From NCBI RefSeq assembly GCF_003725415.1, contig NZ_RJQC01000001.1:645362-709361 (forward strand): 64,000 bases of DNA, given 5' to 3'. A model generated the notes under the pieces. The model searched no databases, had not been told where the DNA came from, and saw only the letters and a list, made by a program, of their open reading frames with translations. Of the stretch, positions 1 through 64,000 are shown in pieces. A program made the translations under genes and the position numbers. How positions within the stretch are numbered: position 1 is the stretch's first letter; each line of letters opens with the position of its first letter. This stretch comes from Absicoccus porci. Its GTDB lineage: Bacteria > Bacillota_I > Bacilli_A > Erysipelotrichales > Erysipelotrichaceae.

Positions 1-9
1 TGGAATCAT
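1..9 (-). CDS. Start of a gene leaving the window (first three codons)
   Basis: Read on the minus strand, an ATG at 9-7 is followed by two more codons (M-I-P) before the window ends. A purine-rich ribosome binding site (AGAGGAGG, 27-20) lies about ten bases upstream, which is the only reason to call it. The product cannot be guessed. It would sit downstream of, and in the same direction as, the broken ATPase. Confidence 0.35.
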
Positions 10-96
10 AGGTAAAAATCCTCCTCTATAATTCCTTCGGATTATGTTTAAAATTCCGCTTTTTGGCTTGTCAAGTGTTTTTTACACTTCTTGCAC

Positions 97-132
97 AAAA
101 AAAAGAGCCCTACCTATTTATAGGTAAGACTC
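97..132 (-). terminator. Rho-independent terminator after the broken ATPase
   Basis: On the minus strand an imperfect hairpin (132-105, arms GAG...CTC with an inner TACCTAT/ATAGGTA) is followed by eight T residues (104-97). It sits about 50 bases after the ATPase stop codon. Confidence 0.75.
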
Positions 133-185
133 ATAAATTTAAGAATTGTCTTAACTTAATGACATTGGTTAGATGCCTTCGTCTT

Positions 186-2276
186 TTAAGATAGTAATAA
201 TGATGGTTGTTGTTCTTTAGCCGTTAAGCCTGTCATACAATTTAAGGAAATACCAATGATTGATGCATTATGGAGTAGGGCAGTCATAGATGGCTGTAGG
301 ATTCCAAACATACCTAGATTGATCAATCCAGAATTAAATCCCATGATGAAATCATATGTGTGCTTATTTCGCTGGTTGAGCGCATTGCATAATTGACGTA
401 ATGTCACAAGTGCTTGTAAATCATTTTCGGCAATGGTAATATCTGCGACTTCACGTGCAATAGGCGCTCCTGAGGTAATCGCGATACCAACATCGGCTAC
501 AGAAAGTGCCGGAGTATCATTGATGCCGTTACCAACCATGATAACTGTATGACCCAATGCATGTTCTTGTTCGATAAATGCAGCTTTATCTTCTGGTAAT
601 ACTTCTGAACAATAATCATCCAGTCCTAAACGAGAAGCAACGGCTTTGGCTGTTCGATCACTATCACCCGTCAACATGACAATTTTTTAAATCCAACATC
701 ATGTAATTGGTGAATGACTTGTTTGGCTTCTTCTTTAATTGGATCTTCGATTAAGATTACAGCCGCTAATTGTCCACCAATCGATAAATACAAGTGGGAA
801 TATTCATCTGGCAAGTTATCGAATTTTTCTTGTTCACCTTCAGGTATGGTGATACCTTCATCTTCAAAGATGAAATGATAACTGCCAATTCGCAATAAGA
901 CGCCATTGATATCACTCGCAATGCCATGTGCGACAATGTATTTGACTTCGGAATGTTCTTCTTCATGACGAAGATGCAGTTCATCCGATCATTTGACTAC
1001 CGCATTGGCAATGGAGTGTGGATAGTGTTCTTCCAAACAAGCTGCCAAACGCAACATTTCGATAGGCTCATGATCTCCAAAAGCAATCACATCTTTTACT
1101 TTTGGTTCGGCTTTGGTCAAAATACCGGTCTTATCAAAAACAATGGTTTTCGCTTGCGTATAATCTTCCATCACTTTGCCGCCTTTTACGGTAATTCCTT
1201 CTAGACTTGCATCATGCATGGCGCTTAAGAAGGATATTGGCATCGAAAGTTTCAATGCACAACAGAAATCAACCATCATGATCGAGTAAGCACGGGTCAC
1301 ATTTCGTGTGAACAGATAGGTCAGAGCTGTTGCCGCAAATGTTACCGGAAATAAGTGATCTGCAAGATTGGATATTCGTGTTCCGGTATTTGATTTTAAT
1401 TTTTCTGAATCTTCGATCATACTGACCGGAACCGGAAACTTTGGTTACTTGGATGACCAATTGACCTTCATCCATCACTGTTCCTGCAAAGACTGGCGCT
1501 CCTTCGGATTTATGAACCGATAGTGGTTCACCCGTAATGGAAGATTGGTTGACCATCGCATCACCACTTACAACAAGACCATCCAACGGAATCATGTTGC
1601 CAGTACGTACGATAATTTGATCATTCAGTTTAATTTCCATGATAGGTACTAATGTATTGGTATCTTTTTCTTTACGCCATACTTTATCAATGTGCAAAGA
1701 CATCGCATTGGCCAGATCGTCCACCGATTTACGATGGGTCCACTCTTCCATGATGTCGCCAACACCTAATAGGAACATCACACTGCCAGCTGTATCAAAA
1801 TCTTGACGAATCAGAGCAAAGGTAACGCTTGTCTCATCCAATACATGCACATCTAGTTTACCTTTGGACAACGATTTCAAGCCATGTAGAACAAATGGAA
1901 CGGCTTTGATCAAACGGATGGAACTTCGAATTGGAACTGGTAAAAACCATCGAATAATGATCCTTGCGGCGATGTGATCAAACATTTTATCTTCATAATA
2001 TCGTTGAATCTCTCGTCCTGTATGTTCGGCTACTTTGGGCTTACAAGTTTTATAGTCAAAAGAAGATAGACAATCAATAATTCTTTGACGTGTATCTGTT
2101 TTTCCATCATAAAGGATCGTGGCATCGGCGGTTCGATCGTATACTTTTACACGATTTACACCTGCTAATTCTTTGATCCAGTATTCTACTTGATCTGCTT
2201 CAGGCAGTGTCATATAACATTGATGTAAATGAATACGTAAGCGACCTAAGGATTCATGTTTTATTGTACAATCCAA
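186..2276 (-). pseudogene. Broken heavy-metal P1B-type ATPase
   Basis: The gene would encode a metal-transporting P-type ATPase of the inner membrane. Recognisable parts in order are a degenerate HMA-like N-terminus without a CxxC, the TGEP actuator motif, a membrane segment with CCALKLS in place of CPC, the phosphorylation site (DKTGI rather than DKTGT), and GNGINDTP in place of the hinge GDGxNDxP. The frame is broken three times: near 1420, where several bases seem lost between VSGSGQ and MIEDSEKL; at 989-991, where an in-frame TGA follows NAVVK with the homologous sequence continuing behind it; and near 680-686, where an A-run is one base short after GFKK. The D-to-N change in the hinge motif is a further sign that selection is gone. 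A DUF6110-type partner gene directly upstream is also damaged. Sequencing error could explain the homopolymer break but not all of this. Confidence 0.85.
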
Positions 2277-2305
2277 AATATTTCTCCTTTCTAAAAAAGA
2301 TGCGT

Positions 2306-2591
2306 TTAAGCCGCATCTTCTTGTGCCAATAGAGCTTTCGCATCGGCAATTTCTTTTTCACGTGCTTCAAATAGCACGTTTTTGATTGATATCATTCGCA
2401 TCCGCATTGACATCTTCACAGTTTTCTTTTAGGGTGGTCAATGTCTTTTTTACACTGTCACCACCATGCTTTACAGCAGCTGTTACATGGGTATAAACAT
2501 TTTTTGCATCTTTTGATGAAAGAATCGATACACCAGCTGAACCTAAGAGAAAACCATAGCTAATTAAGCGTGCTGTTTTCCATGGACTTAT
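2306..2591 (-). pseudogene. Decayed DUF6110-type small protein
   Basis: A strong ribosome binding site (AAAGGAG) is followed by a reading frame that would begin ATA-AGT-CCA-TGG, giving SPWKTARLISYGFLLGSAG and on into SKDAKNVYTHVTAAV. This matches my memory of the DUF6110 family, short proteins encoded just before heavy-metal P-type ATPases in Firmicutes. The expected ATG is ATA (2591-2589). Near the end the frame is broken by one extra base around 2369-2371 (GCTATTTGA); removing it restores KRAIEAREKEIADAKALLA to the stop at 2306. It lies 29 bases before the equally broken ATPase, so the two genes seem to have decayed together. The family name is from recall, not a search. Confidence 0.7.
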
Positions 2592-2707
2592 TTTATATAT
2601 CTCCTTTAATAGTATATGTTCTATATAACTGTGATAGACATGGCTAATTTAAATGTCAAAATTTATTTGTTTATCGAAATGATGTGAAAATATGGGATAA
2701 GTATTTC

Positions 2708-2736
2708 TTTATTGCCTGTGGGAAGTTTGTTATAAT
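2708..2736 (+). promoter_or_regulatory. Promoter for the Asp23-like gene
   Basis: A perfect TATAAT (2731-2736) lies 17 bases after a weak -35 (TTTATT, 2708-2713). The ATG at 2760 follows with a GAAGGTG ribosome binding site. The 2592-2707 stretch is otherwise featureless. Confidence 0.6.
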
Positions 2737-2759
2737 AAAGAAGAAATGAAGGTGAAATT

Positions 2760-3089
2760 ATGGCCCAAGAATATATAACATTAGAACCACAAAATGAATA
2801 TGGAACGGTTCAATTAAATAAATCCGTGTTTTCAAGTATCGCTCTGAATGTGATTGAAGAGAATGACCAAGTGCAATTGGTTGAAGGCAATCGTCCTTTG
2901 AAGGGTGGTATCCAAACAGTGATTGACCACAATACATTAAAATTAACAATTCCTGTGAAAATGAATTATAAAGCGCATGTGACCGATACATGTGCTGAAC
3001 TTCAAAACAAGATCTTTGAAAGTATTTCTTATATGACGGATTTCAAACCAGAATCAATTGAGATCCAGGTGGTTGGTTTTATTTTTTAG
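2760..3089 (+). CDS. Asp23/Gls24 family protein (YqhY-like)
   Basis: A 109-residue protein of the Asp23 (alkaline shock / Gls24) family. The pattern of an N-terminal YGTVQLNKSVFSSIALNVI helix followed by short strands and a helix (CAELQNKIFESI) ending in VQVVGF-type sequence fits the family. In Bacillus the relative YqhY lies directly upstream of nusB and is linked to control of fatty-acid synthesis; here a nucleotidase gene sits between it and nusB. The protein has no signal peptide or membrane segment. It has its own promoter and is followed at once by a hairpin with a T-tract, so part of the transcripts probably ends there. Family assignment is fairly sure; the role is inference. Confidence 0.8.
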   Translation: MAQEYITLEPQNEYGTVQLNKSVFSSIALNVIEENDQVQLVEGNRPLKGGIQTVIDHNTLKLTIPVKMNYKAHVTDTCAELQNKIFESISYMTDFKPESIEIQVVGFIF

Positions 3090-3115
3090 GAAATCTTTTG
3101 TGATTTCCTTTTTTT
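3089..3115 (+). terminator. Terminator or attenuator after the Asp23-like gene
   Basis: A perfect 7-bp stem (GGAAATC/GATTTCC, 3089-3108) with a six-base loop is followed by seven T residues. The next gene starts only 15 bases later, so some read-through into the operon is likely. Confidence 0.8.
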
Positions 3116-3130
3116 AAAAGGAGTAGATCT

Positions 3131-4030
3131 ATGAGTGTATCTTTCCATGATTATTTAGTCATTGGAATTTCATCCCGTGCTTTATTTGATTTAGAAGAAG
3201 CCAATGAAATCTTTGAAACACAAGGACTGGATGCATATCGGGAATATCAGTTTGCACATGAAGAAGATATTTTAAAACCCGGTTCGGGCTTTCCATTAAT
3301 CAAGAAATTCTTGGATATTAATGCCAAGATGAATAAAAAACTGGTAGAAGTCATCGTGATGTCTCGTAATTCAGCAGAAACATCATTACGAATCATCAAT
3401 TCTTTGGAACACTATGATCTTGATATTGGTCGTATGGTCATGAGTGGTGGGGAAAATATTTCGCGTTATTTAAAAGCATTTGATGTCGATTTATTTTTAT
3501 CCGCCAATGCCAAAGATGTAGAACTAGCTATTGAAGATGGGTATCCAGCTGGATTGATTTATCCACATGCGAAATATGATTTGCCATCCGATCAAATTCG
3601 TATTGCTTTTGATGCAGATGCAGTATTATTTTCGGATCAATCCGAACAGATTTATAAAGCCAAGGGATTGGATGCATTTGTAGCCAATGAAATCAAAAAT
3701 CAAGATACGGCCATGGAACAAGGGCCGATGGCACATTTCTTATTTCGTCTGGCCCAACTTCAAAAAGCTTGTGCCAATACGCATTATTTACGTACTGCCA
3801 TCGTAACAGCACGGGATAAAAATGCGGGTATTCGTGTCATCAAGACCTTACGTCAATGGCATATTATCGTAGATGAGATCTTTTTTCTACAAGGAGCTAA
3901 AAAAGCAGATATATTGGCAAGCTTTGGTGCGGATATCTTTTTTGATGATCAAGATATTCATGCTGGACCAGCCAGTGAAGTAGTTCCGAGTGCCCGTGTA
4001 TTACCAACCAACAATAAGGAGAAAACATGA
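3131..4030 (+). CDS. Cytosolic 5'-nucleotidase I-like protein (PF06189 type)
   Basis: A 299-residue cytosolic protein resembling the cN-I type 5'-nucleotidases, which remove phosphate from nucleoside monophosphates. Typical family sequence is seen at the start (VIGISSRALFDLEEANEIF), in LKPGSGFPLIKKFL, in VIVMSRNSAETSLRI and in SGGENISRYLKAF. The acidic segment IRIAFDADAVLFSD near residue 160 looks like the HAD-type nucleophile motif (DxDxxLF). A clear AAGGAG lies before the ATG. It overlaps nusB by four bases (ATGA), so the two are translationally coupled. The gene is not usually found in this operon in Bacillus. The substrate cannot be read from the sequence. Confidence 0.75.
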   Translation: MSVSFHDYLVIGISSRALFDLEEANEIFETQGLDAYREYQFAHEEDILKPGSGFPLIKKFLDINAKMNKKLVEVIVMSRNSAETSLRIINSLEHYDLDIGRMVMSGGENISRYLKAFDVDLFLSANAKDVELAIEDGYPAGLIYPHAKYDLPSDQIRIAFDADAVLFSDQSEQIYKAKGLDAFVANEIKNQDTAMEQGPMAHFLFRLAQLQKACANTHYLRTAIVTARDKNAGIRVIKTLRQWHIIVDEIFFLQGAKKADILASFGADIFFDDQDIHAGPASEVVPSARVLPTNNKEKT

Positions 4031-4404
4031 AACGACATGAACAGAGAGAAATCGCACTAAATAGTTTATATCAACATTTATTGCTGAATAAAGACATACG
4101 AAAATGTGTATATGAAGCCATGCATGGTACCAATGAAATTGATGGGTATCTATATAGCATCACCGTCGATACGGTGGCTCATGAATACAATTATATTCAA
4201 ACAATTAATCATTTATTACGTAAAGATTGGACATTCAACCGGTTAAGTGTTTTGGAACAAGCTATTTTATTGATGGCTTGTCAAGAAATTTTAGTTAATC
4301 AAACACCTAAAGCGGTTGTTATTGATGAAGCCGTTGGACTGGCCAAAAAATATTGTGATGATGATTCTTATAAATTGATCAATGGGGTATTGGATCGACT
4401 ATGA
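4027..4404 (+). CDS. nusB: Transcription antitermination factor NusB
   Basis: A 125-residue all-helical protein of the NusB family, which binds boxA RNA with ribosomal protein S10 and helps RNA polymerase read through rRNA operons. Seen here are the N-terminal REIALNSLYQHLL helix and the family's C-terminal signature around LSVLEQAILLMACQEIL, followed by TPKAVVIDEAVGLAKKY and NGVLDRL. Length is normal. It overlaps both neighbours by four bases (ATGA), and xseA follows directly as in many Bacillota. Confidence 0.93.
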   Translation: MKRHEQREIALNSLYQHLLLNKDIRKCVYEAMHGTNEIDGYLYSITVDTVAHEYNYIQTINHLLRKDWTFNRLSVLEQAILLMACQEILVNQTPKAVVIDEAVGLAKKYCDDDSYKLINGVLDRL

Positions 4405-5828
4405 CAGATGAAATGGTTGTGAGTGTATCCCATGTTCTTTTACGTATCAAAACAACCTTAGAACAACAATTGAATCTTCATGATGTCTGGATCAGTGGTG
4501 AAGTTTCCAATTTGACCAAACATCGATCCGGTCACTATTATTTTTCTTTAAAAGATGAACGTGGCGCTATGAGCTGTGTGATGTTTGCGAGCTATGTCAA
4601 ACATTTGCGTTTTGATTTAGAAGAAGGCATGAAAGTTTTAGTCAAGGCCAGCGCCAATGTGTATCCTCAAAGAGGCTCTTTACAATTATATGTTACGTCA
4701 ATGCGACCCGATGGTTTAGGCGCTCTTTTCCTGGAATTAGAACAACGAAAAAAACGTCTTGAAGCACAAGGCTATTTTGATCCTACACATAAAAAAACCA
4801 AACCGGATGTGATTGAACACATTGCGATCATTACGGCCAAAGAAGGAGCGGCCATTCAAGATGTGATCACGACTGTACGGAAGCGTTGGCCGATGTTGAA
4901 GATGACTTTATATCCAGCCCTTGTACAAGGTCAAAAAGCAGCTGAAACCATAGTGGCTCGATTAAAACAAGCTGATGCCAAAGGGTATGATGCAATCTTG
5001 GTTGTACGTGGTGGAGGTTCTTTTGAAGATTTATTTTGTTTCAATGATGAAGAACTTGTAAAAACAATATATCACTGTCAGACGTATATTGTTTCTGGTG
5101 TCGGTCATGAAGTGGATACGACATTATGTGATCTTGTTGCTGATCATCGAAGTGTAACACCAACGGCAGCCGCGCAATGGGTCACACCCGATCAAAAAGA
5201 AGTATTGGCTCGTTTGGAGCAAATGCAGGCTACACTAAATTTTCAGATGCATCAACACCTCCAAAGTGCTAAGAAGCAATTGTACACCTATCAATCCAAT
5301 CGATATCTTTCCGATCCGAACACATGGATCATTGATAAACGATTACGATTGGATAATTTAGAACAAGCTCTGTCTCAAACAAAAGAGAAGATTACTGGCT
5401 TTGACAGTGATATCCATCACTATCAACAATCTTTGCAACAAGCTATGGGTGCAAAAATAAGAAAAGAAACGCAATTGTGTACCACTTATTTTCAACAATT
5501 GATGCAAGCTGGAAAGATATATACGCAAAAGCAGACACAAGATTTAAATCATGCCAAAGAGCGTACGCAAGATGCTTTAAAACATTATATAGAAAATCAA
5601 CAAAAACACTTAATCAAAAATGTTTCTTTGCTCGATGCCTATTCTCCTTTAAAGGTCATAGAGCGTGGCTATTCCATCACGATGGAAGATGGACAAGTGA
5701 TCCATTCCATCCATCAAGTACAAAATGGAAAAGTCATTCAAACGCAAGTAAAGGATGGTACCATTCTTTCCATGGTTACCGAATGTCAGGAGGAATCTCA
5801 TGCCAACAAAAAAACTGAAATTTCATGA
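4401..5828 (+). CDS. xseA: Exodeoxyribonuclease VII large subunit
   Basis: A 475-residue XseA. It forms exonuclease VII with XseB and degrades single-stranded DNA from both ends. The N-terminal OB fold (VWISGEVSNLTKHRSGHYYFSLKD) is followed by the catalytic domain with IAIITAKEGAAIQDV, VVRGGGSFEDLFCFNDE and VSGVGHEVDTTLCDLVAD. A long coiled-coil region (about residues 265-420) leads to a C-terminal segment with ERGYSIT. The start overlaps the nusB stop (ATGA). Its last 29 bases overlap xseB, which keeps the two subunits coupled. Confidence 0.95.
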   Translation: MTDEMVVSVSHVLLRIKTTLEQQLNLHDVWISGEVSNLTKHRSGHYYFSLKDERGAMSCVMFASYVKHLRFDLEEGMKVLVKASANVYPQRGSLQLYVTSMRPDGLGALFLELEQRKKRLEAQGYFDPTHKKTKPDVIEHIAIITAKEGAAIQDVITTVRKRWPMLKMTLYPALVQGQKAAETIVARLKQADAKGYDAILVVRGGGSFEDLFCFNDEELVKTIYHCQTYIVSGVGHEVDTTLCDLVADHRSVTPTAAAQWVTPDQKEVLARLEQMQATLNFQMHQHLQSAKKQLYTYQSNRYLSDPNTWIIDKRLRLDNLEQALSQTKEKITGFDSDIHHYQQSLQQAMGAKIRKETQLCTTYFQQLMQAGKIYTQKQTQDLNHAKERTQDALKHYIENQQKHLIKNVSLLDAYSPLKVIERGYSITMEDGQVIHSIHQVQNGKVIQTQVKDGTILSMVTECQEESHANKKTEIS

Positions 5829-6009
5829 AGCGATGAATCGTTTAGATGAAATTGTTACGGAATTAAATCGTGATGATCTTGAATTAGAAAAAGCGATGGA
5901 TTTATTTACAGAAGGAACGAAATTAGCTGCTCAATGTGAGACGCAATTGAAAGAATTTGAACAGAAAGTAGAACAATTATCCAATCAAAAGGAGACTACC
6001 AATGATTGA
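5800..6009 (+). CDS. xseB: Exodeoxyribonuclease VII small subunit
   Basis: A 69-residue XseB with the family pattern KLKFHEAMNRLDEIVTEL, followed by DLELEKAMDLFTEGTKL and a C-terminal coiled coil. The start is the ATG at 5800 behind AGGAGG. An earlier in-frame ATG at 5755 would add 15 residues unlike the family and lacks a binding site. The end overlaps ispA by eight bases. Confidence 0.93.
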   Translation: MPTKKLKFHEAMNRLDEIVTELNRDDLELEKAMDLFTEGTKLAAQCETQLKEFEQKVEQLSNQKETTND

Positions 6010-6850
6010 TCTTGATGCATTTGAATCCTATCTTCAAACCAAAGTCAAAGAAGGACAAGAAGGTCGTGTAAAATCGGCCATGGCCTATTCCTTAGTCAAT
6101 GGTGGAAAGCGCATGCGTCCGCAATTGCTTTTTGCGACTTTGCAACTATATGGTTTTGATCCAACCATTGGTTTTCCTTGTGCCAGTGCAATTGAAATGA
6201 TTCATACCTATTCATTGATTCATGATGACTTGCCAGCTATGGATGATGATGATATGCGACGAGGACAGCCAAGCTGCCATGTTCAATTTGATGAAGCTAC
6301 TGCTATTTTAGCTGGTGATGGTTTATTGACACGAGCATTTGATGTTGTCTTAGAGACAAATGTCGATGCAGAAAAAAAAGTCGGTCTTGTTTCTGCATTA
6401 AGTAAATATTCAGGTGTCGATGGCATGATTTATGGACAAGAATTGGATCTTAAAGCAGAATCAGCAAAAAATCTAACGTTAGATGATGTATTTTCTATTG
6501 ATACGTATAAAACCGCAAAACTTTTAACTTTACCATTTGTCTGTGCTGCCATCATTGCAGGTAAAGAAGAGGATATTCCTACTTGGCAAAAAATTGGTTA
6601 TGCACTAGGTATTCAATTTCAGATTCAAGATGATATTTTGGATCAAACCCAATCCAGTCAGGCTTTAGGAAAATCAACAAGTGATAATGAAAATCATAAA
6701 CAAACATTTGTTTCCTTGATGGGATTAGAAGCAGCAAAAAAGAAGGTTCTTTCTTATCAAACGGAAATTGAAACCATGCTTTCTAGCTTTGAAGGAGATT
6801 TATCTTACTTACAAACATTGATTGATTTTATGACCAAACGTACATATTGA
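6002..6850 (+). CDS. ispA: Farnesyl/geranyl diphosphate synthase (class IspA)
   Basis: A 282-residue trans-prenyl diphosphate synthase that joins isopentenyl diphosphate to allylic diphosphates, supplying precursors for undecaprenyl phosphate and quinones. Both aspartate-rich magnesium sites are present: HDDLPAMDDDDMRRG (about residue 75-90) and QFQIQDDILD (about 210-220). The upstream NGGKRMRPQLL motif is also intact. GGAG lies just ahead of the ATG. It belongs to the xse-isp operon, with the dxs-like gene 14 bases downstream. Product chain length is inferred from position, not seen. Confidence 0.9.
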   Translation: MIDLDAFESYLQTKVKEGQEGRVKSAMAYSLVNGGKRMRPQLLFATLQLYGFDPTIGFPCASAIEMIHTYSLIHDDLPAMDDDDMRRGQPSCHVQFDEATAILAGDGLLTRAFDVVLETNVDAEKKVGLVSALSKYSGVDGMIYGQELDLKAESAKNLTLDDVFSIDTYKTAKLLTLPFVCAAIIAGKEEDIPTWQKIGYALGIQFQIQDDILDQTQSSQALGKSTSDNENHKQTFVSLMGLEAAKKKVLSYQTEIETMLSSFEGDLSYLQTLIDFMTKRTY

Positions 6851-6864
6851 AATGAGGGAGATAT

Positions 6865-8658
6865 ATGCGTCTATACGACATTGAAACGCCAGAACAAATC
6901 AGGAATTTATCGGAAGAGCAATTATCGACTGTAGCCGATGATATACGTGATTTTATCATTCAAACCATTGCCCAAAAAGGAGGGTACTTGGCGGATAATT
7001 TAAGTGTTGTGGATGCGATGGTTGCCTTACATTTTGTTTTTCAAACACCCCAGGATCAATTATTGATCGATGGCGGACATCAATGTTTAGCCCATAAAAT
7101 TCTAACGGGTCGTTCACCCACGTTTTCAACCTATCGCCAAGCCAATGGTTTAAAAACGTATTGTTCTTGTGATGAAAGTACCTATGATACTTGGAATAGC
7201 ATGCCTATTGGCAGTTCGCTTGCAGTGGCTTTTGGATTGGCTTGTGCTCGCGATAAAGCCAAAGAAACGTATCAGATCATCGATTTCATTGATTCAAAAG
7301 GCATAATTACAGGCTCTAGCTTAGAGGCTCTTTACCAAATTGGATATGCTCAACATGGCATGGTCATCATCTTTAATGAAATGATTCAGACGAAAACAAA
7401 ATCGAATCGAATTATCGAAACATTATCGTCCTTTCGTTCCAGCAAAGCGTATCGCAAAGCGAAGGAAAGCGTCAATGACACCTTGCGTTCCAATCGAATT
7501 GGCAATGGTGTGGCAAGTGCTTTTGGATCTGTGAAAGATCATATCAAAGATAATTTATTGAATGATAATTTATTCCAAAATATGGGGTTTGATTATCTAG
7601 GACCTATCGATGGACATGACATGCATGCTTTGATCAATGCTTTCCAAGCAGCTAAAGCATCCAGTCGTCCTATTGTTGTCCATATTCAAACGCATCCTTC
7701 CTATGGATATCCATATGCGCAGGATCAAAATGGCTGGCAAGAAGTGATGCCTTTTCATCAAGATACGGGAAAATCCAAACTTTTAGTTTCCAAAGACCAA
7801 TGCAGCTGGGAGACATGGATCGATACTTGTATCACTGTATTACAGAAACAAAATCCCAAATTATCAAAGATTGATCCATCACTTTCGTCTCGTCCCAATC
7901 TAGCCTTAGGAATGGCGGCAGGAATTGCGAAAAAAGGATATCACCCTTTTGTTCAGATTCAAGCCAAAGATATTGGCCAATGCATCGATACCATTCAAGC
8001 CCATTTAGCCAATATGAAAAGTCCCATCATTGTCGGTGTAAATAATGCAGGTATTGCGGATGGTAAAGGCGATATTCAGCAGGGAATCTATGATATCCGG
8101 CTTTTATCTTCGATTCCGGATATTATGATTTCCCAGCCAAAAGACAGTCAAGAAGCATTAGATTTATTATATACAGCTTCACAAACCCAAAATCCTTTTT
8201 TCATTCGCTATCCATTTGGTATTGTGAGTAAACCATCCGAACAAATAGGTCATTTATTGCCAATTGGTTCTTGGTCACAATTTCAAATTGGCTTGGATCC
8301 AAAATGTATCGTGATTACCTATGGACAAGAATTTGATCGTATTGTTTCCAAGGCCAAAGAAAATCAATGGGATATGATCGTGATCAATGCACGATTCTTT
8401 AAACCCGTCGATGAAAAGATCCTCAAACAAATGTTTTTAATGCAGTTGCCTATCTATATTTTTGAACCCGATGCAAAAGGCTCTTTATCCGCTTTAGTGA
8501 TGCAAGTGTATACCAAAATAATGAAACCGGTACATGTCCTTGGTATTGAAAATCATTTTGTTCAACAAGGATCCGTACGTTCCATCCGTATTCATGAACA
8601 TATTTCAGTGAATGCCTTGTTTAAGGAAATCGATCATGAACAACATGCGGTTAGATAA
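6865..8658 (+). CDS. Dxs-like protein lacking the TPP motif and catalytic Glu
   Basis: A 597-residue protein with the layout of 1-deoxy-D-xylulose-5-phosphate synthase, which makes DXP from pyruvate and glyceraldehyde 3-phosphate. Family landmarks remain: GGHQCLAHKILTGR (residues 70-83), FDYLGPIDGHDMHAL, and a transketolase-like central domain with QQGIYDIRLLSSIPD. Key catalytic features are gone. The thiamine-diphosphate motif GDGxLTGG reads DSKGIITGSS (near 143-152). The matching NDN reads FNE (near 170). The HSSTS segment reads MPIGSS. The IAEQH motif holding the catalytic glutamate reads SSRPN (near 343-347). It keeps the usual place between ispA and tlyA, and the frame is open throughout, so it is not a simple pseudogene. 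It may be inactive as a DXP synthase or have another role; an intact dxs could lie elsewhere in the genome. Confidence 0.8.
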   Translation: MRLYDIETPEQIRNLSEEQLSTVADDIRDFIIQTIAQKGGYLADNLSVVDAMVALHFVFQTPQDQLLIDGGHQCLAHKILTGRSPTFSTYRQANGLKTYCSCDESTYDTWNSMPIGSSLAVAFGLACARDKAKETYQIIDFIDSKGIITGSSLEALYQIGYAQHGMVIIFNEMIQTKTKSNRIIETLSSFRSSKAYRKAKESVNDTLRSNRIGNGVASAFGSVKDHIKDNLLNDNLFQNMGFDYLGPIDGHDMHALINAFQAAKASSRPIVVHIQTHPSYGYPYAQDQNGWQEVMPFHQDTGKSKLLVSKDQCSWETWIDTCITVLQKQNPKLSKIDPSLSSRPNLALGMAAGIAKKGYHPFVQIQAKDIGQCIDTIQAHLANMKSPIIVGVNNAGIADGKGDIQQGIYDIRLLSSIPDIMISQPKDSQEALDLLYTASQTQNPFFIRYPFGIVSKPSEQIGHLLPIGSWSQFQIGLDPKCIVITYGQEFDRIVSKAKENQWDMIVINARFFKPVDEKILKQMFLMQLPIYIFEPDAKGSLSALVMQVYTKIMKPVHVLGIENHFVQQGSVRSIRIHEHISVNALFKEIDHEQHAVR

Positions 8659-9367
8659 AGTCTGTGCCATTCAGATTGGTTCGCGAACAAAAGCCCAAGA
8701 TCATATCAAAAAAGGTTTGGTCGAAGTGAATGGGAAAGTCATTCAAAAATCAAGTTTTTTGGTTACGGAACAGGATTCCATCGTAATAAAGAATGATGGC
8801 TATGAATTTGTATCAAGAGCTGCCTATAAATTATTAGGAGCTATGGATACTTTCCATATTGATATTTCTCATCAGGTAGTTTTGGACATTGGTGCAAGTA
8901 CCGGAGGTTTCACAGATGTTTGTTTACGGCATGATGCAAAAAAAGTATATGCGTTAGATGTGGGACATTTACAGTTGTCACCGAAACTAGAAACGGATCC
9001 TCGCGTTATTAAGATGGAAGGAAAGAATGCTCGTGAATTAGAAGTCAGTTGGTTTGATGAGCCAATCGATTTTATTTGTATGGATGTGAGTTTTATTTCT
9101 TGTCAAACCATTTTGGAACATGTATTCACACAAATGATTCCTTCTCATTTGGTGGTATTGGTCAAACCTCAATTTGAGTGTGGACCACAGGCATTAAATA
9201 AACACGGTGTTTTAAAAAATGAAAAATTAGCAAAACAAATTATTGCACAAAAAGAAGCATTTCTGAAAATGTATTATAAAAATGTGGATGTCATGAAAAG
9301 TCCCATTCAAGGTCGTTCCGGTAATCAGGAATATGTTGTTTATGCCCAAGAAAGGAGATCGAAATGA
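8636..9367 (+). CDS. tlyA: TlyA-type S4-domain RNA methyltransferase/hemolysin A
   Basis: A 243-residue protein of the TlyA family. The N-terminal S4 RNA-binding domain (MRLDKVC...RTKAQDHIKKGLVEVNGKVI) is followed by an FtsJ-like methyltransferase domain with the SAM motif LDIGASTGGFTDVCL (near residue 80), YALDVGHLQL and FICMDVSFIS. Known members methylate ribosomal RNA with SAM. The chosen ATG at 8636 has AAGGAA ahead of it and overlaps the dxs-like gene by 23 bases; the longer frame from 8612 adds residues not typical of the family. The argR gene often found between tlyA and recN in Bacillus is absent, and recN overlaps by four bases. Confidence 0.88.
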   Translation: MNNMRLDKVCAIQIGSRTKAQDHIKKGLVEVNGKVIQKSSFLVTEQDSIVIKNDGYEFVSRAAYKLLGAMDTFHIDISHQVVLDIGASTGGFTDVCLRHDAKKVYALDVGHLQLSPKLETDPRVIKMEGKNARELEVSWFDEPIDFICMDVSFISCQTILEHVFTQMIPSHLVVLVKPQFECGPQALNKHGVLKNEKLAKQIIAQKEAFLKMYYKNVDVMKSPIQGRSGNQEYVVYAQERRSK

Positions 9368-11001
9368 TTGAACAATTGATGGTGAAAAACTATATCTTAT
9401 TTGATCATGCTTTAATCGACTTTTCTACCGGTATGAGTGTTATTACAGGAGAGACAGGTGCAGGGAAAAGCTTATTGATTGATGCGATTGGATATCTTTG
9501 TGGCAAGCGTTGTACTTCCAATATCGTACGGAAAGGAAAAGACAAAGCCACCTTACAAATGGTTTTATCGTGTGAAGATCCAACGTTAAGGCAGTATTTG
9601 GAAGAAAATGATTTTGATGTCGAAGATGAATTAATCATCACCCGAACGATTACAACCAATCAGAAGAGTACAATTCGAATCAATCAACAAGTCACTACTT
9701 TGGGGTTTGTACGTCATTTGATGACGCAATTGATTGATATTCATTCGCAAATGGATACCTATCAATTGATCAAACCGGAAACACAATTGGCAGTTTTGGA
9801 TGGATATGCACATACCGATGCTTTAAGAAAACAAGTATCGGTTGTCTATCATACCTATAAAGAACAAAAAGATGCGTATGATTCGTTAGTGAATGAAACG
9901 TTATCGGATGATGAATTGGATTTTGTGACCAATCAATACAATCAAATATGTGAGGCCGATGTGCAACCTGAAGAATTGGATACGTTATTAGCACAAATCA
10001 AACAAAAAGAAGATGCATTGCGTAATCAAGAAATGTATATGGAGAGTTTACGTTCTTTAGAAGAAGAGCAGGGCATCTTAGATCGTTTGTATGCTTTGTT
10101 TAAATCGCTACAGAAAAGTGATGCGATGCAAGAACAAGCGGATCAAATTCGTGATATGTATTATCAATTGGATGATATCAAAGAAACCTTACATCAACAG
10201 ATTGAGGGGACGGATGATTCCGTATCGTTGGATGATCTGCAAGCTCGTGTCTATACCATTCGTGGTTTGTATCAACGCTATGGTGGTTCGTATGAATCGT
10301 TGATGGAAAAGAAAACAGAATTGGAGCAACAAATTGATCGAATCTTACATCGGGAAACAGTTTTGGAACAAAGTAAGGCAAATCTAGAAAAAGCAGAAAA
10401 GGAATATGCGACTTTAGCTCAAAAGTTATCGAAACAACGCAAAGCTTGTTTTGCGGAATTGGAATCGAAGGTCATGTCTCATTGTAAGGATTTGATGTTG
10501 GAGCATTGTCAGTTTCAAATTAAACAAGAAACAAAAACTTATGCAGAGGATGGAATCGATACGATTGCTTTCTATGTTTCGATGAATCCGGGTCAACCAT
10601 TTGTTCCACTCAAAGATAGTGCATCCGGTGGTGAATTGAGTCGATTGATGTTGGCTTTAAAGGTTGTGTTCCAAACTCAAAAGGGTATTGAAACAATTAT
10701 TTTTGATGAAATTGATACCGGTGTGAGTGGTCGTGTGGCTTATGCGATGGGGCAAAAAATGCATACCATTGCTAAATCGTATCAAGTGTTGTGTATTACG
10801 CATTTGGCAAGTGTGGCAGCTTGGGCGGATACACATTATTGTGTGCGAAAAAGCAGTCAGAAGGATTCTACATTCACTTCGATTGAAGAACTAGATGAGG
10901 AATCCAGCTTGATTGAATTAGCAACCATGAGTGCAGGAAAACCAACACCAGCAGCTATTCAAGCTGCCAAGGAATTAAAGGAGCGTGTATCACATGGCTA
11001 G
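9364..11001 (+). CDS. recN: DNA repair protein RecN
   Basis: A 545-residue SMC-like ATPase that acts early in double-strand break repair. The Walker A motif GETGAGKSLLIDAIG lies near residue 30. A long central coiled coil follows (about residues 150-360). The ABC signature DSASGGELSRLMLALK and the Walker B FDEIDTGVSG are near 410-450, and an H-loop histidine is in LCITHLASVAA. Length is normal. The start overlaps the tlyA stop (ATGA), and the 3' end overlaps dinB by eight bases. Confidence 0.95.
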   Translation: MIEQLMVKNYILFDHALIDFSTGMSVITGETGAGKSLLIDAIGYLCGKRCTSNIVRKGKDKATLQMVLSCEDPTLRQYLEENDFDVEDELIITRTITTNQKSTIRINQQVTTLGFVRHLMTQLIDIHSQMDTYQLIKPETQLAVLDGYAHTDALRKQVSVVYHTYKEQKDAYDSLVNETLSDDELDFVTNQYNQICEADVQPEELDTLLAQIKQKEDALRNQEMYMESLRSLEEEQGILDRLYALFKSLQKSDAMQEQADQIRDMYYQLDDIKETLHQQIEGTDDSVSLDDLQARVYTIRGLYQRYGGSYESLMEKKTELEQQIDRILHRETVLEQSKANLEKAEKEYATLAQKLSKQRKACFAELESKVMSHCKDLMLEHCQFQIKQETKTYAEDGIDTIAFYVSMNPGQPFVPLKDSASGGELSRLMLALKVVFQTQKGIETIIFDEIDTGVSGRVAYAMGQKMHTIAKSYQVLCITHLASVAAWADTHYCVRKSSQKDSTFTSIEELDEESSLIELATMSAGKPTPAAIQAAKELKERVSHG

Positions 11002-12166
11002 AGTGATCTTCCATATTGACATCAACGCTTTTTTTGCGTCTTGTGAAGAAAATCGTCATCCTGAATTAAAGGGAAAACCGGTCGCTATTGGTTCCTTATC
11101 GCGGCGAAGCGTCATTTCAACGGCCAACTATAAGGCCAGAGAATATGGCGTACATAGTGCCATGCCTGTCTATGAAGCGTTGCGTAAATGTCCAGACCTT
11201 GAATTAGTGGAATCGGATTATGCCTATTATCGATCTTGCAGTCGGGCTTTTTTTCATTATTTATATAAATATACAAGAGCCATTGAACCGGCAAGTATTG
11301 ATGAATGTTTTATGGATGTCACCGATATTATTATGAAATATCCTCGTCCTTTGGATCTAGCTTTTCAAATTCAACAAGGTGTATATCAAGAAACCGGTTT
11401 GCATGTTTCCATTGGCGTAGCACCAACCAAATTCTTAGCGAAGATGGCAAGTGATATGCGTAAGCCACATGGGATTACGGTTTTACGGAAAGCGGAATTG
11501 GCCCAAAAACTTTGGCCTTTACCTATTGAATCGATGGTTGGGATTGGTAAACGATCGGTACCTAAACTGCAAAAAATTGGCATTTATACGATTGGTGATT
11601 TTGCGAGTCCAGAAAATGAGAATAAGATCTTGCGTATACTTGGTCCTAGTAGTTTTTCTTTGATTCAAAAAGCACAGGGAAAAAGTAGTGATCGTTTGTC
11701 GTATTCCACTACGCATAAAAGTGTTTCGATTTCTGAAACTTTTGAAAATGATTTATATGCGATGGATGAAGTATTATCACAAGCTCGGCATTTAACGTTT
11801 GCGTTATCGCAAAAAATGAAGAAAGAAAATTATATGGGAAAAATGATTTCCTTAACGATGCGTGATATTCATTTTCATAATATTGTTCGTTCGCAGACGT
11901 TTCGTGAATATACAAACAATGCTAATATCATGTATGAAGCCATTCGTAATTTGATTGATCAAAATTTTGAAGAGGATCTTGGCTATCGTCATTTAGCTAT
12001 TCATATGGGTTCTTTAAAAGATGCGAAAGAAATTATTGTGCAACCAACGATGTTTGAACAGCCAAAGGAAACGACGGATATGATTTTGTCGCAGTTAAAT
12101 CGTCAAATTGAGGGTATTCATTTGATAAAAGCAAGTGATTTATTGAAGGAGCCAAAGGATGCGTAA
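10994..12166 (+). CDS. dinB: DNA polymerase IV (Y family)
   Basis: A 390-residue translesion polymerase. Catalytic motifs are present: IFHIDINAFFASCEE near the start, SRRSVISTANYKAREYGVHSAMP, and SIDECFMDVT near residue 100. The thumb (MVGIGKRSVPKLQKIGIYTIGDFA) and little-finger regions follow. The start at 10994 is three codons inside the longest frame; it places HID at the family position and has GGAG about eleven bases upstream. It overlaps recN and then the methyltransferase gene by eight bases each, so it belongs to the same operon. Confidence 0.92.
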   Translation: MARVIFHIDINAFFASCEENRHPELKGKPVAIGSLSRRSVISTANYKAREYGVHSAMPVYEALRKCPDLELVESDYAYYRSCSRAFFHYLYKYTRAIEPASIDECFMDVTDIIMKYPRPLDLAFQIQQGVYQETGLHVSIGVAPTKFLAKMASDMRKPHGITVLRKAELAQKLWPLPIESMVGIGKRSVPKLQKIGIYTIGDFASPENENKILRILGPSSFSLIQKAQGKSSDRLSYSTTHKSVSISETFENDLYAMDEVLSQARHLTFALSQKMKKENYMGKMISLTMRDIHFHNIVRSQTFREYTNNANIMYEAIRNLIDQNFEEDLGYRHLAIHMGSLKDAKEIIVQPTMFEQPKETTDMILSQLNRQIEGIHLIKASDLLKEPKDA

Positions 12167-12806
12167 GGATTATTTTTTAAGGGAGGATCTAGTGTTGTAT
12201 CAAGATCAGGACGCTTTTTGTTTCAATACAGATACAAAGTTTTTAGCTCGTTTTATGGAGTTAAGAAAAAATGAGGTTGTCTTAGATATCGGAACAAATA
12301 ATGGCGCTTTATTATTAGCAGCCGATCAATACCCGATTCAATTGATGATTGGGGTCGAAGTCTTAGAAGAAGCAGCAAAGCTAGCACAATTGAATGCGGA
12401 TACATTTTTTACCCATCCAACAACGATCATCAATCAACGGATTCAGGATGTACAAATAAATCCTGTGGATGTGATTGTCTCCAATCCGCCTTATTTTCGT
12501 GATGAAGCAACCAATCCAGGGGTAAAGATGAATCGTCGACAGATGGGACGCATTGAAAAGAATCTGACGTTGGTTGAATTGATTGAAAATGCGAATCGAC
12601 TATTAAAGAGCAATGGGCGTTTTTATTTTGTGCATCGATGCAACCGTTTGAATGAAATCGTACAGTGTTTATTTGCACATCATTTTTGTATCAAACATAT
12701 ACAAATTGCTTATACAAAAGAGAAACAAATAGCGAAAACTGTCTGTATTGAAGCCATTAAAGAAGGACATTGTGATTGTGAGGTCTTACCGCCTTATTTT
12801 ATCTAG
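12159..12806 (+). CDS. TrmN6/YabB-like N6-adenine methyltransferase
   Basis: A 215-residue Rossmann-fold methyltransferase. The SAM motif VLDIGTNNGALLLA lies near residue 42, an acidic residue follows in GVEVLEEA, and the catalytic NPPY is in VIVSNPPYFRDE near 110. This layout, with the early FCFNTDTKFLARF segment, matches the TrmN6/YfiC group that methylates adenine 37 of a valine tRNA. A GIY-YIG partner gene often found next to it is not here. Exact tRNA target is inferred from the family. Confidence 0.82.
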   Translation: MRKDYFLREDLVLYQDQDAFCFNTDTKFLARFMELRKNEVVLDIGTNNGALLLAADQYPIQLMIGVEVLEEAAKLAQLNADTFFTHPTTIINQRIQDVQINPVDVIVSNPPYFRDEATNPGVKMNRRQMGRIEKNLTLVELIENANRLLKSNGRFYFVHRCNRLNEIVQCLFAHHFCIKHIQIAYTKEKQIAKTVCIEAIKEGHCDCEVLPPYFI

Positions 12807-12844
12807 GTATTAGATTGGTCTTGAATTGGTAAGCGTGTTAAAAT

Positions 12845-13756
12845 ATGGACATGAAGCTAAAAGAGGCAATCGATGATTACTTGATCAATGGTAGGGTCGT
12901 AGCTCAAAAAAGTTCAAAAACAATGGATGCGTATCAACACAATTTGGTTGTATATGCAAAGTATCTGGAAAACGAATCGATCATCAATGTTGAGGATATT
13001 ACCATATTGCAGATTGATTCCTTTTTGAATGTATATGCACTGGATCATGTAGCAAGCAGTGTCAATCAAATGATTGCGACGTTACATTCGTTTCATAAAT
13101 TTACGTCTTTGAATCATCCGGAATATAAAGATCCAACGACGAGTTTGCGTGGTATCAACAACAATCGGCATTTACCGGTGTATTGTTCCATAGCGGATTT
13201 AAAAAAGTTATTTGAATCGTTTGGTTCTTCCAATCAAGATATTTATCATAAGACCATTTTAGTGGTTTTGTACTCTTGTGGGCTTCGTGTGAGTGAATTA
13301 TGTGATCTTCGATGCAATGATGTACATCTATCGCAACAAATTGTCAAAGTCAAAGGGAAGGGTGATAAAGAAAGAATTATCCCAATGGCGTCTGCTTGTT
13401 GTGAACAGATTGAAGAATATATGCGTTTGGTACGATGTGACTGGGATAAAAAACACATCCCTCAATTGTTTGTGAATCGATTGGGTCATCCTTGTACGCG
13501 TCAATATGTGCATCATCTGATCAAAGAGAAAGTCAATGCGTTGGATTTGGATCCACGGATTTCAGCACATAGTTTTCGGCATAGTTTTGCGACACATCTG
13601 TTGGATGGCCATGCTGATTTGCGTATCGTGCAGGAATTATTAGGCCATAGTGATATTCAAACGACGCAGATTTATACACATATTCAATCCGATCGCTTAA
13701 AAAATACGTATGATTCATACTTTTTATGGACGGATAAAAAAGAGGAGGAAAAATAG
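12845..13756 (+). CDS. Tyrosine site-specific recombinase (XerC/XerD-like)
   Basis: A 303-residue tyrosine recombinase. A SAM-like N-terminal domain (DYLINGRVVAQKSSKTMDAYQHNL) precedes the catalytic domain. The active-site set is complete: Arg in SCGLRVSELCDL, Lys in VKGKGDKERIIP, HSFRH, the late His in LLGHSDIQTT and the nucleophile Tyr in IYTHI. Length and position in a core gene run suit a chromosome-dimer recombinase rather than a phage integrase. A weak ribosome binding site means the start is less certain than the rest. Confidence 0.85.
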   Translation: MDMKLKEAIDDYLINGRVVAQKSSKTMDAYQHNLVVYAKYLENESIINVEDITILQIDSFLNVYALDHVASSVNQMIATLHSFHKFTSLNHPEYKDPTTSLRGINNNRHLPVYCSIADLKKLFESFGSSNQDIYHKTILVVLYSCGLRVSELCDLRCNDVHLSQQIVKVKGKGDKERIIPMASACCEQIEEYMRLVRCDWDKKHIPQLFVNRLGHPCTRQYVHHLIKEKVNALDLDPRISAHSFRHSFATHLLDGHADLRIVQELLGHSDIQTTQIYTHIQSDRLKNTYDSYFLWTDKKEEEK

Positions 13757-13757
13757 T

Positions 13758-14591
13758 ATGTCTTGTGAAGGTTGTCCAAATGCTGGAAATTGCAATAAGG
13801 ATGCAAGTACTTGTGGTGTAGAAACAAATCCAAAAAATCATATTAAAGATGTAGTAGCTGTAATGAGTGGTAAGGGTGGTGTTGGTAAATCAACCATGAC
13901 TGTCCTTTTAGCGAAATCATTAGCTGCACAAGGGAAAAAAGTGGGTATCATGGATGCCGATATCACGGGGCCTAGTATTCCTCGTTTAATGGGGGTTGAA
14001 GATCAGCATGCATATGGCACCAAAGAGAATGAGATCTTACCGGTAGTTGTCGATGACATCAAATTAATGTCTTTAAATTTCATGGTAGAAAATGAAAGTG
14101 AACCCGTTATTTGGCGAGGTCCGATCGTGGGTAATGTTGTCAAACAATTTTATACCGATGTTCTATGGGAAGATCTGGATGTTTTATTGATCGATATGCC
14201 TCCAGGAACGGGAGATGTTGCCTTAACGATCATGCAGTCTTTGCCTTTAAAAGGTGTTGTGATGGTATCTACACCACAACCAATGGTTTCCATGATTGTT
14301 GAAAAAGCTATCCATATGTGTGAAAAGATGGATATCCCTGTCTTGGGTCTCATTGAAAATATGGCATATTTGGAATGTCCAAATTGTCATGAACATATTG
14401 ATTTCTACAATAAAGAAGAATTGGATACGTTCTTGAAAAAGGTTAAGGTGCCTTGTTATGGTATGTTGCCACAAGTGGATCTATTGCGTGATATCAATAT
14501 GTATAGTCAAAGTTATACCTTAGAGCAACAAGAAAAGACTATGGATCTGATGAAAGAGATTGCGCAAAGAATGTGTGATGATCTGCAATAA
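13758..14591 (+). CDS. Mrp/Nbp35-type Fe-S cluster carrier ATPase
   Basis: A 277-residue P-loop ATPase of the Mrp/Nbp35 group, thought to hold and pass on Fe-S clusters. The deviant Walker A SGKGGVGKST lies near residue 38. DADITGPSIPRLMG and LLIDMPPGTGDV follow. The paired cysteine motif YLECPNCHE is near residue 205, where such proteins bridge a cluster between subunits. The first 20 residues carry four more cysteines (CEGCPNAGNCNKDASTC), a cluster-binding extension more like Nbp35 than the short Mrp. AGGAGG precedes the ATG; the longer frame from 13710 runs back into the recombinase gene and is not needed. Confidence 0.88.
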   Translation: MSCEGCPNAGNCNKDASTCGVETNPKNHIKDVVAVMSGKGGVGKSTMTVLLAKSLAAQGKKVGIMDADITGPSIPRLMGVEDQHAYGTKENEILPVVVDDIKLMSLNFMVENESEPVIWRGPIVGNVVKQFYTDVLWEDLDVLLIDMPPGTGDVALTIMQSLPLKGVVMVSTPQPMVSMIVEKAIHMCEKMDIPVLGLIENMAYLECPNCHEHIDFYNKEELDTFLKKVKVPCYGMLPQVDLLRDINMYSQSYTLEQQEKTMDLMKEIAQRMCDDLQ

Positions 14592-15229
14592 TGGAATATC
14601 AGTGGATCAAAAATAAACGTTATAAGAATGTTTCCCTACGAATAAAAGATGGACAAATCATTGTCACAAGTCCTGTGCAAACTTCCAAAGAATTTGTGGA
14701 TACTTTCGTTAACCAGCATACCCATTGGATTCAAAAACAATTGGCTGCCTATGAGGCTATACCAAGAATTCGTCCAGGCATGACTTTGTTTATTTTGGAA
14801 CGTCCATATAAAGTGGTTATGGGTGATGTTTGTGCTATTAACTTGGATAAAGAAACCATCACGATCGATGGCAATGAGAAACATTGGCAAGTTCTCTTAA
14901 AAGAGATTGCCCAAAATCAAATCACGCCGCGTTTTCATCAGTGGGAACAGGCCATGGGCTATTCGAATTTGACGATTCGTTATGGCTATTATGCATCCAA
15001 GTGGGGAAGCTGTCGAAAGGATATGGGTGTGATTGCACTTAGCACAAAATTATTATTTGTGGATTGGGAAGAAGTGGATTCCGTTATCGTTCATGAATTG
15101 TGTCATATGAAATATCCCAATCATTCCCAAGCTTTTTACCAAGAAGTTTTAGATTGGATGCCAAATTATTGGGAAGTTCATAAACATTTGATTCATCATT
15201 GCATTCCTGTACTTGAAAAGAAAGGATGA
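14591..15229 (+). CDS. YgjP-like metal-dependent hydrolase (DUF45)
   Basis: A 212-residue protein of the YgjP/DUF45 family. The zinc motif HELCHMKYPNHSQAFY (HExxH, near residue 168) and the preceding KWGSCRKDMGVIALSTKLLF are the family's hallmarks. Members look like small metallopeptidases, but a substrate is not established. The ATG immediately abuts the stop codon of the Mrp gene. The stop codon lies inside the stem of the terminator that follows. Confidence 0.85.
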   Translation: MEYQWIKNKRYKNVSLRIKDGQIIVTSPVQTSKEFVDTFVNQHTHWIQKQLAAYEAIPRIRPGMTLFILERPYKVVMGDVCAINLDKETITIDGNEKHWQVLLKEIAQNQITPRFHQWEQAMGYSNLTIRYGYYASKWGSCRKDMGVIALSTKLLFVDWEEVDSVIVHELCHMKYPNHSQAFYQEVLDWMPNYWEVHKHLIHHCIPVLEKKG

Positions 15230-15252
15230 CCGTTTGGTCATCCTCATTTTTT
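15224..15252. terminator. Bidirectional terminator between convergent genes
   Basis: A near-perfect stem (GGATGACC/GGTCATCC, 15224-15243) has T-rich sequence on both sides: TCATTTTTTAT rightward and TTTCTTTTC leftward. It can end both the forward operon and purB. Confidence 0.85.
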
Positions 15253-16687
15253 ATACATTGATTTGTGCTTCAATACCTAATTCATCACTATGCTTTGCTA
15301 AGATTGGATCGATATATTCAGCAAAGAATTCTTCGGTTTGTTGAACCGAACGACCAACATAATGGATTGGTTCCATATGGGATTCGATTTGTTCTTTGGT
15401 CATACCGAATTTTGGATCATTCGCAATACGATCAATCAAATCATTTGGTTTTCCTTCTTCTTTAACAACTTTACCTGCTGCCATCGAATGTTCACGAATC
15501 AATTCATGTAATTCTTGGCGATCACCACCAGCTTTTACGGCATCCATCATGATATTTTCTGTGGCCATGAATGGTAATTCTTTCAATAAATCGGCTTCCA
15601 CAACTTTTGGATAGACGACCATGCCATCGGTAATATTTAAATATAAATCTAAGATACCATCGGTTGCTAAGAAAGCTTCCGCGATACTGATTCGTTTATT
15701 GGCAGAATCATCCAGCGTTCTTTCAAACCATTGTTCACTGGCTGTCATAGCAGGGTTTAAAGAATCGGCAATGACATAACGGGCTAAGGAACCCATACGT
15801 TCCGAACGCATTGGATTACGCTTATAAGCCATAGCGCTTGATCCGATTTGACCTTTTTCAAATGGTTCCTCGACTTCTTTCATGTGTTGCAACAAACGAA
15901 TATCATTGGAAAATTTATGTGCACTTTGTGCAACGCCAACCAAGGCATTGATGACTTGCGTATCATATTTTCGGGTATAGGTTTGTCCAGAAACAGGGAA
16001 GTAGTGATCATATCCAAGCTTTTCACAGATTTTCTTATCCAAAGCTTTCACTTTATCGGTATCATTATTGAATAATTCCATGAAACTGGCTTGAGTTCCG
16101 GTTGTTCCTTTGCAGCCTAATAATCTTTTATTTTCTAATAAGTGTTCAATTTCTAAATAGTCCATGTATAGGTCTTGGGCCCATAGAGATGCTCGTTTTC
16201 CAATCGTTGTAGGTTGGGCTGGTTGAAAATGGGTAAAGGCCAAGCATGGCATATCTTTGTATTCTAAGGCAAATTTTTTTAATTGTGCCAATACATTGAC
16301 GATCTTTTTTTGTACTAATTCCAAAGCTTCATGCATGATGATCAAATCTGTATTGTCCCCTACATAACAGCTCGTAGCACCTAAATGAATGATTCCTTTT
16401 GCTTTTGGACATTGTACACCATAGGCATACACATGACTCATAACATCATGACGAACGATTTTTTCACGGGCTTGAGCGACATCGTAGTTGATATCGTCTT
16501 TGTGGGCAATCAATTCTTCAATTTGTTCATCGGTAATATCGAGGCCTAATTCTTGTTCGGATTGAGCTAATGCGATCCAAAGTCTTCTCCAAGTACGAAA
16601 TTTTTTATCATTTGAAAATAATGCTTGCATTTCTTTTGACGCATATCGTTGCGACAAAGGGGATTGATAATATGCAGTTTGTGCCAT
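15251..16687 (-). CDS. purB: Adenylosuccinate lyase
   Basis: A 478-residue PurB. It splits succinyl-AICAR and adenylosuccinate in purine synthesis. Signature regions are seen: the early SPLSQRYASKEM, HDVMSHVYAYG, the histidine-containing GATSCYVGDNTDL, LAFTHFQPAQPTTIGKR, and the fumarase-type signature GSSAMAYKRNPMRSE near residue 285. Length is that of the longer PurB group. It stands alone on the minus strand with its own promoter, back to back with murT. Confidence 0.95.
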   Translation of the reverse strand: MAQTAYYQSPLSQRYASKEMQALFSNDKKFRTWRRLWIALAQSEQELGLDITDEQIEELIAHKDDINYDVAQAREKIVRHDVMSHVYAYGVQCPKAKGIIHLGATSCYVGDNTDLIIMHEALELVQKKIVNVLAQLKKFALEYKDMPCLAFTHFQPAQPTTIGKRASLWAQDLYMDYLEIEHLLENKRLLGCKGTTGTQASFMELFNNDTDKVKALDKKICEKLGYDHYFPVSGQTYTRKYDTQVINALVGVAQSAHKFSNDIRLLQHMKEVEEPFEKGQIGSSAMAYKRNPMRSERMGSLARYVIADSLNPAMTASEQWFERTLDDSANKRISIAEAFLATDGILDLYLNITDGMVVYPKVVEADLLKELPFMATENIMMDAVKAGGDRQELHELIREHSMAAGKVVKEEGKPNDLIDRIANDPKFGMTKEQIESHMEPIHYVGRSVQQTEEFFAEYIDPILAKHSDELGIEAQINV

Positions 16688-16713
16688 TTGTTTTCCTCCA
16701 TTACAATACCTTT

Positions 16714-16742
16714 ATTATACGTGAGTACAAATACCAATTCAA
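16714..16742 (-). promoter_or_regulatory. Promoter of purB
   Basis: On the minus strand TTGAAT (16742-16737) and a perfect TATAAT (16719-16714) are 17 bases apart. A GGAGG ribosome binding site and the purB ATG follow. Confidence 0.8.
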
Positions 16743-16754
16743 TTTAATTTCGTG

Positions 16755-16760
16755 TATAAT
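16755..16760 (+). promoter_or_regulatory. -10 element for murT-gatD
   Basis: A perfect TATAAT lies 27 bases before the murT ATG, with AAAGGAG in between. No good -35 is visible at 17 bases. The site lies just beyond the -35 of the divergent purB promoter, so the two promoters are packed back to back. Confidence 0.55.
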
Positions 16761-16786
16761 TAGGGACGTATAAAAGGAGAAGCCAA

Positions 16787-18100
16787 ATGAAGCATCTTTC
16801 TATTTTAGCAACGAAAATGAGTTCATCCTTATTACATCTGATTGGCCATGGTGGTTCTATGCCTGGTGAAATCGGTTTGAAATTGGATAAAAATATATTA
16901 TCGAAATTAAAAATCAATGGTCCGGTTATCTTAGTAACTGGAACAAATGGAAAAACAAGTACTGCTAATATGATCACTGATTTATTAGTAAACGATGGAT
17001 ATGATGTCATTTCCAATCGTAAAGGTGATAATTTGAAAGCTGGTATTACAACAACCTTATTAACGAATAGTTCTTTATCTGGAAAGGTGAAAGCCAATGC
17101 GATTGTCTTGGAAGTGGATGAATTAAATGTTCGTCATATTCTACCTTATCTTCCCGTTACTGCATTAGTCGTAACCAATTTTTTCCGTGATCAACTGGAT
17201 CGTGCCCGAGAAATGGAACAATTGATTCTTTCCATTGAAAAGGTATTGCCAAACTATCAGGGAGAATTGATTTTGAATGGCAATGATCCCAATGTAGTTC
17301 GTTTAGCTTATAAAGCATCAAAAGCACATGCTACCTATTTTGGTATGGATAAAAATAAATATAGTGTAGATCATACCAATGAGGCCAGTGAAGGGAAATT
17401 CTGTCCGCTTTGTGGCCATAAATTAGAATATGCATATTATCAATATTCCCATATTGGTAAATTTCATTGTAGTGCTTGTGATTTTCAAACGCCGCCATTG
17501 GATATTGAATTACAAGATATTGATTTAGATAAAGAAACATTTACGTGTGATGGCATTGATTTTCACTCGCCGTATGAAGGTATGTATTCGATGTATAATT
17601 GTGCAGCTATCTTAGCTGTAGCTAAGGTATGTAAGATTTCCATGGATGTAGCTAAAAAAGTATTTGCCCATGCACCACAACCGAAAGGAAGAAATGAGAA
17701 GTTTGAAAAGAATGGACATTTTTGTATCTTAAATTTGGTGAAAAATCCAACGGGTGCCAATGAAGTCATGAAAGTCATTGAAAGAGATACAAATCCAAAA
17801 AAAGTTTGTATCGTATTAAATGATCGTGAACAAGATGGTACCGATGTATCTTGGATCTATGATACCTTCTTTGAAAAGATCATTACAGATGAAACCAAAG
17901 AAATTGTTTGTACGGGATTACGTGCCAATGATATGGCTTTACGTATTTATTATGGCGGTTATCAAGGATCGATTCGTGTAATATCCCAGCTGCAAGATGC
18001 GATTCATCAAGCTTTTCAGGATATTGATCGAACCTATGTGGTCGCAACGTATACGGCTTTGTTGCCAGCTCGTGGAGCCATCGTAAAGGAGATGGAATGA
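16787..18100 (+). CDS. murT: Lipid II isoglutaminyl synthase, MurT subunit
   Basis: A 437-residue Mur-ligase-like protein. With GatD it amidates the alpha-carboxyl of D-glutamate in lipid II. The ATP loop VTGTNGKTSTANMITD lies near residue 50. A four-cysteine zinc ribbon (CPLCGHKLEY...HCSACDF, near residues 205-230) is characteristic of MurT and absent from ordinary Mur ligases. The C-terminal DUF1727-like domain carries NDREQDGTDVSWIYD. gatD follows after four bases. Confidence 0.93.
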   Translation: MKHLSILATKMSSSLLHLIGHGGSMPGEIGLKLDKNILSKLKINGPVILVTGTNGKTSTANMITDLLVNDGYDVISNRKGDNLKAGITTTLLTNSSLSGKVKANAIVLEVDELNVRHILPYLPVTALVVTNFFRDQLDRAREMEQLILSIEKVLPNYQGELILNGNDPNVVRLAYKASKAHATYFGMDKNKYSVDHTNEASEGKFCPLCGHKLEYAYYQYSHIGKFHCSACDFQTPPLDIELQDIDLDKETFTCDGIDFHSPYEGMYSMYNCAAILAVAKVCKISMDVAKKVFAHAPQPKGRNEKFEKNGHFCILNLVKNPTGANEVMKVIERDTNPKKVCIVLNDREQDGTDVSWIYDTFFEKIITDETKEIVCTGLRANDMALRIYYGGYQGSIRVISQLQDAIHQAFQDIDRTYVVATYTALLPARGAIVKEME

Positions 18101-18104
18101 ATCT

Positions 18105-18860
18105 ATGGAACAAGTAATGAAAGTTTGTTGGATGTATCATGACATCATGGATCTATATGGAGATAAAGGAAATATCATGACCTTAAAGAAACGGTGTTTG
18201 GATCGTGGAATTGGTTTTGATTTGCATACTTGCGGGATTGGTCAACAAGATGATCTTTCCACCTATGATTTGATCTTTTTAGGTGGTGGTGCCGATAAAG
18301 AACAAATTTCTTTAATTCCGGATCTCTTGCAACGAAAAGAAAACATCCAAAAAGCAATGGATGAAAATACGTTTATTTTATTGATTTGTGGTGGTTATCA
18401 GTTGTTTGGTCAATATTATATTGCCGCAAATGGTGAAAAAATAGCGGGTCTCGGTTTTTATCCGTATTATACAGATACTGGAAAAATGGGCTCTCGTTGC
18501 ATTGGTAATATTGTGATCGATGCTCAATTGGATGAAATTCATACAAAAATTATTGGTTTTGAGAATCATGGTGGTCAAACTTTGGGTGTCACAAAGCCAT
18601 TGGGAAAAGTATTGTCTGGATATGGAAATGCGTTTGATGCAGGATTTGAAGGTTTCTATGACGGTAAAGTCTTAGGTACGTATTTACATGGTCCTTTGTT
18701 GCCAAAAAATCCGGATGTTGCAGATTTTGTTATTTATAAAGCATTGAAGAAAAGAAATCCAAATATGCAATTTAAAGATTTGACACCACTGACCAATCCT
18801 TATGATCAAGCAGCTCGTGAAGTATTACTGACCAGAATGCATATTGAAGAAGATAAATAA
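18105..18860 (+). CDS. gatD: Lipid II isoglutaminyl synthase, glutaminase subunit GatD
   Basis: A 251-residue class I-type glutamine amidotransferase that releases ammonia for MurT. The catalytic cysteine is in LLICGGYQLFGQYY (near residue 94) and the catalytic histidine in GTYLHGPLLPKNPDVADF (near 190). The N-terminus VCWMYHDIMDLYGDKGNI matches the family. It is coupled to murT in one transcript and followed by a strong terminator. Confidence 0.93.
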   Translation: MEQVMKVCWMYHDIMDLYGDKGNIMTLKKRCLDRGIGFDLHTCGIGQQDDLSTYDLIFLGGGADKEQISLIPDLLQRKENIQKAMDENTFILLICGGYQLFGQYYIAANGEKIAGLGFYPYYTDTGKMGSRCIGNIVIDAQLDEIHTKIIGFENHGGQTLGVTKPLGKVLSGYGNAFDAGFEGFYDGKVLGTYLHGPLLPKNPDVADFVIYKALKKRNPNMQFKDLTPLTNPYDQAAREVLLTRMHIEEDK

Positions 18861-18890
18861 AACGCAGGGGCATTTAAGCTTCTGCGTTTT
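18859..18890. terminator. Bidirectional terminator after gatD
   Basis: An interrupted stem (AAAACGCAG.../CTGCGTTTT, 18859-18890) has A residues on the left and T residues on the right, so it works in both directions. The stop codon of the minus-strand DUF1836 gene lies in its loop. Confidence 0.8.
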
Positions 18891-19428
18891 CAAATGTTAA
18901 AATTTCTAATTCCGTAAACATTTTATATACAACGGTTTTAATGACTGAGATCATTAATTGTGTTTCATCATTCATATGTTCAGGTTGAAATTCTTGTTTG
19001 ATCATGCCAAATTGAAGGACTTGATGAAGGTAATGATCAAAACAATCACTGAAAGAATTATAAATGGTCGCAATACTACTGGTGGTATCATCCGGTTCTA
19101 AGCGTCTTACAATTTCAATCATGGTTTGTATTTCGGTCAATGAATAACATTTTTTTAAAATACAAACAGCAATTAAATAGGCTAAATGATATTGTTTGTA
19201 GTGTTTTTTTATAGGTGGATGCACAATACTGTTTTTCACATAATTATTGACCATATTAGAAGTTATAACTTTATCAGCCTTATCTTCTAAAAAGAATAAA
19301 GGCGATAACCGATCATTGATAAAGAAGATGACTTGATCCATATATACATCAAAATCGGGTAATTGCTGCCATTTTGGACATTGAAAATTTTCTAGATCTT
19401 GTTTAATTTGTGCGATTTCCATACACAT
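18874..19428 (-). CDS. DUF1836 family protein
   Basis: A 184-residue helical protein resembling DUF1836, a Firmicutes family with an HTH/MerR-like front part. The fitting segments are YMDQVIFFINDRLSPLFF, ITSNMVNNYVKNSIVHPP with KKHYKQYHLAYLIAVCILK, and YSLTEIQTMIEIV. The NYVK...I..P..KKxY pattern suggests DNA binding, but no target is known. It stands alone between gatD and degV on the opposite strand; no good ribosome binding site is visible before the ATG, so the start (19428, or two codons later) is uncertain. Confidence 0.7.
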   Translation of the reverse strand: MCMEIAQIKQDLENFQCPKWQQLPDFDVYMDQVIFFINDRLSPLFFLEDKADKVITSNMVNNYVKNSIVHPPIKKHYKQYHLAYLIAVCILKKCYSLTEIQTMIEIVRRLEPDDTTSSIATIYNSFSDCFDHYLHQVLQFGMIKQEFQPEHMNDETQLMISVIKTVVYKMFTELEILTFENAEA

Positions 19429-19480
19429 AGTTTATCATAATATAAAAAACGTGACAATGTAGTTTTAAGAACTAGATTTA

Positions 19481-19509
19481 TTGACTATATAAATCAGTTA
19501 CGCTACAAT
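19481..19509 (+). promoter_or_regulatory. Promoter of degV
   Basis: TTGACT (19481-19486) and TACAAT (19504-19509) are spaced by 17 bases, close to the vegetative consensus. ACGAGGAT and the ATG follow. Confidence 0.8.
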
Positions 19510-19528
19510 AGAAATACGAGGATAGTTT

Positions 19529-20380
19529 ATGATAAAAATAGTTACAGATAGTGCTTGTCAAATGTCACCAGCACAAGCAAAACAACACGGTATTTATGTA
19601 GCTCCTTTGATGATCACTATAAATAATCATAGTTATCGTGATTTTGAACAAATAACCGATATTCAATTATTAAGGATGATCAAGAATGGCGCGGTTCCTT
19701 CAACTTCGCAACCATCCATTGGTGAGAAAACAGAAATCTATAATCAAATTATTGCTGAAGGCAATGAAGTGATTGATATCACGATGGCAGATGGTTTAAG
19801 TGGAACTTATCAATCCGCTTTATTGGCAAAAGATACATGTGACGATCCAGACAAAGTATCCGTTGTCAATGCACAGACCTTATGTGTGCCTCAATATGTT
19901 TTGGTCAATCAAGCCCAAAAGATGGCTGCATCGGGTGCCAGCAAGGATGCTATTTTAACGATGTTGGAAAAAAGTATTCCAACTTCAGAAAACTTCATGA
20001 TTCCAGTTGATTTTGATTTCTTGGTTCGTGGTGGACGTTTATCCAATGCTTCTGGTATATTAGGTGGTTTATTAAAACTGATTCCAATCATCCGTGCAAA
20101 TAAAACGTGTACAAAGTTAGAAAAATTTGCGATTGTTCGTACGTATACCAAAGCGTTAAAAATGATGTTGGATACATTTGAAAAAGATGGTGTAACGAAT
20201 GAATATACATTCTGTTTATCACATGCACATAATGAAGAATGGGCCAATAAAGCAATACAGTTGATCCAGAAACGTTTTGAAAATGCAAAAGTTGTTATTT
20301 TACCTATGAGCCCTGCCTATATTTGTCAAGGGGGTCCCGGCTGCATTGCATTCCAAGCCATTCATATCATCAATGATTAG
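19529..20380 (+). CDS. DegV family fatty-acid-binding protein
   Basis: A 283-residue DegV protein. The family binds fatty acids; FakB members present them to the kinase FakA for phosphorylation. The opening KIVTDSACQMS, the STSQPSIGE loop near residue 62, DITMADGLSGTYQSA and the phosphate-site region DFLVRGGRLS are present, ending in GPGCIAF. No FakA gene is nearby. It is a single-gene unit with a clear promoter and terminator. Confidence 0.9.
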   Translation: MIKIVTDSACQMSPAQAKQHGIYVAPLMITINNHSYRDFEQITDIQLLRMIKNGAVPSTSQPSIGEKTEIYNQIIAEGNEVIDITMADGLSGTYQSALLAKDTCDDPDKVSVVNAQTLCVPQYVLVNQAQKMAASGASKDAILTMLEKSIPTSENFMIPVDFDFLVRGGRLSNASGILGGLLKLIPIIRANKTCTKLEKFAIVRTYTKALKMMLDTFEKDGVTNEYTFCLSHAHNEEWANKAIQLIQKRFENAKVVILPMSPAYICQGGPGCIAFQAIHIIND

Positions 20381-20405
20381 AGTTTCTTAGGAAGCTCTTT
20401 TTTTG
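20380..20405 (+). terminator. Terminator after degV
   Basis: A 7-bp stem with one G-T pair (GAGTTTC/GAAGCTC, 20380-20397) is followed by seven or more T residues. Confidence 0.8.
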
Positions 20406-20434
20406 AGCATATGATTTGTTTTTCTATTTTGTTT

Positions 20435-20462
20435 TTGTTATATTGAAAACTGATTATATTAT
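20435..20462 (+). promoter_or_regulatory. Promoter of the nitroreductase gene
   Basis: TTGTTA (20435-20440) and TATTAT (20457-20462) are 16 bases apart, and AAGGAG precedes the ATG at 20480. Confidence 0.55.
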
Positions 20463-20479
20463 GGTAAGGAGAACAAAGA

Positions 20480-20977
20480 ATGAATGCCATTTTTCATCGA
20501 ACCAGTGTTCGACAATTTCAAAATAAGCCAGTAGAAGAAGAGACAATTGAACAAATCTTACGAGCTGCCATGGCCGCTCCATCGGCCGGAAACCAACAAC
20601 CATGGGAGTTTTATGTGATCACCAATCCAAAAACGATTCAAAAATTATCGCAATGTAGTGTCTATGCTGGATGTGCTGCAAATGCACCCGTCGTTCTTGT
20701 TCCATGTTTACGAACCGAGGGGTTGATATTTCCGCAAATGGGCGAAATCGATATGGCAATTGCAACAGAAAATATCCTTTTAGAAATCACAGAATTAGGT
20801 CTTGGCGGTGTTTGGCTAGGCATTGCACCATTGACTGATCGAATCGAAAAGGTAGATTCTATTCTTGATTTAAAGGATAAATTGCATGCTTTTGCATTGA
20901 TTCCAATTGGTTATCCAGTACAACAACATTCGCAACAAGATCGTTTTGATATCGATCGAATTCATTTTATTCGATAA
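20480..20977 (+). CDS. Nitroreductase family FMN oxidoreductase
   Basis: A 165-residue NAD(P)H-dependent flavoprotein of the short nitroreductase group. The FMN phosphate-binding N-terminus (FHRTSVRQFQNKPV), the APSAGNQQPWEF loop near residue 34 and the late LGGVWLGIAP with IPIGYPVQ match the family. The two reading frames (this and the hydrolase) are 11 bases apart and likely share one transcript. The physiological substrate cannot be told. Confidence 0.9.
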   Translation: MNAIFHRTSVRQFQNKPVEEETIEQILRAAMAAPSAGNQQPWEFYVITNPKTIQKLSQCSVYAGCAANAPVVLVPCLRTEGLIFPQMGEIDMAIATENILLEITELGLGGVWLGIAPLTDRIEKVDSILDLKDKLHAFALIPIGYPVQQHSQQDRFDIDRIHFIR

Positions 20978-20988
20978 TAAAAGATCTC

Positions 20989-21726
20989 ATGAAAAACAAA
21001 AATAAAATCTTTAAACGAATTTTTGTAGTTGGTATTGTATGTGCTATTCTTGGATGCATTCTTTACCTCCAAGATGGATATTCGATGGATTCCGTGGCAA
21101 AAAATGCATTGAATTCAACATCTACCGTCATCGTAAAAGAAGAACCTTCTGCGACTCTTTTTCAACCAAATCAAAAAACGGAGACAGGTCTTATTTTTTA
21201 TCCAGGTGGAAAGGTAGAATATCAAGCATACGCACCCTTGATGCAAGATTTAGCTGAAAAAGGTATCTATTGTGTATTAGTAAAGATGCCTTTGAATCTA
21301 GCCGTATTTGATATCAATGCCGCCGAATCATATATACAAACAACAAAAGATATTTCGAATTGGTATATTGGTGGACATTCTTTGGGCGGTGCCATGGCAG
21401 CTAAATATGCAGACCAACATCCACACGATTTGAAAGGACTCTTGTTACTAGGCGCCTATAGTACACAAGATTTGTCGGATACAAATCTATCTTGTTTAGC
21501 TATTTATGGTAGCCACGATCATATCATGAATCGGAATCATTGGCACAAATATCGTCATGATCTTCCTGAAAATACAATCATAAAAATCATCAAAGGTGGA
21601 AATCACTCACAATTCGGATCCTATGGTTTACAAAAGAATGATGGAAAAGCTACCATATCGCCAGTAAAACAACAGCACGAGACCGCAAAAGAAGCAATAA
21701 AATTCATGTATATTAAGAAGCATTGA
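20989..21726 (+). CDS. Membrane-anchored alpha/beta hydrolase
   Basis: A 245-residue hydrolase. A basic start (MKNKNKIFKR) and one hydrophobic segment (IFVVGIVCAILGCILYL) indicate an N-terminal membrane anchor with the enzyme outside. The catalytic triad is complete: Ser in GGHSLGGAMA (near residue 130), Asp in YGSHDHI and His in GGNHSQFG. It resembles the PF12695 alpha/beta hydrolase group; the substrate is unknown. Only a weak ribosome binding site (AAAGATC) is visible. It is the last core gene before the mobile region. Confidence 0.82.
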   Translation: MKNKNKIFKRIFVVGIVCAILGCILYLQDGYSMDSVAKNALNSTSTVIVKEEPSATLFQPNQKTETGLIFYPGGKVEYQAYAPLMQDLAEKGIYCVLVKMPLNLAVFDINAAESYIQTTKDISNWYIGGHSLGGAMAAKYADQHPHDLKGLLLLGAYSTQDLSDTNLSCLAIYGSHDHIMNRNHWHKYRHDLPENTIIKIIKGGNHSQFGSYGLQKNDGKATISPVKQQHETAKEAIKFMYIKKH

Positions 21727-21741
21727 ATTGCTTCTTTTTTT
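21716..21741 (+). terminator. Terminator after the hydrolase gene
   Basis: A perfect 7-bp stem (AGAAGCA/TGCTTCT, 21716-21735) with a six-base loop and a T-run. The stop codon lies in the loop. The T-run directly precedes the TGTGAAAAC that may begin the Tn7-like element. Confidence 0.85.
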
Positions 21742-21966
21742 GTGAAAACTTAAAAAGAATGAACTTTTCATGAGATGTTTAAAATAAGCTTTAAGTAAAG
21801 TATAAATGACGTTTAATCCACAATCTGAAAAATAAACTTTTAAAAATGATAAACTTTTCATTTTAAACATGAAAAGTTCAATTGAAATAGTAATTATTTA
21901 TTATTCAAAAGTACGAATTAAAGGAAGTTTAATATCGAAGTTTAATATCATAGAATATTCTAGAAA

Positions 21967-22070
21967 GATGGAATATGCACACCAGAACTTGTGCCACTCA
22001 TTAACAGCATCGTATCGTTAAAAAGCTTGACGAATTACTTCCATTATGTGAAACTCTAAAAGAAGATTAA
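21967..22070 (+). pseudogene. Relic of the 3' end of an hsdS gene
   Basis: From 22005 a short frame reads QHRIVKKLDELLPLCETLKED and stops at 22068-22070. This is the typical closing region of type I specificity subunits (EQxRIVxKLDELLPLC). Just before it, in another frame, GTG CCA CTC ATT (21991-22002) reads VPLI, the segment that normally precedes EQ; about four bases seem missing at the join. No start, no target-recognition domain and no further hsdS sequence is left. It runs on the plus strand, opposite to every other hsd gene here. Confidence 0.65.
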
Positions 22071-22100
22071 CAACTTTATAAAATAATAACTTGATCTACA

Positions 22101-22139
22101 AAAAACATGTACCATATTTACGATGATACATGTTTTTTT
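22101..22139. terminator. Bidirectional hairpin after the hsdS relic
   Basis: A perfect 11-bp inverted repeat (AAAAACATGTA/TACATGTTTTT) with T residues on the right and A residues on the left. It fits the terminator of the vanished hsdS gene. Confidence 0.7.
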
Positions 22140-22287
22140 AATGTATTATTTTTTTGAAAAGTACATTTTTATTAGATTTTTTAATTTTATCTTTTTTTGG
22201 TTTAAATGAGGATAAAGTTCATTTTTGAGAAAATTTGAGAAAAAAATTTTTTTGGTTTTAAATTTAAGAATGAAACTCAGCGAAAAA

Positions 22288-22450
22288 AATATTTTTGTTA
22301 CATAATATATATTATGCGAAGTAATATTTTTTTGTTACATTTCCGCCGTGCGTGAACTGTTTTGATACAACTAGTTACCACATTTACCAACTAGCTAACA
22401 CATTTATGAAAATATTCTACTTTTCTTACTACAACTAATTAACGCAAAAG
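22288..22450. repeat. Short direct repeats beside tnsC
   Basis: Two sets are visible. AATATTTTTGTTACAT (near 22288-22303) recurs as AATATTTTTTTGTTACAT (22323-22340). Next, CAACTAGTTACCACATTTA (from 22368), CAACTAGCTAACACATTTA (from 22388) and a weaker CAACTAATTAACGCA (from 22432) follow. They lie between the motif cluster and tnsC and may be more transposase sites. No gene is seen in 21727-22508. Confidence 0.45.
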
Positions 22451-22461
22451 ATAAAGTAAAG

Positions 22462-22496
22462 AAATAAAAACGAAGAAATAGAAATACTTCTTCGTT
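22462..22496 (-). terminator. Terminator after tnsC
   Basis: On the minus strand a perfect stem (AACGAAGAA/TTCTTCGTT, 22496-22469) is followed by TTTATTTC. It lies 12 bases after the tnsC stop and closes the tns operon. Confidence 0.75.
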
Positions 22497-22508
22497 AACA
22501 AATTGATT

Positions 22509-24098
22509 CTATAAATCAAGATAAGCAGTAATATCTTTTGATGTTGGTTTCTTTTTACTTGTACGACGTTTCTTTTTCACCGGTTTGTGCTGCAGGATAT
22601 CGAGCGTTTGCTGTGCAATCTCATAAGTACGCAACTTATGGTCTTGATCCCTTTCAATCACCTGTTTTGTGGCATCACCTATTGAATCGGAGTCAAATTG
22701 AGGAAACATTCGATGGACCATCTCGATAACCTCGGCAGTGATCTTTGCTTCATGCATTGGATCAAGGGATGAAATATCTTCGGGTTCATAATTTTGATTG
22801 GATATTCCTTTCGCTGCATCAATGATCTTTTGATCTTCCTGCTGTTCGATTTGCTGCTGTACCATAAGATCTAATTGGCTCTTCATATGTCTAAAATGTT
22901 TGTCGTTGATCTTACGGATATAATCGCAATCGACAACGACATTTTGACCGTTTGCCTTCGCTTCGATATATTCCAGATTCATCCATTTATAGATCCAGAT
23001 CAATTGATTGATCAATCCCTTTGAACATTCAAGCAAGGTATCACTTAATTCCTGAGTCCATCTAACTGGTTCATCAAACCATTGCCATTGGAACATGATC
23101 CAAGTGAGCTTAGAGAAGAATTTTTTGTCCTGAGTATAAGCTGAAGCATCAATGTACTCTCCACTTCGTCTAGCGTTTCGAAGTCTAGAAAAAAGCAGAT
23201 TATATGCATCTTCTGTACCGACAACGCTCAATGCGACTTTTGTCTTGTTGACGATAGATAAAAGAGCTTCATAGGTGTTATCTTTATTTTTTGAGAAATT
23301 TACAAGCTGAATTTCATCAAAAACAATCGTACCGATGGAAAATTTCTCGATCAGTTCACATACTTTCATCTGCATGTCGCCCAAATTTCTTTGTTTAGCG
23401 ATAAGAAGTTCATAACACGGTTCTGCATTTCCAAGTGCAAAATCGATAGCTTCTCCAATCTCTTTATATAGAACTTTAAAATTACTGTTCGGCACACATG
23501 GGACGACGATATATGTAATTTGCGGAATGATCATGCCTGGTTCAGGATGATGAGCAATTAATTGCGGCATATTACTAAAAAGCTCTTTGATTGCGGTGGA
23601 TTTGCCACAGCCAGATGCTCCCAATAAAGAGAAGCCGCTAGGCGCTGAATCCTCTACCCTGCCTTTTGATTTGGTCTGCATCTCAAAATCATTTTGTTCA
23701 ATGGTTTCATCAAACACATGGTTATCCCAGTAATAAATATTTCGCAATGAATAAGAATAGGTCATTACATCATAATTCACAAATTCAAGCTCTTTTTGAA
23801 AGGATAATGGAAGACGAAGATTTTTTAAACTCAACACATCTTCCTTCTTTTTTTCTATGGTCAGATCTTTAAATTTTAAATGATCGACAGGTGCAATCGG
23901 ACGGAAATAAGGACTGCTTTGTTTCATATTTCTTGGCCGTGGTAAGGCTTCGATAAATGGATTTCCATTAAATCCAGGATTGCCTGATTCGATATATTTT
24001 GCATCAACAAATCCATTTCTTTTACATTCTTCAATCGTATATTGATTTTGGTTTTCATCAACATCTTCGTATTTGTATTTCCATTTAAAAATTTTCAT
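22509..24098 (-). CDS. tnsC: TnsC-type AAA+ transposition regulator
   Basis: A 529-residue AAA+ ATPase. In Tn7-like elements TnsC polymerises on DNA and passes the target signal from TniQ/TnsD to TnsA-TnsB. Walker A GASGCGKSTAIKEL lies near residue 160, Walker B TIVFDEIQLVNFSKNK near 255, and a sensor-type VVGTEDAYNLLFSRLRNARR near 295. The N-terminal 150 residues would contact TnsB/TniQ, and the basic C-terminus (PVKKKRRTSKKKP) may touch DNA. AGGAG precedes the ATG. The gene ends the operon 17 bases after tnsB. Confidence 0.9.
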   Translation of the reverse strand: MKIFKWKYKYEDVDENQNQYTIEECKRNGFVDAKYIESGNPGFNGNPFIEALPRPRNMKQSSPYFRPIAPVDHLKFKDLTIEKKKEDVLSLKNLRLPLSFQKELEFVNYDVMTYSYSLRNIYYWDNHVFDETIEQNDFEMQTKSKGRVEDSAPSGFSLLGASGCGKSTAIKELFSNMPQLIAHHPEPGMIIPQITYIVVPCVPNSNFKVLYKEIGEAIDFALGNAEPCYELLIAKQRNLGDMQMKVCELIEKFSIGTIVFDEIQLVNFSKNKDNTYEALLSIVNKTKVALSVVGTEDAYNLLFSRLRNARRSGEYIDASAYTQDKKFFSKLTWIMFQWQWFDEPVRWTQELSDTLLECSKGLINQLIWIYKWMNLEYIEAKANGQNVVVDCDYIRKINDKHFRHMKSQLDLMVQQQIEQQEDQKIIDAAKGISNQNYEPEDISSLDPMHEAKITAEVIEMVHRMFPQFDSDSIGDATKQVIERDQDHKLRTYEIAQQTLDILQHKPVKKKRRTSKKKPTSKDITAYLDL

Positions 24099-24115
24099 TG
24101 AAGCTCAGCTCCTTT

Positions 24116-26293
24116 CTACCACATTTCGTTGTTTATTTGTTTAAGAATATTTTCAATGCTGGTCTCATTTTCCAGATCATACTCATTCTTAACTTTTTCT
24201 TCAGTTTTCTTTTGTTTAGATGCATCAATCAATAAGTCATTCGATTTGGATTCGATGGCTTTGGTTTCATTCTGAAGACGACTTTGGATACTGTTTTTTT
24301 CCAAATTGGTTTCTGATTCCAATTTTCTGGATTCACGGATACCTTTTGTCTTATCTTTTGAAACAGGAATATTGGCAACTGCCTGTCTGGCATTATTGAC
24401 GGTTGCTTCCAGTCCCATACGGCGCGCAACACGGATTTCTTCATCCTTGTGCGCATTTTCAGCAATGAGCTGTTTCTTAGCTTTCTTGAATTCTTCATAA
24501 GCACGTAAAGACATACCGTTATATTCAGCATTTCCGTTTCGCATCATATTCAGTTCGGCTACTTCTATACGGCCATCATTGATATACCATAAAGTGCCGA
24601 TATCGCGTTCATCTACACGGCAGGAGAATGATTCTTTGGTGTTGCCTAAGACCTGTATCCGATCCAATAAACGTACATCAGAATTGTTGTAATAATACAG
24701 ACCATTCCAGAAAATACCTTTTCTGCTTAATTTGGCTGTTACAGGTTTACGGATGATGTATTCAAACTGTTTCTTGTCGATCATTGGTCTAGGGGCGCCG
24801 AACTTTGTACATCCGTAATTCCAGATCTCCAGTGGATTTGGATGAACTTTCTTACGGATCATATCCTTTGTCAATGGATATTCTTTCATCGTCAGCATAT
24901 TATGTGCAATCGTCTGATTGATCACAAAGATCCAGATATCATTTAATGTCAACACCGCGTTGTTATGGTGATTGGAATCATGCCTTTTCGTGATCAAGCC
25001 GTTTCCTTCCAATACATCATTCTGGACGGAATGATACTGATGAAAAAGCTGTTCAACTTGCCCTTTCATCGAACCCATAGCGGGCGGTTCAAGATCCAAT
25101 GTAATACCCAGTTCTCTGAATATACGTTTTGCTTCTTTTGAACGGTATTCCGAACCTCTGTCTGAACGGATCTTATTAGGGATGATGTTAATATCCCATA
25201 GACCATCCTTCAATTCCAGACCGAAACGGCGGCATAATGCTTTGTTGTCTTCAGCAAGGTTGATCAGACAGTTGGTCAAGCCTAAAACTGAGTTATTTTC
25301 CAATGAAACCGATACGGCGATGATCATTCGTGAATAGATATCAATCATCACATGCACAATTGGACGTCCAATCACCTTGGTTGGATCTGCTTCACTGACC
25401 AACGATACATCCATTTCGACCTCATCCATCTCAACGACATCACCTGGACCATGCACATTGTAAAGATTATCACTGACCAACAGTCGTTTATTGTTGCGAT
25501 ATTCACGCCTTGATGTCTTGGCAATATCTCTTTGTTTCTTGGTCGTATGTTTTCGAATATAGTTCTCCATCTGGCGTTTGGTTGGACGCTGGTCTATAGG
25601 GAGAAGCTTATATTCATAAGACTTTCCGTATTTATCTTCTTTCTCTATTCTTTGAACAAAGTAGGTTGCACACATCCAATCGTATACATTTTGGTAGGTT
25701 TTTTCTCTTCCAGATAGATATTTTTTAGTTGCTTCATCAAATATTTTTATGATATCACCAGTCAAAGTAACACCCATATTTCCGTACGTTGATTTACGCC
25801 CGGTTTTCGATTGATATTTTATATTAGAAGAATCATGTTCACCTTTTTTTGAGAGAAGTGAATATTCGTTCATTCCTGCAGATAAATATGCTTTTAAAGT
25901 ATAAATTACTGCACGAGGTTTTATATTATATTTTTTACTCAATTCTTTGATCAAAGGTTTTGGTTTTCGGGTCATCAGTTCAAAATAACAAGGTCCATAT
26001 TCTTTTTCTACTTGATTGACTATATCACGATTTCTTTCGTAGATTGCTCTGTTCTTTTCTGATAAAGCATCCGGATCAAAGTATTTGAAGTTCGGCTCAC
26101 GAACAGCAACTAAATGGTTTTTGACCATCTCTAGCAGTGTATTCTGATCAAACTCATCGATTTCGAATTTTCCATCCCGTTCGGTCATCAGAATAGCTGC
26201 AATGTAATTGTTTGCTTTGTAAATGATGCGGTAATCTTTATCTTCATCCATATCGTGGATCACATAACCAATATCCAGTTTTACTTTTGCCAT
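24116..26293 (-). CDS. tnsB: TnsB-type DDE transposase
   Basis: A 725-residue transposase that binds the element ends and joins their 3' ends to the target. The RNase H-like core begins at VVEMDEVEMDVSLV (first Asp), the second Asp is in IRSDRGSEYRSKEAKRIF and the Glu in GSMKGQVEQLFHQYHS, giving an intact DDE set. N-terminal HTH regions (LIKELSKKYNIKPRAVIYTLKAY) bind DNA. A beta-barrel follows the core, and a charged C-terminal tail would contact TnsC. GGAG lies seven bases before the ATG at 26293; the longer frame adds MERRNN over the binding site. Confidence 0.93.
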   Translation of the reverse strand: MAKVKLDIGYVIHDMDEDKDYRIIYKANNYIAAILMTERDGKFEIDEFDQNTLLEMVKNHLVAVREPNFKYFDPDALSEKNRAIYERNRDIVNQVEKEYGPCYFELMTRKPKPLIKELSKKYNIKPRAVIYTLKAYLSAGMNEYSLLSKKGEHDSSNIKYQSKTGRKSTYGNMGVTLTGDIIKIFDEATKKYLSGREKTYQNVYDWMCATYFVQRIEKEDKYGKSYEYKLLPIDQRPTKRQMENYIRKHTTKKQRDIAKTSRREYRNNKRLLVSDNLYNVHGPGDVVEMDEVEMDVSLVSEADPTKVIGRPIVHVMIDIYSRMIIAVSVSLENNSVLGLTNCLINLAEDNKALCRRFGLELKDGLWDINIIPNKIRSDRGSEYRSKEAKRIFRELGITLDLEPPAMGSMKGQVEQLFHQYHSVQNDVLEGNGLITKRHDSNHHNNAVLTLNDIWIFVINQTIAHNMLTMKEYPLTKDMIRKKVHPNPLEIWNYGCTKFGAPRPMIDKKQFEYIIRKPVTAKLSRKGIFWNGLYYYNNSDVRLLDRIQVLGNTKESFSCRVDERDIGTLWYINDGRIEVAELNMMRNGNAEYNGMSLRAYEEFKKAKKQLIAENAHKDEEIRVARRMGLEATVNNARQAVANIPVSKDKTKGIRESRKLESETNLEKNSIQSRLQNETKAIESKSNDLLIDASKQKKTEEKVKNEYDLENETSIENILKQINNEMW

Positions 26294-26310
26294 ATTGTTT
26301 CTCCTTTCCA

Positions 26311-26982
26311 TCAGTGATTGTTGAATGACATCAATGTATTTGCATAGGTTTCAAGCAATACGGGGATATCCAGCAATTGTGTTTCCATGTCTACCTTGAT
26401 CTGCTTGGTTGCAATCAGATGCTTCAACAGTGAAACTTTATCAAACACTCTGGATCGATCATAATATACACAGACAAAGCGAATGTTTTCAGCTAATATC
26501 TGGTTCATTTCGTCCTTGAAGACGACCTCATAATCGATATTACGATACTTTTTCCAGTAACAGGCCTCAACAGAAAGCTTTTCCTTGGTACGTTTTTTCT
26601 TCAGCACATTTCTTGAATTCTTGACACTGAAGATCTTTTCGGTCCCATCTTTATATGTGACATAAAAATCACTGGTCATATATGTTTTTCGATCATGCGG
26701 ATGTTTGATGTTGAAGTCATCGCAGATCTTCAATGTCGTTTCGATATCCAAAGGGTATTGTTCCCGAATGTCGTCTACTGTGTCATCCCATCGTAGGATA
26801 TGCCAGAAAATGGATTCTCCCTGCGATAACAATTCAACGGTACGACCTGTTTTCCAGTCTATAGGATTCGAGCATGTTCCAATGCTTGATACTTCCCTTG
26901 TTTCGATCCAAGGTTTGTATTCAGCACCATGTCCCTTTCCTCTTCCTTCTTCCAATTTATAGACGTTTGTCTTGGTGAGCAT
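26311..26982 (-). CDS. tnsA: TnsA-type endonuclease
   Basis: A 223-residue restriction-like nuclease that cuts the 5' ends of the transposon, making movement cut-and-paste. The catalytic residues can be placed as Glu56 (LLSQGESIFWHIL), Asp105 (YMTSDFYVTYKDG) and Lys121 (IFSVKNSRN), with spacing close to E63, D114, K132 of Tn7 TnsA. The C-terminal part resembles a winged-helix TnsC contact domain. The ATG at 26982 has GGAAG upstream and overlaps tniQ by 26 bases. Confidence 0.9.
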   Translation of the reverse strand: MLTKTNVYKLEEGRGKGHGAEYKPWIETREVSSIGTCSNPIDWKTGRTVELLSQGESIFWHILRWDDTVDDIREQYPLDIETTLKICDDFNIKHPHDRKTYMTSDFYVTYKDGTEKIFSVKNSRNVLKKKRTKEKLSVEACYWKKYRNIDYEVVFKDEMNQILAENIRFVCVYYDRSRVFDKVSLLKHLIATKQIKVDMETQLLDIPVLLETYANTLMSFNNH

Positions 26983-27823
26983 ATAGCACACTTCCTTTCA
27001 TAGCCAGAATATCCATCAGATCGATGTAGGCAGGTCTTTTCCGGTTCTTTAATCGATCGATCAAATGGATATATGAATGATAATCGTCAAATAAACATTT
27101 GAAGATGTATGTTTTCGTTGCTTCATCTTTTATATGGGCATGTTTTCCTTTAACAACATCAAACAACAGTTCCGGTACATCATCAAAACGATCCATATAT
27201 TCTGCATTTAACGGTATGTCTGATGGTTGGTTTATATCATCTAGATTTTTATCTGTTTGCTTCATAAGGATCCAGATCTGATATCGTATCAACTCTTCAA
27301 AGAGCATTTCCGGATCATCGACAAGCGACAGGATCTGCTGTTCTTTATTCGGATCATAGATTCCCCGATCAGGTTGTAAATGGGGATCTTTCTCAAAAAT
27401 CAGATAATCTATCGGATCAATCGAAGCCAGATTGCAATGATGTTTCCAGCACGTATGTGCTCCAATATAATGATGCTGCATATGATAGTAGAACTGTCCA
27501 TATTGTTGTAATTCTTCGTTCAAGCATTGTGGACAGATATAAATTTTCTTTGTTATCATGTTATCGATCAATAAAGATGCTTTTTTTACTTCATCTTGAT
27601 ATGATTTGATCCATTCTTGGTCGTAAAGCATTTTTGCGACATCTTTCCAATGATCAGATGATGGATAGTCGTATGGTTTAGAAATAATGCCAATAATATG
27701 CATCATCTCTCTAAGGTCATCAAATCCATTGGCAAGTGCCATTCTCTGCATCCAGCTGAGCGGCATCTCATCATTGAATGGTCGAAATTGTACAGGAAGC
27801 AGCATCATCATTCCTTCTTTCAT
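26957..27823 (-). CDS. tniQ: TniQ-family target selector
   Basis: A 288-residue TniQ protein. It begins with FRPFNDEMPLSWMQRMALANGF, as expected for TniQ, and carries the zinc site CPQCLNEELQQYGQFYYHMQ then HTCWKHHCNL (near residues 96-135). The C-terminal 150 residues are helical with no motif I know. It is far shorter than Tn7 TnsD, which has a long site-specific DNA-binding end, so how this element picks its target is open. It is the first gene of the tns operon, behind AGAAGG. Confidence 0.85.
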   Translation of the reverse strand: MKEGMMMLLPVQFRPFNDEMPLSWMQRMALANGFDDLREMMHIIGIISKPYDYPSSDHWKDVAKMLYDQEWIKSYQDEVKKASLLIDNMITKKIYICPQCLNEELQQYGQFYYHMQHHYIGAHTCWKHHCNLASIDPIDYLIFEKDPHLQPDRGIYDPNKEQQILSLVDDPEMLFEELIRYQIWILMKQTDKNLDDINQPSDIPLNAEYMDRFDDVPELLFDVVKGKHAHIKDEATKTYIFKCLFDDYHSYIHLIDRLKNRKRPAYIDLMDILAMKGSVLYAHQDKRL

Positions 27824-27865
27824 CTATATCCTTCTATAATTATCGTATATCAAGAAATTAATAAT

Positions 27866-27875
27866 ATCAATTGAT
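27866..27875. promoter_or_regulatory. Palindrome between tniQ and the divergent gene
   Basis: A perfect 10-bp palindrome ATCAATTGAT sits midway between the two divergent starts, flanked by AT-rich near-repeats (ATTAATA/TTAATAT). It is a plausible operator for both directions. A TATAAA at 27915-27920 could be the -10 of the rightward gene. Confidence 0.4.
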
Positions 27876-27929
27876 TAATATATGTTTAAATACTTGTTTC
27901 TGCATTATTTCTATTATAAAATGAAATAT

Positions 27930-28655
27930 ATGAAGATATATTATTATTGTCCAAAGGATAGAAAACTGACAGAAGCTATGAAAGTGCTCGCAAATGCTTT
28001 GTATGCATCTCATGAAGATATCGAATTTACTGATCTGAAGCCATGGGAAAATTTGGATACTTTTAGAGACACGACCGTATGTTTTTACGATGCGATAGAC
28101 TTGTTTCCAGAAGCATTTCCATATATCGGTATTGGAGCAAAACATGACTTTTTAATTGCCCAAAGAGAGGATCTGGGAGATCTTGATATTTCAAAATTAG
28201 CGGATCGCTGTCTGCAATTATTTCAAAATCAAACTAAGGTCATATTTGAACGCGGTTCGCAATGCAATATGGACTTTATCATGAAATTGGAAGCAGACTT
28301 TGATTCAAGAAACAAGGTCTATTCCAATCAAAAAAAAGACAGATATAAACAGCTGCTGGAATATATGATCCGTCACTATCTGTTAGAAAAGCAGCGTCTC
28401 TCAGCGTATATACTGACAAGAAAAGTTGCATCGGAACTGAACGAAAGCCATATGGGAATCAAAAAAGGACAGCGGCTTACGACCAAAAAATCCGTATTGA
28501 TGAAAAAACAGATCCTGCAATTAAGCAAAGATTTCAATGGAAGCTTGCCCGATACAGAATTGATGAAAGAATTAGGCATCGCCAGAAACACGTATTATAA
28601 ATACAAGCGTGAGCTTCGCAAAGAATCAGGAAATACTCACAACAAAGAACAATAA
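27930..28655 (+). CDS. Resolvase-like DNA-binding protein without catalytic residues
   Basis: A protein of 241 residues from the ATG at 27930 (three or more codons longer if earlier ATGs are used). The C-terminus (KKGQRLTTKKSVLMKKQIL, then SKDFNGSLPDTELMKELGIARNTYYKYKREL) is the hinge and HTH of small serine recombinases. The N-terminus starts like one (MKIYYYCPKDRKL beside MKIGYxRVSTxDQ), but the nucleophile serine is proline and the DRLGR-type arginines cannot be found. It therefore probably binds DNA without recombining it. It is divergent from tniQ. No ribosome binding site is visible, and a -10-like TATAAA lies ten bases upstream, so translation may be leaderless. Confidence 0.6.
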   Translation: MKIYYYCPKDRKLTEAMKVLANALYASHEDIEFTDLKPWENLDTFRDTTVCFYDAIDLFPEAFPYIGIGAKHDFLIAQREDLGDLDISKLADRCLQLFQNQTKVIFERGSQCNMDFIMKLEADFDSRNKVYSNQKKDRYKQLLEYMIRHYLLEKQRLSAYILTRKVASELNESHMGIKKGQRLTTKKSVLMKKQILQLSKDFNGSLPDTELMKELGIARNTYYKYKRELRKESGNTHNKEQ

Positions 28656-28892
28656 CTGCATTATCTGTTTTAGATGCTATTTCTATCAATGCTGTATGAT
28701 CTTTACAATTTGAATCAATATCGTCTCTTTACATATATATTATTTCTCTTATTTTTTGTGAAAACAATGGATCATTTTATGTGTGTCCAAAATTCTACAC
28801 AGATAGTCATGTATAATTAATATAATATTGACTTTATGAAAAAGACGTGATTTGTGTGAGTAAAGCTAAGCATAATGCGTAAGGCAACAAGT

Positions 28893-28925
28893 AAAAAAGC
28901 ATAGCACTCAACACGAATGCTATGC
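28893..28925 (-). terminator. Terminator after hsdR
   Basis: On the minus strand a perfect 8-bp stem (GCATAGCA/TGCTATGC, 28925-28899) is followed by six T residues. It closes the damaged type I operon. The stretch 28656-28892 holds no gene that I can see. Confidence 0.85.
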
Positions 28926-28932
28926 CATATTT

Positions 28933-31646
28933 TTATATCGTTGGTGCGATACCTTGATATTTATTAAAGAATCCTTTTAATTTGTCGATAACAACATGTT
29001 TTTTCTTGGCTCGATTCCCTCCACCGCCGAAACGGCTCATTGGCGGCATCAGAGAATCAATGCCTGTACCCGTCTCTTTGATCATGCCATCGGAAAATGA
29101 ATTATGGATAAATTTTTCTGTTTCTTTTGGCTTTAACCGTTCATCCGCAACGATCTGATCCAGATCCTTTATCATTTGTTCACTGACATAGGATTTCCAG
29201 GACGAAATGACATCATCAACCTCATTGACAGTACTGATAAAATCATCGATCAATTCTTTCTTGCTTCGCAGTTCTGAACTGGAATCTACTGCTTTACGAA
29301 TCGTGATCAATAGATCCTTGTCTTCACAATGATCTTCTTTATATTTTTCGACAAGCATCAGGATGTAATCAATGTTGACCTCGATCTGACGGATCAATTC
29401 CGTTTCGAAAACCAGATCATCAGCAATGTCTTTTTTATCTTTTATCTTTGGAGTCAATGAATCATGGATATCCTGATATCTTCCCATATAATCCTGGAAA
29501 TCACGTTCAGAAATGATCTCATTTCCTTTAAAATCATCGAATGATGAAAGCAAATTCCGCATACGAAGAATAGCACCAAATAATGTGACAAATTCTTTCT
29601 GATTGTTTTCACCAGTAATTCGTGGATCAGATAATGGAAATTTACTGCATAATTTTTCGATCATCTCTACATATCCTGGATTGTGTTTGCCATTTTCATC
29701 AAATCCATTGTAGTAATCGGTGAATCGTTTCATCAATACGATACCGCCAGCATCTTTATCGCCAAACAACGAGATCGCATCATCAACTTCTTTTTGCAGA
29801 TTACGGAAACAAACGATATTTCCAAATGTCTTGATCGAATTGAGGATACGATTGGTCCGGCTGAATGCCTGGATCAGTCCATGCATCTTCAAGTTCTTAT
29901 CGACCCATAATGTATTCAATGTCGTTGCATCAAAACCGGTCAAAAACATATTGACCACGATCAAAAGGTCCAGTTCCCTATTCTTCATGCGAAGAGAAAC
30001 GTCTTTATAATAATTCTGGAATTTATCACTGGATGTATCATAATTCGTGTTGAACATCTCATTATAATCTTTGATCGCATTTTCCAAGAAATCACGGCTT
30101 GATGCATCCAGATTGTTCGTATCTTCTGAATTTTCTTCATCCAGAGCACCGATCATCTTCACTTCTTCATTGGGAGCATAACTGTATATTGTTGCGATAC
30201 GCAATTTCTTGGAAGGGTCTTTTGCCATCTGCCGTTTGAATTCTGTGTAATACATCTTTGCTGCATCTACGAATGAGTAGGTGTGCCTGTAAAACCAAAC
30301 AAATGATACTTCTTGAAATTCTTAACGATCAGCTTATGCATATCACCAAACTGTGACCGATGACATTCATCAAAGATCACAACGATATGTTTAGAATAGA
30401 CCGGATGTTTGGGATTCTTCTTGCAGAAAGTCGATAATTTCTGGATCGTTGTGATGATGATCTTCGCATTTGGATCTTCCAGTTGCCGTTTCAACACAGC
30501 CGTTGAAGTATTGCTGTTGGCAGCTCCTTTTTCAAAACGATCGTATTCTTTCATTGTCTGATAATCCAGATCCTTACGGTCTACAACAAACAATACCTTA
30601 TCGATATACGGAATCTGTGTTGCCAATCGGGCTGTTTTGAATGAAGTCAATGTTTTCCCCGATCCGGTTGTATGCCAGATATATCCCCCACCGGCAACCG
30701 TACCGTATTTCTTATAATTATTCGCAATCTCAATACGATTCAAGATCCGTTCAGTTGCCGTGATCTGATAAGGACGCATGACCATCAATAAATTTTCAGA
30801 TGTAAAGATGCAATATTTTGTTAATACAGCCAACAATGTATGCCGATTAAAGAAAGTTCGTGTAAAATCAAACAAATCTGGAATGATCTTATTGTTGGCA
30901 TCTGACCAGAAAGATGTAAATTCAAAGCTGTTGCTTGTTTTATTCTGTCTGGTTCGGCTGGATCTGGCATCACTGATTGCATTGGAACGCGTACTATTAG
31001 AGTAATACTTGGTATTAGTACCATTCGAAATGACAAAGATCTGTACATATTCATACAGACCACATCCAGCCCAGAAAGAATCTCGTTGATAGCGATCAAT
31101 CTGATTGAATGCTTCGCGAATTGGTACACCACGCCTTTTCAATTCAATATGAACCAAAGGCAATCCATTAACAAGAATCGTTACATCATAGCGATTATCG
31201 TATCTTGCACCATTTTCTTTTCCATTCTCATACTGATTGATGACCTGTAGATAATTGTTCTGAATATGAGTCTTATCGATCAAACGAATGTTTTTTGATG
31301 TACCATCATCACGTTTTAATACTTGTACATAGTCTTCCTGAATTTTCCGAGTCTTTTCTATGATATGTTCGTTTGGATTAGCAATTGATTCATTAAAGAA
31401 TCGTTTCCATTCATCCGAAGAAAATTGATAGTCATTCAATCTTTCAATTCGATCTCGCAAATTATTGATCAAATCATTTTCAGAATGAATGGGTAAATAA
31501 TCATAACCCTGTTCGGTCAACATCTGGATAAATTCTTTTTCTAGATCTGCTTCATTTTGATAATTATTGACCCGTTTTTTATTTGATTTATATTCAGTAA
31601 TGACTGTATTTTTCGTCGTTTCAGCAACAATATTAAAATAGGACAT
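28933..31646 (-). pseudogene. hsdR: hsdR with internal deletion (type I restriction subunit)
   Basis: Two adjacent frames make up one damaged HsdR. The first (31646-30267) has the nuclease domain (VTILVNGLPLVHIELKRRG), Walker A WHTTGSGKTLTSFK, FDECHRSQFG and LFGFTGTPTHS, then stops. The second (30255-28933) begins in another frame at VDAAKMYYTEFKRQ and holds the late helicase motifs (LLIVVNMFLTGFD, LIQAFSRTNR) and the C-terminal region. In intact HsdR the TGTP motif is followed by roughly 150 or more residues (the FGDxLHxY region and the second RecA domain start) before VDAAK; these are missing here. The protein cannot cut or translocate as it stands. The start uses GGAGG eight bases before ATG at 31646. 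Confidence 0.85.
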
Positions 31647-31661
31647 GGACATCACCTCCAA

Positions 31662-32006
31662 TTAAATCAATGACATAATCACTAAAACTCTATAAATAAA
31701 TAATTCTATTGTTGCAATAAATCCGAGCCACATAAAGACTTTATTGGCTATTTTACCTGCTATAGAATTACAAATACCCCATTTAAAGAAATGGTCCAGA
31801 ACAAAAACAATACCCAAAGTTCCGAATGCTAATAATTCTCCAATTAATGCATCTGCATGATAATCATTATCTAATGTATCAACATCCGCTAAAACTCCTC
31901 CGATAGCTCCACCAGCAATTGCTATCGCACATTCAGCTGGAGTATTTATACTTGTAAAGGCTAAAGCATCTGCCATACCTACAGTTAGATGGGTTTTAGA
32001 CATCAT
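31662..32006 (-). CDS. Small membrane protein, YdjM/DUF457-like front part
   Basis: A 114-residue protein between hsdR and the half-hsdS. The front (MSKTHLTVGMADALAF...GGAIGGVLADVDTLD) resembles YdjM-type membrane proteins (PF04307), where a conserved His and GGxLPDID motif suggest a metal-dependent hydrolase. Two or three membrane segments follow (LIGELLAFGTLGIVFVLDHF and FMWLGFIATIELFIYRVLV). It is shorter than typical members. What it does inside a restriction operon is unknown. Confidence 0.55.
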   Translation of the reverse strand: MMSKTHLTVGMADALAFTSINTPAECAIAIAGGAIGGVLADVDTLDNDYHADALIGELLAFGTLGIVFVLDHFFKWGICNSIAGKIANKVFMWLGFIATIELFIYRVLVIMSLI

Positions 32007-32022
32007 AATTCATTATCACCTT

Positions 32023-32616
32023 TCATTTTAATTCTTTAAATGTCAATAATTGATTTCGATAGTATTCATATCGCTTTTGATTGGCTTCAATCTCTGCAGG
32101 AATTCCAGCACTTAGATCATTGCAAAGGTCATCAAATTTATCGAGAATTGCAACAATCTCTTTTTGTCTTTCTATGGTAGGAATTGTAAATGTGTAATTC
32201 ATTACCGCTTTTTTATCTCCACGCGGCATTTTAGCACCCTTTGCATATTGCATATCATAATCAAAAAACGACTCAGAAGACAAAACATAATATAGAAATT
32301 TTGAAGTTACTATTTGATTATTTTTAATTGTAATATCTAAAACGTCACCGTTTGTACCACCATCGTTTTTGGCCAGCCATATTTTTCTTAAATATGGTCT
32401 GATATTACCAATCAACACATCTCCTTTGTGATAATTAATAAGTCTTCCCTCTGTAGGAACATATTCTGATTTTTTGATTCCTGCCTTGTTTTGAAGTAAA
32501 TTATCAACCCCAACATATGTTGAAGCATCCAAAAGTGAAGCATCAATTCGTTCCTTTTGATATTCAGCTATATCACTTAATAAAACATTTGCATATCCGA
32601 ACACGTACTGAAGCAA
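32023..32616 (-). CDS. Half-size HsdS (one target-recognition domain)
   Basis: A frame of 197 residues starting at TTG (32616), with no good ribosome binding site. It has one target-recognition domain (VLLSDIAEYQKERIDASLL...GNIRPYLRKIWLA) and one closing helix region (IPTIERQKEIVAILDKFDDLCNDL...[13 protein letters not shown]). The frame stays open upstream through the 7-bp repeat into hsdS, and loss of one repeat unit would join it to hsdS. It is best read as the switchable third domain of hsdS rather than as an independent gene. Confidence 0.75.
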   Translation of the reverse strand: MLQYVFGYANVLLSDIAEYQKERIDASLLDASTYVGVDNLLQNKAGIKKSEYVPTEGRLINYHKGDVLIGNIRPYLRKIWLAKNDGGTNGDVLDITIKNNQIVTSKFLYYVLSSESFFDYDMQYAKGAKMPRGDKKAVMNYTFTIPTIERQKEIVAILDKFDDLCNDLSAGIPAEIEANQKRYEYYRNQLLTFKELK

Positions 32617-32617
32617 C

Positions 32618-33913
32618 TTAATCAGATTCCTTCGTTGTTCGTTGTTCGTTGTTCGTTGTTCGTTGTTCGTTGTTCGTCAAGATGGTGTTGCCATTCTCAG
32701 CGAATGTCAAGAGCTGATTACGATAAAATTCATATTGTTTTTGTCGTGCTTCTATTTCAGCAGGCAAACCAATATTCAAATCAGAACAAATAGAGTTAAA
32801 GTTGTCGAGAACTTCAACTAGACGATTTTGTACCTCCAAAGAAGGTAAAGGAACTTCAATATTGGCTAATGTATTCGGAGTAACTTCAATTACTTTTGTG
32901 CCATGTGCTAGTTTTTTCTTTTGCTTGAAGAAAGCATTTGAAGAAAAGTAATAAGACAAATATTTAGCATTTTGTTGATGACTAATAATTGCTGTATGTC
33001 CGCTAACAGCTATATCTTTATCTCCTAACCACGCTACAGATTTGCAAACATCTTCAATATTTTCACTTGTAACAGCCATAACAATATCATTTTTCTTGGC
33101 TTTTTTTGAATTGCTATATGCTTCTTCATTGATTGTTGTCAATGTTGTATCAGCATATGTTCCATAATGGGTATAAATTTGACCATAATGAATACAAGGT
33201 AAACCATTATCAACAAAGTCTTTCTTTTGAAAATTACCTCCACGACTAATTACAGCAAATTCTCCTAATTTTATTTTAGGAATTTCTGCATTATTATTTA
33301 GCAAAGTATCTCTATAATATTCATACTGCTTCTTCCGAGCTGCAAGCTCGGCTGATAGCAGCGTGAACTCGTCCAATATACGGACAATTTCACGCTGTAC
33401 CGGCAGGGCCGGTAGCGGAACCTTAACTCTACTCATTTTATCTTTCGAAACATTAAAACGAGTAACTCCATTTGCAGTTTTCCTAATTTGATAGCGTAGA
33501 TTATCAGATCTAAACAAGTGTTTAGCAAAATCTGGAATTAATATTTCAGGATTATCTAATCTAAAGAAAAAACAAAAACTATTTAAATATAAAGGTTCAG
33601 TCGGTTGTTCGGTAATAACCGATGAAAATCCGCATTCATCCGGCGTTTCAGAAGAACCAGTAAAAATAATGTCTCCTAACTTTAACGTTCTTTGGTTTTC
33701 TTCTTCTGATATTTTTACTCTATCAGAAGGATGAATATCCAAAGCAGGGTTTTGATAAACATTTTTATATGAAATAAAAACAGCATTTCCATCAACAAAA
33801 TCTTTCTTTGACTTACCAGTGATTCCACCATAAAAATGACCTAATTCACCAAGCGTTTTAAATTTCACGCCATCCGGACAGTATTCCTGAATTAAATCGT
33901 CTAATCTACTCAT
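32618..33913 (-). CDS. hsdS: HsdS specificity subunit with phase-variable 3' end
   Basis: A 431-residue specificity subunit that picks the DNA sequence for a type I system. Two target-recognition domains are seen ([22 protein letters not shown] and [21 protein letters not shown]), each followed by a conserved helix ([34 protein letters not shown]). The last 20 residues are encoded by the GAACAAC repeat and read [15 protein letters not shown] before a stop. The start overlaps the hsdM stop (ATGA). With five repeat units it would run on into the downstream half-hsdS and gain a third domain. Confidence 0.88.
32631..32675 (-). repeat. 7-bp tandem repeat (GAACAAC) x6 in hsdS
   Basis: On the minus strand six complete GAACAAC units plus GAA run through the last codons of hsdS. 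Seven is not a multiple of three, so each unit gained or lost changes the reading frame. No frame through the repeat contains a stop. Confidence 0.95.
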
Positions 33914-34995
33914 AATGTCTCTCCATTTTCGATCTCAGCAATGATCTTATCGATCTCATCACGTAGTTTCTGCTCACGAGCAACAATTTCTTTTATTTCA
34001 GCATTCAATTTAACGATATCAACCTTTTCTCTTGTATCTTCTGGTTCTACATAAGTTGATACAGATAAGTTATATTCATTTTCCTGAATTTCTTTGCCAA
34101 TAGCCAAATGAGCAAAGTGCTCTACTTCTTCCCTTTTGGCAAAGGTTTCTACAATCTTATCGATATTTTCATCGGTTAAAATATTATTGTTTGTTGCTTT
34201 TGTGAATTCATTTGAAGCATCAATAAATAAGATATTTGAATCCTTTTTATCTTTCTTTAAGACCATGATGCAGGTAGCAATCGAAGTACCAAAGAAAAGA
34301 TTACTTGGTAGCTGAATTACGCAGTCAATGAAGTTTCCATCTACCAAATACTGTCGAATCTTCTTTTCTTTACCACCTCGATACATAATGCCAGGAAAAC
34401 AAACGATTGAAGCAACGCCATTAGGTGCTAACCATGACAAACTATGCATGATAAAAGCCAGATCCGCTTTGCTTTTTGGTGCTAATACACCTGCAGGAGA
34501 AAATCGAGGATCATTGATCAGTGTTGCATCATCATCCCCTACCCATTTTATTGAATAAGGCGGATTGGAAACAATCAGTTCAAACGGTTCGTCATCCCAA
34601 TGTTTTGGGTCAATCAATGTATCACCACACTGAATGTCAAACTTATCAAATTCGATATTATGAAGGAACATGTTGATGCGACAAAGATTGTATGTTGTGA
34701 TATTGATTTCTTGTCCAAAGAAACCTACACGAACAGCATCTTTGCCTAATACTGCTTCAGATTTAAGAAGTAGCGACCCTGAACCGCACGCGGGATCTAT
34801 CAAGACGCAATCTTTGATACAAGCATATATGTAGTTGAAAGCCCAGAAACAGCGTGAAATAGCGCTATTTCTGGGTTCTTTCCTGTATGTAGGGCCACTT
34901 TGATAGCAGCCCATTTTGGCATTTTGTGTTCGGTATGCTGTTGTTTCTGCTACCAAAGCGACACCTCTTTTATCAATAATTAAAAAGTATGGCAA
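33910..34995 (-). pseudogene. hsdM: hsdM lacking its N-terminal half
   Basis: The homologous part begins abruptly at [16 protein letters not shown] (SAM motif I, about 34797) and runs through [23 protein letters not shown] (NPPY) and the C-terminal coiled region to the stop at 33910. Normal HsdM has about 150-200 residues before this point, including the helical HsdM_N domain and the QFFTP-type segment; these are absent. The 65 residues read in front ([20 protein letters not shown]...) do not look like HsdM and look like foreign sequence read through. The methylase is therefore probably dead. The junction marks the border with the neighbouring defence operon. Confidence 0.75.
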
Positions 34996-35006
34996 AATTA
35001 AAAGGT

Positions 35007-35333
35007 TTAATCCTGCAAAGTTTCAACCATACGTTCCAACAAGGAATCAACCTGACCGGCCTGCTTTCTTCTTGCAAAAGAGCCATTACTAAAATGGTCT
35101 TCTCTCAGCAAAGCAGTAAGCAATGCTGTACAAAGCTCATAATCAGCAGTAGGGACACGCTGAAGTTCCTCATTGCAGTTAATTGGTTCAGTTACCATAT
35201 AATCAGAATAATTTACCTTTAGGTCTCCTAACTGTTCTAGCAGGTCGTAATAAACAGACTCATTTCCCGGATGGGACAAAACTGCTTGAATAGCTTTTAT
35301 TTTATCTTGATTGTTCACAAGCCGTCCTCCCAT
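35007..35333 (-). CDS. DUF6508-like small protein
   Basis: A 108-residue cytosolic protein whose central part ([22 protein letters not shown]) and end ([15 protein letters not shown]) I recognise from a family annotated as DUF6508. It starts one base after the mcrC stop, so it is the last gene of the defence operon. The family often lies next to restriction genes; no function is established. The assignment is from recall. Confidence 0.6.
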
Positions 35334-36404
35334 CTAATTAGCTTTTATAATGCCGGTAAAGTGTGCTTCCGCAATTCTATCCATCTGTGCGGCAATCTCT
35401 GAAAACGGTAGATTCAAATCAAGCGTCTTTACACTTATTTGACTACCGTGCATCTGATACACGTTGTCCGGCTGGATTTCTTCTTCCGTTTTAGCATAAA
35501 GAAGCATACCTGAAACTGTATTATCTTCTTCTCCAAATTGATAGCTGCGATTTTTTACATAGGTAAAAATCTGATACAGGTTGTTTGAATGAAGAGTATG
35601 CTTATCAAACTGGACTTGTGTCGTGTGGCTATAGTATTTTGCATCAATGATAAGCACCGTATTTCCACGCTGTAGATGAATATCACTTTGCATAACCGGA
35701 AGCATAGTCCCAACGCCATCATCAAGTGCCCACGGAATCTGTGATGCACTGACAGACAAAGCTGGATAATGTCTGCTGTAATACTCCAGAATAAATTTTT
35801 CATACAGCCTGCACATACGCTGCTCATCTACAAAGGATGCCAATCTATAATCACCTGCATCTGTCGTAATAAGCATTCCTTCAATAATCAACTGACAGAT
35901 ACTAACCAGCATTCTATACGTTTGATTATTACGCTGAAAACGAATGGACGACCATTTTATCCCTGTGGGCTCAATAACATCCACATTGGAAAAGTACAGC
36001 ATTTTTTTCTTCAAGTCATCCTTGTACTTTGCTTGCACTTTTCCGTTTCGCAGAAGGAGCATCACTGTCGTTTTCAGGATTTGGTTTAACGTATTATTTT
36101 CTGACAGTTCATCAAAATCGCAGGTGAGCACTCTTTCATGTGCCAGCTTATTTTTTATTGTACCCGGCATATTTATTTTACCACGCATAACAGGCAGCTC
36201 TTCCTGACGGCTTATATATTCTCTGTATAGGCCCTGCTTTAACTGCAACCCTATGCCTTTAGCTAGGATTGCAGCCAGCAGATTATACATTTCATCAAAA
36301 GACTCCACTGCAACATCATCGTAGGTCTCCTGATTCAGCGTCTGAAAGGCGTAAGAAAGCATGTGATAAATATTATTGATTAGAATGCTTTTATCCTTTG
36401 TCAT
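35334..36404 (-). CDS. mcrC: McrC nuclease subunit
   Basis: A 356-residue McrC. It supplies the nuclease of the McrBC type IV system, which cuts modified DNA. The N-terminal DUF2357/McrC region (LINNIYHMLSYAF, LQLKQGLYREYISRQEELPVMRGKI) is followed by a PD-(D/E)xK core with MQSDIHLQRGNTVLIIDAKYY near residue 240. The ATG at 36404 overlaps the mcrB stop (ATGA), which fixes the start; the longer frame is not needed. Confidence 0.9.
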   Translation of the reverse strand: MTKDKSILINNIYHMLSYAFQTLNQETYDDVAVESFDEMYNLLAAILAKGIGLQLKQGLYREYISRQEELPVMRGKINMPGTIKNKLAHERVLTCDFDELSENNTLNQILKTTVMLLLRNGKVQAKYKDDLKKKMLYFSNVDVIEPTGIKWSSIRFQRNNQTYRMLVSICQLIIEGMLITTDAGDYRLASFVDEQRMCRLYEKFILEYYSRHYPALSVSASQIPWALDDGVGTMLPVMQSDIHLQRGNTVLIIDAKYYSHTTQVQFDKHTLHSNNLYQIFTYVKNRSYQFGEEDNTVSGMLLYAKTEEEIQPDNVYQMHGSQISVKTLDLNLPFSEIAAQMDRIAEAHFTGIIKAN

Positions 36405-38797
36405 TGAAATACACCATGCAAAATATTCTCCCAACGCTGCAGCTTATCGGCATCGTCAAACCAGTATTCTGCTAACATTGGTAGCACATCAAAATCAACC
36501 ACATCTTGCATCCACTCATCTGTGCATTCATCCACATTGCAGAAATAACTATGACCAATGCAGAATCCCTTACCCAACGATTTGTCTTTTGCAATTTCTC
36601 TGTTCAGTTCCTTAATGCGGTCAATCAGAGTATTGAATGTGTCATTTGCGAATCCTTCCTGATACTTAATAAAGCCTTCCGAATCAAAGCCCGGTTCCAT
36701 ATCAAAAAAGCTAAATCGGCGGCGAAGTGCATAATCAATCATCGCCAAACTTCTATCAGCAGTGTTCATCATACCAATGATATGCAGACGTTTTGGAACA
36801 GAGAAGCTGAGACCGTTATAGGCCAATGTTGCCTTTGTTTCTCTGTAATCCGCTTCAATCAACATCAGCAATTCACCGAAGATTTTACTCATGTTTCCTC
36901 GGTTAATCTCATCAATGATAAAGAAATAATCCTTATCTGGATGGTTTGCTGCTTTCTGACAGAACCTATAGAAAATACCATATTTCAGTTCAAAACCATC
37001 CTCGACTGGCTTATAACCCATCATGAAATCTTCATAGGAATAGTTCTGATGGAATTGCACAAACTCGATGCGGTCATCATCTTTCTCACCCATAATCGAA
37101 TAAGCCAGACGCTTAGCTGCATAAGTCTTTCCGACACCGGGTGCACCCTGAAGGATGATGTTTTTCTTCTTTGTGAGAACAGCTACAAGACGGTCATATT
37201 TTGCCTCGGTCATATAAACCTGTTCTAGGAATTTTTCTTTCGAATACTCATCTTTCGTCTTCTCAGATGTAGGCGCTGGATTCTCTTCACGAATCAGGTC
37301 GATGATAAATTCGTATTCACCCTTTGTTAATTTGAACAGACTACCCTGAGTGATACTAAAGTATTCCATCTTCTCAAGCTCAGGACAAGCCTTCAATGTT
37401 GCAAAATCTATCGGTGATGATAAGCCTTCCAGCTTCTCGAAATAGATTCTCTGTCCATCCTGCTCTGCGCTTACACGGAATACAGCTACAATCTGCTTCA
37501 CTGGAGTGGACTCATAGCCAATAACCATATCACCGGCTTTTGCGTCAATGAAGTTTTGGAAGATTCTACGCTTGTTTCCATTATCGTTAAACAAGGTATA
37601 ATCCTGAACTTCTCCCACCGGCATGCTGGACATGCTCCACATTTTCGGATTCGCATTTAAGAACCAGTAGTGCTGTCCATCTTCTCCTTCAGGTAGCTGT
37701 GCGTATAATGGGACATTTGTCAAATCTACGTGGTCAAGAGCTGATGCTAACTCATCTCGAAGTTTCCATACATAAGAACCTTCTTCATCCTTATTAGCAT
37801 CTTTACCAACATATAAAACCGGCCACAAGCGAGAACTTTCATCATCTCTAGCCATAACAGGGCATCCCGTTTTTGCAATTACACGTCTTGCAAGAGCCTG
37901 AGAACCGCTGTTATAAAAGTTCTTTGTTTCACCATACTTTACAGCAAGCTGAGTACAGGTTGCCTTACCGCCGTAGTCCTTCATTCTTTTCATAATTTCG
38001 AGACTACTGTCATTGAACACTTCTGAATCACCGAGAAGTCCAATCCAATCTTCGACTGTTAATGCCGGAGTATAGTCAGTCGGCCACCACTCGTCAGCTT
38101 TAGGCCCTTCTTCCTCTTTGTTCCAATAGCGAGAAATGAAGAATCCTACATCAATTGTCAGTGTGCGTAACTCTGGGTCAGGATAGCATGTAGATGTAAT
38201 CTGGGAATTAAGCAGATTTCTAAGCTCATCATCCTGCTGCAGTTCAGCGCATATCTCATCATAGAATGCCACAAAGTTTCTGATGTTATCCGCATAGGCT
38301 CCCTTCTTGAAACGATAATCGCTTTCAAGTTCCGATGAGACAGCTTTCACTTCGCTCAATTTATAGATGTAATATTTATCCGGATAACGCAGCCACAAAT
38401 ATGTCATTATCGCATTCTCATACTGATAATGCTGCGCTGCTCCGTTTCCGTAGCGCTCTAACAATGTATTAGATTTATTTTTGAAGTTAGCCACTCTCTC
38501 GTATAAATCTTTACTCTCATCATAGAGTTCGATATACATCGAGCGCACTTCTTCCGGAGCAATCTCCGCAAACTTTGTAATCATTCTTGCTGGGAAGTTG
38601 TTCACAGACGCAAGCAAATTAGCAGTCTGCGCAAGAGCCTTTGTAAGCATCTGCGCAAAGTCATCTGAATTAACATCCCAATTCAACTGGAAGCATTGTA
38701 CAGCTTCCCATTTATATTTTTCATTAGGCCACTGCTGCTGTACAAAACGCTTTTTATACTCTACCAGCACCTCTTTTAGTCGAAATTTGTCGAACAC
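36401..38797 (-). CDS. mcrB: EVE-domain McrB-type GTPase
   Basis: A 798-residue motor subunit. The C-terminal AAA+ domain has Walker A IILQGAPGVGKTYAAKRLA (near residue 545), FVQFHQNYSYEDFMMGYKP, Walker B YFFIIDEINRGNMSKIFGE and the McrB signature MMNTADRSLAMIDYALRRRF. Ahead of it lies an EVE/YTH-like module (QHYWFLNANPKMWSM...DMVIGYESTPVKQIVAVFRVS, near residues 385-465), a fold that binds modified bases. The first 300 residues are helical with a winged-helix-like segment (MKRMKDYGGKATCTQLAVKYG). It lies 15 bases after hsdR and overlaps mcrC. Confidence 0.9.
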   Translation of the reverse strand: MFDKFRLKEVLVEYKKRFVQQQWPNEKYKWEAVQCFQLNWDVNSDDFAQMLTKALAQTANLLASVNNFPARMITKFAEIAPEEVRSMYIELYDESKDLYERVANFKNKSNTLLERYGNGAAQHYQYENAIMTYLWLRYPDKYYIYKLSEVKAVSSELESDYRFKKGAYADNIRNFVAFYDEICAELQQDDELRNLLNSQITSTCYPDPELRTLTIDVGFFISRYWNKEEEGPKADEWWPTDYTPALTVEDWIGLLGDSEVFNDSSLEIMKRMKDYGGKATCTQLAVKYGETKNFYNSGSQALARRVIAKTGCPVMARDDESSRLWPVLYVGKDANKDEEGSYVWKLRDELASALDHVDLTNVPLYAQLPEGEDGQHYWFLNANPKMWSMSSMPVGEVQDYTLFNDNGNKRRIFQNFIDAKAGDMVIGYESTPVKQIVAVFRVSAEQDGQRIYFEKLEGLSSPIDFATLKACPELEKMEYFSITQGSLFKLTKGEYEFIIDLIREENPAPTSEKTKDEYSKEKFLEQVYMTEAKYDRLVAVLTKKKNIILQGAPGVGKTYAAKRLAYSIMGEKDDDRIEFVQFHQNYSYEDFMMGYKPVEDGFELKYGIFYRFCQKAANHPDKDYFFIIDEINRGNMSKIFGELLMLIEADYRETKATLAYNGLSFSVPKRLHIIGMMNTADRSLAMIDYALRRRFSFFDMEPGFDSEGFIKYQEGFANDTFNTLIDRIKELNREIAKDKSLGKGFCIGHSYFCNVDECTDEWMQDVVDFDVLPMLAEYWFDDADKLQRWENILHGVFQ

Positions 38798-38812
38798 TGT
38801 TTTTCACCGCCT

Positions 38813-41800
38813 TTACAATGATTCTCTGAGACTCTTATAAATCTCCCCTGAGAAAATACCCAGCACCTGACGTTTCATTTCATCATTCGACAGCAGCATT
38901 GAGAAGAAGTCTTGATTCTGCGATAATCCCTCAATGAGCGCATCATCAATATCATCGAAATAAGAGAACTCGAAGTCTTGCTGCGTATTATTTTTAGCAC
39001 TGGTCTTGAGCTTGTCTGATTTCATCAGGATATCTCTAATCTGCAGCATAGCCTTTACAACAACATCATTATCATAGTTCTTGCCGGTTCTGCTATTAAT
39101 TTCGTCAATAATTTCAGACAGTCTCTTTTCCTTATCCTCCGTGAGGCCAAAATGCTCCGCCGTTGGTAGTTTCATTACAGGCTTTGCTACGAGGTCAGAA
39201 GAAAGATGTTCTTCGCCCTTTTTCTGGACAAATTGGGATGCCTTAATCTTACCATCCAAATTGAATCCACCGCCCGGATGCTTGATATTGATATAAGCTA
39301 ACAGGTACGAGATGAAGTTGTACTTCTTATGCAAATCAGTGTCTTCAAAGCTGGAAACCTGAAGAAGGAACTCATAGTAGCGAACAAATCCACGCATATC
39401 CGCCACAGCCTGACGCTGGGTTTCATATTCATAATGTTCCAGCAGCTTCTTACTTTTCTGAAGGAAGAATGTCAATCTCTGCTTCTGCTTTCCTGTCACT
39501 TTCTGTGAATAGAGAATATCATTCGCAGCTTCAATATCTGCCGGGTCAAACAGTGCATAGGCATCGATAGTCGCTTCCAAATCATAAATGGCATTTGGCG
39601 TTACCGAATTTGCCAACAGTGTCGTTGTGTAGTACGGAGCAAACGCTGCTTTGATATCTTCATATGTATTTACGAAGTCCAGTACAAAGGTCTTCTTATC
39701 ATACGGAGCACAGATACGATTCAGTCTGGAAAGAGTCTGAACAGCATTTACACCCTTCAACTTTTTCAGCACATACATCGCACACAGCTTTGGCTGGTCA
39801 AAACCGGTCTGATATTTATTTGCTACCAAAAGCACCTGATAGTTATCTGTATCGAATTCTTTTGTTAGTCTATCCTCTGGGAATCCATTGATAGATGCTT
39901 CGGTATACTCTTTATCATCATCCGGAAGTTTTACTTTTCCAGAAAATGCAACAAGCGCATGAATTCCATCATAACCTTTCTTAGTGATGTACTCCTCAAA
40001 AGCCTGACGATATTTCACAGCGCCCTGTCTTGAGGCTGTGATAACCATTGCCTTAGCCTGTCCGCCGAGTTCCTGCATTACTGTTGTACGGAAATGCTCA
40101 ACAATTACCTCAACACGCTGTGCGATATTGGTTTCGTGTAGTTCTATGAAACGAGCAATCTGTCTCTTAGCAGCATTTGTTTTACAACGAGGGTCATCTT
40201 CGATTTCCTTGTTAAGCTGATAGAAGGTTGAATACTCTGTATAGTTCTGGAGAACATCAAGAATAAATCCTTCTTCGATAGCCTGCTTCATTGAGTAAAC
40301 ATGGAATGCTTCTCTCTGTCCATGCTTATTCAAGCGTCCAAACAACTGAATTGTCGTCGGTTTAGGTGTTGCTGTGAATGCAAAAATCGATACATTGGCC
40401 TGCTTACCGTTTCTCTTAATTTCACTGGAAATCATGTCTTCAACATCTGCCTCAGTCTGGTCACCAGAACCAAGAGACATTGTAACTGCTGCCATATCTT
40501 TACCAGCAGTAGACGAATGCGCCTCATCGATGATTACAGCAAAGCTCTTATTTTCAAGTCCTTTTACGCTATCCACGATATAAGGGAACTTTTGTATTGT
40601 CGTTGCAATTATCTTTGTATTACCATTCAATGCAATCGCAAGGTCAGCAGAGTTGCACTTATCATCCATAACACGAATCAGTCCAGCCTTATGCTCCATT
40701 CCCATGATTGCTTTCTGGAGCTGGCGGTCAACAACAACTCGGTCAGTTACAATGATAATATTATCAAAGATAATCTTGTTCTCTGCGTCATGAAGAGAAG
40801 TCAAACGGTGTGCCAGCCATGCGATTGAATTTGTTTTACCGGAACCAGCACTATGCTGAATCAGATAATTCTGAGAAGTACGATTTTCTCTAACATCAGC
40901 GAGTACTTTTCGGATGACATCAAGCTGATGATAACGAGGGAAAATCAAATTTTCAGAACGCTTGATTTTTCCGGTTTTATCATCAACTTTTTCTTTTGTC
41001 TCAACAAAAATAAACTTGCTGATTAAATCCAGAATCGTATCCTTTGTCAGGATATCTTCCCACATGTAGGATACGCTATATTTATCTTCGAATACCGGAT
41101 TACCAGCACCTGCAGTTACGCCCTCTCCGTTACCCATATTGAATGGAAGGAAGAACGTTGCATCACCTGCAAGTTTTGTCGTCATATACACTTCTTCCAA
41201 GTCCATTGCAAAGTTTACGAGAGTACCTGCTTTGAACATAAAAAGACGGGTCTTAGGACTACGGTCAGTTCTGAACTGGTAAATCGCATCCTGATAAGAC
41301 TGACCTGCTGCGTTACACTTCAACTCGAATGCAATGATAGCTAATCCATTCAGGAAGATAACAACATCGATTCGTTCCTTATCACTGGCCCACACTTCTT
41401 CCATTGCAGAGAAAATATTCTGACCATACTTTCTGGTCAAATCAGGATTGAATGTAGTTGCTGGTTTTGTATACATCAATTCCAGCTTCTGATTGGAAAT
41501 TTCAATTCCATGCTTCAGCACATCCAAAAGACTTCCACGAGTCTTTGTTGCTTCTGCATTGATAAAGCTGACAATGGTATCCTCCAAATCAGCCTTATAT
41601 ATTTTTCTCAAGTAATCCATCGTTTCGTGCTGTGTATCTTCAAGAAACTTGAACAGAATCTCACGGTCGACTGCAAAGTATCGGTCAAAGTTACTCGCCT
41701 TACGAATAATGTAGCCATTATCCTTTTCCAATCTCTCAAGAAGAAACTTCTGATATTCCTTTTCAGAAACGATTGATGTGTGATGAATAAGCATCTCGCT

Positions 41801-41884
41801 ATAAGCAGATACTCGCTTTGCTGTATTTTCTGCATGTTTTTCTGCATCAAATTCTGTAGTTTCAACAGTTATATTCTTATCCAT
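38813..41884 (-). CDS. hsdR: HsdR, type I restriction subunit (intact)
   Basis: A 1023-residue restriction and translocation subunit. The nuclease motif is in VVIFLNGLAIIAFELKC (near residue 180). Helicase motifs are complete: QHSAGSGKTNSIAWLAHRL, VIIDEAHSS, FAFTATPKPTTIQLFGR, VLLVANKYQTGFDQP and LSRLNRI. A long helical C-terminus follows. Length and domain order are normal, in contrast to the broken hsdR at 28933-31646, and the two are not close copies. It lies three bases after the unknown 142-residue gene. Confidence 0.93.
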   Translation of the reverse strand: MDKNITVETTEFDAEKHAENTAKRVSAYSEMLIHHTSIVSEKEYQKFLLERLEKDNGYIIRKASNFDRYFAVDREILFKFLEDTQHETMDYLRKIYKADLEDTIVSFINAEATKTRGSLLDVLKHGIEISNQKLELMYTKPATTFNPDLTRKYGQNIFSAMEEVWASDKERIDVVIFLNGLAIIAFELKCNAAGQSYQDAIYQFRTDRSPKTRLFMFKAGTLVNFAMDLEEVYMTTKLAGDATFFLPFNMGNGEGVTAGAGNPVFEDKYSVSYMWEDILTKDTILDLISKFIFVETKEKVDDKTGKIKRSENLIFPRYHQLDVIRKVLADVRENRTSQNYLIQHSAGSGKTNSIAWLAHRLTSLHDAENKIIFDNIIIVTDRVVVDRQLQKAIMGMEHKAGLIRVMDDKCNSADLAIALNGNTKIIATTIQKFPYIVDSVKGLENKSFAVIIDEAHSSTAGKDMAAVTMSLGSGDQTEADVEDMISSEIKRNGKQANVSIFAFTATPKPTTIQLFGRLNKHGQREAFHVYSMKQAIEEGFILDVLQNYTEYSTFYQLNKEIEDDPRCKTNAAKRQIARFIELHETNIAQRVEVIVEHFRTTVMQELGGQAKAMVITASRQGAVKYRQAFEEYITKKGYDGIHALVAFSGKVKLPDDDKEYTEASINGFPEDRLTKEFDTDNYQVLLVANKYQTGFDQPKLCAMYVLKKLKGVNAVQTLSRLNRICAPYDKKTFVLDFVNTYEDIKAAFAPYYTTTLLANSVTPNAIYDLEATIDAYALFDPADIEAANDILYSQKVTGKQKQRLTFFLQKSKKLLEHYEYETQRQAVADMRGFVRYYEFLLQVSSFEDTDLHKKYNFISYLLAYINIKHPGGGFNLDGKIKASQFVQKKGEEHLSSDLVAKPVMKLPTAEHFGLTEDKEKRLSEIIDEINSRTGKNYDNDVVVKAMLQIRDILMKSDKLKTSAKNNTQQDFEFSYFDDIDDALIEGLSQNQDFFSMLLSNDEMKRQVLGIFSGEIYKSLRESL

Positions 41885-41887
41885 CGC

Positions 41888-42316
41888 TCACGCCTCCTTC
41901 CTGATATGCTCTCCGGTTTCGAGATTGATAAATTCATTCAACTTTATCTTTCCTTCGAAATCGGCTCCGTATTCACCAGCTCTTGTCTGGTCATCAAATT
42001 TAAAACTATTGTTATAGTATCGACCCGATTTAGTCTTGCGAATCAAATCATGCTGAATCATAAAGTCGATAACACGGTAATGATTCTCTATATCGTCACC
42101 ATTAAGGTAAAAACAGATAACTCCAGTATCCATCATCTGCACTTCCATATCTGTGCATTTGCATTCATAGCAGGCACCTGCTTCAATCGCTGCTTCGCAT
42201 ATTTTCTGAGCGAACTCTTGGTCGTCAAAAAAGTACATCCATTTGCCACATTTATGCTTTTCCAGCTTGTCCTCTTGCCCGGACAGGTACCAACACCATC
42301 CGCCCATTTTAAGCAT
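41888..42316 (-). CDS. Unknown 142-residue protein inside the hsd operon
   Basis: I do not recognise this family. The ATG at 42316 has AAGGAGGTG eight bases upstream and overlaps the hsdS stop by eight bases, so it is a real, coupled gene. The front (MGGWCWYLSGQEDKLEKHKCGKWMYFF) is rich in Trp and Cys, and five cysteines lie in the first 60 residues (with a CYECKC cluster), which could bind metal. The second half (VICFYLNGDDIENHYRVIDFMIQHDLIRKT) looks like a small alpha/beta fold. Its place between hsdS and hsdR suggests a link to the restriction complex. Confidence 0.75.
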   Translation of the reverse strand: MLKMGGWCWYLSGQEDKLEKHKCGKWMYFFDDQEFAQKICEAAIEAGACYECKCTDMEVQMMDTGVICFYLNGDDIENHYRVIDFMIQHDLIRKTKSGRYYNNSFKFDDQTRAGEYGADFEGKIKLNEFINLETGEHIRKEA

Positions 42317-43604
42317 CAGCTGGCACCTCCTTCTTGCCTGTGACATACTCGTAAATCATTGTTTTCTTATATTCATCCAGTGTTTCAAGCTGTTCTCTTT
42401 TCGCTGTGATTACAGCATCAACTTTGCAAAGCACACTATCGATATGTTCCACAATTCTGTTTTGCTCATCAACTGGAGGAACAGGATAAAACAATTCTGA
42501 TAGTTTGTTCCATCTCAAGTCACAAGAACGAACACGAATACCGGTTGACATAGCTAAGAAAACATCACTGTATGCCATACTTCTTAAATAATACATAATG
42601 TATCGTTTGTTCTGCTCTGTATCCAGCACATTTAAAACTGGTGATGCTTTTCCTCTAGAGTCAGAAATTCCAATCGCTCCAGCAAAACCATCCATACCGT
42701 GAACAACTAAATCACCAACATCAATTCCTTGATAGCCGATTTCTTTATCAGCCATTGTAAATCCATCTTCTCTACGATTACTTCTAAGAGTCACTTCTCC
42801 ATCTCTAAAGCAGGTAATTACACCATCATCTTCTCGAGTTGTTTTCTGAATATACTTAAGAATGTATTTCCCTCGAACACATTTCCAGTGATTTGGCATC
42901 TTTCCAATCCATTGAATGTTGGTTTCTTTATAGTCAACACTCTGATTAAGACCTTTAGTCACACACTCTGTGATTACGGTTTTCTTATATGATTCCAATA
43001 CCTCAACCTGTTGCTGAATGTTTGCTATTAGTGCTTCAATTTTTTCACATTGAATATCTAAATAGTCAGATATCCTTCTTTGTGTTTCGATTGGAGCCAC
43101 AGGAATATACAAACCCCCAAATTTATCCATAGGGATTCGCATCCTAATCGTATTCAATTTACCATTGTTCGATTCTTTCATTAAAATCCCGTTTCCCAAA
43201 CCAAACAAACTCCTCTGAAATATAGTTGTTTGGAAAATATAATTATAAAATCGAACATCTTCGTTGTTACGAAGCGGTCTCAACATATAATAAACTGGAC
43301 TAACACATCCAAAATATTTAGATAATCCAACCGAACCAGAGAGTATGTTCATGCTGTTCATGACTATATCGCCCGGATAAGCCAAACGATAACCACTTAA
43401 ATCTTCTTTAGGCTTGTTACCGCCTCCTTCTTTTTGGTCATGCGGAATGACTCCTTGTTTAGCAGTTAACGAAAGAATATCACTTGTTTGGACAGGATTA
43501 TTTTTTTCGATTCTTTCCTGAAGGCAGTATTTTATTTTTTTTAGCTTCCATGAAGCCGGATATTTGCCCAGCCATTGGATTCCACTTTCAATCATTGCAT
43601 CCAT
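42309..43604 (-). CDS. hsdS: HsdS specificity subunit (intact system)
   Basis: A 431-residue specificity subunit with the usual two repeats: IESGIQWLGKYPASWKLKKIKY opens the first domain and ETNIQWIGKMPNHWKCVRGKYI the second. Each ends in a conserved helix (PIETQRRISDYLDIQCEKIEALI; PVDEQNRIVEHIDSVLCKVDAVI). It belongs to a different HsdS type from the repeat-bearing hsdS at 32618. It lies 12 bases after hsdM. Confidence 0.93.
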   Translation of the reverse strand: MDAMIESGIQWLGKYPASWKLKKIKYCLQERIEKNNPVQTSDILSLTAKQGVIPHDQKEGGGNKPKEDLSGYRLAYPGDIVMNSMNILSGSVGLSKYFGCVSPVYYMLRPLRNNEDVRFYNYIFQTTIFQRSLFGLGNGILMKESNNGKLNTIRMRIPMDKFGGLYIPVAPIETQRRISDYLDIQCEKIEALIANIQQQVEVLESYKKTVITECVTKGLNQSVDYKETNIQWIGKMPNHWKCVRGKYILKYIQKTTREDDGVITCFRDGEVTLRSNRREDGFTMADKEIGYQGIDVGDLVVHGMDGFAGAIGISDSRGKASPVLNVLDTEQNKRYIMYYLRSMAYSDVFLAMSTGIRVRSCDLRWNKLSELFYPVPPVDEQNRIVEHIDSVLCKVDAVITAKREQLETLDEYKKTMIYEYVTGKKEVPADA

Positions 43605-43616
43605 TTTTGCACCACC

Positions 43617-45719
43617 TTACCCGAACAATTCTTCAACTTGTTTACTAACGGATTGTTCTAATTCCGTGAAACGATTTTCTAGTACCTCACTTGTAGCTGG
43701 TGCCTGATATCTATAAAAAGTTCTAGTAAATGGAATCTCTGCACCAGTCTTTATAACAGGTTTCTTTGCTGTAAGGTTTTCTTCAAAGAATGCTGTTGCA
43801 TCCGGAATATATGGAAGTACCTCTCTTTCCATATAACTATTAATATCCTCTTCATATGGAACTATTTCTGTATCCTTAGTTTCTTTATCAAAGAGAATAT
43901 TTCCTTTTCTATCTTTTTGTATTACTGCTTTCTTATCCATAGTGGAAAGACCATCAGCAATTTTATCAAGCAGTTTCTTATCTGTGGTGATTGCGGCAAG
44001 CACCTTTCGTAGCACTGGATTAAACTCACTCGGTGAGTAATAGATATCGTTAGAAACCGAGTCCTCTAACGCTTCTAAAATAGCATCATATGTATCTTTA
44101 TTTTCAAGGAACTGCTCCAACTTTTTCTGCTCTTTTCCACTTAATTCTTCTGCATTCTGGAGCTCATTAACTTTGCCTTCATCATACAACGAAGAAAGAG
44201 CTCCCTTTGTAAGCATAGCCATAATTCTATCATGCGTAATGCTGTAGCTTCTCTGCAGCGGCTGCATAACAACATACTCTTTATATATAAATTCCTCATT
44301 TCTGAAAATTCTACTAAACTCATTCTCTTCAAAATTGGCATATAGTTTAGTGATTTCAGTTCTATCTTCAGGAGAGATTTCGTTTCTTTTGTCTCCTAGC
44401 GCTTTACGTAATCTATGGCAAAATGAAGATGCATCAATAAGTTGTACTTTACCCTTTCTTTCAGGACGCTTATTTTTTGAGAGCACCCAAATATAAGTGG
44501 CAATTCCAGTATTGTAGAACAAATCGACCGGAAGGCCTATAATCGCCTCAATCAAATCATTTTCCAGCATCCATTTCCTTATCTGGCTCTCACCAGAAGA
44601 TGTACCACCATTAAAGAGTGGGCTACCGTTTTCAATAACAGCTGCTCTACCAAAATTGTCATCCATCTTGTCAATAGCTGACTGAAGGAACAACATCTGC
44701 ATATCACCGGAACCCGGAAGTCCAGCGCCCCAGCGTCCGTCAAATCCCTTGGCATATTCGTCATTAACAGCCTTTTCTACACCTTCAGCAGCATCTTTAC
44801 CGCCCCAAGGTGTACCAAAAGGAGGATTTTCAATTACGAAACGCATCTTCGTTCCCTCAAAGCGGTCCTTCTTCATGGTATCCTGATAACAGATATTTTC
44901 CGCATTCTGTCCTTTGATAAGCATCTCTGCAAGACAAATAGCATAAGATTCAGGATTAATTTCCTGACCAAAAAGGCGCACGTCAGCTGTCGGGTTATAA
45001 CGCTTGATGAAGTTGTATCCCGTGGAAAGCATACCGCCGGTTCCGCACGCTTGGTCCAAAACTGTAATAACTTTACCGTCATCGAAAATATCGTCGCAGC
45101 CTTCAGCCAAGAGAATGTTTACCATCAACTTGATAATGTCACGGCCAGTATAGTGGTCACCAGCCTCTGCATTTTCAGAGAATCTACGGATGAGGTCCTC
45201 GAAAATATATCCCATCTTTACATTGTCGATAGTACGAGGATTCAAATCCAATTCAGAGAAAGCCTTAACAACACTGAGCAGACGATTGTTCTTATCCATC
45301 TTGTCAATTTGCTTATAAAAGTCGAGACCTTTCTCAGCAGATACAATAATCTCCTGAACATTCGGTGAAAAGCTCTGCAAATATGCTTTGAAGTTTGCAG
45401 CCAAATGGTCTGCATCATTAATCAGCTCGGCCAGTGTAAACTCACTAGTATTGTAGAACTGAAAACCAGAAATACGATACATCGCCTTTGCCGGATAGTT
45501 CGGATTCGCTTTGAACTGTGCTACCACCTTGTCCTTGGTAGGTTCCAGTGCACACTCAAAACGTCTGATGATAACCATTGGAATGATTACATCCTTGTAT
45601 TTATCACTCTGGTATGTACCACGCAGTTTGTTTGCGATGGACCAGATAAAATTGACCTCTGTTGATACATCGATAGGGGAATCATCCCACATTGCATCGA
45701 TTGTCTGCTTTTGTGCCAT
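43617..45719 (-). CDS. hsdM: HsdM, type I DNA methyltransferase subunit (intact)
   Basis: A 700-residue N6-adenine methyltransferase. An HsdM_N helical domain (VNFIWSIANKLRGTYQSDKYKDVIIPMV) precedes SAM motif I VLDQACGTGGMLSTGYNF (near 225), LFGQEINPESYAICLAEML and the catalytic VIENPPFGTPWGGK. A long C-terminal helical part (residues 480-700) contacts HsdS in known complexes. The ATG at 45719 follows GGAGG; the frame's earlier ATG overlaps that binding site. Confidence 0.93.
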   Translation of the reverse strand: MAQKQTIDAMWDDSPIDVSTEVNFIWSIANKLRGTYQSDKYKDVIIPMVIIRRFECALEPTKDKVVAQFKANPNYPAKAMYRISGFQFYNTSEFTLAELINDADHLAANFKAYLQSFSPNVQEIIVSAEKGLDFYKQIDKMDKNNRLLSVVKAFSELDLNPRTIDNVKMGYIFEDLIRRFSENAEAGDHYTGRDIIKLMVNILLAEGCDDIFDDGKVITVLDQACGTGGMLSTGYNFIKRYNPTADVRLFGQEINPESYAICLAEMLIKGQNAENICYQDTMKKDRFEGTKMRFVIENPPFGTPWGGKDAAEGVEKAVNDEYAKGFDGRWGAGLPGSGDMQMLFLQSAIDKMDDNFGRAAVIENGSPLFNGGTSSGESQIRKWMLENDLIEAIIGLPVDLFYNTGIATYIWVLSKNKRPERKGKVQLIDASSFCHRLRKALGDKRNEISPEDRTEITKLYANFEENEFSRIFRNEEFIYKEYVVMQPLQRSYSITHDRIMAMLTKGALSSLYDEGKVNELQNAEELSGKEQKKLEQFLENKDTYDAILEALEDSVSNDIYYSPSEFNPVLRKVLAAITTDKKLLDKIADGLSTMDKKAVIQKDRKGNILFDKETKDTEIVPYEEDINSYMEREVLPYIPDATAFFEENLTAKKPVIKTGAEIPFTRTFYRYQAPATSEVLENRFTELEQSVSKQVEELFG

Positions 45720-45796
45720 TATATTTTCCTCCATTCAGACTAAGAGCTTCTTAGTCAATGTTAATTTTATATTTTTAGATATCCAATAATCAGGAC

Positions 45797-48073
45797 TTAG
45801 TCCTCGATTCCCATCATCATCTTATAGTGCTGTTCCTGATGCATAGCGGTGAAAATCAGCTCAAACACCTTCTTGCACTGTTCCACATCACTGCCATCAT
45901 CAATATAGTTGAAGCCATCACTGATAACAGCCGGGCCGTCATTCATATATGTGAGCATGCTTGAAGCAAGATTATATCGGTCGTAATTCGGCTTCTGTCC
46001 TTCCACTTCATCCACAAACAACGGCTTATTCTGTTCCAGAACAATCTTGTGAAGGTCATTTCCTTCGTAGCCACATATCTGAATAAAGTAGTATTCAAGA
46101 ATATGGCGGATTACATTCTTCACGGTATTTGCCGTTTTCAGCTCCTTGTATTCATCCCAAAGAGCTGCATACGAGTTCTGAATCGGATTATAGTTTTCTT
46201 GCTCGGTAGGCACCCTCTGGCTCTGACGCACACAAAGTTTTACAGAAGAAATGTTTTCTACCTTTCGAATCATATAAAACGAAACACTGTGGTATCTCTT
46301 TGCTTGGTGATGAGTAATTTCCTTATGGAAATAAACATTGTGAGTCAGAATGAAAACCTGCTTAATATAGTCGCCATCGACCTTATTGCTTCGGTAGTCT
46401 GTATTGTTGTAACAAACCTCAATCATCTCTCTGACCAAAGCACTGACGATGAACAGTGCTCCACTATCCATACTGGATACCGGGTCATCGATAACAACTA
46501 TTTTATCTTTTACAGCTTCGCTGCTAAGGCTTCCTTTCACAAGGTGATAATAATACAAGAATGCAATAAAGTTTCTTTCACCCTCGCTCAGTTTTTCTGC
46601 AACAGTTCCATCCGGACGAATGACCTCATATGTATTTGCTACACCATCCTTTGCACGAAGGTGGAAACCTTCAAAGCCTGAATTATCAAGCAGCACATTG
46701 ATGCTATCGATAGTAGCCTCAGTATTCACAATCTGTTTGTTTAGTTCATTGGCCTCTTCCTTCTTAGCAGTAGCATCCTTTTTTAGCTGCTCCATTTTAC
46801 CTTTCAGTGATTTGATTTCAACATCCAAATCAGTCAAGGCCTTGTTGTACGCAGCAACGTCGGTTTTCAAAAGCTCTGCAAGATACTCCCACACCTGCTT
46901 TTTGCATAGAACCTTCTTTGTTTTGAGGTCTCTGACTATCTCATTATTTTCTTTGATTTTCTTATTAAAGCCATCAATCAGAGTGCCAATCTCAATGAGC
47001 AAACTATCAGTGTCTTCTAAGGAAGCAATGGATGTCGGCTCTTTAATCTTTGCTGCAATTCTCTGTTTATTAATGGTTATCGCATCCACAAGAAGCTGAA
47101 CTTTTACTTCATATTCCGACAAGTCTAATCCCGGCATAGCAGCAGATACATTGCCCTCCAGCGTTGCTACAACGGAATCCATCTCTGATTCATATGTTCT
47201 TTGAAAAGCATTAATCGCAGAGATGTCATCTTGATACTGTGCGTCGAAGCATGCAGCTATTTCTTTATCAAAGTTAGACGGGAGTTTTTGCTGGCAATAT
47301 GGGCACTTTCCGTCTGTCTGGCCAGCAAAATGAGTATGACCACTTCGTACCCAATCAGTAGCTTTTAGGGCTTTAATAAATTTTGCAAAGTCCGTATCAC
47401 TGCTGCTGGAGATTGGTTTGCCCATCAATTCATATCCCGGCAAGGATGCATAGGTAACTTTACCTGCCTTAGACAGCATGTTGTACTGCTGTGCATCGCC
47501 AGAAAAAACGGTCCCATATAGAGTTTTTAAATCTTCAACATCATGAGCAACCGGCGTAATTGCTAAAATTTCTTGAGCGAATAATGCAGCCTTTTTCTTA
47601 CCCTTAATAGCTTCATCAAATAGTGTTCTGGCTTCCGCACTCTTGCTCCAGCAGTCTGATTGAAATGTCGATAAAGCGGTATTCTTATCCGCTGTTTTCT
47701 GGTCTATAGCGGCCTTATGTCCGTTATATTCCTCACCCATTTTCTTGCGTTCTGCATTGAGTGTATCGACCTGCTCTTGAATAGCAATATTAGTTTCGTT
47801 CACGGTGAATACACCAGCAAGATTTCCATAGTTACGCAAGTTAGCATTTATAAAATCTGTATCATACACAAGAACATCATATTCAGTTGATGCCCTCCCA
47901 GCTTGCCACTGTAAATGTTCATCGTTTGCCTTAAACGTTCGTGCAATGGTAGATTTGCCTGCACCATTCTTCCCATAGAAGAAATTTACATACGTCGGTT
48001 CTATAACCTCATTGGAAAATGTGGCATCGTTTAACGTTATTTTTTCTATTGCTGATTTCATTTTAGGGTTCAT
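45797..48073 (-). CDS. RloC/PrrC-type ABC ATPase (AAA_13)
   Basis: A 758-residue ATPase. Walker A FFYGKNGAGKSTIARTFK is at the front, a long coiled coil spans about residues 95-470 and carries a zinc-hook-like CPYC (DGKCPYCQQKLP), and the signature KLSEGERNFIAFLYYY, Walker B KIVVIDDPVSSMDSGAL and a late HNVYFHKE follow. The tail of about 170 residues has VIRHILEYYF, an RxxxE arrangement like that in the PrrC anticodon-nuclease site, but I could not place the third residue with the PrrC spacing. PrrC and RloC cut tRNA when a restriction system is disarmed, and PrrC is encoded within a type I operon as here. The nuclease role is inference. AGGAGG lies upstream. Confidence 0.75.
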   Translation of the reverse strand: MNPKMKSAIEKITLNDATFSNEVIEPTYVNFFYGKNGAGKSTIARTFKANDEHLQWQAGRASTEYDVLVYDTDFINANLRNYGNLAGVFTVNETNIAIQEQVDTLNAERKKMGEEYNGHKAAIDQKTADKNTALSTFQSDCWSKSAEARTLFDEAIKGKKKAALFAQEILAITPVAHDVEDLKTLYGTVFSGDAQQYNMLSKAGKVTYASLPGYELMGKPISSSSDTDFAKFIKALKATDWVRSGHTHFAGQTDGKCPYCQQKLPSNFDKEIAACFDAQYQDDISAINAFQRTYESEMDSVVATLEGNVSAAMPGLDLSEYEVKVQLLVDAITINKQRIAAKIKEPTSIASLEDTDSLLIEIGTLIDGFNKKIKENNEIVRDLKTKKVLCKKQVWEYLAELLKTDVAAYNKALTDLDVEIKSLKGKMEQLKKDATAKKEEANELNKQIVNTEATIDSINVLLDNSGFEGFHLRAKDGVANTYEVIRPDGTVAEKLSEGERNFIAFLYYYHLVKGSLSSEAVKDKIVVIDDPVSSMDSGALFIVSALVREMIEVCYNNTDYRSNKVDGDYIKQVFILTHNVYFHKEITHHQAKRYHSVSFYMIRKVENISSVKLCVRQSQRVPTEQENYNPIQNSYAALWDEYKELKTANTVKNVIRHILEYYFIQICGYEGNDLHKIVLEQNKPLFVDEVEGQKPNYDRYNLASSMLTYMNDGPAVISDGFNYIDDGSDVEQCKKVFELIFTAMHQEQHYKMMMGIED

Positions 48074-48094
48074 ATGCAAATCTACCTCCTGCTT

Positions 48095-48295
48095 CTATTC
48101 TTTAATTTTTCCTTCTCTGACCCATTCGTCAACTTCAGAGATTTTGAATTTATATCGTTTTCCAGCTTTATATACAGGTAATTTTCCTTCTTTTATCCAA
48201 GTACGGACTGTATCCTGACTCAAACTTAGGTGTTCTGCTACATCTTCAAGGTTTACCCATTTTTCAACTTGCATGTTTTCATATTCTGCACTCAT
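48095..48295 (-). CDS. Small excisionase-like HTH protein
   Basis: A 66-residue DNA-binding protein of the MerR/excisionase type: WVNLEDVAEHLSLSQDTVRTWIKEGKLPVYKAGKRYKF is a complete helix-turn-helix with wing. Such proteins often precede hsd genes in Bacillota. It probably controls this operon. GGAGG lies just before the ATG. Confidence 0.85.
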   Translation of the reverse strand: MSAEYENMQVEKWVNLEDVAEHLSLSQDTVRTWIKEGKLPVYKAGKRYKFKISEVDEWVREGKIKE

Positions 48296-48336
48296 ATTAT
48301 TCCTCCATGTTCGATTCCAGATGAGTGGTTGCGTAT

Positions 48337-48984
48337 TTATAAAGAAAAGACTTGTATCCCAGCTTCTCTTAATACCTCTACTGCATTTATCTTTTTTATT
48401 GCCCAGTGCATACGATTCAATTCATTCGTTCCGCTGCAGCCTTCGATTCCGAGTTCAAACCGAAGTTCATTTATTTTCTGCTGTGGTATCCAGTTGAGTA
48501 TTTGATAATATACTTTGATACCATTGTCCTGAATTTTCACATCAACAATCAACCCATAAGCTGCATAGTGGTCTGCGTCCGTTTTTCCATAAGCGTGGTT
48601 CTCAGTCGCAATAATTGCTGGATAGGTTTTCAACACCGAAATTGCATCATCCGACAAAGTCGCATAAGCTGCTTTCAATTCTTTTGACGTACTTTCCGTT
48701 ATTGCTCTATCCTTACGAACAAGGCAATGACAGTACTGAGGATTTAATTCATCATCCCCGACAACCAGAAGATTATAAAAATCTGTATTTAATGCAATGG
48801 TATGCGCTGCGTTAGGACTTCCCGGCATGGGTGGTGCTCCACCCACCATCATTACACTATAGGTATTATTCACTGCGTCCGTATGAGCTACTAACGTATT
48901 ATTGTTACCGGGCAAATTAAATGTTGTATTCGGTGTTTGCGTTTGCAAAGCTCCCGGTTGTGATGGCTGTAATTTATTCTCCAT
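48337..48984 (-). CDS. Unknown 215-residue protein with N-terminal GNNN motif
   Basis: I do not recognise the family. Near its N-terminus lies TTFNLPGNNNTLVAHTDAVN, which matches the C-terminus of the upstream gene's product. The rest (IALNTDFYNLLVVGDDEL...YCHCLVRKDRAI, then ISVLKTYPAIIATENHAYG and an alpha/beta end) looks like a compact enzyme or binding domain. The start at ATG 48984 (GGAGG upstream) overlaps the previous gene by 11 bases, so the two are translated together. It heads a defence operon; function unknown. Confidence 0.75.
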   Translation of the reverse strand: MENKLQPSQPGALQTQTPNTTFNLPGNNNTLVAHTDAVNNTYSVMMVGGAPPMPGSPNAAHTIALNTDFYNLLVVGDDELNPQYCHCLVRKDRAITESTSKELKAAYATLSDDAISVLKTYPAIIATENHAYGKTDADHYAAYGLIVDVKIQDNGIKVYYQILNWIPQQKINELRFELGIEGCSGTNELNRMHWAIKKINAVEVLREAGIQVFSL

Positions 48985-49876
48985 CTTTTTTCTGCCCTCC
49001 ATAATAATTGTTCGTAATGCTATCGACATGCTGAATGAAACTATTATTATTTCCAGTCACATTAAAGTTGAAAACCATTTGCTGTTTTGACTTTGCTTCC
49101 TCCTGACGAGGTTCTTCATAGACTTCTTCAACGATAATATCATCTGGCGATTTATCTGCTTTATTATCGGCAACGCCATCATCTTTAGGTTCAACGTAAC
49201 TCAGTTTAATATCAACAGGCCAATTAACACCAATATCTCCAGTGTAAGCCCTTTTACCTCCACCTGAGGATGGACACCAAACATCAAATGTTTTTGCCCC
49301 TACTGTATTATCAACATTACATACAGCGTAATGAAATACTCCTAGCAGGAATGGCTGCAGGGAAATCTCTTTCATAGCAACAACATCTTTCTTCTGCATT
49401 GTTGCTCCATCTTCCTTAACATAAAAGGATTGACTTTCATCTATGCAATTATCTAACGATATTAGTTCGACGAGTGCTTTCACGAGCAGCTCGTCTTTTT
49501 TTATATCTCCTCCGGCATCAATGAATCCCTCTACAAAGCAGCACATTTTTCTCAAGGTATCGGCATACTCATTCTTCACTCTTTCGTCAAAAACTCTCAA
49601 TGCTGTTTTATCACCGAACGGAAAGTAGCCTCCACCTGCATTCTTGCATTTTTTATATTCTGATGCGTTACCTTGAATCGTCTTGATTTCAGTCGGCATC
49701 GGTGTCGCTAAATCTGAACGTATCACTCTAGCCAGACCAATCAAAGTTTCATATTCAGTTAATCCATCTTTTTTCCCTGCGTAGTGTTCATTTGCTCCCA
49801 GCAGTTGCTTTCTTGCCTCTAAAAGTAAGGTGAAGAATGTACCGCCACACAGTCTTAAATTTTCATTTTTTGTCAT
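48974..49876 (-). CDS. Unknown 300-residue protein with C-terminal GNNN motif
   Basis: First gene of the defence operon, behind GAGGGA. No family is recognised. The N-terminal two thirds are helical (LCGGTFFTLLLEARKQLLG...ADTLRKMCCFVEGFIDAGG) with some cysteines. A middle segment (FLLGVFHYAVCNV...TFDVWCPSSGGGKRAYTGDIG) follows, then an acidic linker (residues 235-265), and a C-terminal tail VFNFNVTGNNNSFIQHVDSI with NNYYGG. That tail is repeated at the front of the next protein. A helical sensor or adaptor is one possibility, with nothing to prove it. Confidence 0.75.
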   Translation of the reverse strand: MTKNENLRLCGGTFFTLLLEARKQLLGANEHYAGKKDGLTEYETLIGLARVIRSDLATPMPTEIKTIQGNASEYKKCKNAGGGYFPFGDKTALRVFDERVKNEYADTLRKMCCFVEGFIDAGGDIKKDELLVKALVELISLDNCIDESQSFYVKEDGATMQKKDVVAMKEISLQPFLLGVFHYAVCNVDNTVGAKTFDVWCPSSGGGKRAYTGDIGVNWPVDIKLSYVEPKDDGVADNKADKSPDDIIVEEVYEEPRQEEAKSKQQMVFNFNVTGNNNSFIQHVDSITNNYYGGQKKDGE

Positions 49877-49900
49877 TGATTGTCCCTCTAATCAAAGTTA

Positions 49901-49947
49901 CCTACTCAACTTACTCAACTGTGAATGGCAGGCCTACTCAACTTACT
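49901..49947. repeat. 15-bp direct repeat upstream of the defence operon
   Basis: CCTACTCAACTTACT occurs at 49901-49915 and again at 49933-49947, a 32-base period (three helical turns). It lies 25-71 bases before the first start codon of the leftward operon, where an operator would sit. Confidence 0.7.
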
Positions 49948-49956
49948 ATTTTCTAT

Positions 49957-49984
49957 CCCTGTGAAAAGCCACAGGGATTTTTTG
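49957..49984 (+). terminator. Orphan rightward terminator at the island border
   Basis: A perfect 7-bp stem (CCCTGTG/CACAGGG, 49957-49976) is followed by ATTTTTT. No rightward gene precedes it, so it is probably left over from a gene lost at the junction. Confidence 0.75.
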
Positions 49985-50187
49985 ATGTCTGTTGACCGTT
50001 GAATCTGATGAACATAAATCAGAACAACCCCAAACAAACCCCACTAAATCATTATAACACTTTCTGACATTATTTTCAATGTAGTGAACATGAACGAACA
50101 ATGAACTCTACAGCGAAATATGCCGGAAAACTCTGTTTCCACCTGTGGCTGGTCACAAATCTACGCCAATCACAGGAGGAAAAAATA

Positions 50188-50700
50188 ATGGCAAAAAACG
50201 TAAATCAGAGTAAACAGTACCGTATCTATTTGAAATCCACCAAGGAATGGGTGGAAGTCCCTGAAGAGTTCTATCGTGAACAAACCCGTTATTACGACAC
50301 GTTTCGACATCGCATGCAGGAGCACGGACAGTGCAGCTGCCCCAAAAGTAAGTTCTGGCTCTGCGATGGTGACTGCTTAACCTGCGAGTTTCGCTGTGCA
50401 GGAGATATGCTGTCTCTCGACTACGAAACTGAGAACGATAGCGGCGATACTTGTTCGATGCTTGACAGCATCCCCGATACTGCTCCTCTTGCAGCAGATA
50501 TCATTGCGGACAAGCTCCTTCTGGAACAGCTGGTTCAGCGCCTGCACGAACTTGACCCAGATGCCGGTCTCATTCTCCAGCTTCTCAAAGACGAAAAATC
50601 TGACCGTGCTATCGCTGAGGCACTCGGCAGACCACAGAGAACCTTTGCACACCAGATGAAGCGATACCGTGATGAACTGCGAAATATCCGTGGGTACTAA
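50188..50700 (+). CDS. Sigma factor-like HTH protein
   Basis: A 170-residue protein. The second half (LLLEQLVQRLHELDPDAGLIL...DRAIAEALGRPQRTFAHQMKRYRDEL) reads like sigma-70 region 4. The middle has a cysteine cluster (CSCPKSKFWLCDGDCLTCEFRC) that may bind metal. Proteins like this head the early genes of related phages and integrative elements. AGGAGG precedes the ATG at 50188; the longer frame from 50101 has no such site. Confidence 0.75.
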   Translation: MAKNVNQSKQYRIYLKSTKEWVEVPEEFYREQTRYYDTFRHRMQEHGQCSCPKSKFWLCDGDCLTCEFRCAGDMLSLDYETENDSGDTCSMLDSIPDTAPLAADIIADKLLLEQLVQRLHELDPDAGLILQLLKDEKSDRAIAEALGRPQRTFAHQMKRYRDELRNIRGY

Positions 50701-50767
50701 GACCTAACCGAAAGCTGTTTTATCAACTTTCAAAATTTTTTCAAAAATAATGGCTCAATCCGGCAGC

Positions 50768-50824
50768 TCACCTCCATTGGTAAGTGTAAGGCACAGAACA
50801 AAACACCTTACAGAATGGAGGTGA
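50768..50824 (+). promoter_or_regulatory. Hairpin that hides a ribosome binding site
   Basis: TCACCTCCATT (50768-50778) pairs perfectly with AATGGAGGTGA (50814-50824), and inner bases (TAAGTGT/ACACCTTA) pair further. The right arm is the Shine-Dalgarno of the next gene (GTG at 50830). In RNA form this would block translation unless opened. Confidence 0.7.
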
Positions 50825-50829
50825 CTACC

Positions 50830-51039
50830 GTGAAGCAGTCTCATTACAGAAACAGCCGAGGCGATGCTGAAGTAATTCAGGTTTTAACCGCAATTAGCAT
50901 CGTGTCCGGCAGAATGGCAAGGAACATGAGCGTCCTCGCCGCACACAGACAATCCGAGGAAGGAGGAACAGTAAATGTCAAAAATGAGCGATATGGCTAT
51001 GACCATCGAAGAGCTGAGAAATGCTGCCGCTGCTATTAA
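50830..51039 (+). CDS. Small phage protein, GTG start
   Basis: A 69-residue protein. The start is GTG at 50830, six bases after GGAGGTGA. The segment NSRGDAEVIQVLTAISIVSGRMARNMSVL looks like a real amphipathic helix, and I recall close relatives in Clostridia phages and integrative elements. The end (KCCRCY) is Cys-rich and overlaps the next gene in another frame. Function unknown. Confidence 0.6.
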   Translation: MKQSHYRNSRGDAEVIQVLTAISIVSGRMARNMSVLAAHRQSEEGGTVNVKNERYGYDHRRAEKCCRCY

Positions 51040-51289
51040 CGACGCAGCAAACTGGCTCGCACAGCAGTTTGGAGGAGTATTCGAAGCTGCTGAAACAGCA
51101 GAAGCCCCTGCTGCTCCTGCGAAACCTGCATTGACACTTGAGGAGGTTCGAGCTGTTCTGGCTGATAAATCTCGTGCCGGTCATACAGCTGAAATTCGAG
51201 AACTTCTTAAAAAGTACGGTGCAAGCAAGTTGTCACTCGTAGACCCGAAACATTATGAAGCCCTGCTCAGGGAAGCGGAGGTGCTCTAA
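50975..51289 (+). CDS. Hypothetical phage protein, helical with Ala/Pro linker
   Basis: A 104-residue protein: an N-terminal helix (MTIEELRNAAAAINDAANWLAQQFG), an Ala-Pro-Glu linker, and a C-terminal small domain (TLEEVRAVLADKSRAGHTAEIRELLKKYGASKLSLV) like that in phage proteins of recombination clusters. GAAGGAGG lies upstream. It is two bases from the DUF2800 gene, so it likely assists that pair. Confidence 0.75.
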   Translation: MSKMSDMAMTIEELRNAAAAINDAANWLAQQFGGVFEAAETAEAPAAPAKPALTLEEVRAVLADKSRAGHTAEIRELLKKYGASKLSLVDPKHYEALLREAEVL

Positions 51290-51290
51290 T

Positions 51291-52430
51291 ATGCCACCTA
51301 AAGGACATGCAATCCTCTCCGCATCCTCTTCTGACCGCTGGCTCCACTGTCCACCGTCAGCAAGGCTCTGCGAAACCTATGAGGATAAAGGCAGCAACTA
51401 TGCTGCAGAAGGCACCGATGCCCACTCCCTTTGTGAGTACAAGCTCCGCAAGGCACTCGGCATGGAAGCTACAGACCCGACCGAGAATCTCGACTGGTAC
51501 AACGCTGAGATGGAGGATTGCGCTACCGGCTATGCCAGCTTCATCATGGAGCTTTTGGAAGAGGCCAAACAGACTTGCTCTGACCCTGTTGTTCTGATTG
51601 AACAGCGAGTGGACTTCTCTCACTGGGTGGAACAAGGCTTCGGAACCTCGGATGCCATTCTCATCAGCGACGGCACCATGCACGTGATTGACTATAAACA
51701 CGGTCTTGGAATTCTCGTATCCGCTGAGGACAATCCGCAGATGAAGTGCTACGCCCTTGGTGCATTGGAACTGTTCGATGACATCTACGACATCGATACG
51801 GTCAGCATGACCATCTACCAGCCTAGACGTCAGAACGTTTCCACCTACGAAGTCAGCAAGGATGACTTGTACCAGTGGGCCGATGAAGTTTTGAAGCCTA
51901 CCGCAGACCTTGCCTTTGCCGGTGATGGAAACTTCCTATGTGGTGAATGGTGCGGATTCTGTAAAGCAAAGCATGAATGCCGAGCTAGAGCTGAAGCCAA
52001 TCTCCTACTCGCACAGCACGATTTCAAGCTGCCGCCACTGTTGGAGGATTCGGAAATTGAATTCATCCTCTCCCGTGTCGACGAACTAGTCTCTTGGGCA
52101 GGTGACATCAAGGAGTATGCACTCCAGCAGGCAATCAGCGGTAAAGAATGGACTGGCTGGAAGCTGGTCGAGGGTCGCTCCAACCGCAGATACACCAGTG
52201 AAGACGCCGTGTCGAAAGCTGTCGAAGCTGCTGGTTTTGACCCTTACGAAAAGAAACTGCTTGGTATCACAGCCATGCAAAAGCTGCTCGGTAAGTCTCG
52301 CTTCGAAGAGCTCCTTGCAGCATATATTGAAAAGCCACAAGGCAAACCTACTCTTGTGCCGGAGAGCGATAAGCGCCCGGCAATGAACACAGCAAAAAAT
52401 GATTTTATGGAGGAATACGACAATGAGTAA
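51291..52430 (+). CDS. DUF2800 phage nuclease-like protein
   Basis: A 379-residue DUF2800 protein, a PD-(D/E)xK nuclease relative resembling Cas4/RecB. The start GHAILSASSSDRWLHCPPSARL is diagnostic. Catalytic-type residues lie in GTSDAILISDGTMHVIDYKHG (near residues 125-145), and cysteines in GEWCGFCKAKHECRARAE (near 225) resemble an Fe-S site. It probably works with DUF2815 in phage recombination or replication. GGAGGTG precedes ATG 51291. Confidence 0.85.
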   Translation: MPPKGHAILSASSSDRWLHCPPSARLCETYEDKGSNYAAEGTDAHSLCEYKLRKALGMEATDPTENLDWYNAEMEDCATGYASFIMELLEEAKQTCSDPVVLIEQRVDFSHWVEQGFGTSDAILISDGTMHVIDYKHGLGILVSAEDNPQMKCYALGALELFDDIYDIDTVSMTIYQPRRQNVSTYEVSKDDLYQWADEVLKPTADLAFAGDGNFLCGEWCGFCKAKHECRARAEANLLLAQHDFKLPPLLEDSEIEFILSRVDELVSWAGDIKEYALQQAISGKEWTGWKLVEGRSNRRYTSEDAVSKAVEAAGFDPYEKKLLGITAMQKLLGKSRFEELLAAYIEKPQGKPTLVPESDKRPAMNTAKNDFMEEYDNE

Positions 52431-52995
52431 GAATGTAAAAATGACAAATCCCATGAAGGTTATCACTGGTCCTAACACACGCTGGAGCTACGCCAACGTC
52501 TGGGAACCGAAATCAATCAACGGCGGCACTCCGAAGTACAGTGTCAGCCTGATTATCCCGAAGTCTGACACCAAGACTGTCGCTAAGATTGAAGCAGCTA
52601 TCGAGGCAGCCTACCGTGAAGGCGAATCCAAGCTCAAGGGCAACGGCAAGTCTGTACCGGCGCTTTCCGTACTTAAGACTCCTCTTCGTGACGGAGACCT
52701 TGAGAGACCGGATGACCCTGCATATGCTGGCAGCTACTTTGTAAATGCCAACGCCACTTCTGCTCCGGGCATCGTGGATGCAGACCGCAATCCTATCCTC
52801 ACTCGTTCTGAGGTTTACTCCGGAGTCTACGGTCGTGCCAGCATCAGCTTCTATGCTTTCAACAGCTCTGGTAATAAGGGCATCGCCTGCGGCCTTAACA
52901 ATCTGCAGAAGATTCGTGATGGCGAGCCTCTTGGCGGTAAGGCATCTGCTGAATCCGACTTTGCAACTGATGACGATGATGATTTCCTTGATTAA
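52423..52995 (+). CDS. DUF2815 ssDNA-binding-like phage protein
   Basis: A 190-residue DUF2815 protein (RWSYANVWEPKSINGGTPKYSVSLIIPKSD at the front, GVYGRASISFYAFN in the second half). The family looks like phage single-strand DNA-binding proteins with an OB fold and has an acidic tail, here ATDDDDDFLD, as such proteins use to bind partners. GGAGG precedes ATG 52423; it overlaps DUF2800 by eight bases. Confidence 0.85.
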   Translation: MSKNVKMTNPMKVITGPNTRWSYANVWEPKSINGGTPKYSVSLIIPKSDTKTVAKIEAAIEAAYREGESKLKGNGKSVPALSVLKTPLRDGDLERPDDPAYAGSYFVNANATSAPGIVDADRNPILTRSEVYSGVYGRASISFYAFNSSGNKGIACGLNNLQKIRDGEPLGGKASAESDFATDDDDDFLD

Positions 52996-53010
52996 TGGAG
53001 GTGACAAACT

Positions 53011-53199
53011 ATGGAGACAATCATGATTAGTACGATTCTTGTAAACATCTGTATCGGCTGCTTCGCTTGTGTGGGACTTGCTACTGCGGTCTCTATCATT
53101 CAGAGCATCATCAATGACCACAAGCGTGAAAAGCGTGAACAGGAAAAGGACAAGCGTGACCTCGAATACCACGAGAAGCGCATGAGGGACTTTAAGTAA
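53011..53199 (+). CDS. Small membrane protein with charged tail
   Basis: A 62-residue protein with one membrane segment (ILVNICIGCFACVGLATAVSII) and a strongly charged helical tail (KREKREQEKDKRDLEYHEKR). Ribosome binding site GGAGGTG. Its role in the phage is unknown. Confidence 0.7.
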   Translation: METIMISTILVNICIGCFACVGLATAVSIIQSIINDHKREKREQEKDKRDLEYHEKRMRDFK

Positions 53200-53210
53200 T
53201 CTATCAACCC

Positions 53211-53247
53211 GATGGCGGTGGCCCCCACTGCCGCCATCGACATTTTT
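53211..53247 (+). terminator. Terminator after the small membrane protein
   Basis: A perfect 8-bp GC-rich stem (GATGGCGG/CCGCCATC, 53211-53238) followed by GACATTTTT. Confidence 0.7.
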
Positions 53248-53266
53248 CGACAAAAGGAGACAATCT

Positions 53267-53452
53267 ATGAATGAATTTGTAGAAACATTGAATCTCTTTA
53301 TTGGCAGTGTCATCGCCTATACCTTTTTGGTAGCGGTATATGGTTTCATCATCTACAACGTAGGAAAAGTCATTCTCTACCTTATCCGCTATGCGGTATA
53401 CCATATCCGCCGTGACATCAATAAATACAAATCCAATAAAGATAAACAGTAA
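53267..53452 (+). CDS. Second small membrane protein
   Basis: A 61-residue protein with a long hydrophobic stretch (NLFIGSVIAYTFLVAVYGFIIYNV and on to YLIRYAVYHI) and a basic tail. AAAGGAG lies before the ATG. It stands between two hairpins. Function unknown. Confidence 0.65.
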   Translation: MNEFVETLNLFIGSVIAYTFLVAVYGFIIYNVGKVILYLIRYAVYHIRRDINKYKSNKDKQ

Positions 53453-53457
53453 CACGG

Positions 53458-53490
53458 CAGGCGGCAGGGATTTCTCTGCTGCCTGTTTTG
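53458..53490 (+). terminator. Hairpin before the polymerase gene
   Basis: CAGGCGGCAG (53458-53467) pairs with CTGCTGCCTG (53476-53485) with one G-T pair, then TTTTG. A weak terminator; the polymerase ribosome binding site follows within 15 bases. Confidence 0.55.
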
Positions 53491-53506
53491 TAGAAAGGAC
53501 AACCTC

Positions 53507-55447
53507 ATGAAAACACTCAGTATTGATATTGAGACCTACAGCGATGTGCCTCTTCAGAAGACCGGTGTCTATCGTTATGTAGAATCTCCCAATTTTGAAA
53601 TCTTACTCTTTGCCTACAGTGTCGACAGCCAGCCCGTTCAGGTTATCGACCTCGCCTGTGGTGAACAGATTCCCAAAGATGTCCTTCTTGCCTTGGAGGA
53701 TGAAACTGTCATCAAGTGGGCCTTCAACGCTACTTTTGAACGTATCTGCCTCTCTCGCTTCTTAGGTTATCCGACTGGAGAATATCTGGAGCCGGAAAGC
53801 TGGCGTTGCTCCATGATATGGGCTGCCACGATGGGACTCCCACTCTCCTTGGAAGGTGTCGGCGCTGTTCTGGGTCTGGAAAAGCAGAAGCTCTCAGAAG
53901 GAAAAGACCTCATCAAATACTTCTGCCAGCCTTGTGCTCCCACAAAAACCAATGGGCAGCGTACAAGAAATCGCCCTTCCCATGCTCCGGACAAATGGGC
54001 CATGTTCAAAAAATATAATATCCGTGATGTGGAGACCGAAATGGGTATCCAGCAGAGGCTTGCGAAGTTTCCAGTACCAGCTCAGGTCTGGGATGAATAC
54101 CACATGGACCAAGAAATCAACGACCGTGGTGTACGTTTGGATATGGAGCTTGTTGCTGCTGCCATCGAAATGGATACTCGCTCCAGAACGGAACTGACCG
54201 AAACCATGAAGAAAATCACGGAGCTGGAGAATCCTAACTCCGTCCAGCAGATGAAGGCTTGGCTTTCTGACAATGGTTTGGAAACAGATACTCTTGGCAA
54301 AAAGGCTGTGGCAGAGCTCCTAAAGTCTGCTCCTCCAAAGCTCTCACAGGTGCTTACTTTAAGACAGCAGCTGGCTAAGTCTTCCGTCCGTAAATATCAG
54401 GCGATGGAAAAGACCGTGTGCGCAGATGGTCGTGCTCGTGGCATGTTCCAGTTTTATGGTGCCAATCGAACCGGCAGATTCTCCGGTCGTAACATCCAGC
54501 TGCAGAACCTACCGCAAAACCATCTTTCGGACCTTGCAGAGGCTCGTTCTCTGGTGCGCTCCGGCAACTTTGAAGCTGTGGAACTTCTCTACGAAGATGT
54601 GCCGGATACACTTTCCCAGCTCATCCGTACCGCCTTTATTCCCAGAGAAGGCACTAAATTTCTTGTAGCTGACTTTTCTGCTATCGAAGCCCGTGTCATC
54701 GCATGGTTTGCCGGTGAAAAATGGCGTCAAGAGGTCTTTGCCAAAGGCGGAGATATCTACTGTGCTTCTGCCAGCCAGATGTTCAAGGTCCCTGTCGAGA
54801 AGCACGGTATCAATGGTCACCTCAGACAAAAAGGCAAAATCGCTGAACTTGCCCTCGGTTACGGAGGCTCGGTCGGGGCCTTAAAAGCTATGGGAGCATT
54901 GGATATGGGGCTCACTGATGAGGAACTCCCACCACTGGTCGATGCATGGAGGCAGTCCAACCCGAACATCGTTAAATTCTGGTGGGATGTGGACCGAGCT
55001 GTCATGGAAGCCGTAAAGTTCAAGCACACCACTTCCGACTATGGTCTGACCTTCTCCTGCAGGAGTGGTATGCTCTTTATCACTCTCCCGTCGGGAAGAA
55101 AGCTCGCATATGTGAAACCGAAGATTGGAACAAATAAGTTCGGTGGTCAGTGTATTACCTATGAAGGTGTCGGCGGCACCAAGAAGTGGGAGCGTCTCGA
55201 TTCCTATGGTCCGAAATTTGTCGAGAACATCGTGCAGGCAACGGCCCGTGATATTCTCTGCTATGCCATGCAGACACTCCGCTGCTGCTCCATTGTCATG
55301 CACATCCACGATGAAGTGGTCATTGAAGCAGGCCCTCTCATGTCCTTGGATGCGGTCTGTGAACAAATGGGCCGTACTCCACCTTGGGCCAAGGGGCTAC
55401 TTTTAAGAGCCGATGGCTATGCGACACCTTTTTATAAAAAAGATTAA
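53507..55447 (+). CDS. Phage family A DNA polymerase
   Basis: A 646-residue replicative polymerase. The 3'-5' exonuclease domain has LSIDIETYSD (first residues) and KWAFNATFERICLSRFL. The polymerase domain has FQFYGANRTGRFSGRNIQLQNLP, motif A LVADFSAIEARVIAWFAG (near residue 385), motif B RQKGKIAELALGYGGSVGAL and motif C HIHDEVVIEAG (near 610). All catalytic aspartates are in place. Length is typical of this phage type. Confidence 0.93.
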   Translation: MKTLSIDIETYSDVPLQKTGVYRYVESPNFEILLFAYSVDSQPVQVIDLACGEQIPKDVLLALEDETVIKWAFNATFERICLSRFLGYPTGEYLEPESWRCSMIWAATMGLPLSLEGVGAVLGLEKQKLSEGKDLIKYFCQPCAPTKTNGQRTRNRPSHAPDKWAMFKKYNIRDVETEMGIQQRLAKFPVPAQVWDEYHMDQEINDRGVRLDMELVAAAIEMDTRSRTELTETMKKITELENPNSVQQMKAWLSDNGLETDTLGKKAVAELLKSAPPKLSQVLTLRQQLAKSSVRKYQAMEKTVCADGRARGMFQFYGANRTGRFSGRNIQLQNLPQNHLSDLAEARSLVRSGNFEAVELLYEDVPDTLSQLIRTAFIPREGTKFLVADFSAIEARVIAWFAGEKWRQEVFAKGGDIYCASASQMFKVPVEKHGINGHLRQKGKIAELALGYGGSVGALKAMGALDMGLTDEELPPLVDAWRQSNPNIVKFWWDVDRAVMEAVKFKHTTSDYGLTFSCRSGMLFITLPSGRKLAYVKPKIGTNKFGGQCITYEGVGGTKKWERLDSYGPKFVENIVQATARDILCYAMQTLRCCSIVMHIHDEVVIEAGPLMSLDAVCEQMGRTPPWAKGLLLRADGYATPFYKKD

Positions 55448-55466
55448 ATATATGTGGCTCAAATTA

Positions 55467-55510
55467 GGCGTTCACCTCCATTGGATATTAGAGGTGGACG
55501 TCCTTTTTAT
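55467..55510 (+). terminator. Terminator-like hairpin after the polymerase
   Basis: GGCGTTCACCTCC and GGAGGTGGACGTCC-like arms pair with a bulge and one G-T (55467-55502), then CTTTTTAT. Its left arm shares the 13-mer TCACCTCCATTGG with the hairpin at 50768. Confidence 0.6.
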
Positions 55511-55538
55511 ATGTCCATCCGGAAAGGAGGAACCTGAC

Positions 55539-55958
55539 GTGTCAATCAGCAAATACAACAGCGAAGGATATTCTGACCCTACTGCTTACGGCGCTCTTTG
55601 CTCTATCGAGAGTGAGACCCGTGCACTGCGTGCTTTCAGACCAATCGTATATATCTGCTCTCCCTTTGCCGGAGACACCGAAAAGAACGTAGCTGCTGCC
55701 AGAGCCTACAGCCGCTTTGCAGTGGAACAAGGATACATCCCCATCGCACCACACCTGCTGTTTCCACAGTTTTTGAATGATACCGACCCGAAGGAACGTG
55801 AACTTGGTCTTTTCTTCGGAAATGCCATCATGAGCAAATGTTCTGAGGTCTGGGTCTTTGGAAGTCATATCTCTTCCGGCATGGAAGCAGAAATCAAACG
55901 AGCCAAGTGGAAGAATTACCGCCTGCGCTATTTCACTGAGAATCTTGAGGAGGTTTAA
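55539..55958 (+). CDS. DUF4406/nucleoside deoxyribosyltransferase-like protein
   Basis: A 139-residue protein starting at GTG (55539) behind AAAGGAGG. The fold pattern of the deoxyribosyltransferase-like DUF4406 family is clear: VYICSPFAGDTEKNVAAARAYSRF, then GYIPIAPHLLFPQFLND, CSEVWVFGSHISSGMEAEI. The family may act on nucleotides; no reaction is established. The frame extends upstream to 55413 over the terminator and is not used. Confidence 0.8.
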   Translation: MSISKYNSEGYSDPTAYGALCSIESETRALRAFRPIVYICSPFAGDTEKNVAAARAYSRFAVEQGYIPIAPHLLFPQFLNDTDPKERELGLFFGNAIMSKCSEVWVFGSHISSGMEAEIKRAKWKNYRLRYFTENLEEV

Positions 55959-55961
55959 CAC

Positions 55962-56291
55962 ATGTACGAAGTAAAAGAAAATTCAAGAATATTAAAAGAC
56001 GGAACCGAAATCACGACCTATAGCAGAGATGTCGTCAGCTGCAACATTTTAGAGGTCGAAGCAGGAACCACCGGCTATCGTGGTGGTGATACCGGTCATG
56101 GTGGTCGCACCTATTTCCGTATTCAGGATGCAGCCTGTACGGACATGGAAATCCATAGCTATACTACTCGCTGCGGCAGTAACGGTTTTGAGGTTTGCCT
56201 CGGTGGTGACTGCGAGCTGGAGACTATGATTCGAGCTTTGAAATTTATCACCAAGGTTCTGGAAGAGGAATCCAAGGAGGTGTATGACTAA
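55962..56291 (+). CDS. Hypothetical phage protein
   Basis: A 109-residue, beta-rich protein (YEVKENSRILKDGTEITTYS; GYRGGDTGHGGRTYFRIQD; GGDCELETMIRALKFITKVL). No known family recognised. GAGGAGG precedes the ATG, and its stop shares a base with the next start, so it is coupled to the primase-helicase. Confidence 0.7.
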   Translation: MYEVKENSRILKDGTEITTYSRDVVSCNILEVEAGTTGYRGGDTGHGGRTYFRIQDAACTDMEIHSYTTRCGSNGFEVCLGGDCELETMIRALKFITKVLEEESKEVYD

Positions 56292-58564
56292 TGTTCACCA
56301 TTTATTCTGCGGACGTTACCGGTAATCCCGGTAACTGCTCCTATCCGCATAAGCATGTCATCTTAGATGAGGACAGTCTGAAAGCTGCCATCTGCCATGA
56401 CTATGTCTGCGCCGAATATAAAAACAGCTACCGCAATGGTGATAACTTTATCGGCAGCGACTGCCTTCCTGTAGATTGCGATAACGACCACTCTGAGAAT
56501 CCGGATGACTGGGTCACTCCCGACGATATCATGCAGGCCTTTCCGGGTGTCAGCTTTGCTATCCACTATAGCCGCTACAACAACCGTGAGAAAAACGGAA
56601 AGGCTGCAAGACCAAAGTTCCATGTCCTATTCCCAATCGAATATGTATCCGATGCCTCTCTTTACAGCGATATGAAGAAGCTGGTCAATTCCATCTTCCC
56701 ATATTTCGATACGCAGGCACTGGATGCCGCACGATTCTTCTTTGGAACGACTACAGCAGATGTCGCTCTCTATCCGGGCCGCATGAATCTGACTGAGTTC
56801 TTGGATGAGGACCTGTTTGATGAAGATTTACCGGACGGTCAATACGACGGTGCTGCTATTCCTGAAGGAAGCCGCAATGCCACCATGTCCCGTTTTGCCG
56901 GTCGTGTCATCAAAAAATACGGAGACAGCGACAAGGCATATCAGGCATTCATCGAAGAATCAGCAAAGTGCGTACCTCCGCTGGAGGCATCCGAGCTTGC
57001 TACCATCTGGCACAGTGCCCAGCGCTTTTATGCAAGACTCTCCCAGCAGGATGGCTACATTGCACCGGAAGTATATAACGACCCTTCCTGTTACAAACCG
57101 GGAGACTTCTCCGATGTTGGACAGGCTGAGGTGTTAGCCAAATACTTCTCCGGCGAGCTCCGCTATTCTCCGGCCACCCACTTCATCCGATACTCTGACC
57201 ATTACTGGCAGGAATCCGAACCGGGTGCGCAGGCAGCGGCTCACGAACTTACAAGAAGACAGCTGAAGGAAGCTGGCAATGATATGCTCGAAGCACTCGA
57301 TAAGCTGAAGAACTCCGGCGCACAGTCTCTGCTTGATTCCATGACAAAGAACAAGGCAGAGCAGTTGATGAACGAGGACCAGCTGGAAGCCTATCAGGAA
57401 TTTCTGGCTGCAAAGGCATATCAGCAGTTTTCTGTAAAGCGCAGGGATTCCAAGAACATTACTTCTACGCTGAAGGAATCTCGCCCGATGCTGGAAATCT
57501 CGCCTCGTGACCTTGATGCTGATTGCTTTGCTATGTGTACACCGGAAGCAACTTATGACCTGCGTAAAGGAATGGCCGGTGCCAGAGAACACCTGCCGGA
57601 GGATTTCATTACCAAAATCACATCGGTGTCACCGAACTACAAGGGCCAGCAGATTTGGCTGGACTGCCTTGACCTCATCTTTCAGGGTAATCAGGAACTC
57701 ATCGATTATGTTCAGATGATTTGTGGTCTGGCTGCTATCGGCAAGGTCTATGTGGAAGCACTCATCATTGCCTACGGTGATGGACGCAATGGTAAGTCCA
57801 CCTTCTGGAATGCTATCTCCAGAGTGCTCGGTCTTTACTCCGGTAACATTTCTGCAGATACGCTCACTGTCGGATGCCGAAGAAACATCAAGCCGGAAAT
57901 GGCTGAGGTCAAAGGTAAAAGACTCCTCATTGCAGCCGAGATGCAGGAAGGTGCTCGTCTGAACGATTCCACCGTCAAGCAGCTCTGCTCCACTGATGAT
58001 GTCTTTGCAGAAAAGAAATACAAGGACCCGTTCTCCTTCAAGCCTTGCCACACACTGGTGCTTTACACCAATCATCTGCCCCGTGTCTCCGCATCCGATG
58101 ATGGCATTTGGAGACGACTCATCGTCATCCCGTTCAATGCCAAGATTACCGGCAGCAGCGACATCAAAAATTATAGTGAGTACCTTTACGACAACGCTGG
58201 CGGCAGCATTTTGGCGTGGGTCATCGAAGGTGCCAAGAAGGTCATCGAGTCTGATTACCAGATTCCCGTGCCGGACCTAGTGCAGAAAGCCATTGATGAA
58301 TACCGTAGCCAGAACGACTGGTTCGGTCACTTCCTTGCAGATAAATGTGAGGTCGACCCGTCTTATAAAGAAAGCTCCTCTTCTCTTTATCAGGCGTACC
58401 GCAACTATTCTCTGGACTGCAACGAGTATGTGCGCAGTACCGCTGACTTCTACTTTGCTCTGGAGAAGGCTGGCTTTGAGCGAATCACCGTGAGCAGAAA
58501 GCGTTACTTTAAGGGTCTGCGCTTACGTGAGGACACTGGTGCAGACGAGGATTTTATGAATTAA
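56291..58564 (+). CDS. Phage primase-helicase (P4/D5 type)
   Basis: A 757-residue fusion. The front has an archaeo-eukaryotic-type primase pattern: LPVDCDNDHSENP (acidic pair, near residue 55) and ARPKFHVLFPI (near 110). The middle carries the D5_N region. The back is a superfamily 3 helicase with Walker A AYGDGRNGKSTFWNAIS (near 495), Walker B RLLIAAEMQEG and the sensor HTLVLYTNHLPRV. It primes and unwinds phage DNA. The start overlaps the previous stop by one base. Confidence 0.92.
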   Translation: MFTIYSADVTGNPGNCSYPHKHVILDEDSLKAAICHDYVCAEYKNSYRNGDNFIGSDCLPVDCDNDHSENPDDWVTPDDIMQAFPGVSFAIHYSRYNNREKNGKAARPKFHVLFPIEYVSDASLYSDMKKLVNSIFPYFDTQALDAARFFFGTTTADVALYPGRMNLTEFLDEDLFDEDLPDGQYDGAAIPEGSRNATMSRFAGRVIKKYGDSDKAYQAFIEESAKCVPPLEASELATIWHSAQRFYARLSQQDGYIAPEVYNDPSCYKPGDFSDVGQAEVLAKYFSGELRYSPATHFIRYSDHYWQESEPGAQAAAHELTRRQLKEAGNDMLEALDKLKNSGAQSLLDSMTKNKAEQLMNEDQLEAYQEFLAAKAYQQFSVKRRDSKNITSTLKESRPMLEISPRDLDADCFAMCTPEATYDLRKGMAGAREHLPEDFITKITSVSPNYKGQQIWLDCLDLIFQGNQELIDYVQMICGLAAIGKVYVEALIIAYGDGRNGKSTFWNAISRVLGLYSGNISADTLTVGCRRNIKPEMAEVKGKRLLIAAEMQEGARLNDSTVKQLCSTDDVFAEKKYKDPFSFKPCHTLVLYTNHLPRVSASDDGIWRRLIVIPFNAKITGSSDIKNYSEYLYDNAGGSILAWVIEGAKKVIESDYQIPVPDLVQKAIDEYRSQNDWFGHFLADKCEVDPSYKESSSSLYQAYRNYSLDCNEYVRSTADFYFALEKAGFERITVSRKRYFKGLRLREDTGADEDFMN

Positions 58565-58576
58565 GGCCATAAATGA

Positions 58577-58667
58577 CAAGGTGTATCAATGTGTTATATA
58601 AAACTTTTCTTAGGCCTATAAAAATATCAATAAGAAAAAGTATGGAAAATACCATTGATACACCTTG
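58577..58667. repeat. Perfect 15-bp inverted repeat after the primase-helicase
   Basis: CAAGGTGTATCAATG (58577-58591) and its exact complement (58653-58667) flank 61 bases of AT-rich DNA that contains a third TATCAAT (58625-58631). The block fills the gap between the primase-helicase and VRR-NUC genes and contrasts with the GC-richer genes around it. Confidence 0.85.
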
Positions 58668-58703
58668 CACCTCTTCAAATTAACGGCCTGATGGAGGACA
58701 AGT

Positions 58704-58985
58704 ATGTTAGAAAAAACGATAGAAAAGAAATTGACAACCGCAGTAAAAAAGGCTGGTGGTATCGCACCGAAGTTCGTGTCTCCTTCTTTCGCAGGGATGC
58801 CCGACCGCCTTATCTTATTACCTGATGGGAAGTTTGCCTTTGCAGAATTAAAGGCACCAGGAGAATCCCCACGCCCATTGCAAAAAGCACGTCACAGGCT
58901 CCTTCGCTCTCTGGGCTTTCGTGTGTATGTGATTGACAGCATAGAGCAGATTGGAGGGATGATTGATGAACTTCGCACCTCATGA
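58704..58985 (+). CDS. VRR-NUC domain nuclease
   Basis: A 93-residue stand-alone VRR-NUC protein. The catalytic pattern GMPDRLILLPDGKFAFAELK (PD...ExK) lies at residues 31-50, followed by QKARHRLLRSLGFRVYVID. Such phage nucleases may act on branched DNA with the SNF2 helicase, whose gene overlaps by 20 bases. Confidence 0.9.
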   Translation: MLEKTIEKKLTTAVKKAGGIAPKFVSPSFAGMPDRLILLPDGKFAFAELKAPGESPRPLQKARHRLLRSLGFRVYVIDSIEQIGGMIDELRTS

Positions 58986-60309
58986 TTATCAGGCCTACGC
59001 CATCGATTATATTGAGACACATCCTGTGGCAGCAGTCCTGCTCGATATGGGTCTTGGAAAGACGGTCATCTCCCTGACTGCCATCGCAGACCTTCTATTC
59101 GACAGCTTTGAGGCCCATCGCATTCTGGTAGTCGCCCCACTTCGAGTTGCCAGAGATACATGGCCTGCAGAAATCAGAAAATGGCAGCACCTAAAATCTC
59201 TGACCTTCGCCGTCTGTGTGGGGACACCAAAAGAGCGAAAAGCAGCTTTGATGGCAGGTGCAGACATCACCATCATCAACAGAGAAAACCTGCAATGGCT
59301 CATTGAGTCCAGCGGCTTTCCCTTTGACTACGATATGGTGGTCATCGACGAGCTCTCATCCTTCAAGAATCACAATTCTAAGAGGTTCAAGTCCCTGTTG
59401 AAGGTAAGACCAAGCGTCAAGCGTATCATCGGTCTGACCGGAACCCCCTCTTCCAACGGTCTGATGGATTTATGGGCCGAGTTCCGACTGCTGGATTTAG
59501 GAAAACGCCTCGGACGCTTCATTACAGAGTACCGAAACAACTACTTTGTGCCGGACAAGAGGAATGGCCAAATTATCTATTCCTATAATCCGCAGCCTTA
59601 TGCTGAAGAACGCATCTATAGCCAGATTTCTGATATCACCATCTCCATGAAATCAACAGACCACCTGAAGATGCCAGAGCTCATCTCCTCCGAATATGAG
59701 GTCCATTTATCCGATGATGAAGTGACCCGATACGAGGACTTGAAGCAGGAGCTGGTGCTGGAGCTCCCTGATGGAGAAATTACTGCTGCCAATGCTGCTT
59801 CTCTCACCGGAAAGTTATCCCAGCTTGCCAACGGAGCTATTTATTCGGATACCGGTGACACCATTGAGTTCCACGACAGAAAACTGGATGCTCTGGAGGA
59901 TATCATCGAATCCGCAAACGGCAAACCGGTCCTTGTGGCTTATTGGTTCAAGCACGACCTCTCCCGTATCAAGAAACGCTTTGATGTGAGAGAAATAAAA
60001 TCCAGCAAGGACATCACCGACTGGAATGCCGGAAAGATACCGGTAGCAGTCATCCACCCAGCCTCTGCCGGTCATGGACTTAACCTGCAGGCTGGTGGTT
60101 CCACCCTCATCTGGTTCGGGCTGACATGGTCACTGGAATTGTATCAGCAGACCAACGCCCGTCTCTGGAGACAGGGCCAGACTTCCGGAACCGTGGTAAT
60201 AGAACACATCATCACAAAAGGAACCATTGATGAGCGCATCTTAAAGGCTCTCTCCAAAAAGGAGCTGACCCAGAACGCCCTTATCGATGCAGTAAAAGCA
60301 AACCTATGA
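58966..60309 (+). CDS. SNF2-family DEAD-like helicase
   Basis: A 447-residue superfamily 2 ATPase. Motif I LLDMGLGKTVISLTAIA (near residue 25), motif II VVIDELSSFKN, motif III LTGTPSSNGLMDLW and late motifs HGLNLQAGGSTLIWFGLTWS and QTNARLWRQGQ are present. The ATG at 58966 has GGAGGG upstream. The pair with VRR-NUC is standard in this phage group and suggests joint work on replication or recombination intermediates. Confidence 0.92.
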   Translation: MNFAPHDYQAYAIDYIETHPVAAVLLDMGLGKTVISLTAIADLLFDSFEAHRILVVAPLRVARDTWPAEIRKWQHLKSLTFAVCVGTPKERKAALMAGADITIINRENLQWLIESSGFPFDYDMVVIDELSSFKNHNSKRFKSLLKVRPSVKRIIGLTGTPSSNGLMDLWAEFRLLDLGKRLGRFITEYRNNYFVPDKRNGQIIYSYNPQPYAEERIYSQISDITISMKSTDHLKMPELISSEYEVHLSDDEVTRYEDLKQELVLELPDGEITAANAASLTGKLSQLANGAIYSDTGDTIEFHDRKLDALEDIIESANGKPVLVAYWFKHDLSRIKKRFDVREIKSSKDITDWNAGKIPVAVIHPASAGHGLNLQAGGSTLIWFGLTWSLELYQQTNARLWRQGQTSGTVVIEHIITKGTIDERILKALSKKELTQNALIDAVKANL

Positions 60310-60378
60310 CAATCTTCGACAAAATACGACAATCCGTGCCAATCCGAGGGAAATCTATTTTTTCGGAGGTACCAATCA

Positions 60379-60813
60379 ATGACTGCAAAAGAATACTTAT
60401 CTCAAGCACGCTACTTGGATAATAGAATCAAAAGCAAACTGTTACAGATAGATTCCTTAAATGAATTAGCTACCCGTTGCACACCGTCCTACTCCGATAT
60501 GCCAAAGAGCCCTAACCGTGAAGGCTCTCGAATGGAATCCGCCATTCTTGACATCATCGAGCTGGAGGATGAAATCAGTAAAGACGTCGTAGAACTTGTG
60601 GCATTAAAGAAGGAAATCGTAGAGGTTATCAAACAGGTCGGCAATACCGAATACCAGACCTTACTTGAGGAACGCTACCTCTGCTTTATCACATGGGAGC
60701 AGATTGCTGTTGATATGGGATACGAGCTTCGTTATATCCACAAACTTCATGGAAAGGCACTGGAAGAAGTAAAAGTTCCGGCTTTCTATGAAGGTGGACA
60801 TGAAATGACATAG
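60379..60813 (+). CDS. DUF1492/ArpU-type phage regulator
   Basis: A 144-residue protein with an N-terminal coiled coil (AKEYLSQARYLDNRIKSKLLQI) and a C-terminal sigma-like HTH (YQTLLEERYLCFITWEQIAVDMGYELRYIHKLHGKALEEV). Relatives control late gene expression in Gram-positive phages, which fits its place just before the packaging genes. Confidence 0.85.
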   Translation: MTAKEYLSQARYLDNRIKSKLLQIDSLNELATRCTPSYSDMPKSPNREGSRMESAILDIIELEDEISKDVVELVALKKEIVEVIKQVGNTEYQTLLEERYLCFITWEQIAVDMGYELRYIHKLHGKALEEVKVPAFYEGGHEMT

Positions 60814-60866
60814 AAAGACACTAAGCTCTTCTGATATTATTATACTAGCGAAAGTGAGAATCGCAG

Positions 60867-60900
60867 AAAGCCTTGTGGGACGAGTCCTGCAGGGCTTTTC
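60867..60900 (+). terminator. Terminator before the HNH gene
   Basis: A 12-bp stem with G-T pairs (AGCCTTGTGGGA/TCCTGCAGGGCT) lies inside AAA...TTTT (60867-60897). It closes the early transcript. Confidence 0.7.
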
Positions 60901-60927
60901 TTATACCCAAACGGAAGGAGGAATACG

Positions 60928-61287
60928 ATGCCAAGAAAACCAAAACGTCCCTGCTCCTATCCCGGCTGCCCAAATCTGACAGACGGACGCTTCTGTCCGG
61001 AGCATGAAAAGAAGGAAGCCAAACGCTACGAGAAGTACGACAGAGACCCGAATGCCAAGCGTCGCTACGGGCGTGCATGGAAACGTATCCGTGACAGCTA
61101 TGCTGCTGCCCACCCTCTTTGTGAGAGGTGCCTTGAGAACGGTGTCTACACACCAACCGAGCAGATACACCATGTGAAGCCCCTCTCCCAAGGCGGCACG
61201 CACGATAGAGAGAACTTGATGGCTCTTTGCAAATCCTGCCATGCCAAGATTCATGCGGAACACGGCGACCGCTGGCACAACCGGTAG
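60928..61287 (+). CDS. HNH endonuclease
   Basis: A 119-residue nuclease. Zinc cysteines frame the HNH core: CERCLENGVYTPTEQIHHVKP, GGTHDRENLMALCKSCHAKIH. The front has four more cysteines or histidines (CSYPGCPNL, FCPEH). In HK97-like phages the HNH protein next to the terminase is needed for cleavage at cos. GAAGGAGG precedes the ATG. Confidence 0.92.
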   Translation: MPRKPKRPCSYPGCPNLTDGRFCPEHEKKEAKRYEKYDRDPNAKRRYGRAWKRIRDSYAAAHPLCERCLENGVYTPTEQIHHVKPLSQGGTHDRENLMALCKSCHAKIHAEHGDRWHNR

Positions 61288-61398
61288 GGGCGGTCCACTT
61301 CTCTACGGTGAAGTCACCGGGGAACGGGCGTGGGGTCTCACGCACAAAGTCGCAATTTCAAACGGGGTATATAGGCCCCTGAACTGGAGGTGTAAAAA
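61288..61398 (+). other. HNH-terminase gap, candidate cos region
   Basis: A G/C-rich non-coding stretch with short repeated G-runs (GGGGCGG, CCGGGG, GGGCGTGGGG, ACGGGG) and a small inverted repeat (GTGGGGTCTCAC). Its place between HNH and the small terminase is where cos sites lie in related phages. The cut site itself cannot be read. Confidence 0.4.
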
Positions 61399-61953
61399 AT
61401 GGCTAAGGACGGTACCAACCGTGGCGGCGCTCGTATCGGCGCTGGAGCCAAGAAAAAGCCCTTAGCTGAGAGAATCGCTGAGGGAAATCCGGGCAAACGT
61501 GAGTTGACTGTCATCGACTTTACAGACAGCACCGTCGATTTAGAAGGTCAGCCGATGCCCAAACCATCCAAGATGCTATCTGCCAAGCAAAAGAACGGCA
61601 AAAAGCTCGTTGCTGCAGATGTCTACAAGAAAACATGGAACTGGCTGCATGAACGTGGCTGCGCTGCTCTCGTCTCTCCGGAGCTTTTAGAGCGCTATGC
61701 CATGAGTGTTGCTCGTTGGATTCAGTGTGAGGAAGCCATCACAGAGTTTGGATTCCTTGCCAAGCATCCGACGACCGGCAATGCCATCCAGTCTCCCTAT
61801 GTGGCCATGAGTCAGAACTTCATGAGCCAGACCAATCGTCTCTGGATGGAGATATACCAAATCGTAAAAGAAAATTGTGCCACTGAATATAACGGCGCTA
61901 CTCCACAGGATGATGTGATGGAGCGTCTCCTACTGGCACGGAAAGGAAATTAA
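61399..61953 (+). CDS. Terminase small subunit, P27 family
   Basis: A 184-residue packaging protein. The P27-type front GGARIGAGAKKKPLAERIAEGNPGKREL and helical body (WNWLHERGCAALVSPELLERYAMSVARWIQCEEAI; MSQTNRLWMEIYQIVKENC) are clear. It recognises phage DNA and hands it to the large subunit, which would be encoded beyond the window. GGAGGTG lies upstream. Confidence 0.9.
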   Translation: MAKDGTNRGGARIGAGAKKKPLAERIAEGNPGKRELTVIDFTDSTVDLEGQPMPKPSKMLSAKQKNGKKLVAADVYKKTWNWLHERGCAALVSPELLERYAMSVARWIQCEEAITEFGFLAKHPTTGNAIQSPYVAMSQNFMSQTNRLWMEIYQIVKENCATEYNGATPQDDVMERLLLARKGN

Positions 61954-61955
61954 CT

Positions 61956-62738
61956 ATGATTGAAAAAGTAAATCCAGCGCATCCGGATAAGATTGCAGAC
62001 AGGATTGCCGGAGCCATCGTCGACCTTGCTTATAAAACAGACGATGCTCCTAAAATCGCTGTTGAGGTTCTCATCGGACATGGCTATGGTCATGTCGTTA
62101 TCGAAACCTCTGCTCCTATCGATAAGACGGATGTCGCTTTTATCGTAGAGCGTCTTGCTCCCGGCATTCGTGTCTTCATTCAGATTGTTCCGCAGGATGC
62201 CCATCTTGCTAAGAATCAGGCCAAGGACATCCGCTGCGGTGATAACGGCATCTTCAAGGGCATGCCGCTTACAGAGGAACAGAAGGAAATCTCGAAGATT
62301 GCCAGAGAAATCTACAGCACCTATCCCTTTGATGGAAAGTATATCCTCGACGAAGCAAGACTCATCCTCTGTCAGAGCCATGCAGCTACTTCGGAACTAA
62401 AACAGAAATATCCGCATGCTGAGGTAAATCCGCTCGGTGATTGGACTGGCGGCATTGATGTGGACAGCGGTGCTACCAACAGAAAGCTCGGAAGTGATAT
62501 GGCTGACTCTGTTACTGGCGGTGGCCTTCATGGGAAGGACCTGTCAAAGGCAGATGTCACGCTCAACATCTACGCTTTCCTAAAAGCTCAGGAAACTGGA
62601 CAGCCGGTAACCATCTGCTGCGCTATCGGTGATGACACGATTGATGGTCATCCCTACAGTGAGCTGGTGGCTATCGCTGCGGAATATATAAAATCCATCG
62701 GCGGATTTGAAAAGTTCGCTGAATGGGGATTGTTCTAA
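61956..62738 (+). CDS. Phage-type short S-adenosylmethionine synthetase
   Basis: A 260-residue protein with MetK landmarks: VNPAHPDKIADRIAGAIVDL at the front, DVDSGATNRKLGSDM and GGGLHGKDLSKADVTLNIY near residues 170-215. Cellular MetK has about 390 residues; here the middle is shortened. The enzyme makes SAM from methionine and ATP. It lies 11 bases before a SAM-using methyltransferase, so it may feed that enzyme. Activity is not proven by the sequence. Confidence 0.8.
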   Translation: MIEKVNPAHPDKIADRIAGAIVDLAYKTDDAPKIAVEVLIGHGYGHVVIETSAPIDKTDVAFIVERLAPGIRVFIQIVPQDAHLAKNQAKDIRCGDNGIFKGMPLTEEQKEISKIAREIYSTYPFDGKYILDEARLILCQSHAATSELKQKYPHAEVNPLGDWTGGIDVDSGATNRKLGSDMADSVTGGGLHGKDLSKADVTLNIYAFLKAQETGQPVTICCAIGDDTIDGHPYSELVAIAAEYIKSIGGFEKFAEWGLF

Positions 62739-62749
62739 GGAGGAATACC

Positions 62750-64000
62750 ATGCAGATTGAAAAGAAAAACGTCTCGCAGCTTCTTCCTGCGGATTACAAT
62801 CCCCGTAAGGATTTGAAGCCCGGTGACAAAGAATATGAAAAACTGAAACGCTCCATCGAGCAGTTCGGATATGTGGAGCCGGTCATCTGGAACTCCACCA
62901 CTTCTCGTGTCGTTGGTGGTCACCAGAGATTGAAGGTTCTCATCGATATGGGCATTACCGAGGTGGAATGCGTCATCGTCGAAATGGATGAAGAGAAGGA
63001 AAAAGCTCTGAATGTTGCGCTCAACAAAATCAGCGGTGAATGGGATAACGACAAGTTGGCCCTCCTCATTGCTGACCTGCAGGGTGCAGACTTCGATGTC
63101 TCCCTTACCGGTTTTGAGCCAGAAGAACTGGAGGACCTGTTTAGAGAAGATACAAAGAAAGGTGTTCAGGATGATGACTTCGATGTGGATGCCGAGCTTG
63201 CAAAACCTACCTTCTCCAAGGCTGGTGACCTGTGGCTCCTTGGTGACCACCGTCTGGTCTGTGGCGATTCCACAAAGTCTGAGACCTATGAGCTTCTGAT
63301 GAATGGTAAGCTGGCAAATCTGGTCGTGACGGACCCTCCGTACAATGTCAATTACGAAGGAAGCGCCGGTAAGATTAAGAACGACAATATGGAAAACAGT
63401 GCCTTCTATCAGTTCCTACTGGATGCCTACACTCGCATGTATGAGTCAATGGCGGATGACGCTTCTATCTACGTCTTCCATGCTGACACCGAGGGTCTTA
63501 ACTTCCGCAGAGCATTTGCTGATGCTGGTTTCTACCTTTCTGGCTGCTGCATCTGGAAAAAGCAGTCCCTTGTCCTCGGACGCAGCCCTTATCAGTGGAT
63601 GCATGAGCCTTGCCTCTTCGGATGGAAGAAATCCGGCAAACATCAGTGGTATACCGGACGCAAGGAAACAACCATCTGGGAATTTGATAAGCCCAAGAAG
63701 AACGGCGACCATCCGACCATGAAGCCTATCCCTCTTCTGGCTTATCCGATTATGAATTCCAGCATGACCAATTCTCTGGTCCTTGACCCATTTGGTGGTT
63801 CTGGCAGCACGCTTATCGCCTGTGAACAGACCGGTCGTATCTGCCACACCATCGAGCTGGATGAAAAGTTCTGTGATGTTATCGTCAAGCGCTACATTGA
63901 GCAGGTCGGTTCCTCTGCAAAGGTCTCCGTCATCCGTGATGGCTTGACCTATTCCTATGATGAAATCGCACCGAAAGCTGAGGATGCCACTCTTTTGTAA
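62750..64000 (+). CDS. ParB-N / DNA methyltransferase fusion
   Basis: A 416-residue fusion ending exactly at the window edge. The front is a ParB/Srx-like domain (LPADYNPRKDLKPGD, FGYVEPVIWNSTTSRVVGGHQR). The back is a beta-class N6-adenine or N4-cytosine methyltransferase with the catalytic DPPYNVNYEGS (near residue 200) before the SAM motif LDPFGGSGSTLIACEQTGR (near 345). It probably marks phage DNA against host restriction. GGAGG precedes ATG 62750. Confidence 0.93.
   Translation: MQIEKKNVSQLLPADYNPRKDLKPGDKEYEKLKRSIEQFGYVEPVIWNSTTSRVVGGHQRLKVLIDMGITEVECVIVEMDEEKEKALNVALNKISGEWDNDKLALLIADLQGADFDVSLTGFEPEELEDLFREDTKKGVQDDDFDVDAELAKPTFSKAGDLWLLGDHRLVCGDSTKSETYELLMNGKLANLVVTDPPYNVNYEGSAGKIKNDNMENSAFYQFLLDAYTRMYESMADDASIYVFHADTEGLNFRRAFADAGFYLSGCCIWKKQSLVLGRSPYQWMHEPCLFGWKKSGKHQWYTGRKETTIWEFDKPKKNGDHPTMKPIPLLAYPIMNSSMTNSLVLDPFGGSGSTLIACEQTGRICHTIELDEKFCDVIVKRYIEQVGSSAKVSVIRDGLTYSYDEIAPKAEDATLL

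Follow-up and report, generated by a model that had tools for sequence, protein, structure and literature searches.

The A-B gene pair and its surroundings

The window (the whole stretch of DNA analysed, 64,000 nucleotides) contains on the minus strand two overlapping genes, here called A and B, which head a cassette continued by genes for an HTH_17 protein and a zinc-hook ABC ATPase. The position of these genes, of the tags and domains within A and B and of the neighbouring loci is given in Table 1. The likely start of B is the ATG at 48984 (MENKLQ...), which lies within a longer open reading frame and 10 bases downstream of a Shine-Dalgarno sequence located in gene A. Given this start, the 11-base overlap reported in the first-pass annotation is present. 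Since the ribosome-binding site of B lies inside A, the two genes are probably translationally coupled.

Table 1. Features of the A-B cassette and of neighbouring regions, with positions in the window.
Feature	Position	Strand	Description
Gene A	48974..49876	minus	300 aa ORF: all-helical body (residues ~8-230), acidic disordered linker, C-terminal tag
A body domain	49187..49855	minus	also N-terminal in SNaCT14-NACHT, LmuA-CTD6 and one HamA protein
A tag	49001..49072	minus	FNFNVTGNNNSFIQHVDSITNNYY, residues 269-292
Gene B	48337..48984	minus	215 aa from ATG at 48984: N-terminal tag, linker, mixed alpha/beta domain; longest frame 48337-49029
B tag	48859..48921	minus	FNLPGNNNTLVAHTDAVNNTY, residues 22-42
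B body domain	48346..48789	minus	also N-terminal to TIR/SEFIR and CAP12-type TIR domains
A/B gene overlap	48974..48984	minus	11 bases
Shine-Dalgarno of B	48995..49000		GGAGGG
HTH_17 (excisionase/MerR-like) protein	48095..48295	minus	third cassette gene; Pfam HTH_17, E=1e-14
AAA_13 zinc-hook ABC ATPase, RloC-like	45797..48079	minus	fourth cassette gene; AAA_13, E=2e-128; PADLOC PDC-S06, 3e-221
hsdM	43617..45734	minus	type I restriction-modification locus, downstream; not a constant partner
hsdS	42309..43604	minus	family matches
152-aa ORF	41888..42346	minus	between hsdS and hsdR; no family match
hsdR	38813..41884	minus	family matches
Second type I locus	28933..34995	minus	apparently broken
hsdM of second locus	33910..34995	minus	N-terminal part missing
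hsdS of second locus	32023..32616, 32618..33913	minus	two ORFs
hsdR of second locus	28933..30255, 30267..31661	minus	split in two ORFs
Phage replication module	50101..64000	plus	divergent from the cassette; includes SNF2 helicase

The cassette adjoins a phage replication module encoding DUF2800, an Enc34 ssDNA-binding protein, DNA polymerase A and a D5-type primase, and the A-B region matches the predicted viral contig IMGVR_UViG_2881717282_000001 at 100%. Both observations suggest that the cassette is probably prophage-borne.

The C-terminal end of A (...VFNFNVTGNNNSFIQHVDSITNNYYGGQKKDGE), whose tag-bearing tail reads FNFNVTGNNNSFIQHVDSITNNYYGG, and the N-terminal start of B (...TTFNLPGNNNTLVAHTDAVNNTYS) have a tag of approximately 22 residues in common. 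Their local alignment reached a score of 76, compared with a mean of 21.8 (sd 4.1, maximum 48) for 5000 composition-preserving shuffles, and DNA coding for G-N-N-N occurs twice in the 64 kb window, both times within the tags of A and B. The matching GNNN tag at the facing ends of the two proteins, which had been noticed from the sequence alone, is therefore real. As a common pattern GNNN holds for the window pair, but other pairs carry different tags, which are still matched. Thus, GNNN is only the local version; the conserved feature is the matching within a pair and not the letters.

Distribution of A and B

Homologous loci were collected using A and then an alignment of five A proteins as queries. 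Of the loci obtained in these A-based searches, 63 were located in bacterial genomes and 40 in viral contigs, and the hosts were nearly all Firmicutes or their prophages. Across the 124 collected loci, A homologues were found in 119 and A together with B in 87. Among the relatives of the window genome, A was absent from 146 other genomes and B was found in one of 196. Taken alone, these relatives would have given the misleading impression of an isolated oddity.

Viral loci anchored on B (n = 56) contained A directly upstream in 49 cases, an A-B fusion in two and a single gene between A and B in one. In the remaining four a B domain was present but A was not, and at least one of these B domains forms the head of a TIR-like protein. 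The homologues are thus predominantly paired rather than single and do not lie mostly outside defence regions, and matched tags recur in homologous pairs (see below), so that the GNNN segment is not a low-complexity chance match confined to the window.

Several individual loci deserve mention. The Streptococcus phages Javan102, 105, 108 and 112 (MK448839, MK448667, MK448841, MK448843) carry an A-B pair deposited as hypothetical proteins. In Streptococcus azizii (L070, 5842-6838; L numbers designate collected loci) A is split into three ORFs beside an intact B. In L110, which lies on the same contig as L214, a NUDIX-like gene is inserted between A and B, and the two tags still match despite this insertion (QNGDKNVHIDHVDVLNI / QTGEKNTYINQADQVNI).

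Genes accompanying the A-B pair

In the loci with enough sequence, the genes after A-B included HTH_17 in 29 of 39 cases, the AAA_13 ATPase in 30 of 39, hsd genes in 13 of 36 and McrB in 3 of 36; these counts come from automatic detection and are hence lower bounds. No hsd genes were detected in 23 of the 36 loci whose downstream sequence was long enough, and a small Lactococcus plasmid (NZ_PP589675) has the A-B pair and no restriction genes, which indicates that A-B behaves as a module of its own. The earlier proposal of an uncharacterised system bound into an RloC-type/type I/McrBC operon is supported as regards the separate system, but the commonest partners are HTH_17 and AAA_13, and hsd or McrBC genes accompany it in a minority of cases.

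The frequent AAA_13 neighbour and the operon-like array of the window genes might also be explained if A and B were accessory subunits of the RloC-like ATPase or of the type I restriction complex and had no separate signalling role. Against this stand the low number of loci with detected hsd genes and the streptococcal and Lactococcus pairs, which are found without the ATPase. The ATPase can also be replaced: in L090 (7835-11062) and L103 (7823-11050) it is missing, and a 1076-aa HKD+Snf2 helicase-like protein follows A-B-HTH. Furthermore, A is partnered with NACHT proteins elsewhere. We therefore regard a purely accessory role as quite improbable.

The ATPase homologues retain the Walker A, zinc-hook CPYC (259-262), SEGE and DDP residues in 46 of 46 cases. 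RloC and PrrC likewise combine a CxxC zinc-hook ABC ATPase with an adjoining type I restriction locus, and RloC is defined by an anticodon-nuclease triad, R-X3-E-X36-52-H (PMC2610378). In the window ATPase, however, this triad is missing at the aligned R658/E662 site: no histidine lies at X36-52 after these residues, histidines being present only at positions 677, 747 and 751, and position 662 varies among the 46 cassette ATPases (E in 31). The loose pattern R-X3-E-X36-52-H does fit elsewhere in the ATPase, by chance. The label 'RloC-type' of the first-pass annotation is consequently appropriate for the ABC ATPase and the zinc hook, but not for the nuclease triad.

Co-variation of the tags

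For a detailed characterization of tag matching, 46 non-redundant A-B pairs with A bodies less than 80% identical were compared. Tag sequences vary widely across this set. Examples (A end / B start) are FEQSGGNGKQIGYVENYY / MEQSGGGGKQFGFVEHYE (L007), YGTGDIYSDIETLTIN / TGSGDIYSNIGSVTVN (L033), QNGDGNTVIPNYGTIVI / QTGNDNVLIPNYGTVNI (L043), QGGTATITQFNNATIETI / QGSNAEIQQFNNPQINTM (L109) and QYANNIYNIEHVENLN / QNADRIYNIEQANNVN (L008). The mean tag score was 56 for the own B versus 29 for other Bs, and for 38 of the 46 A tails the own B ranked among the top three of 46 (permutation p ≤ 5 × 10−5). Similarity of the A-side tags followed that of the B-side tags when both bodies were controlled for (partial Mantel r = 0.585, 0 of 5000 permutations). 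Between loci with A bodies at least 45% identical, own combinations scored higher than crossed ones in 237 of 249 comparisons, which are not mutually independent.

The tags of A and B change together across dozens of bacteria. Very probably they act as plug and socket, as specific coupling elements that join A and B.

The matched tags can be replaced while the A body stays highly similar. In L022 and L024 the A bodies are 84% identical and the tags are unrelated (own score 63, cross score 28). DNA identity between these loci is mostly 0.72-0.98 in the A body, falls to 0.38-0.44 over the A tail and B head, amounts to 0.53-0.66 in most of the B body and is mostly 0.8-0.9 again in the ATPase region. 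The matched tags, together with B, are thus replaced as one block.

Tags that lie close together and are similar in closely related loci (tag versus body similarity between loci, r 0.53-0.70) might in principle reflect no more than common descent or gene conversion at the locus and have no function. This is highly improbable in view of the partial Mantel test with bodies controlled and of the swapping of matched tags between highly similar bodies. In addition, at 492 identical aligned tag residues the same codon was used in 46% of cases, compared with 45% expected from both genes, which argues against recent duplication or gene conversion; the latter is excluded by this test as the origin of tag matching. 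Tag matching exists at the protein level only.

Alternative partners and natural fusions

Clearly, B is not the only partner of A. In L028, L030, L089 and L100 a NACHT protein follows A in place of B. The NACHT-partnered A tag NQKFISIETMNGDI matches the N-terminus of the adjacent NACHT protein, NQTIINIQNMTGNI, and a SNaCT14 C-terminus was confirmed for the NACHT protein of L089. The A bodies of L028 and L089 are 60-62% identical to that of L103, which is partnered with B, and in these loci the tags follow the partner. In two further loci (L227 and L228, both 3130-5273) one A is succeeded by two different Bs, apparently forming a three-protein set. Here the A tag NNYGKGVQIEELNGTLTININ is matched by both B heads, NNYGKGVQVGHADTF and NTGSGIQVGTNAGTINLNIN.

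A is also found covalently joined to its partners. A-NACHT fusions occurred in 35 of 69 NACHT loci, an A-CTD6 fusion in L057 and A-B fusions in L058, L063, L068, L235 and L237. In the fusion linkers read, whether A-NACHT, A-CTD6 or A-B, no matched tag pair was seen; the L063 and L068 fusions have kept a single N-rich stretch. Tags are thus matched where the proteins are split and the matched pair is absent where they are fused, which supports the idea that the tag pair acts like a substitute for a covalent linker.

Domain relatives of the A and B bodies

The AlphaFold model of A is all-helical for residues 10-230 (pLDDT mostly >90), and its tail (235-300, pLDDT around 50), which holds the tag, is disordered. 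No Pfam family was detected in A and its 55 homologues (56 members) and no Pfam domain in B; Pfam, NCBIfam, PHROGs and PADLOC searches with A and B gave no confident family. PDB sequence searches with profiles of A and B returned nothing, and Foldseek searches with two models, that of A and that of the naturally fused A-B protein of L058, found no match with E<0.05 among PDB and viral structures. For B, Foldseek revealed a weak resemblance to Lon N-domain / ASCH (PUA-like) folds. The B domain was modelled with high confidence inside the L058 fusion, and as the fusion model had a pTM of 0.60, no interface was read from it.

The initial statement that neither protein resembles anything known needs correction, as domain relatives exist in other proteins. 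The body of A is found in SNaCT14-NACHT proteins, where it stands at the N-terminus in the position of the effector, and at the N-terminus of an LmuA-type CTD6 protein beside LmuC (L057), and it forms the N-terminal extension of one HamA. The body of B is homologous to the N-terminal ~135 residues of TIR/SEFIR and CAP12-type TIR proteins; such domains precede SEFIR/TIR or CAP12-type TIR domains in enterobacteria, Vibrio and Paraburkholderia. A match of A to the PADLOC HamA model (E=0.0013) covers only this shared N-terminal extension and not the nuclease (DUF1837), and no HamA Pfam match was obtained; A is therefore not a HamA. In L014 (4611-5933), L062 (6001-7119), L071 and L072 the A bodies carry an extra C-terminal helical domain with no Pfam match, L072 being located near a PD-T4-6-like kinase gene.

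This pattern of domain exchange suggests, by inference, that A takes effector slots and B receptor or regulatory slots, and A is probably the effector and B the sensor. As neither a catalytic site nor a matching PDB fold could be recognised for A, its effector role is deduced from position, and its occurrence as an extra domain on a HamA with its own nuclease would also be compatible with a regulatory or scaffolding function. The roles might also be reversed, with B as the effector or as an RNA/DNA-binding actor and A as the sensor or adaptor, which would be in line with the PUA-like resemblance of B and with A being added to a HamA that already has a nuclease. Such a reversal is unlikely, however, since B precedes TIR domains that probably act as the effectors of those proteins, and in NACHT and LmuA proteins it is A that stands at the N-terminus, in the place of the effector.

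Kind of contact between the tags

RHIM and BASS3 motifs have the core Q-h-G-x-x-N-x-h in common. The A-B tags resemble it well above chance: Q.G..N was present in 25 of 92 tags (shuffled mean 3.5, maximum 10) and G..N.[hydrophobic/Q] in 47 of 92 (shuffled mean 14.6, maximum 24). The strict RHIM core [IV]Q[IVLC]G occurred in 4 of the 98 tags of the whole set; the window tags, which read G-N-N-N-x-hydrophobic with no Q at -2, do not fit it. In a comparison of the tags with two published example peptides, the experimentally verified BASS3 peptide VDLRDAKGVQVGDGNVQINRF (PMC8086366) aligned with tags such as LQIGDRNLQV (versus VQVGDGNVQI) and QTGDNNTQI. Compared with linkers and bodies, the tags are N/Q/G-rich (N+Q+G ~35-39%) and charge-poor (charged residues 9-12%). 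Owing to this composition and the RHIM/BASS3 resemblance, an amyloid-type contact is the better guess, and the coupling is probably of the cross-beta type.

Co-variation and swapping of tags are also compatible with any other specific pairwise contact. Hence the tags might be ordinary docking peptides that form a constitutive short heterodimeric beta-strand or coiled clamp, with neither amyloid templating nor signal relay, and the window tag without a strict RHIM core and the approximately half of the tags that G..N.h does not fit would agree with this. We nevertheless consider simple docking rather unlikely, because the N/Q/G-rich tags of low charge, the disordered A tail, the facing ends and the NLR as alternative partner correspond to the pattern of amyloid signalling motifs (PMC7889193, PMC8086366) and the RHIM/BASS3 resemblance clearly exceeds that of shuffled tags.

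Proposed mechanism and relation to known systems

On balance, it seems somewhat probable that A-B is a recurrent defence module with A in the effector and B in the receptor or sensor position, coupled by co-evolving terminal tags that replace covalent fusion, probably in an amyloid-type manner and without an NLR. The pairing, co-variation and swapping of tags, the switching of partners and the absence of the matched pair from fusions were read directly from the sequences; from there we infer a cross-beta contact, templating, a trigger, toxicity and a direction of the signal as follows. At rest, A would be soluble with a disordered tail, and B would be bound to, or would monitor, the ATPase or the restriction machinery. 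An insult would be detected by B, probably through or together with the adjacent zinc-hook ABC ATPase, and B would cluster. The clustered N-terminal tags of B might then assemble into a seed with beta structure, probably of the amyloid type (RHIM/BASS3-like), and this seed would template the A tails and so gather the helical domains of A. Gathering of the A bodies would finally switch on a putative toxic or abortive activity. We found no published defence assay of the A-B cassette in the literature.

The tags resemble the prion-like immune-signalling tags of fungi and filamentous bacteria, but the usual immune receptor is absent here. The closest parallel are the NLR-associated signalling sequences BASS1-10 (Dyrka et al. 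2020, as cited in PMC7889193 and PMC8086366), in which a C-terminal motif matches the N-terminus of the product of an adjacent or overlapping gene and in which, as in A-B, the motif family is diverse yet matched within pairs. The G-x-x-N core of the RHIM-like BASS3 recurs in many A-B tags. In BASS systems, however, the receptor side is an NLR (NACHT/NB-ARC), whereas the window has B beside a zinc-hook ABC ATPase and an NLR appears only in the sister loci L028, L030, L089 and L100. The effector side of BASS systems is Bell or another recognised domain such as CHAT or TIR; in Pfam searches the A of the window gave no match, nor could it be recognised as Bell. Finally, the BASS systems described come from multicellular bacteria, whereas the hosts of A-B are mainly Clostridia, other Firmicutes and prophages. 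A-B thus resembles BASS-type NLR signalling pairs in its working, but in the window it lacks one of their defining features, the NLR.

Clade-14 bNACHT proteins (SNaCT14 STAND) carry SNaCT domains and some defend against phages, and they are described as having no effector domain that can easily be made out (PMC12169576). Many SNaCT14-NACHT proteins have the A body as their N-terminal domain, and in other loci A is encoded adjacent to such a protein with matched tags, but NACHT and SNaCT14 are absent from A and B of the window, where B is in the place of the receptor. Lamassu LmuA (ABC-3C, CTD6) is related through the A body of L057, fused to CTD6 beside LmuC, and both systems are usually accompanied by an SMC-like ABC ATPase. 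The window A nevertheless lacks CTD6, its B is not LmuC and the PDC-S06 score of the ATPase is far above that for LmuB. With TIR/SEFIR and CAP12-type TIR effectors B shares the N-terminal domain and has a tag in place of the TIR domain.

More tentatively, the A-B loci may represent an NLR-independent amyloid relay of unicellular Firmicutes and their prophages, in which mutually specific tags, exchanged as a cassette, would constitute an orthogonal wiring code linking one candidate effector domain to receptors that can replace one another (B, two Bs or NACHT), with the zinc-hook ATPase and the restriction enzymes being guarded or doing the sensing.

Implications

The known cases of bacterial signalling amyloids are from filamentous, multicellular bacteria, and their occurrence in NLR-independent pathways is listed as an open question (PMC7889193). 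The A-B module is a concrete candidate for such an NLR-independent signalling amyloid in Firmicutes and prophages. What appears to be new is the existence of matched tag pairs outside NLRs in these organisms, with the same effector-side protein being wired to an NLR in sister loci. The dozens of natural matched and mismatched tag pairs can be used for tests of specificity. Moreover, the domain with which many SNaCT14-NACHT proteins begin can now be named, and in A it is seen standing alone.
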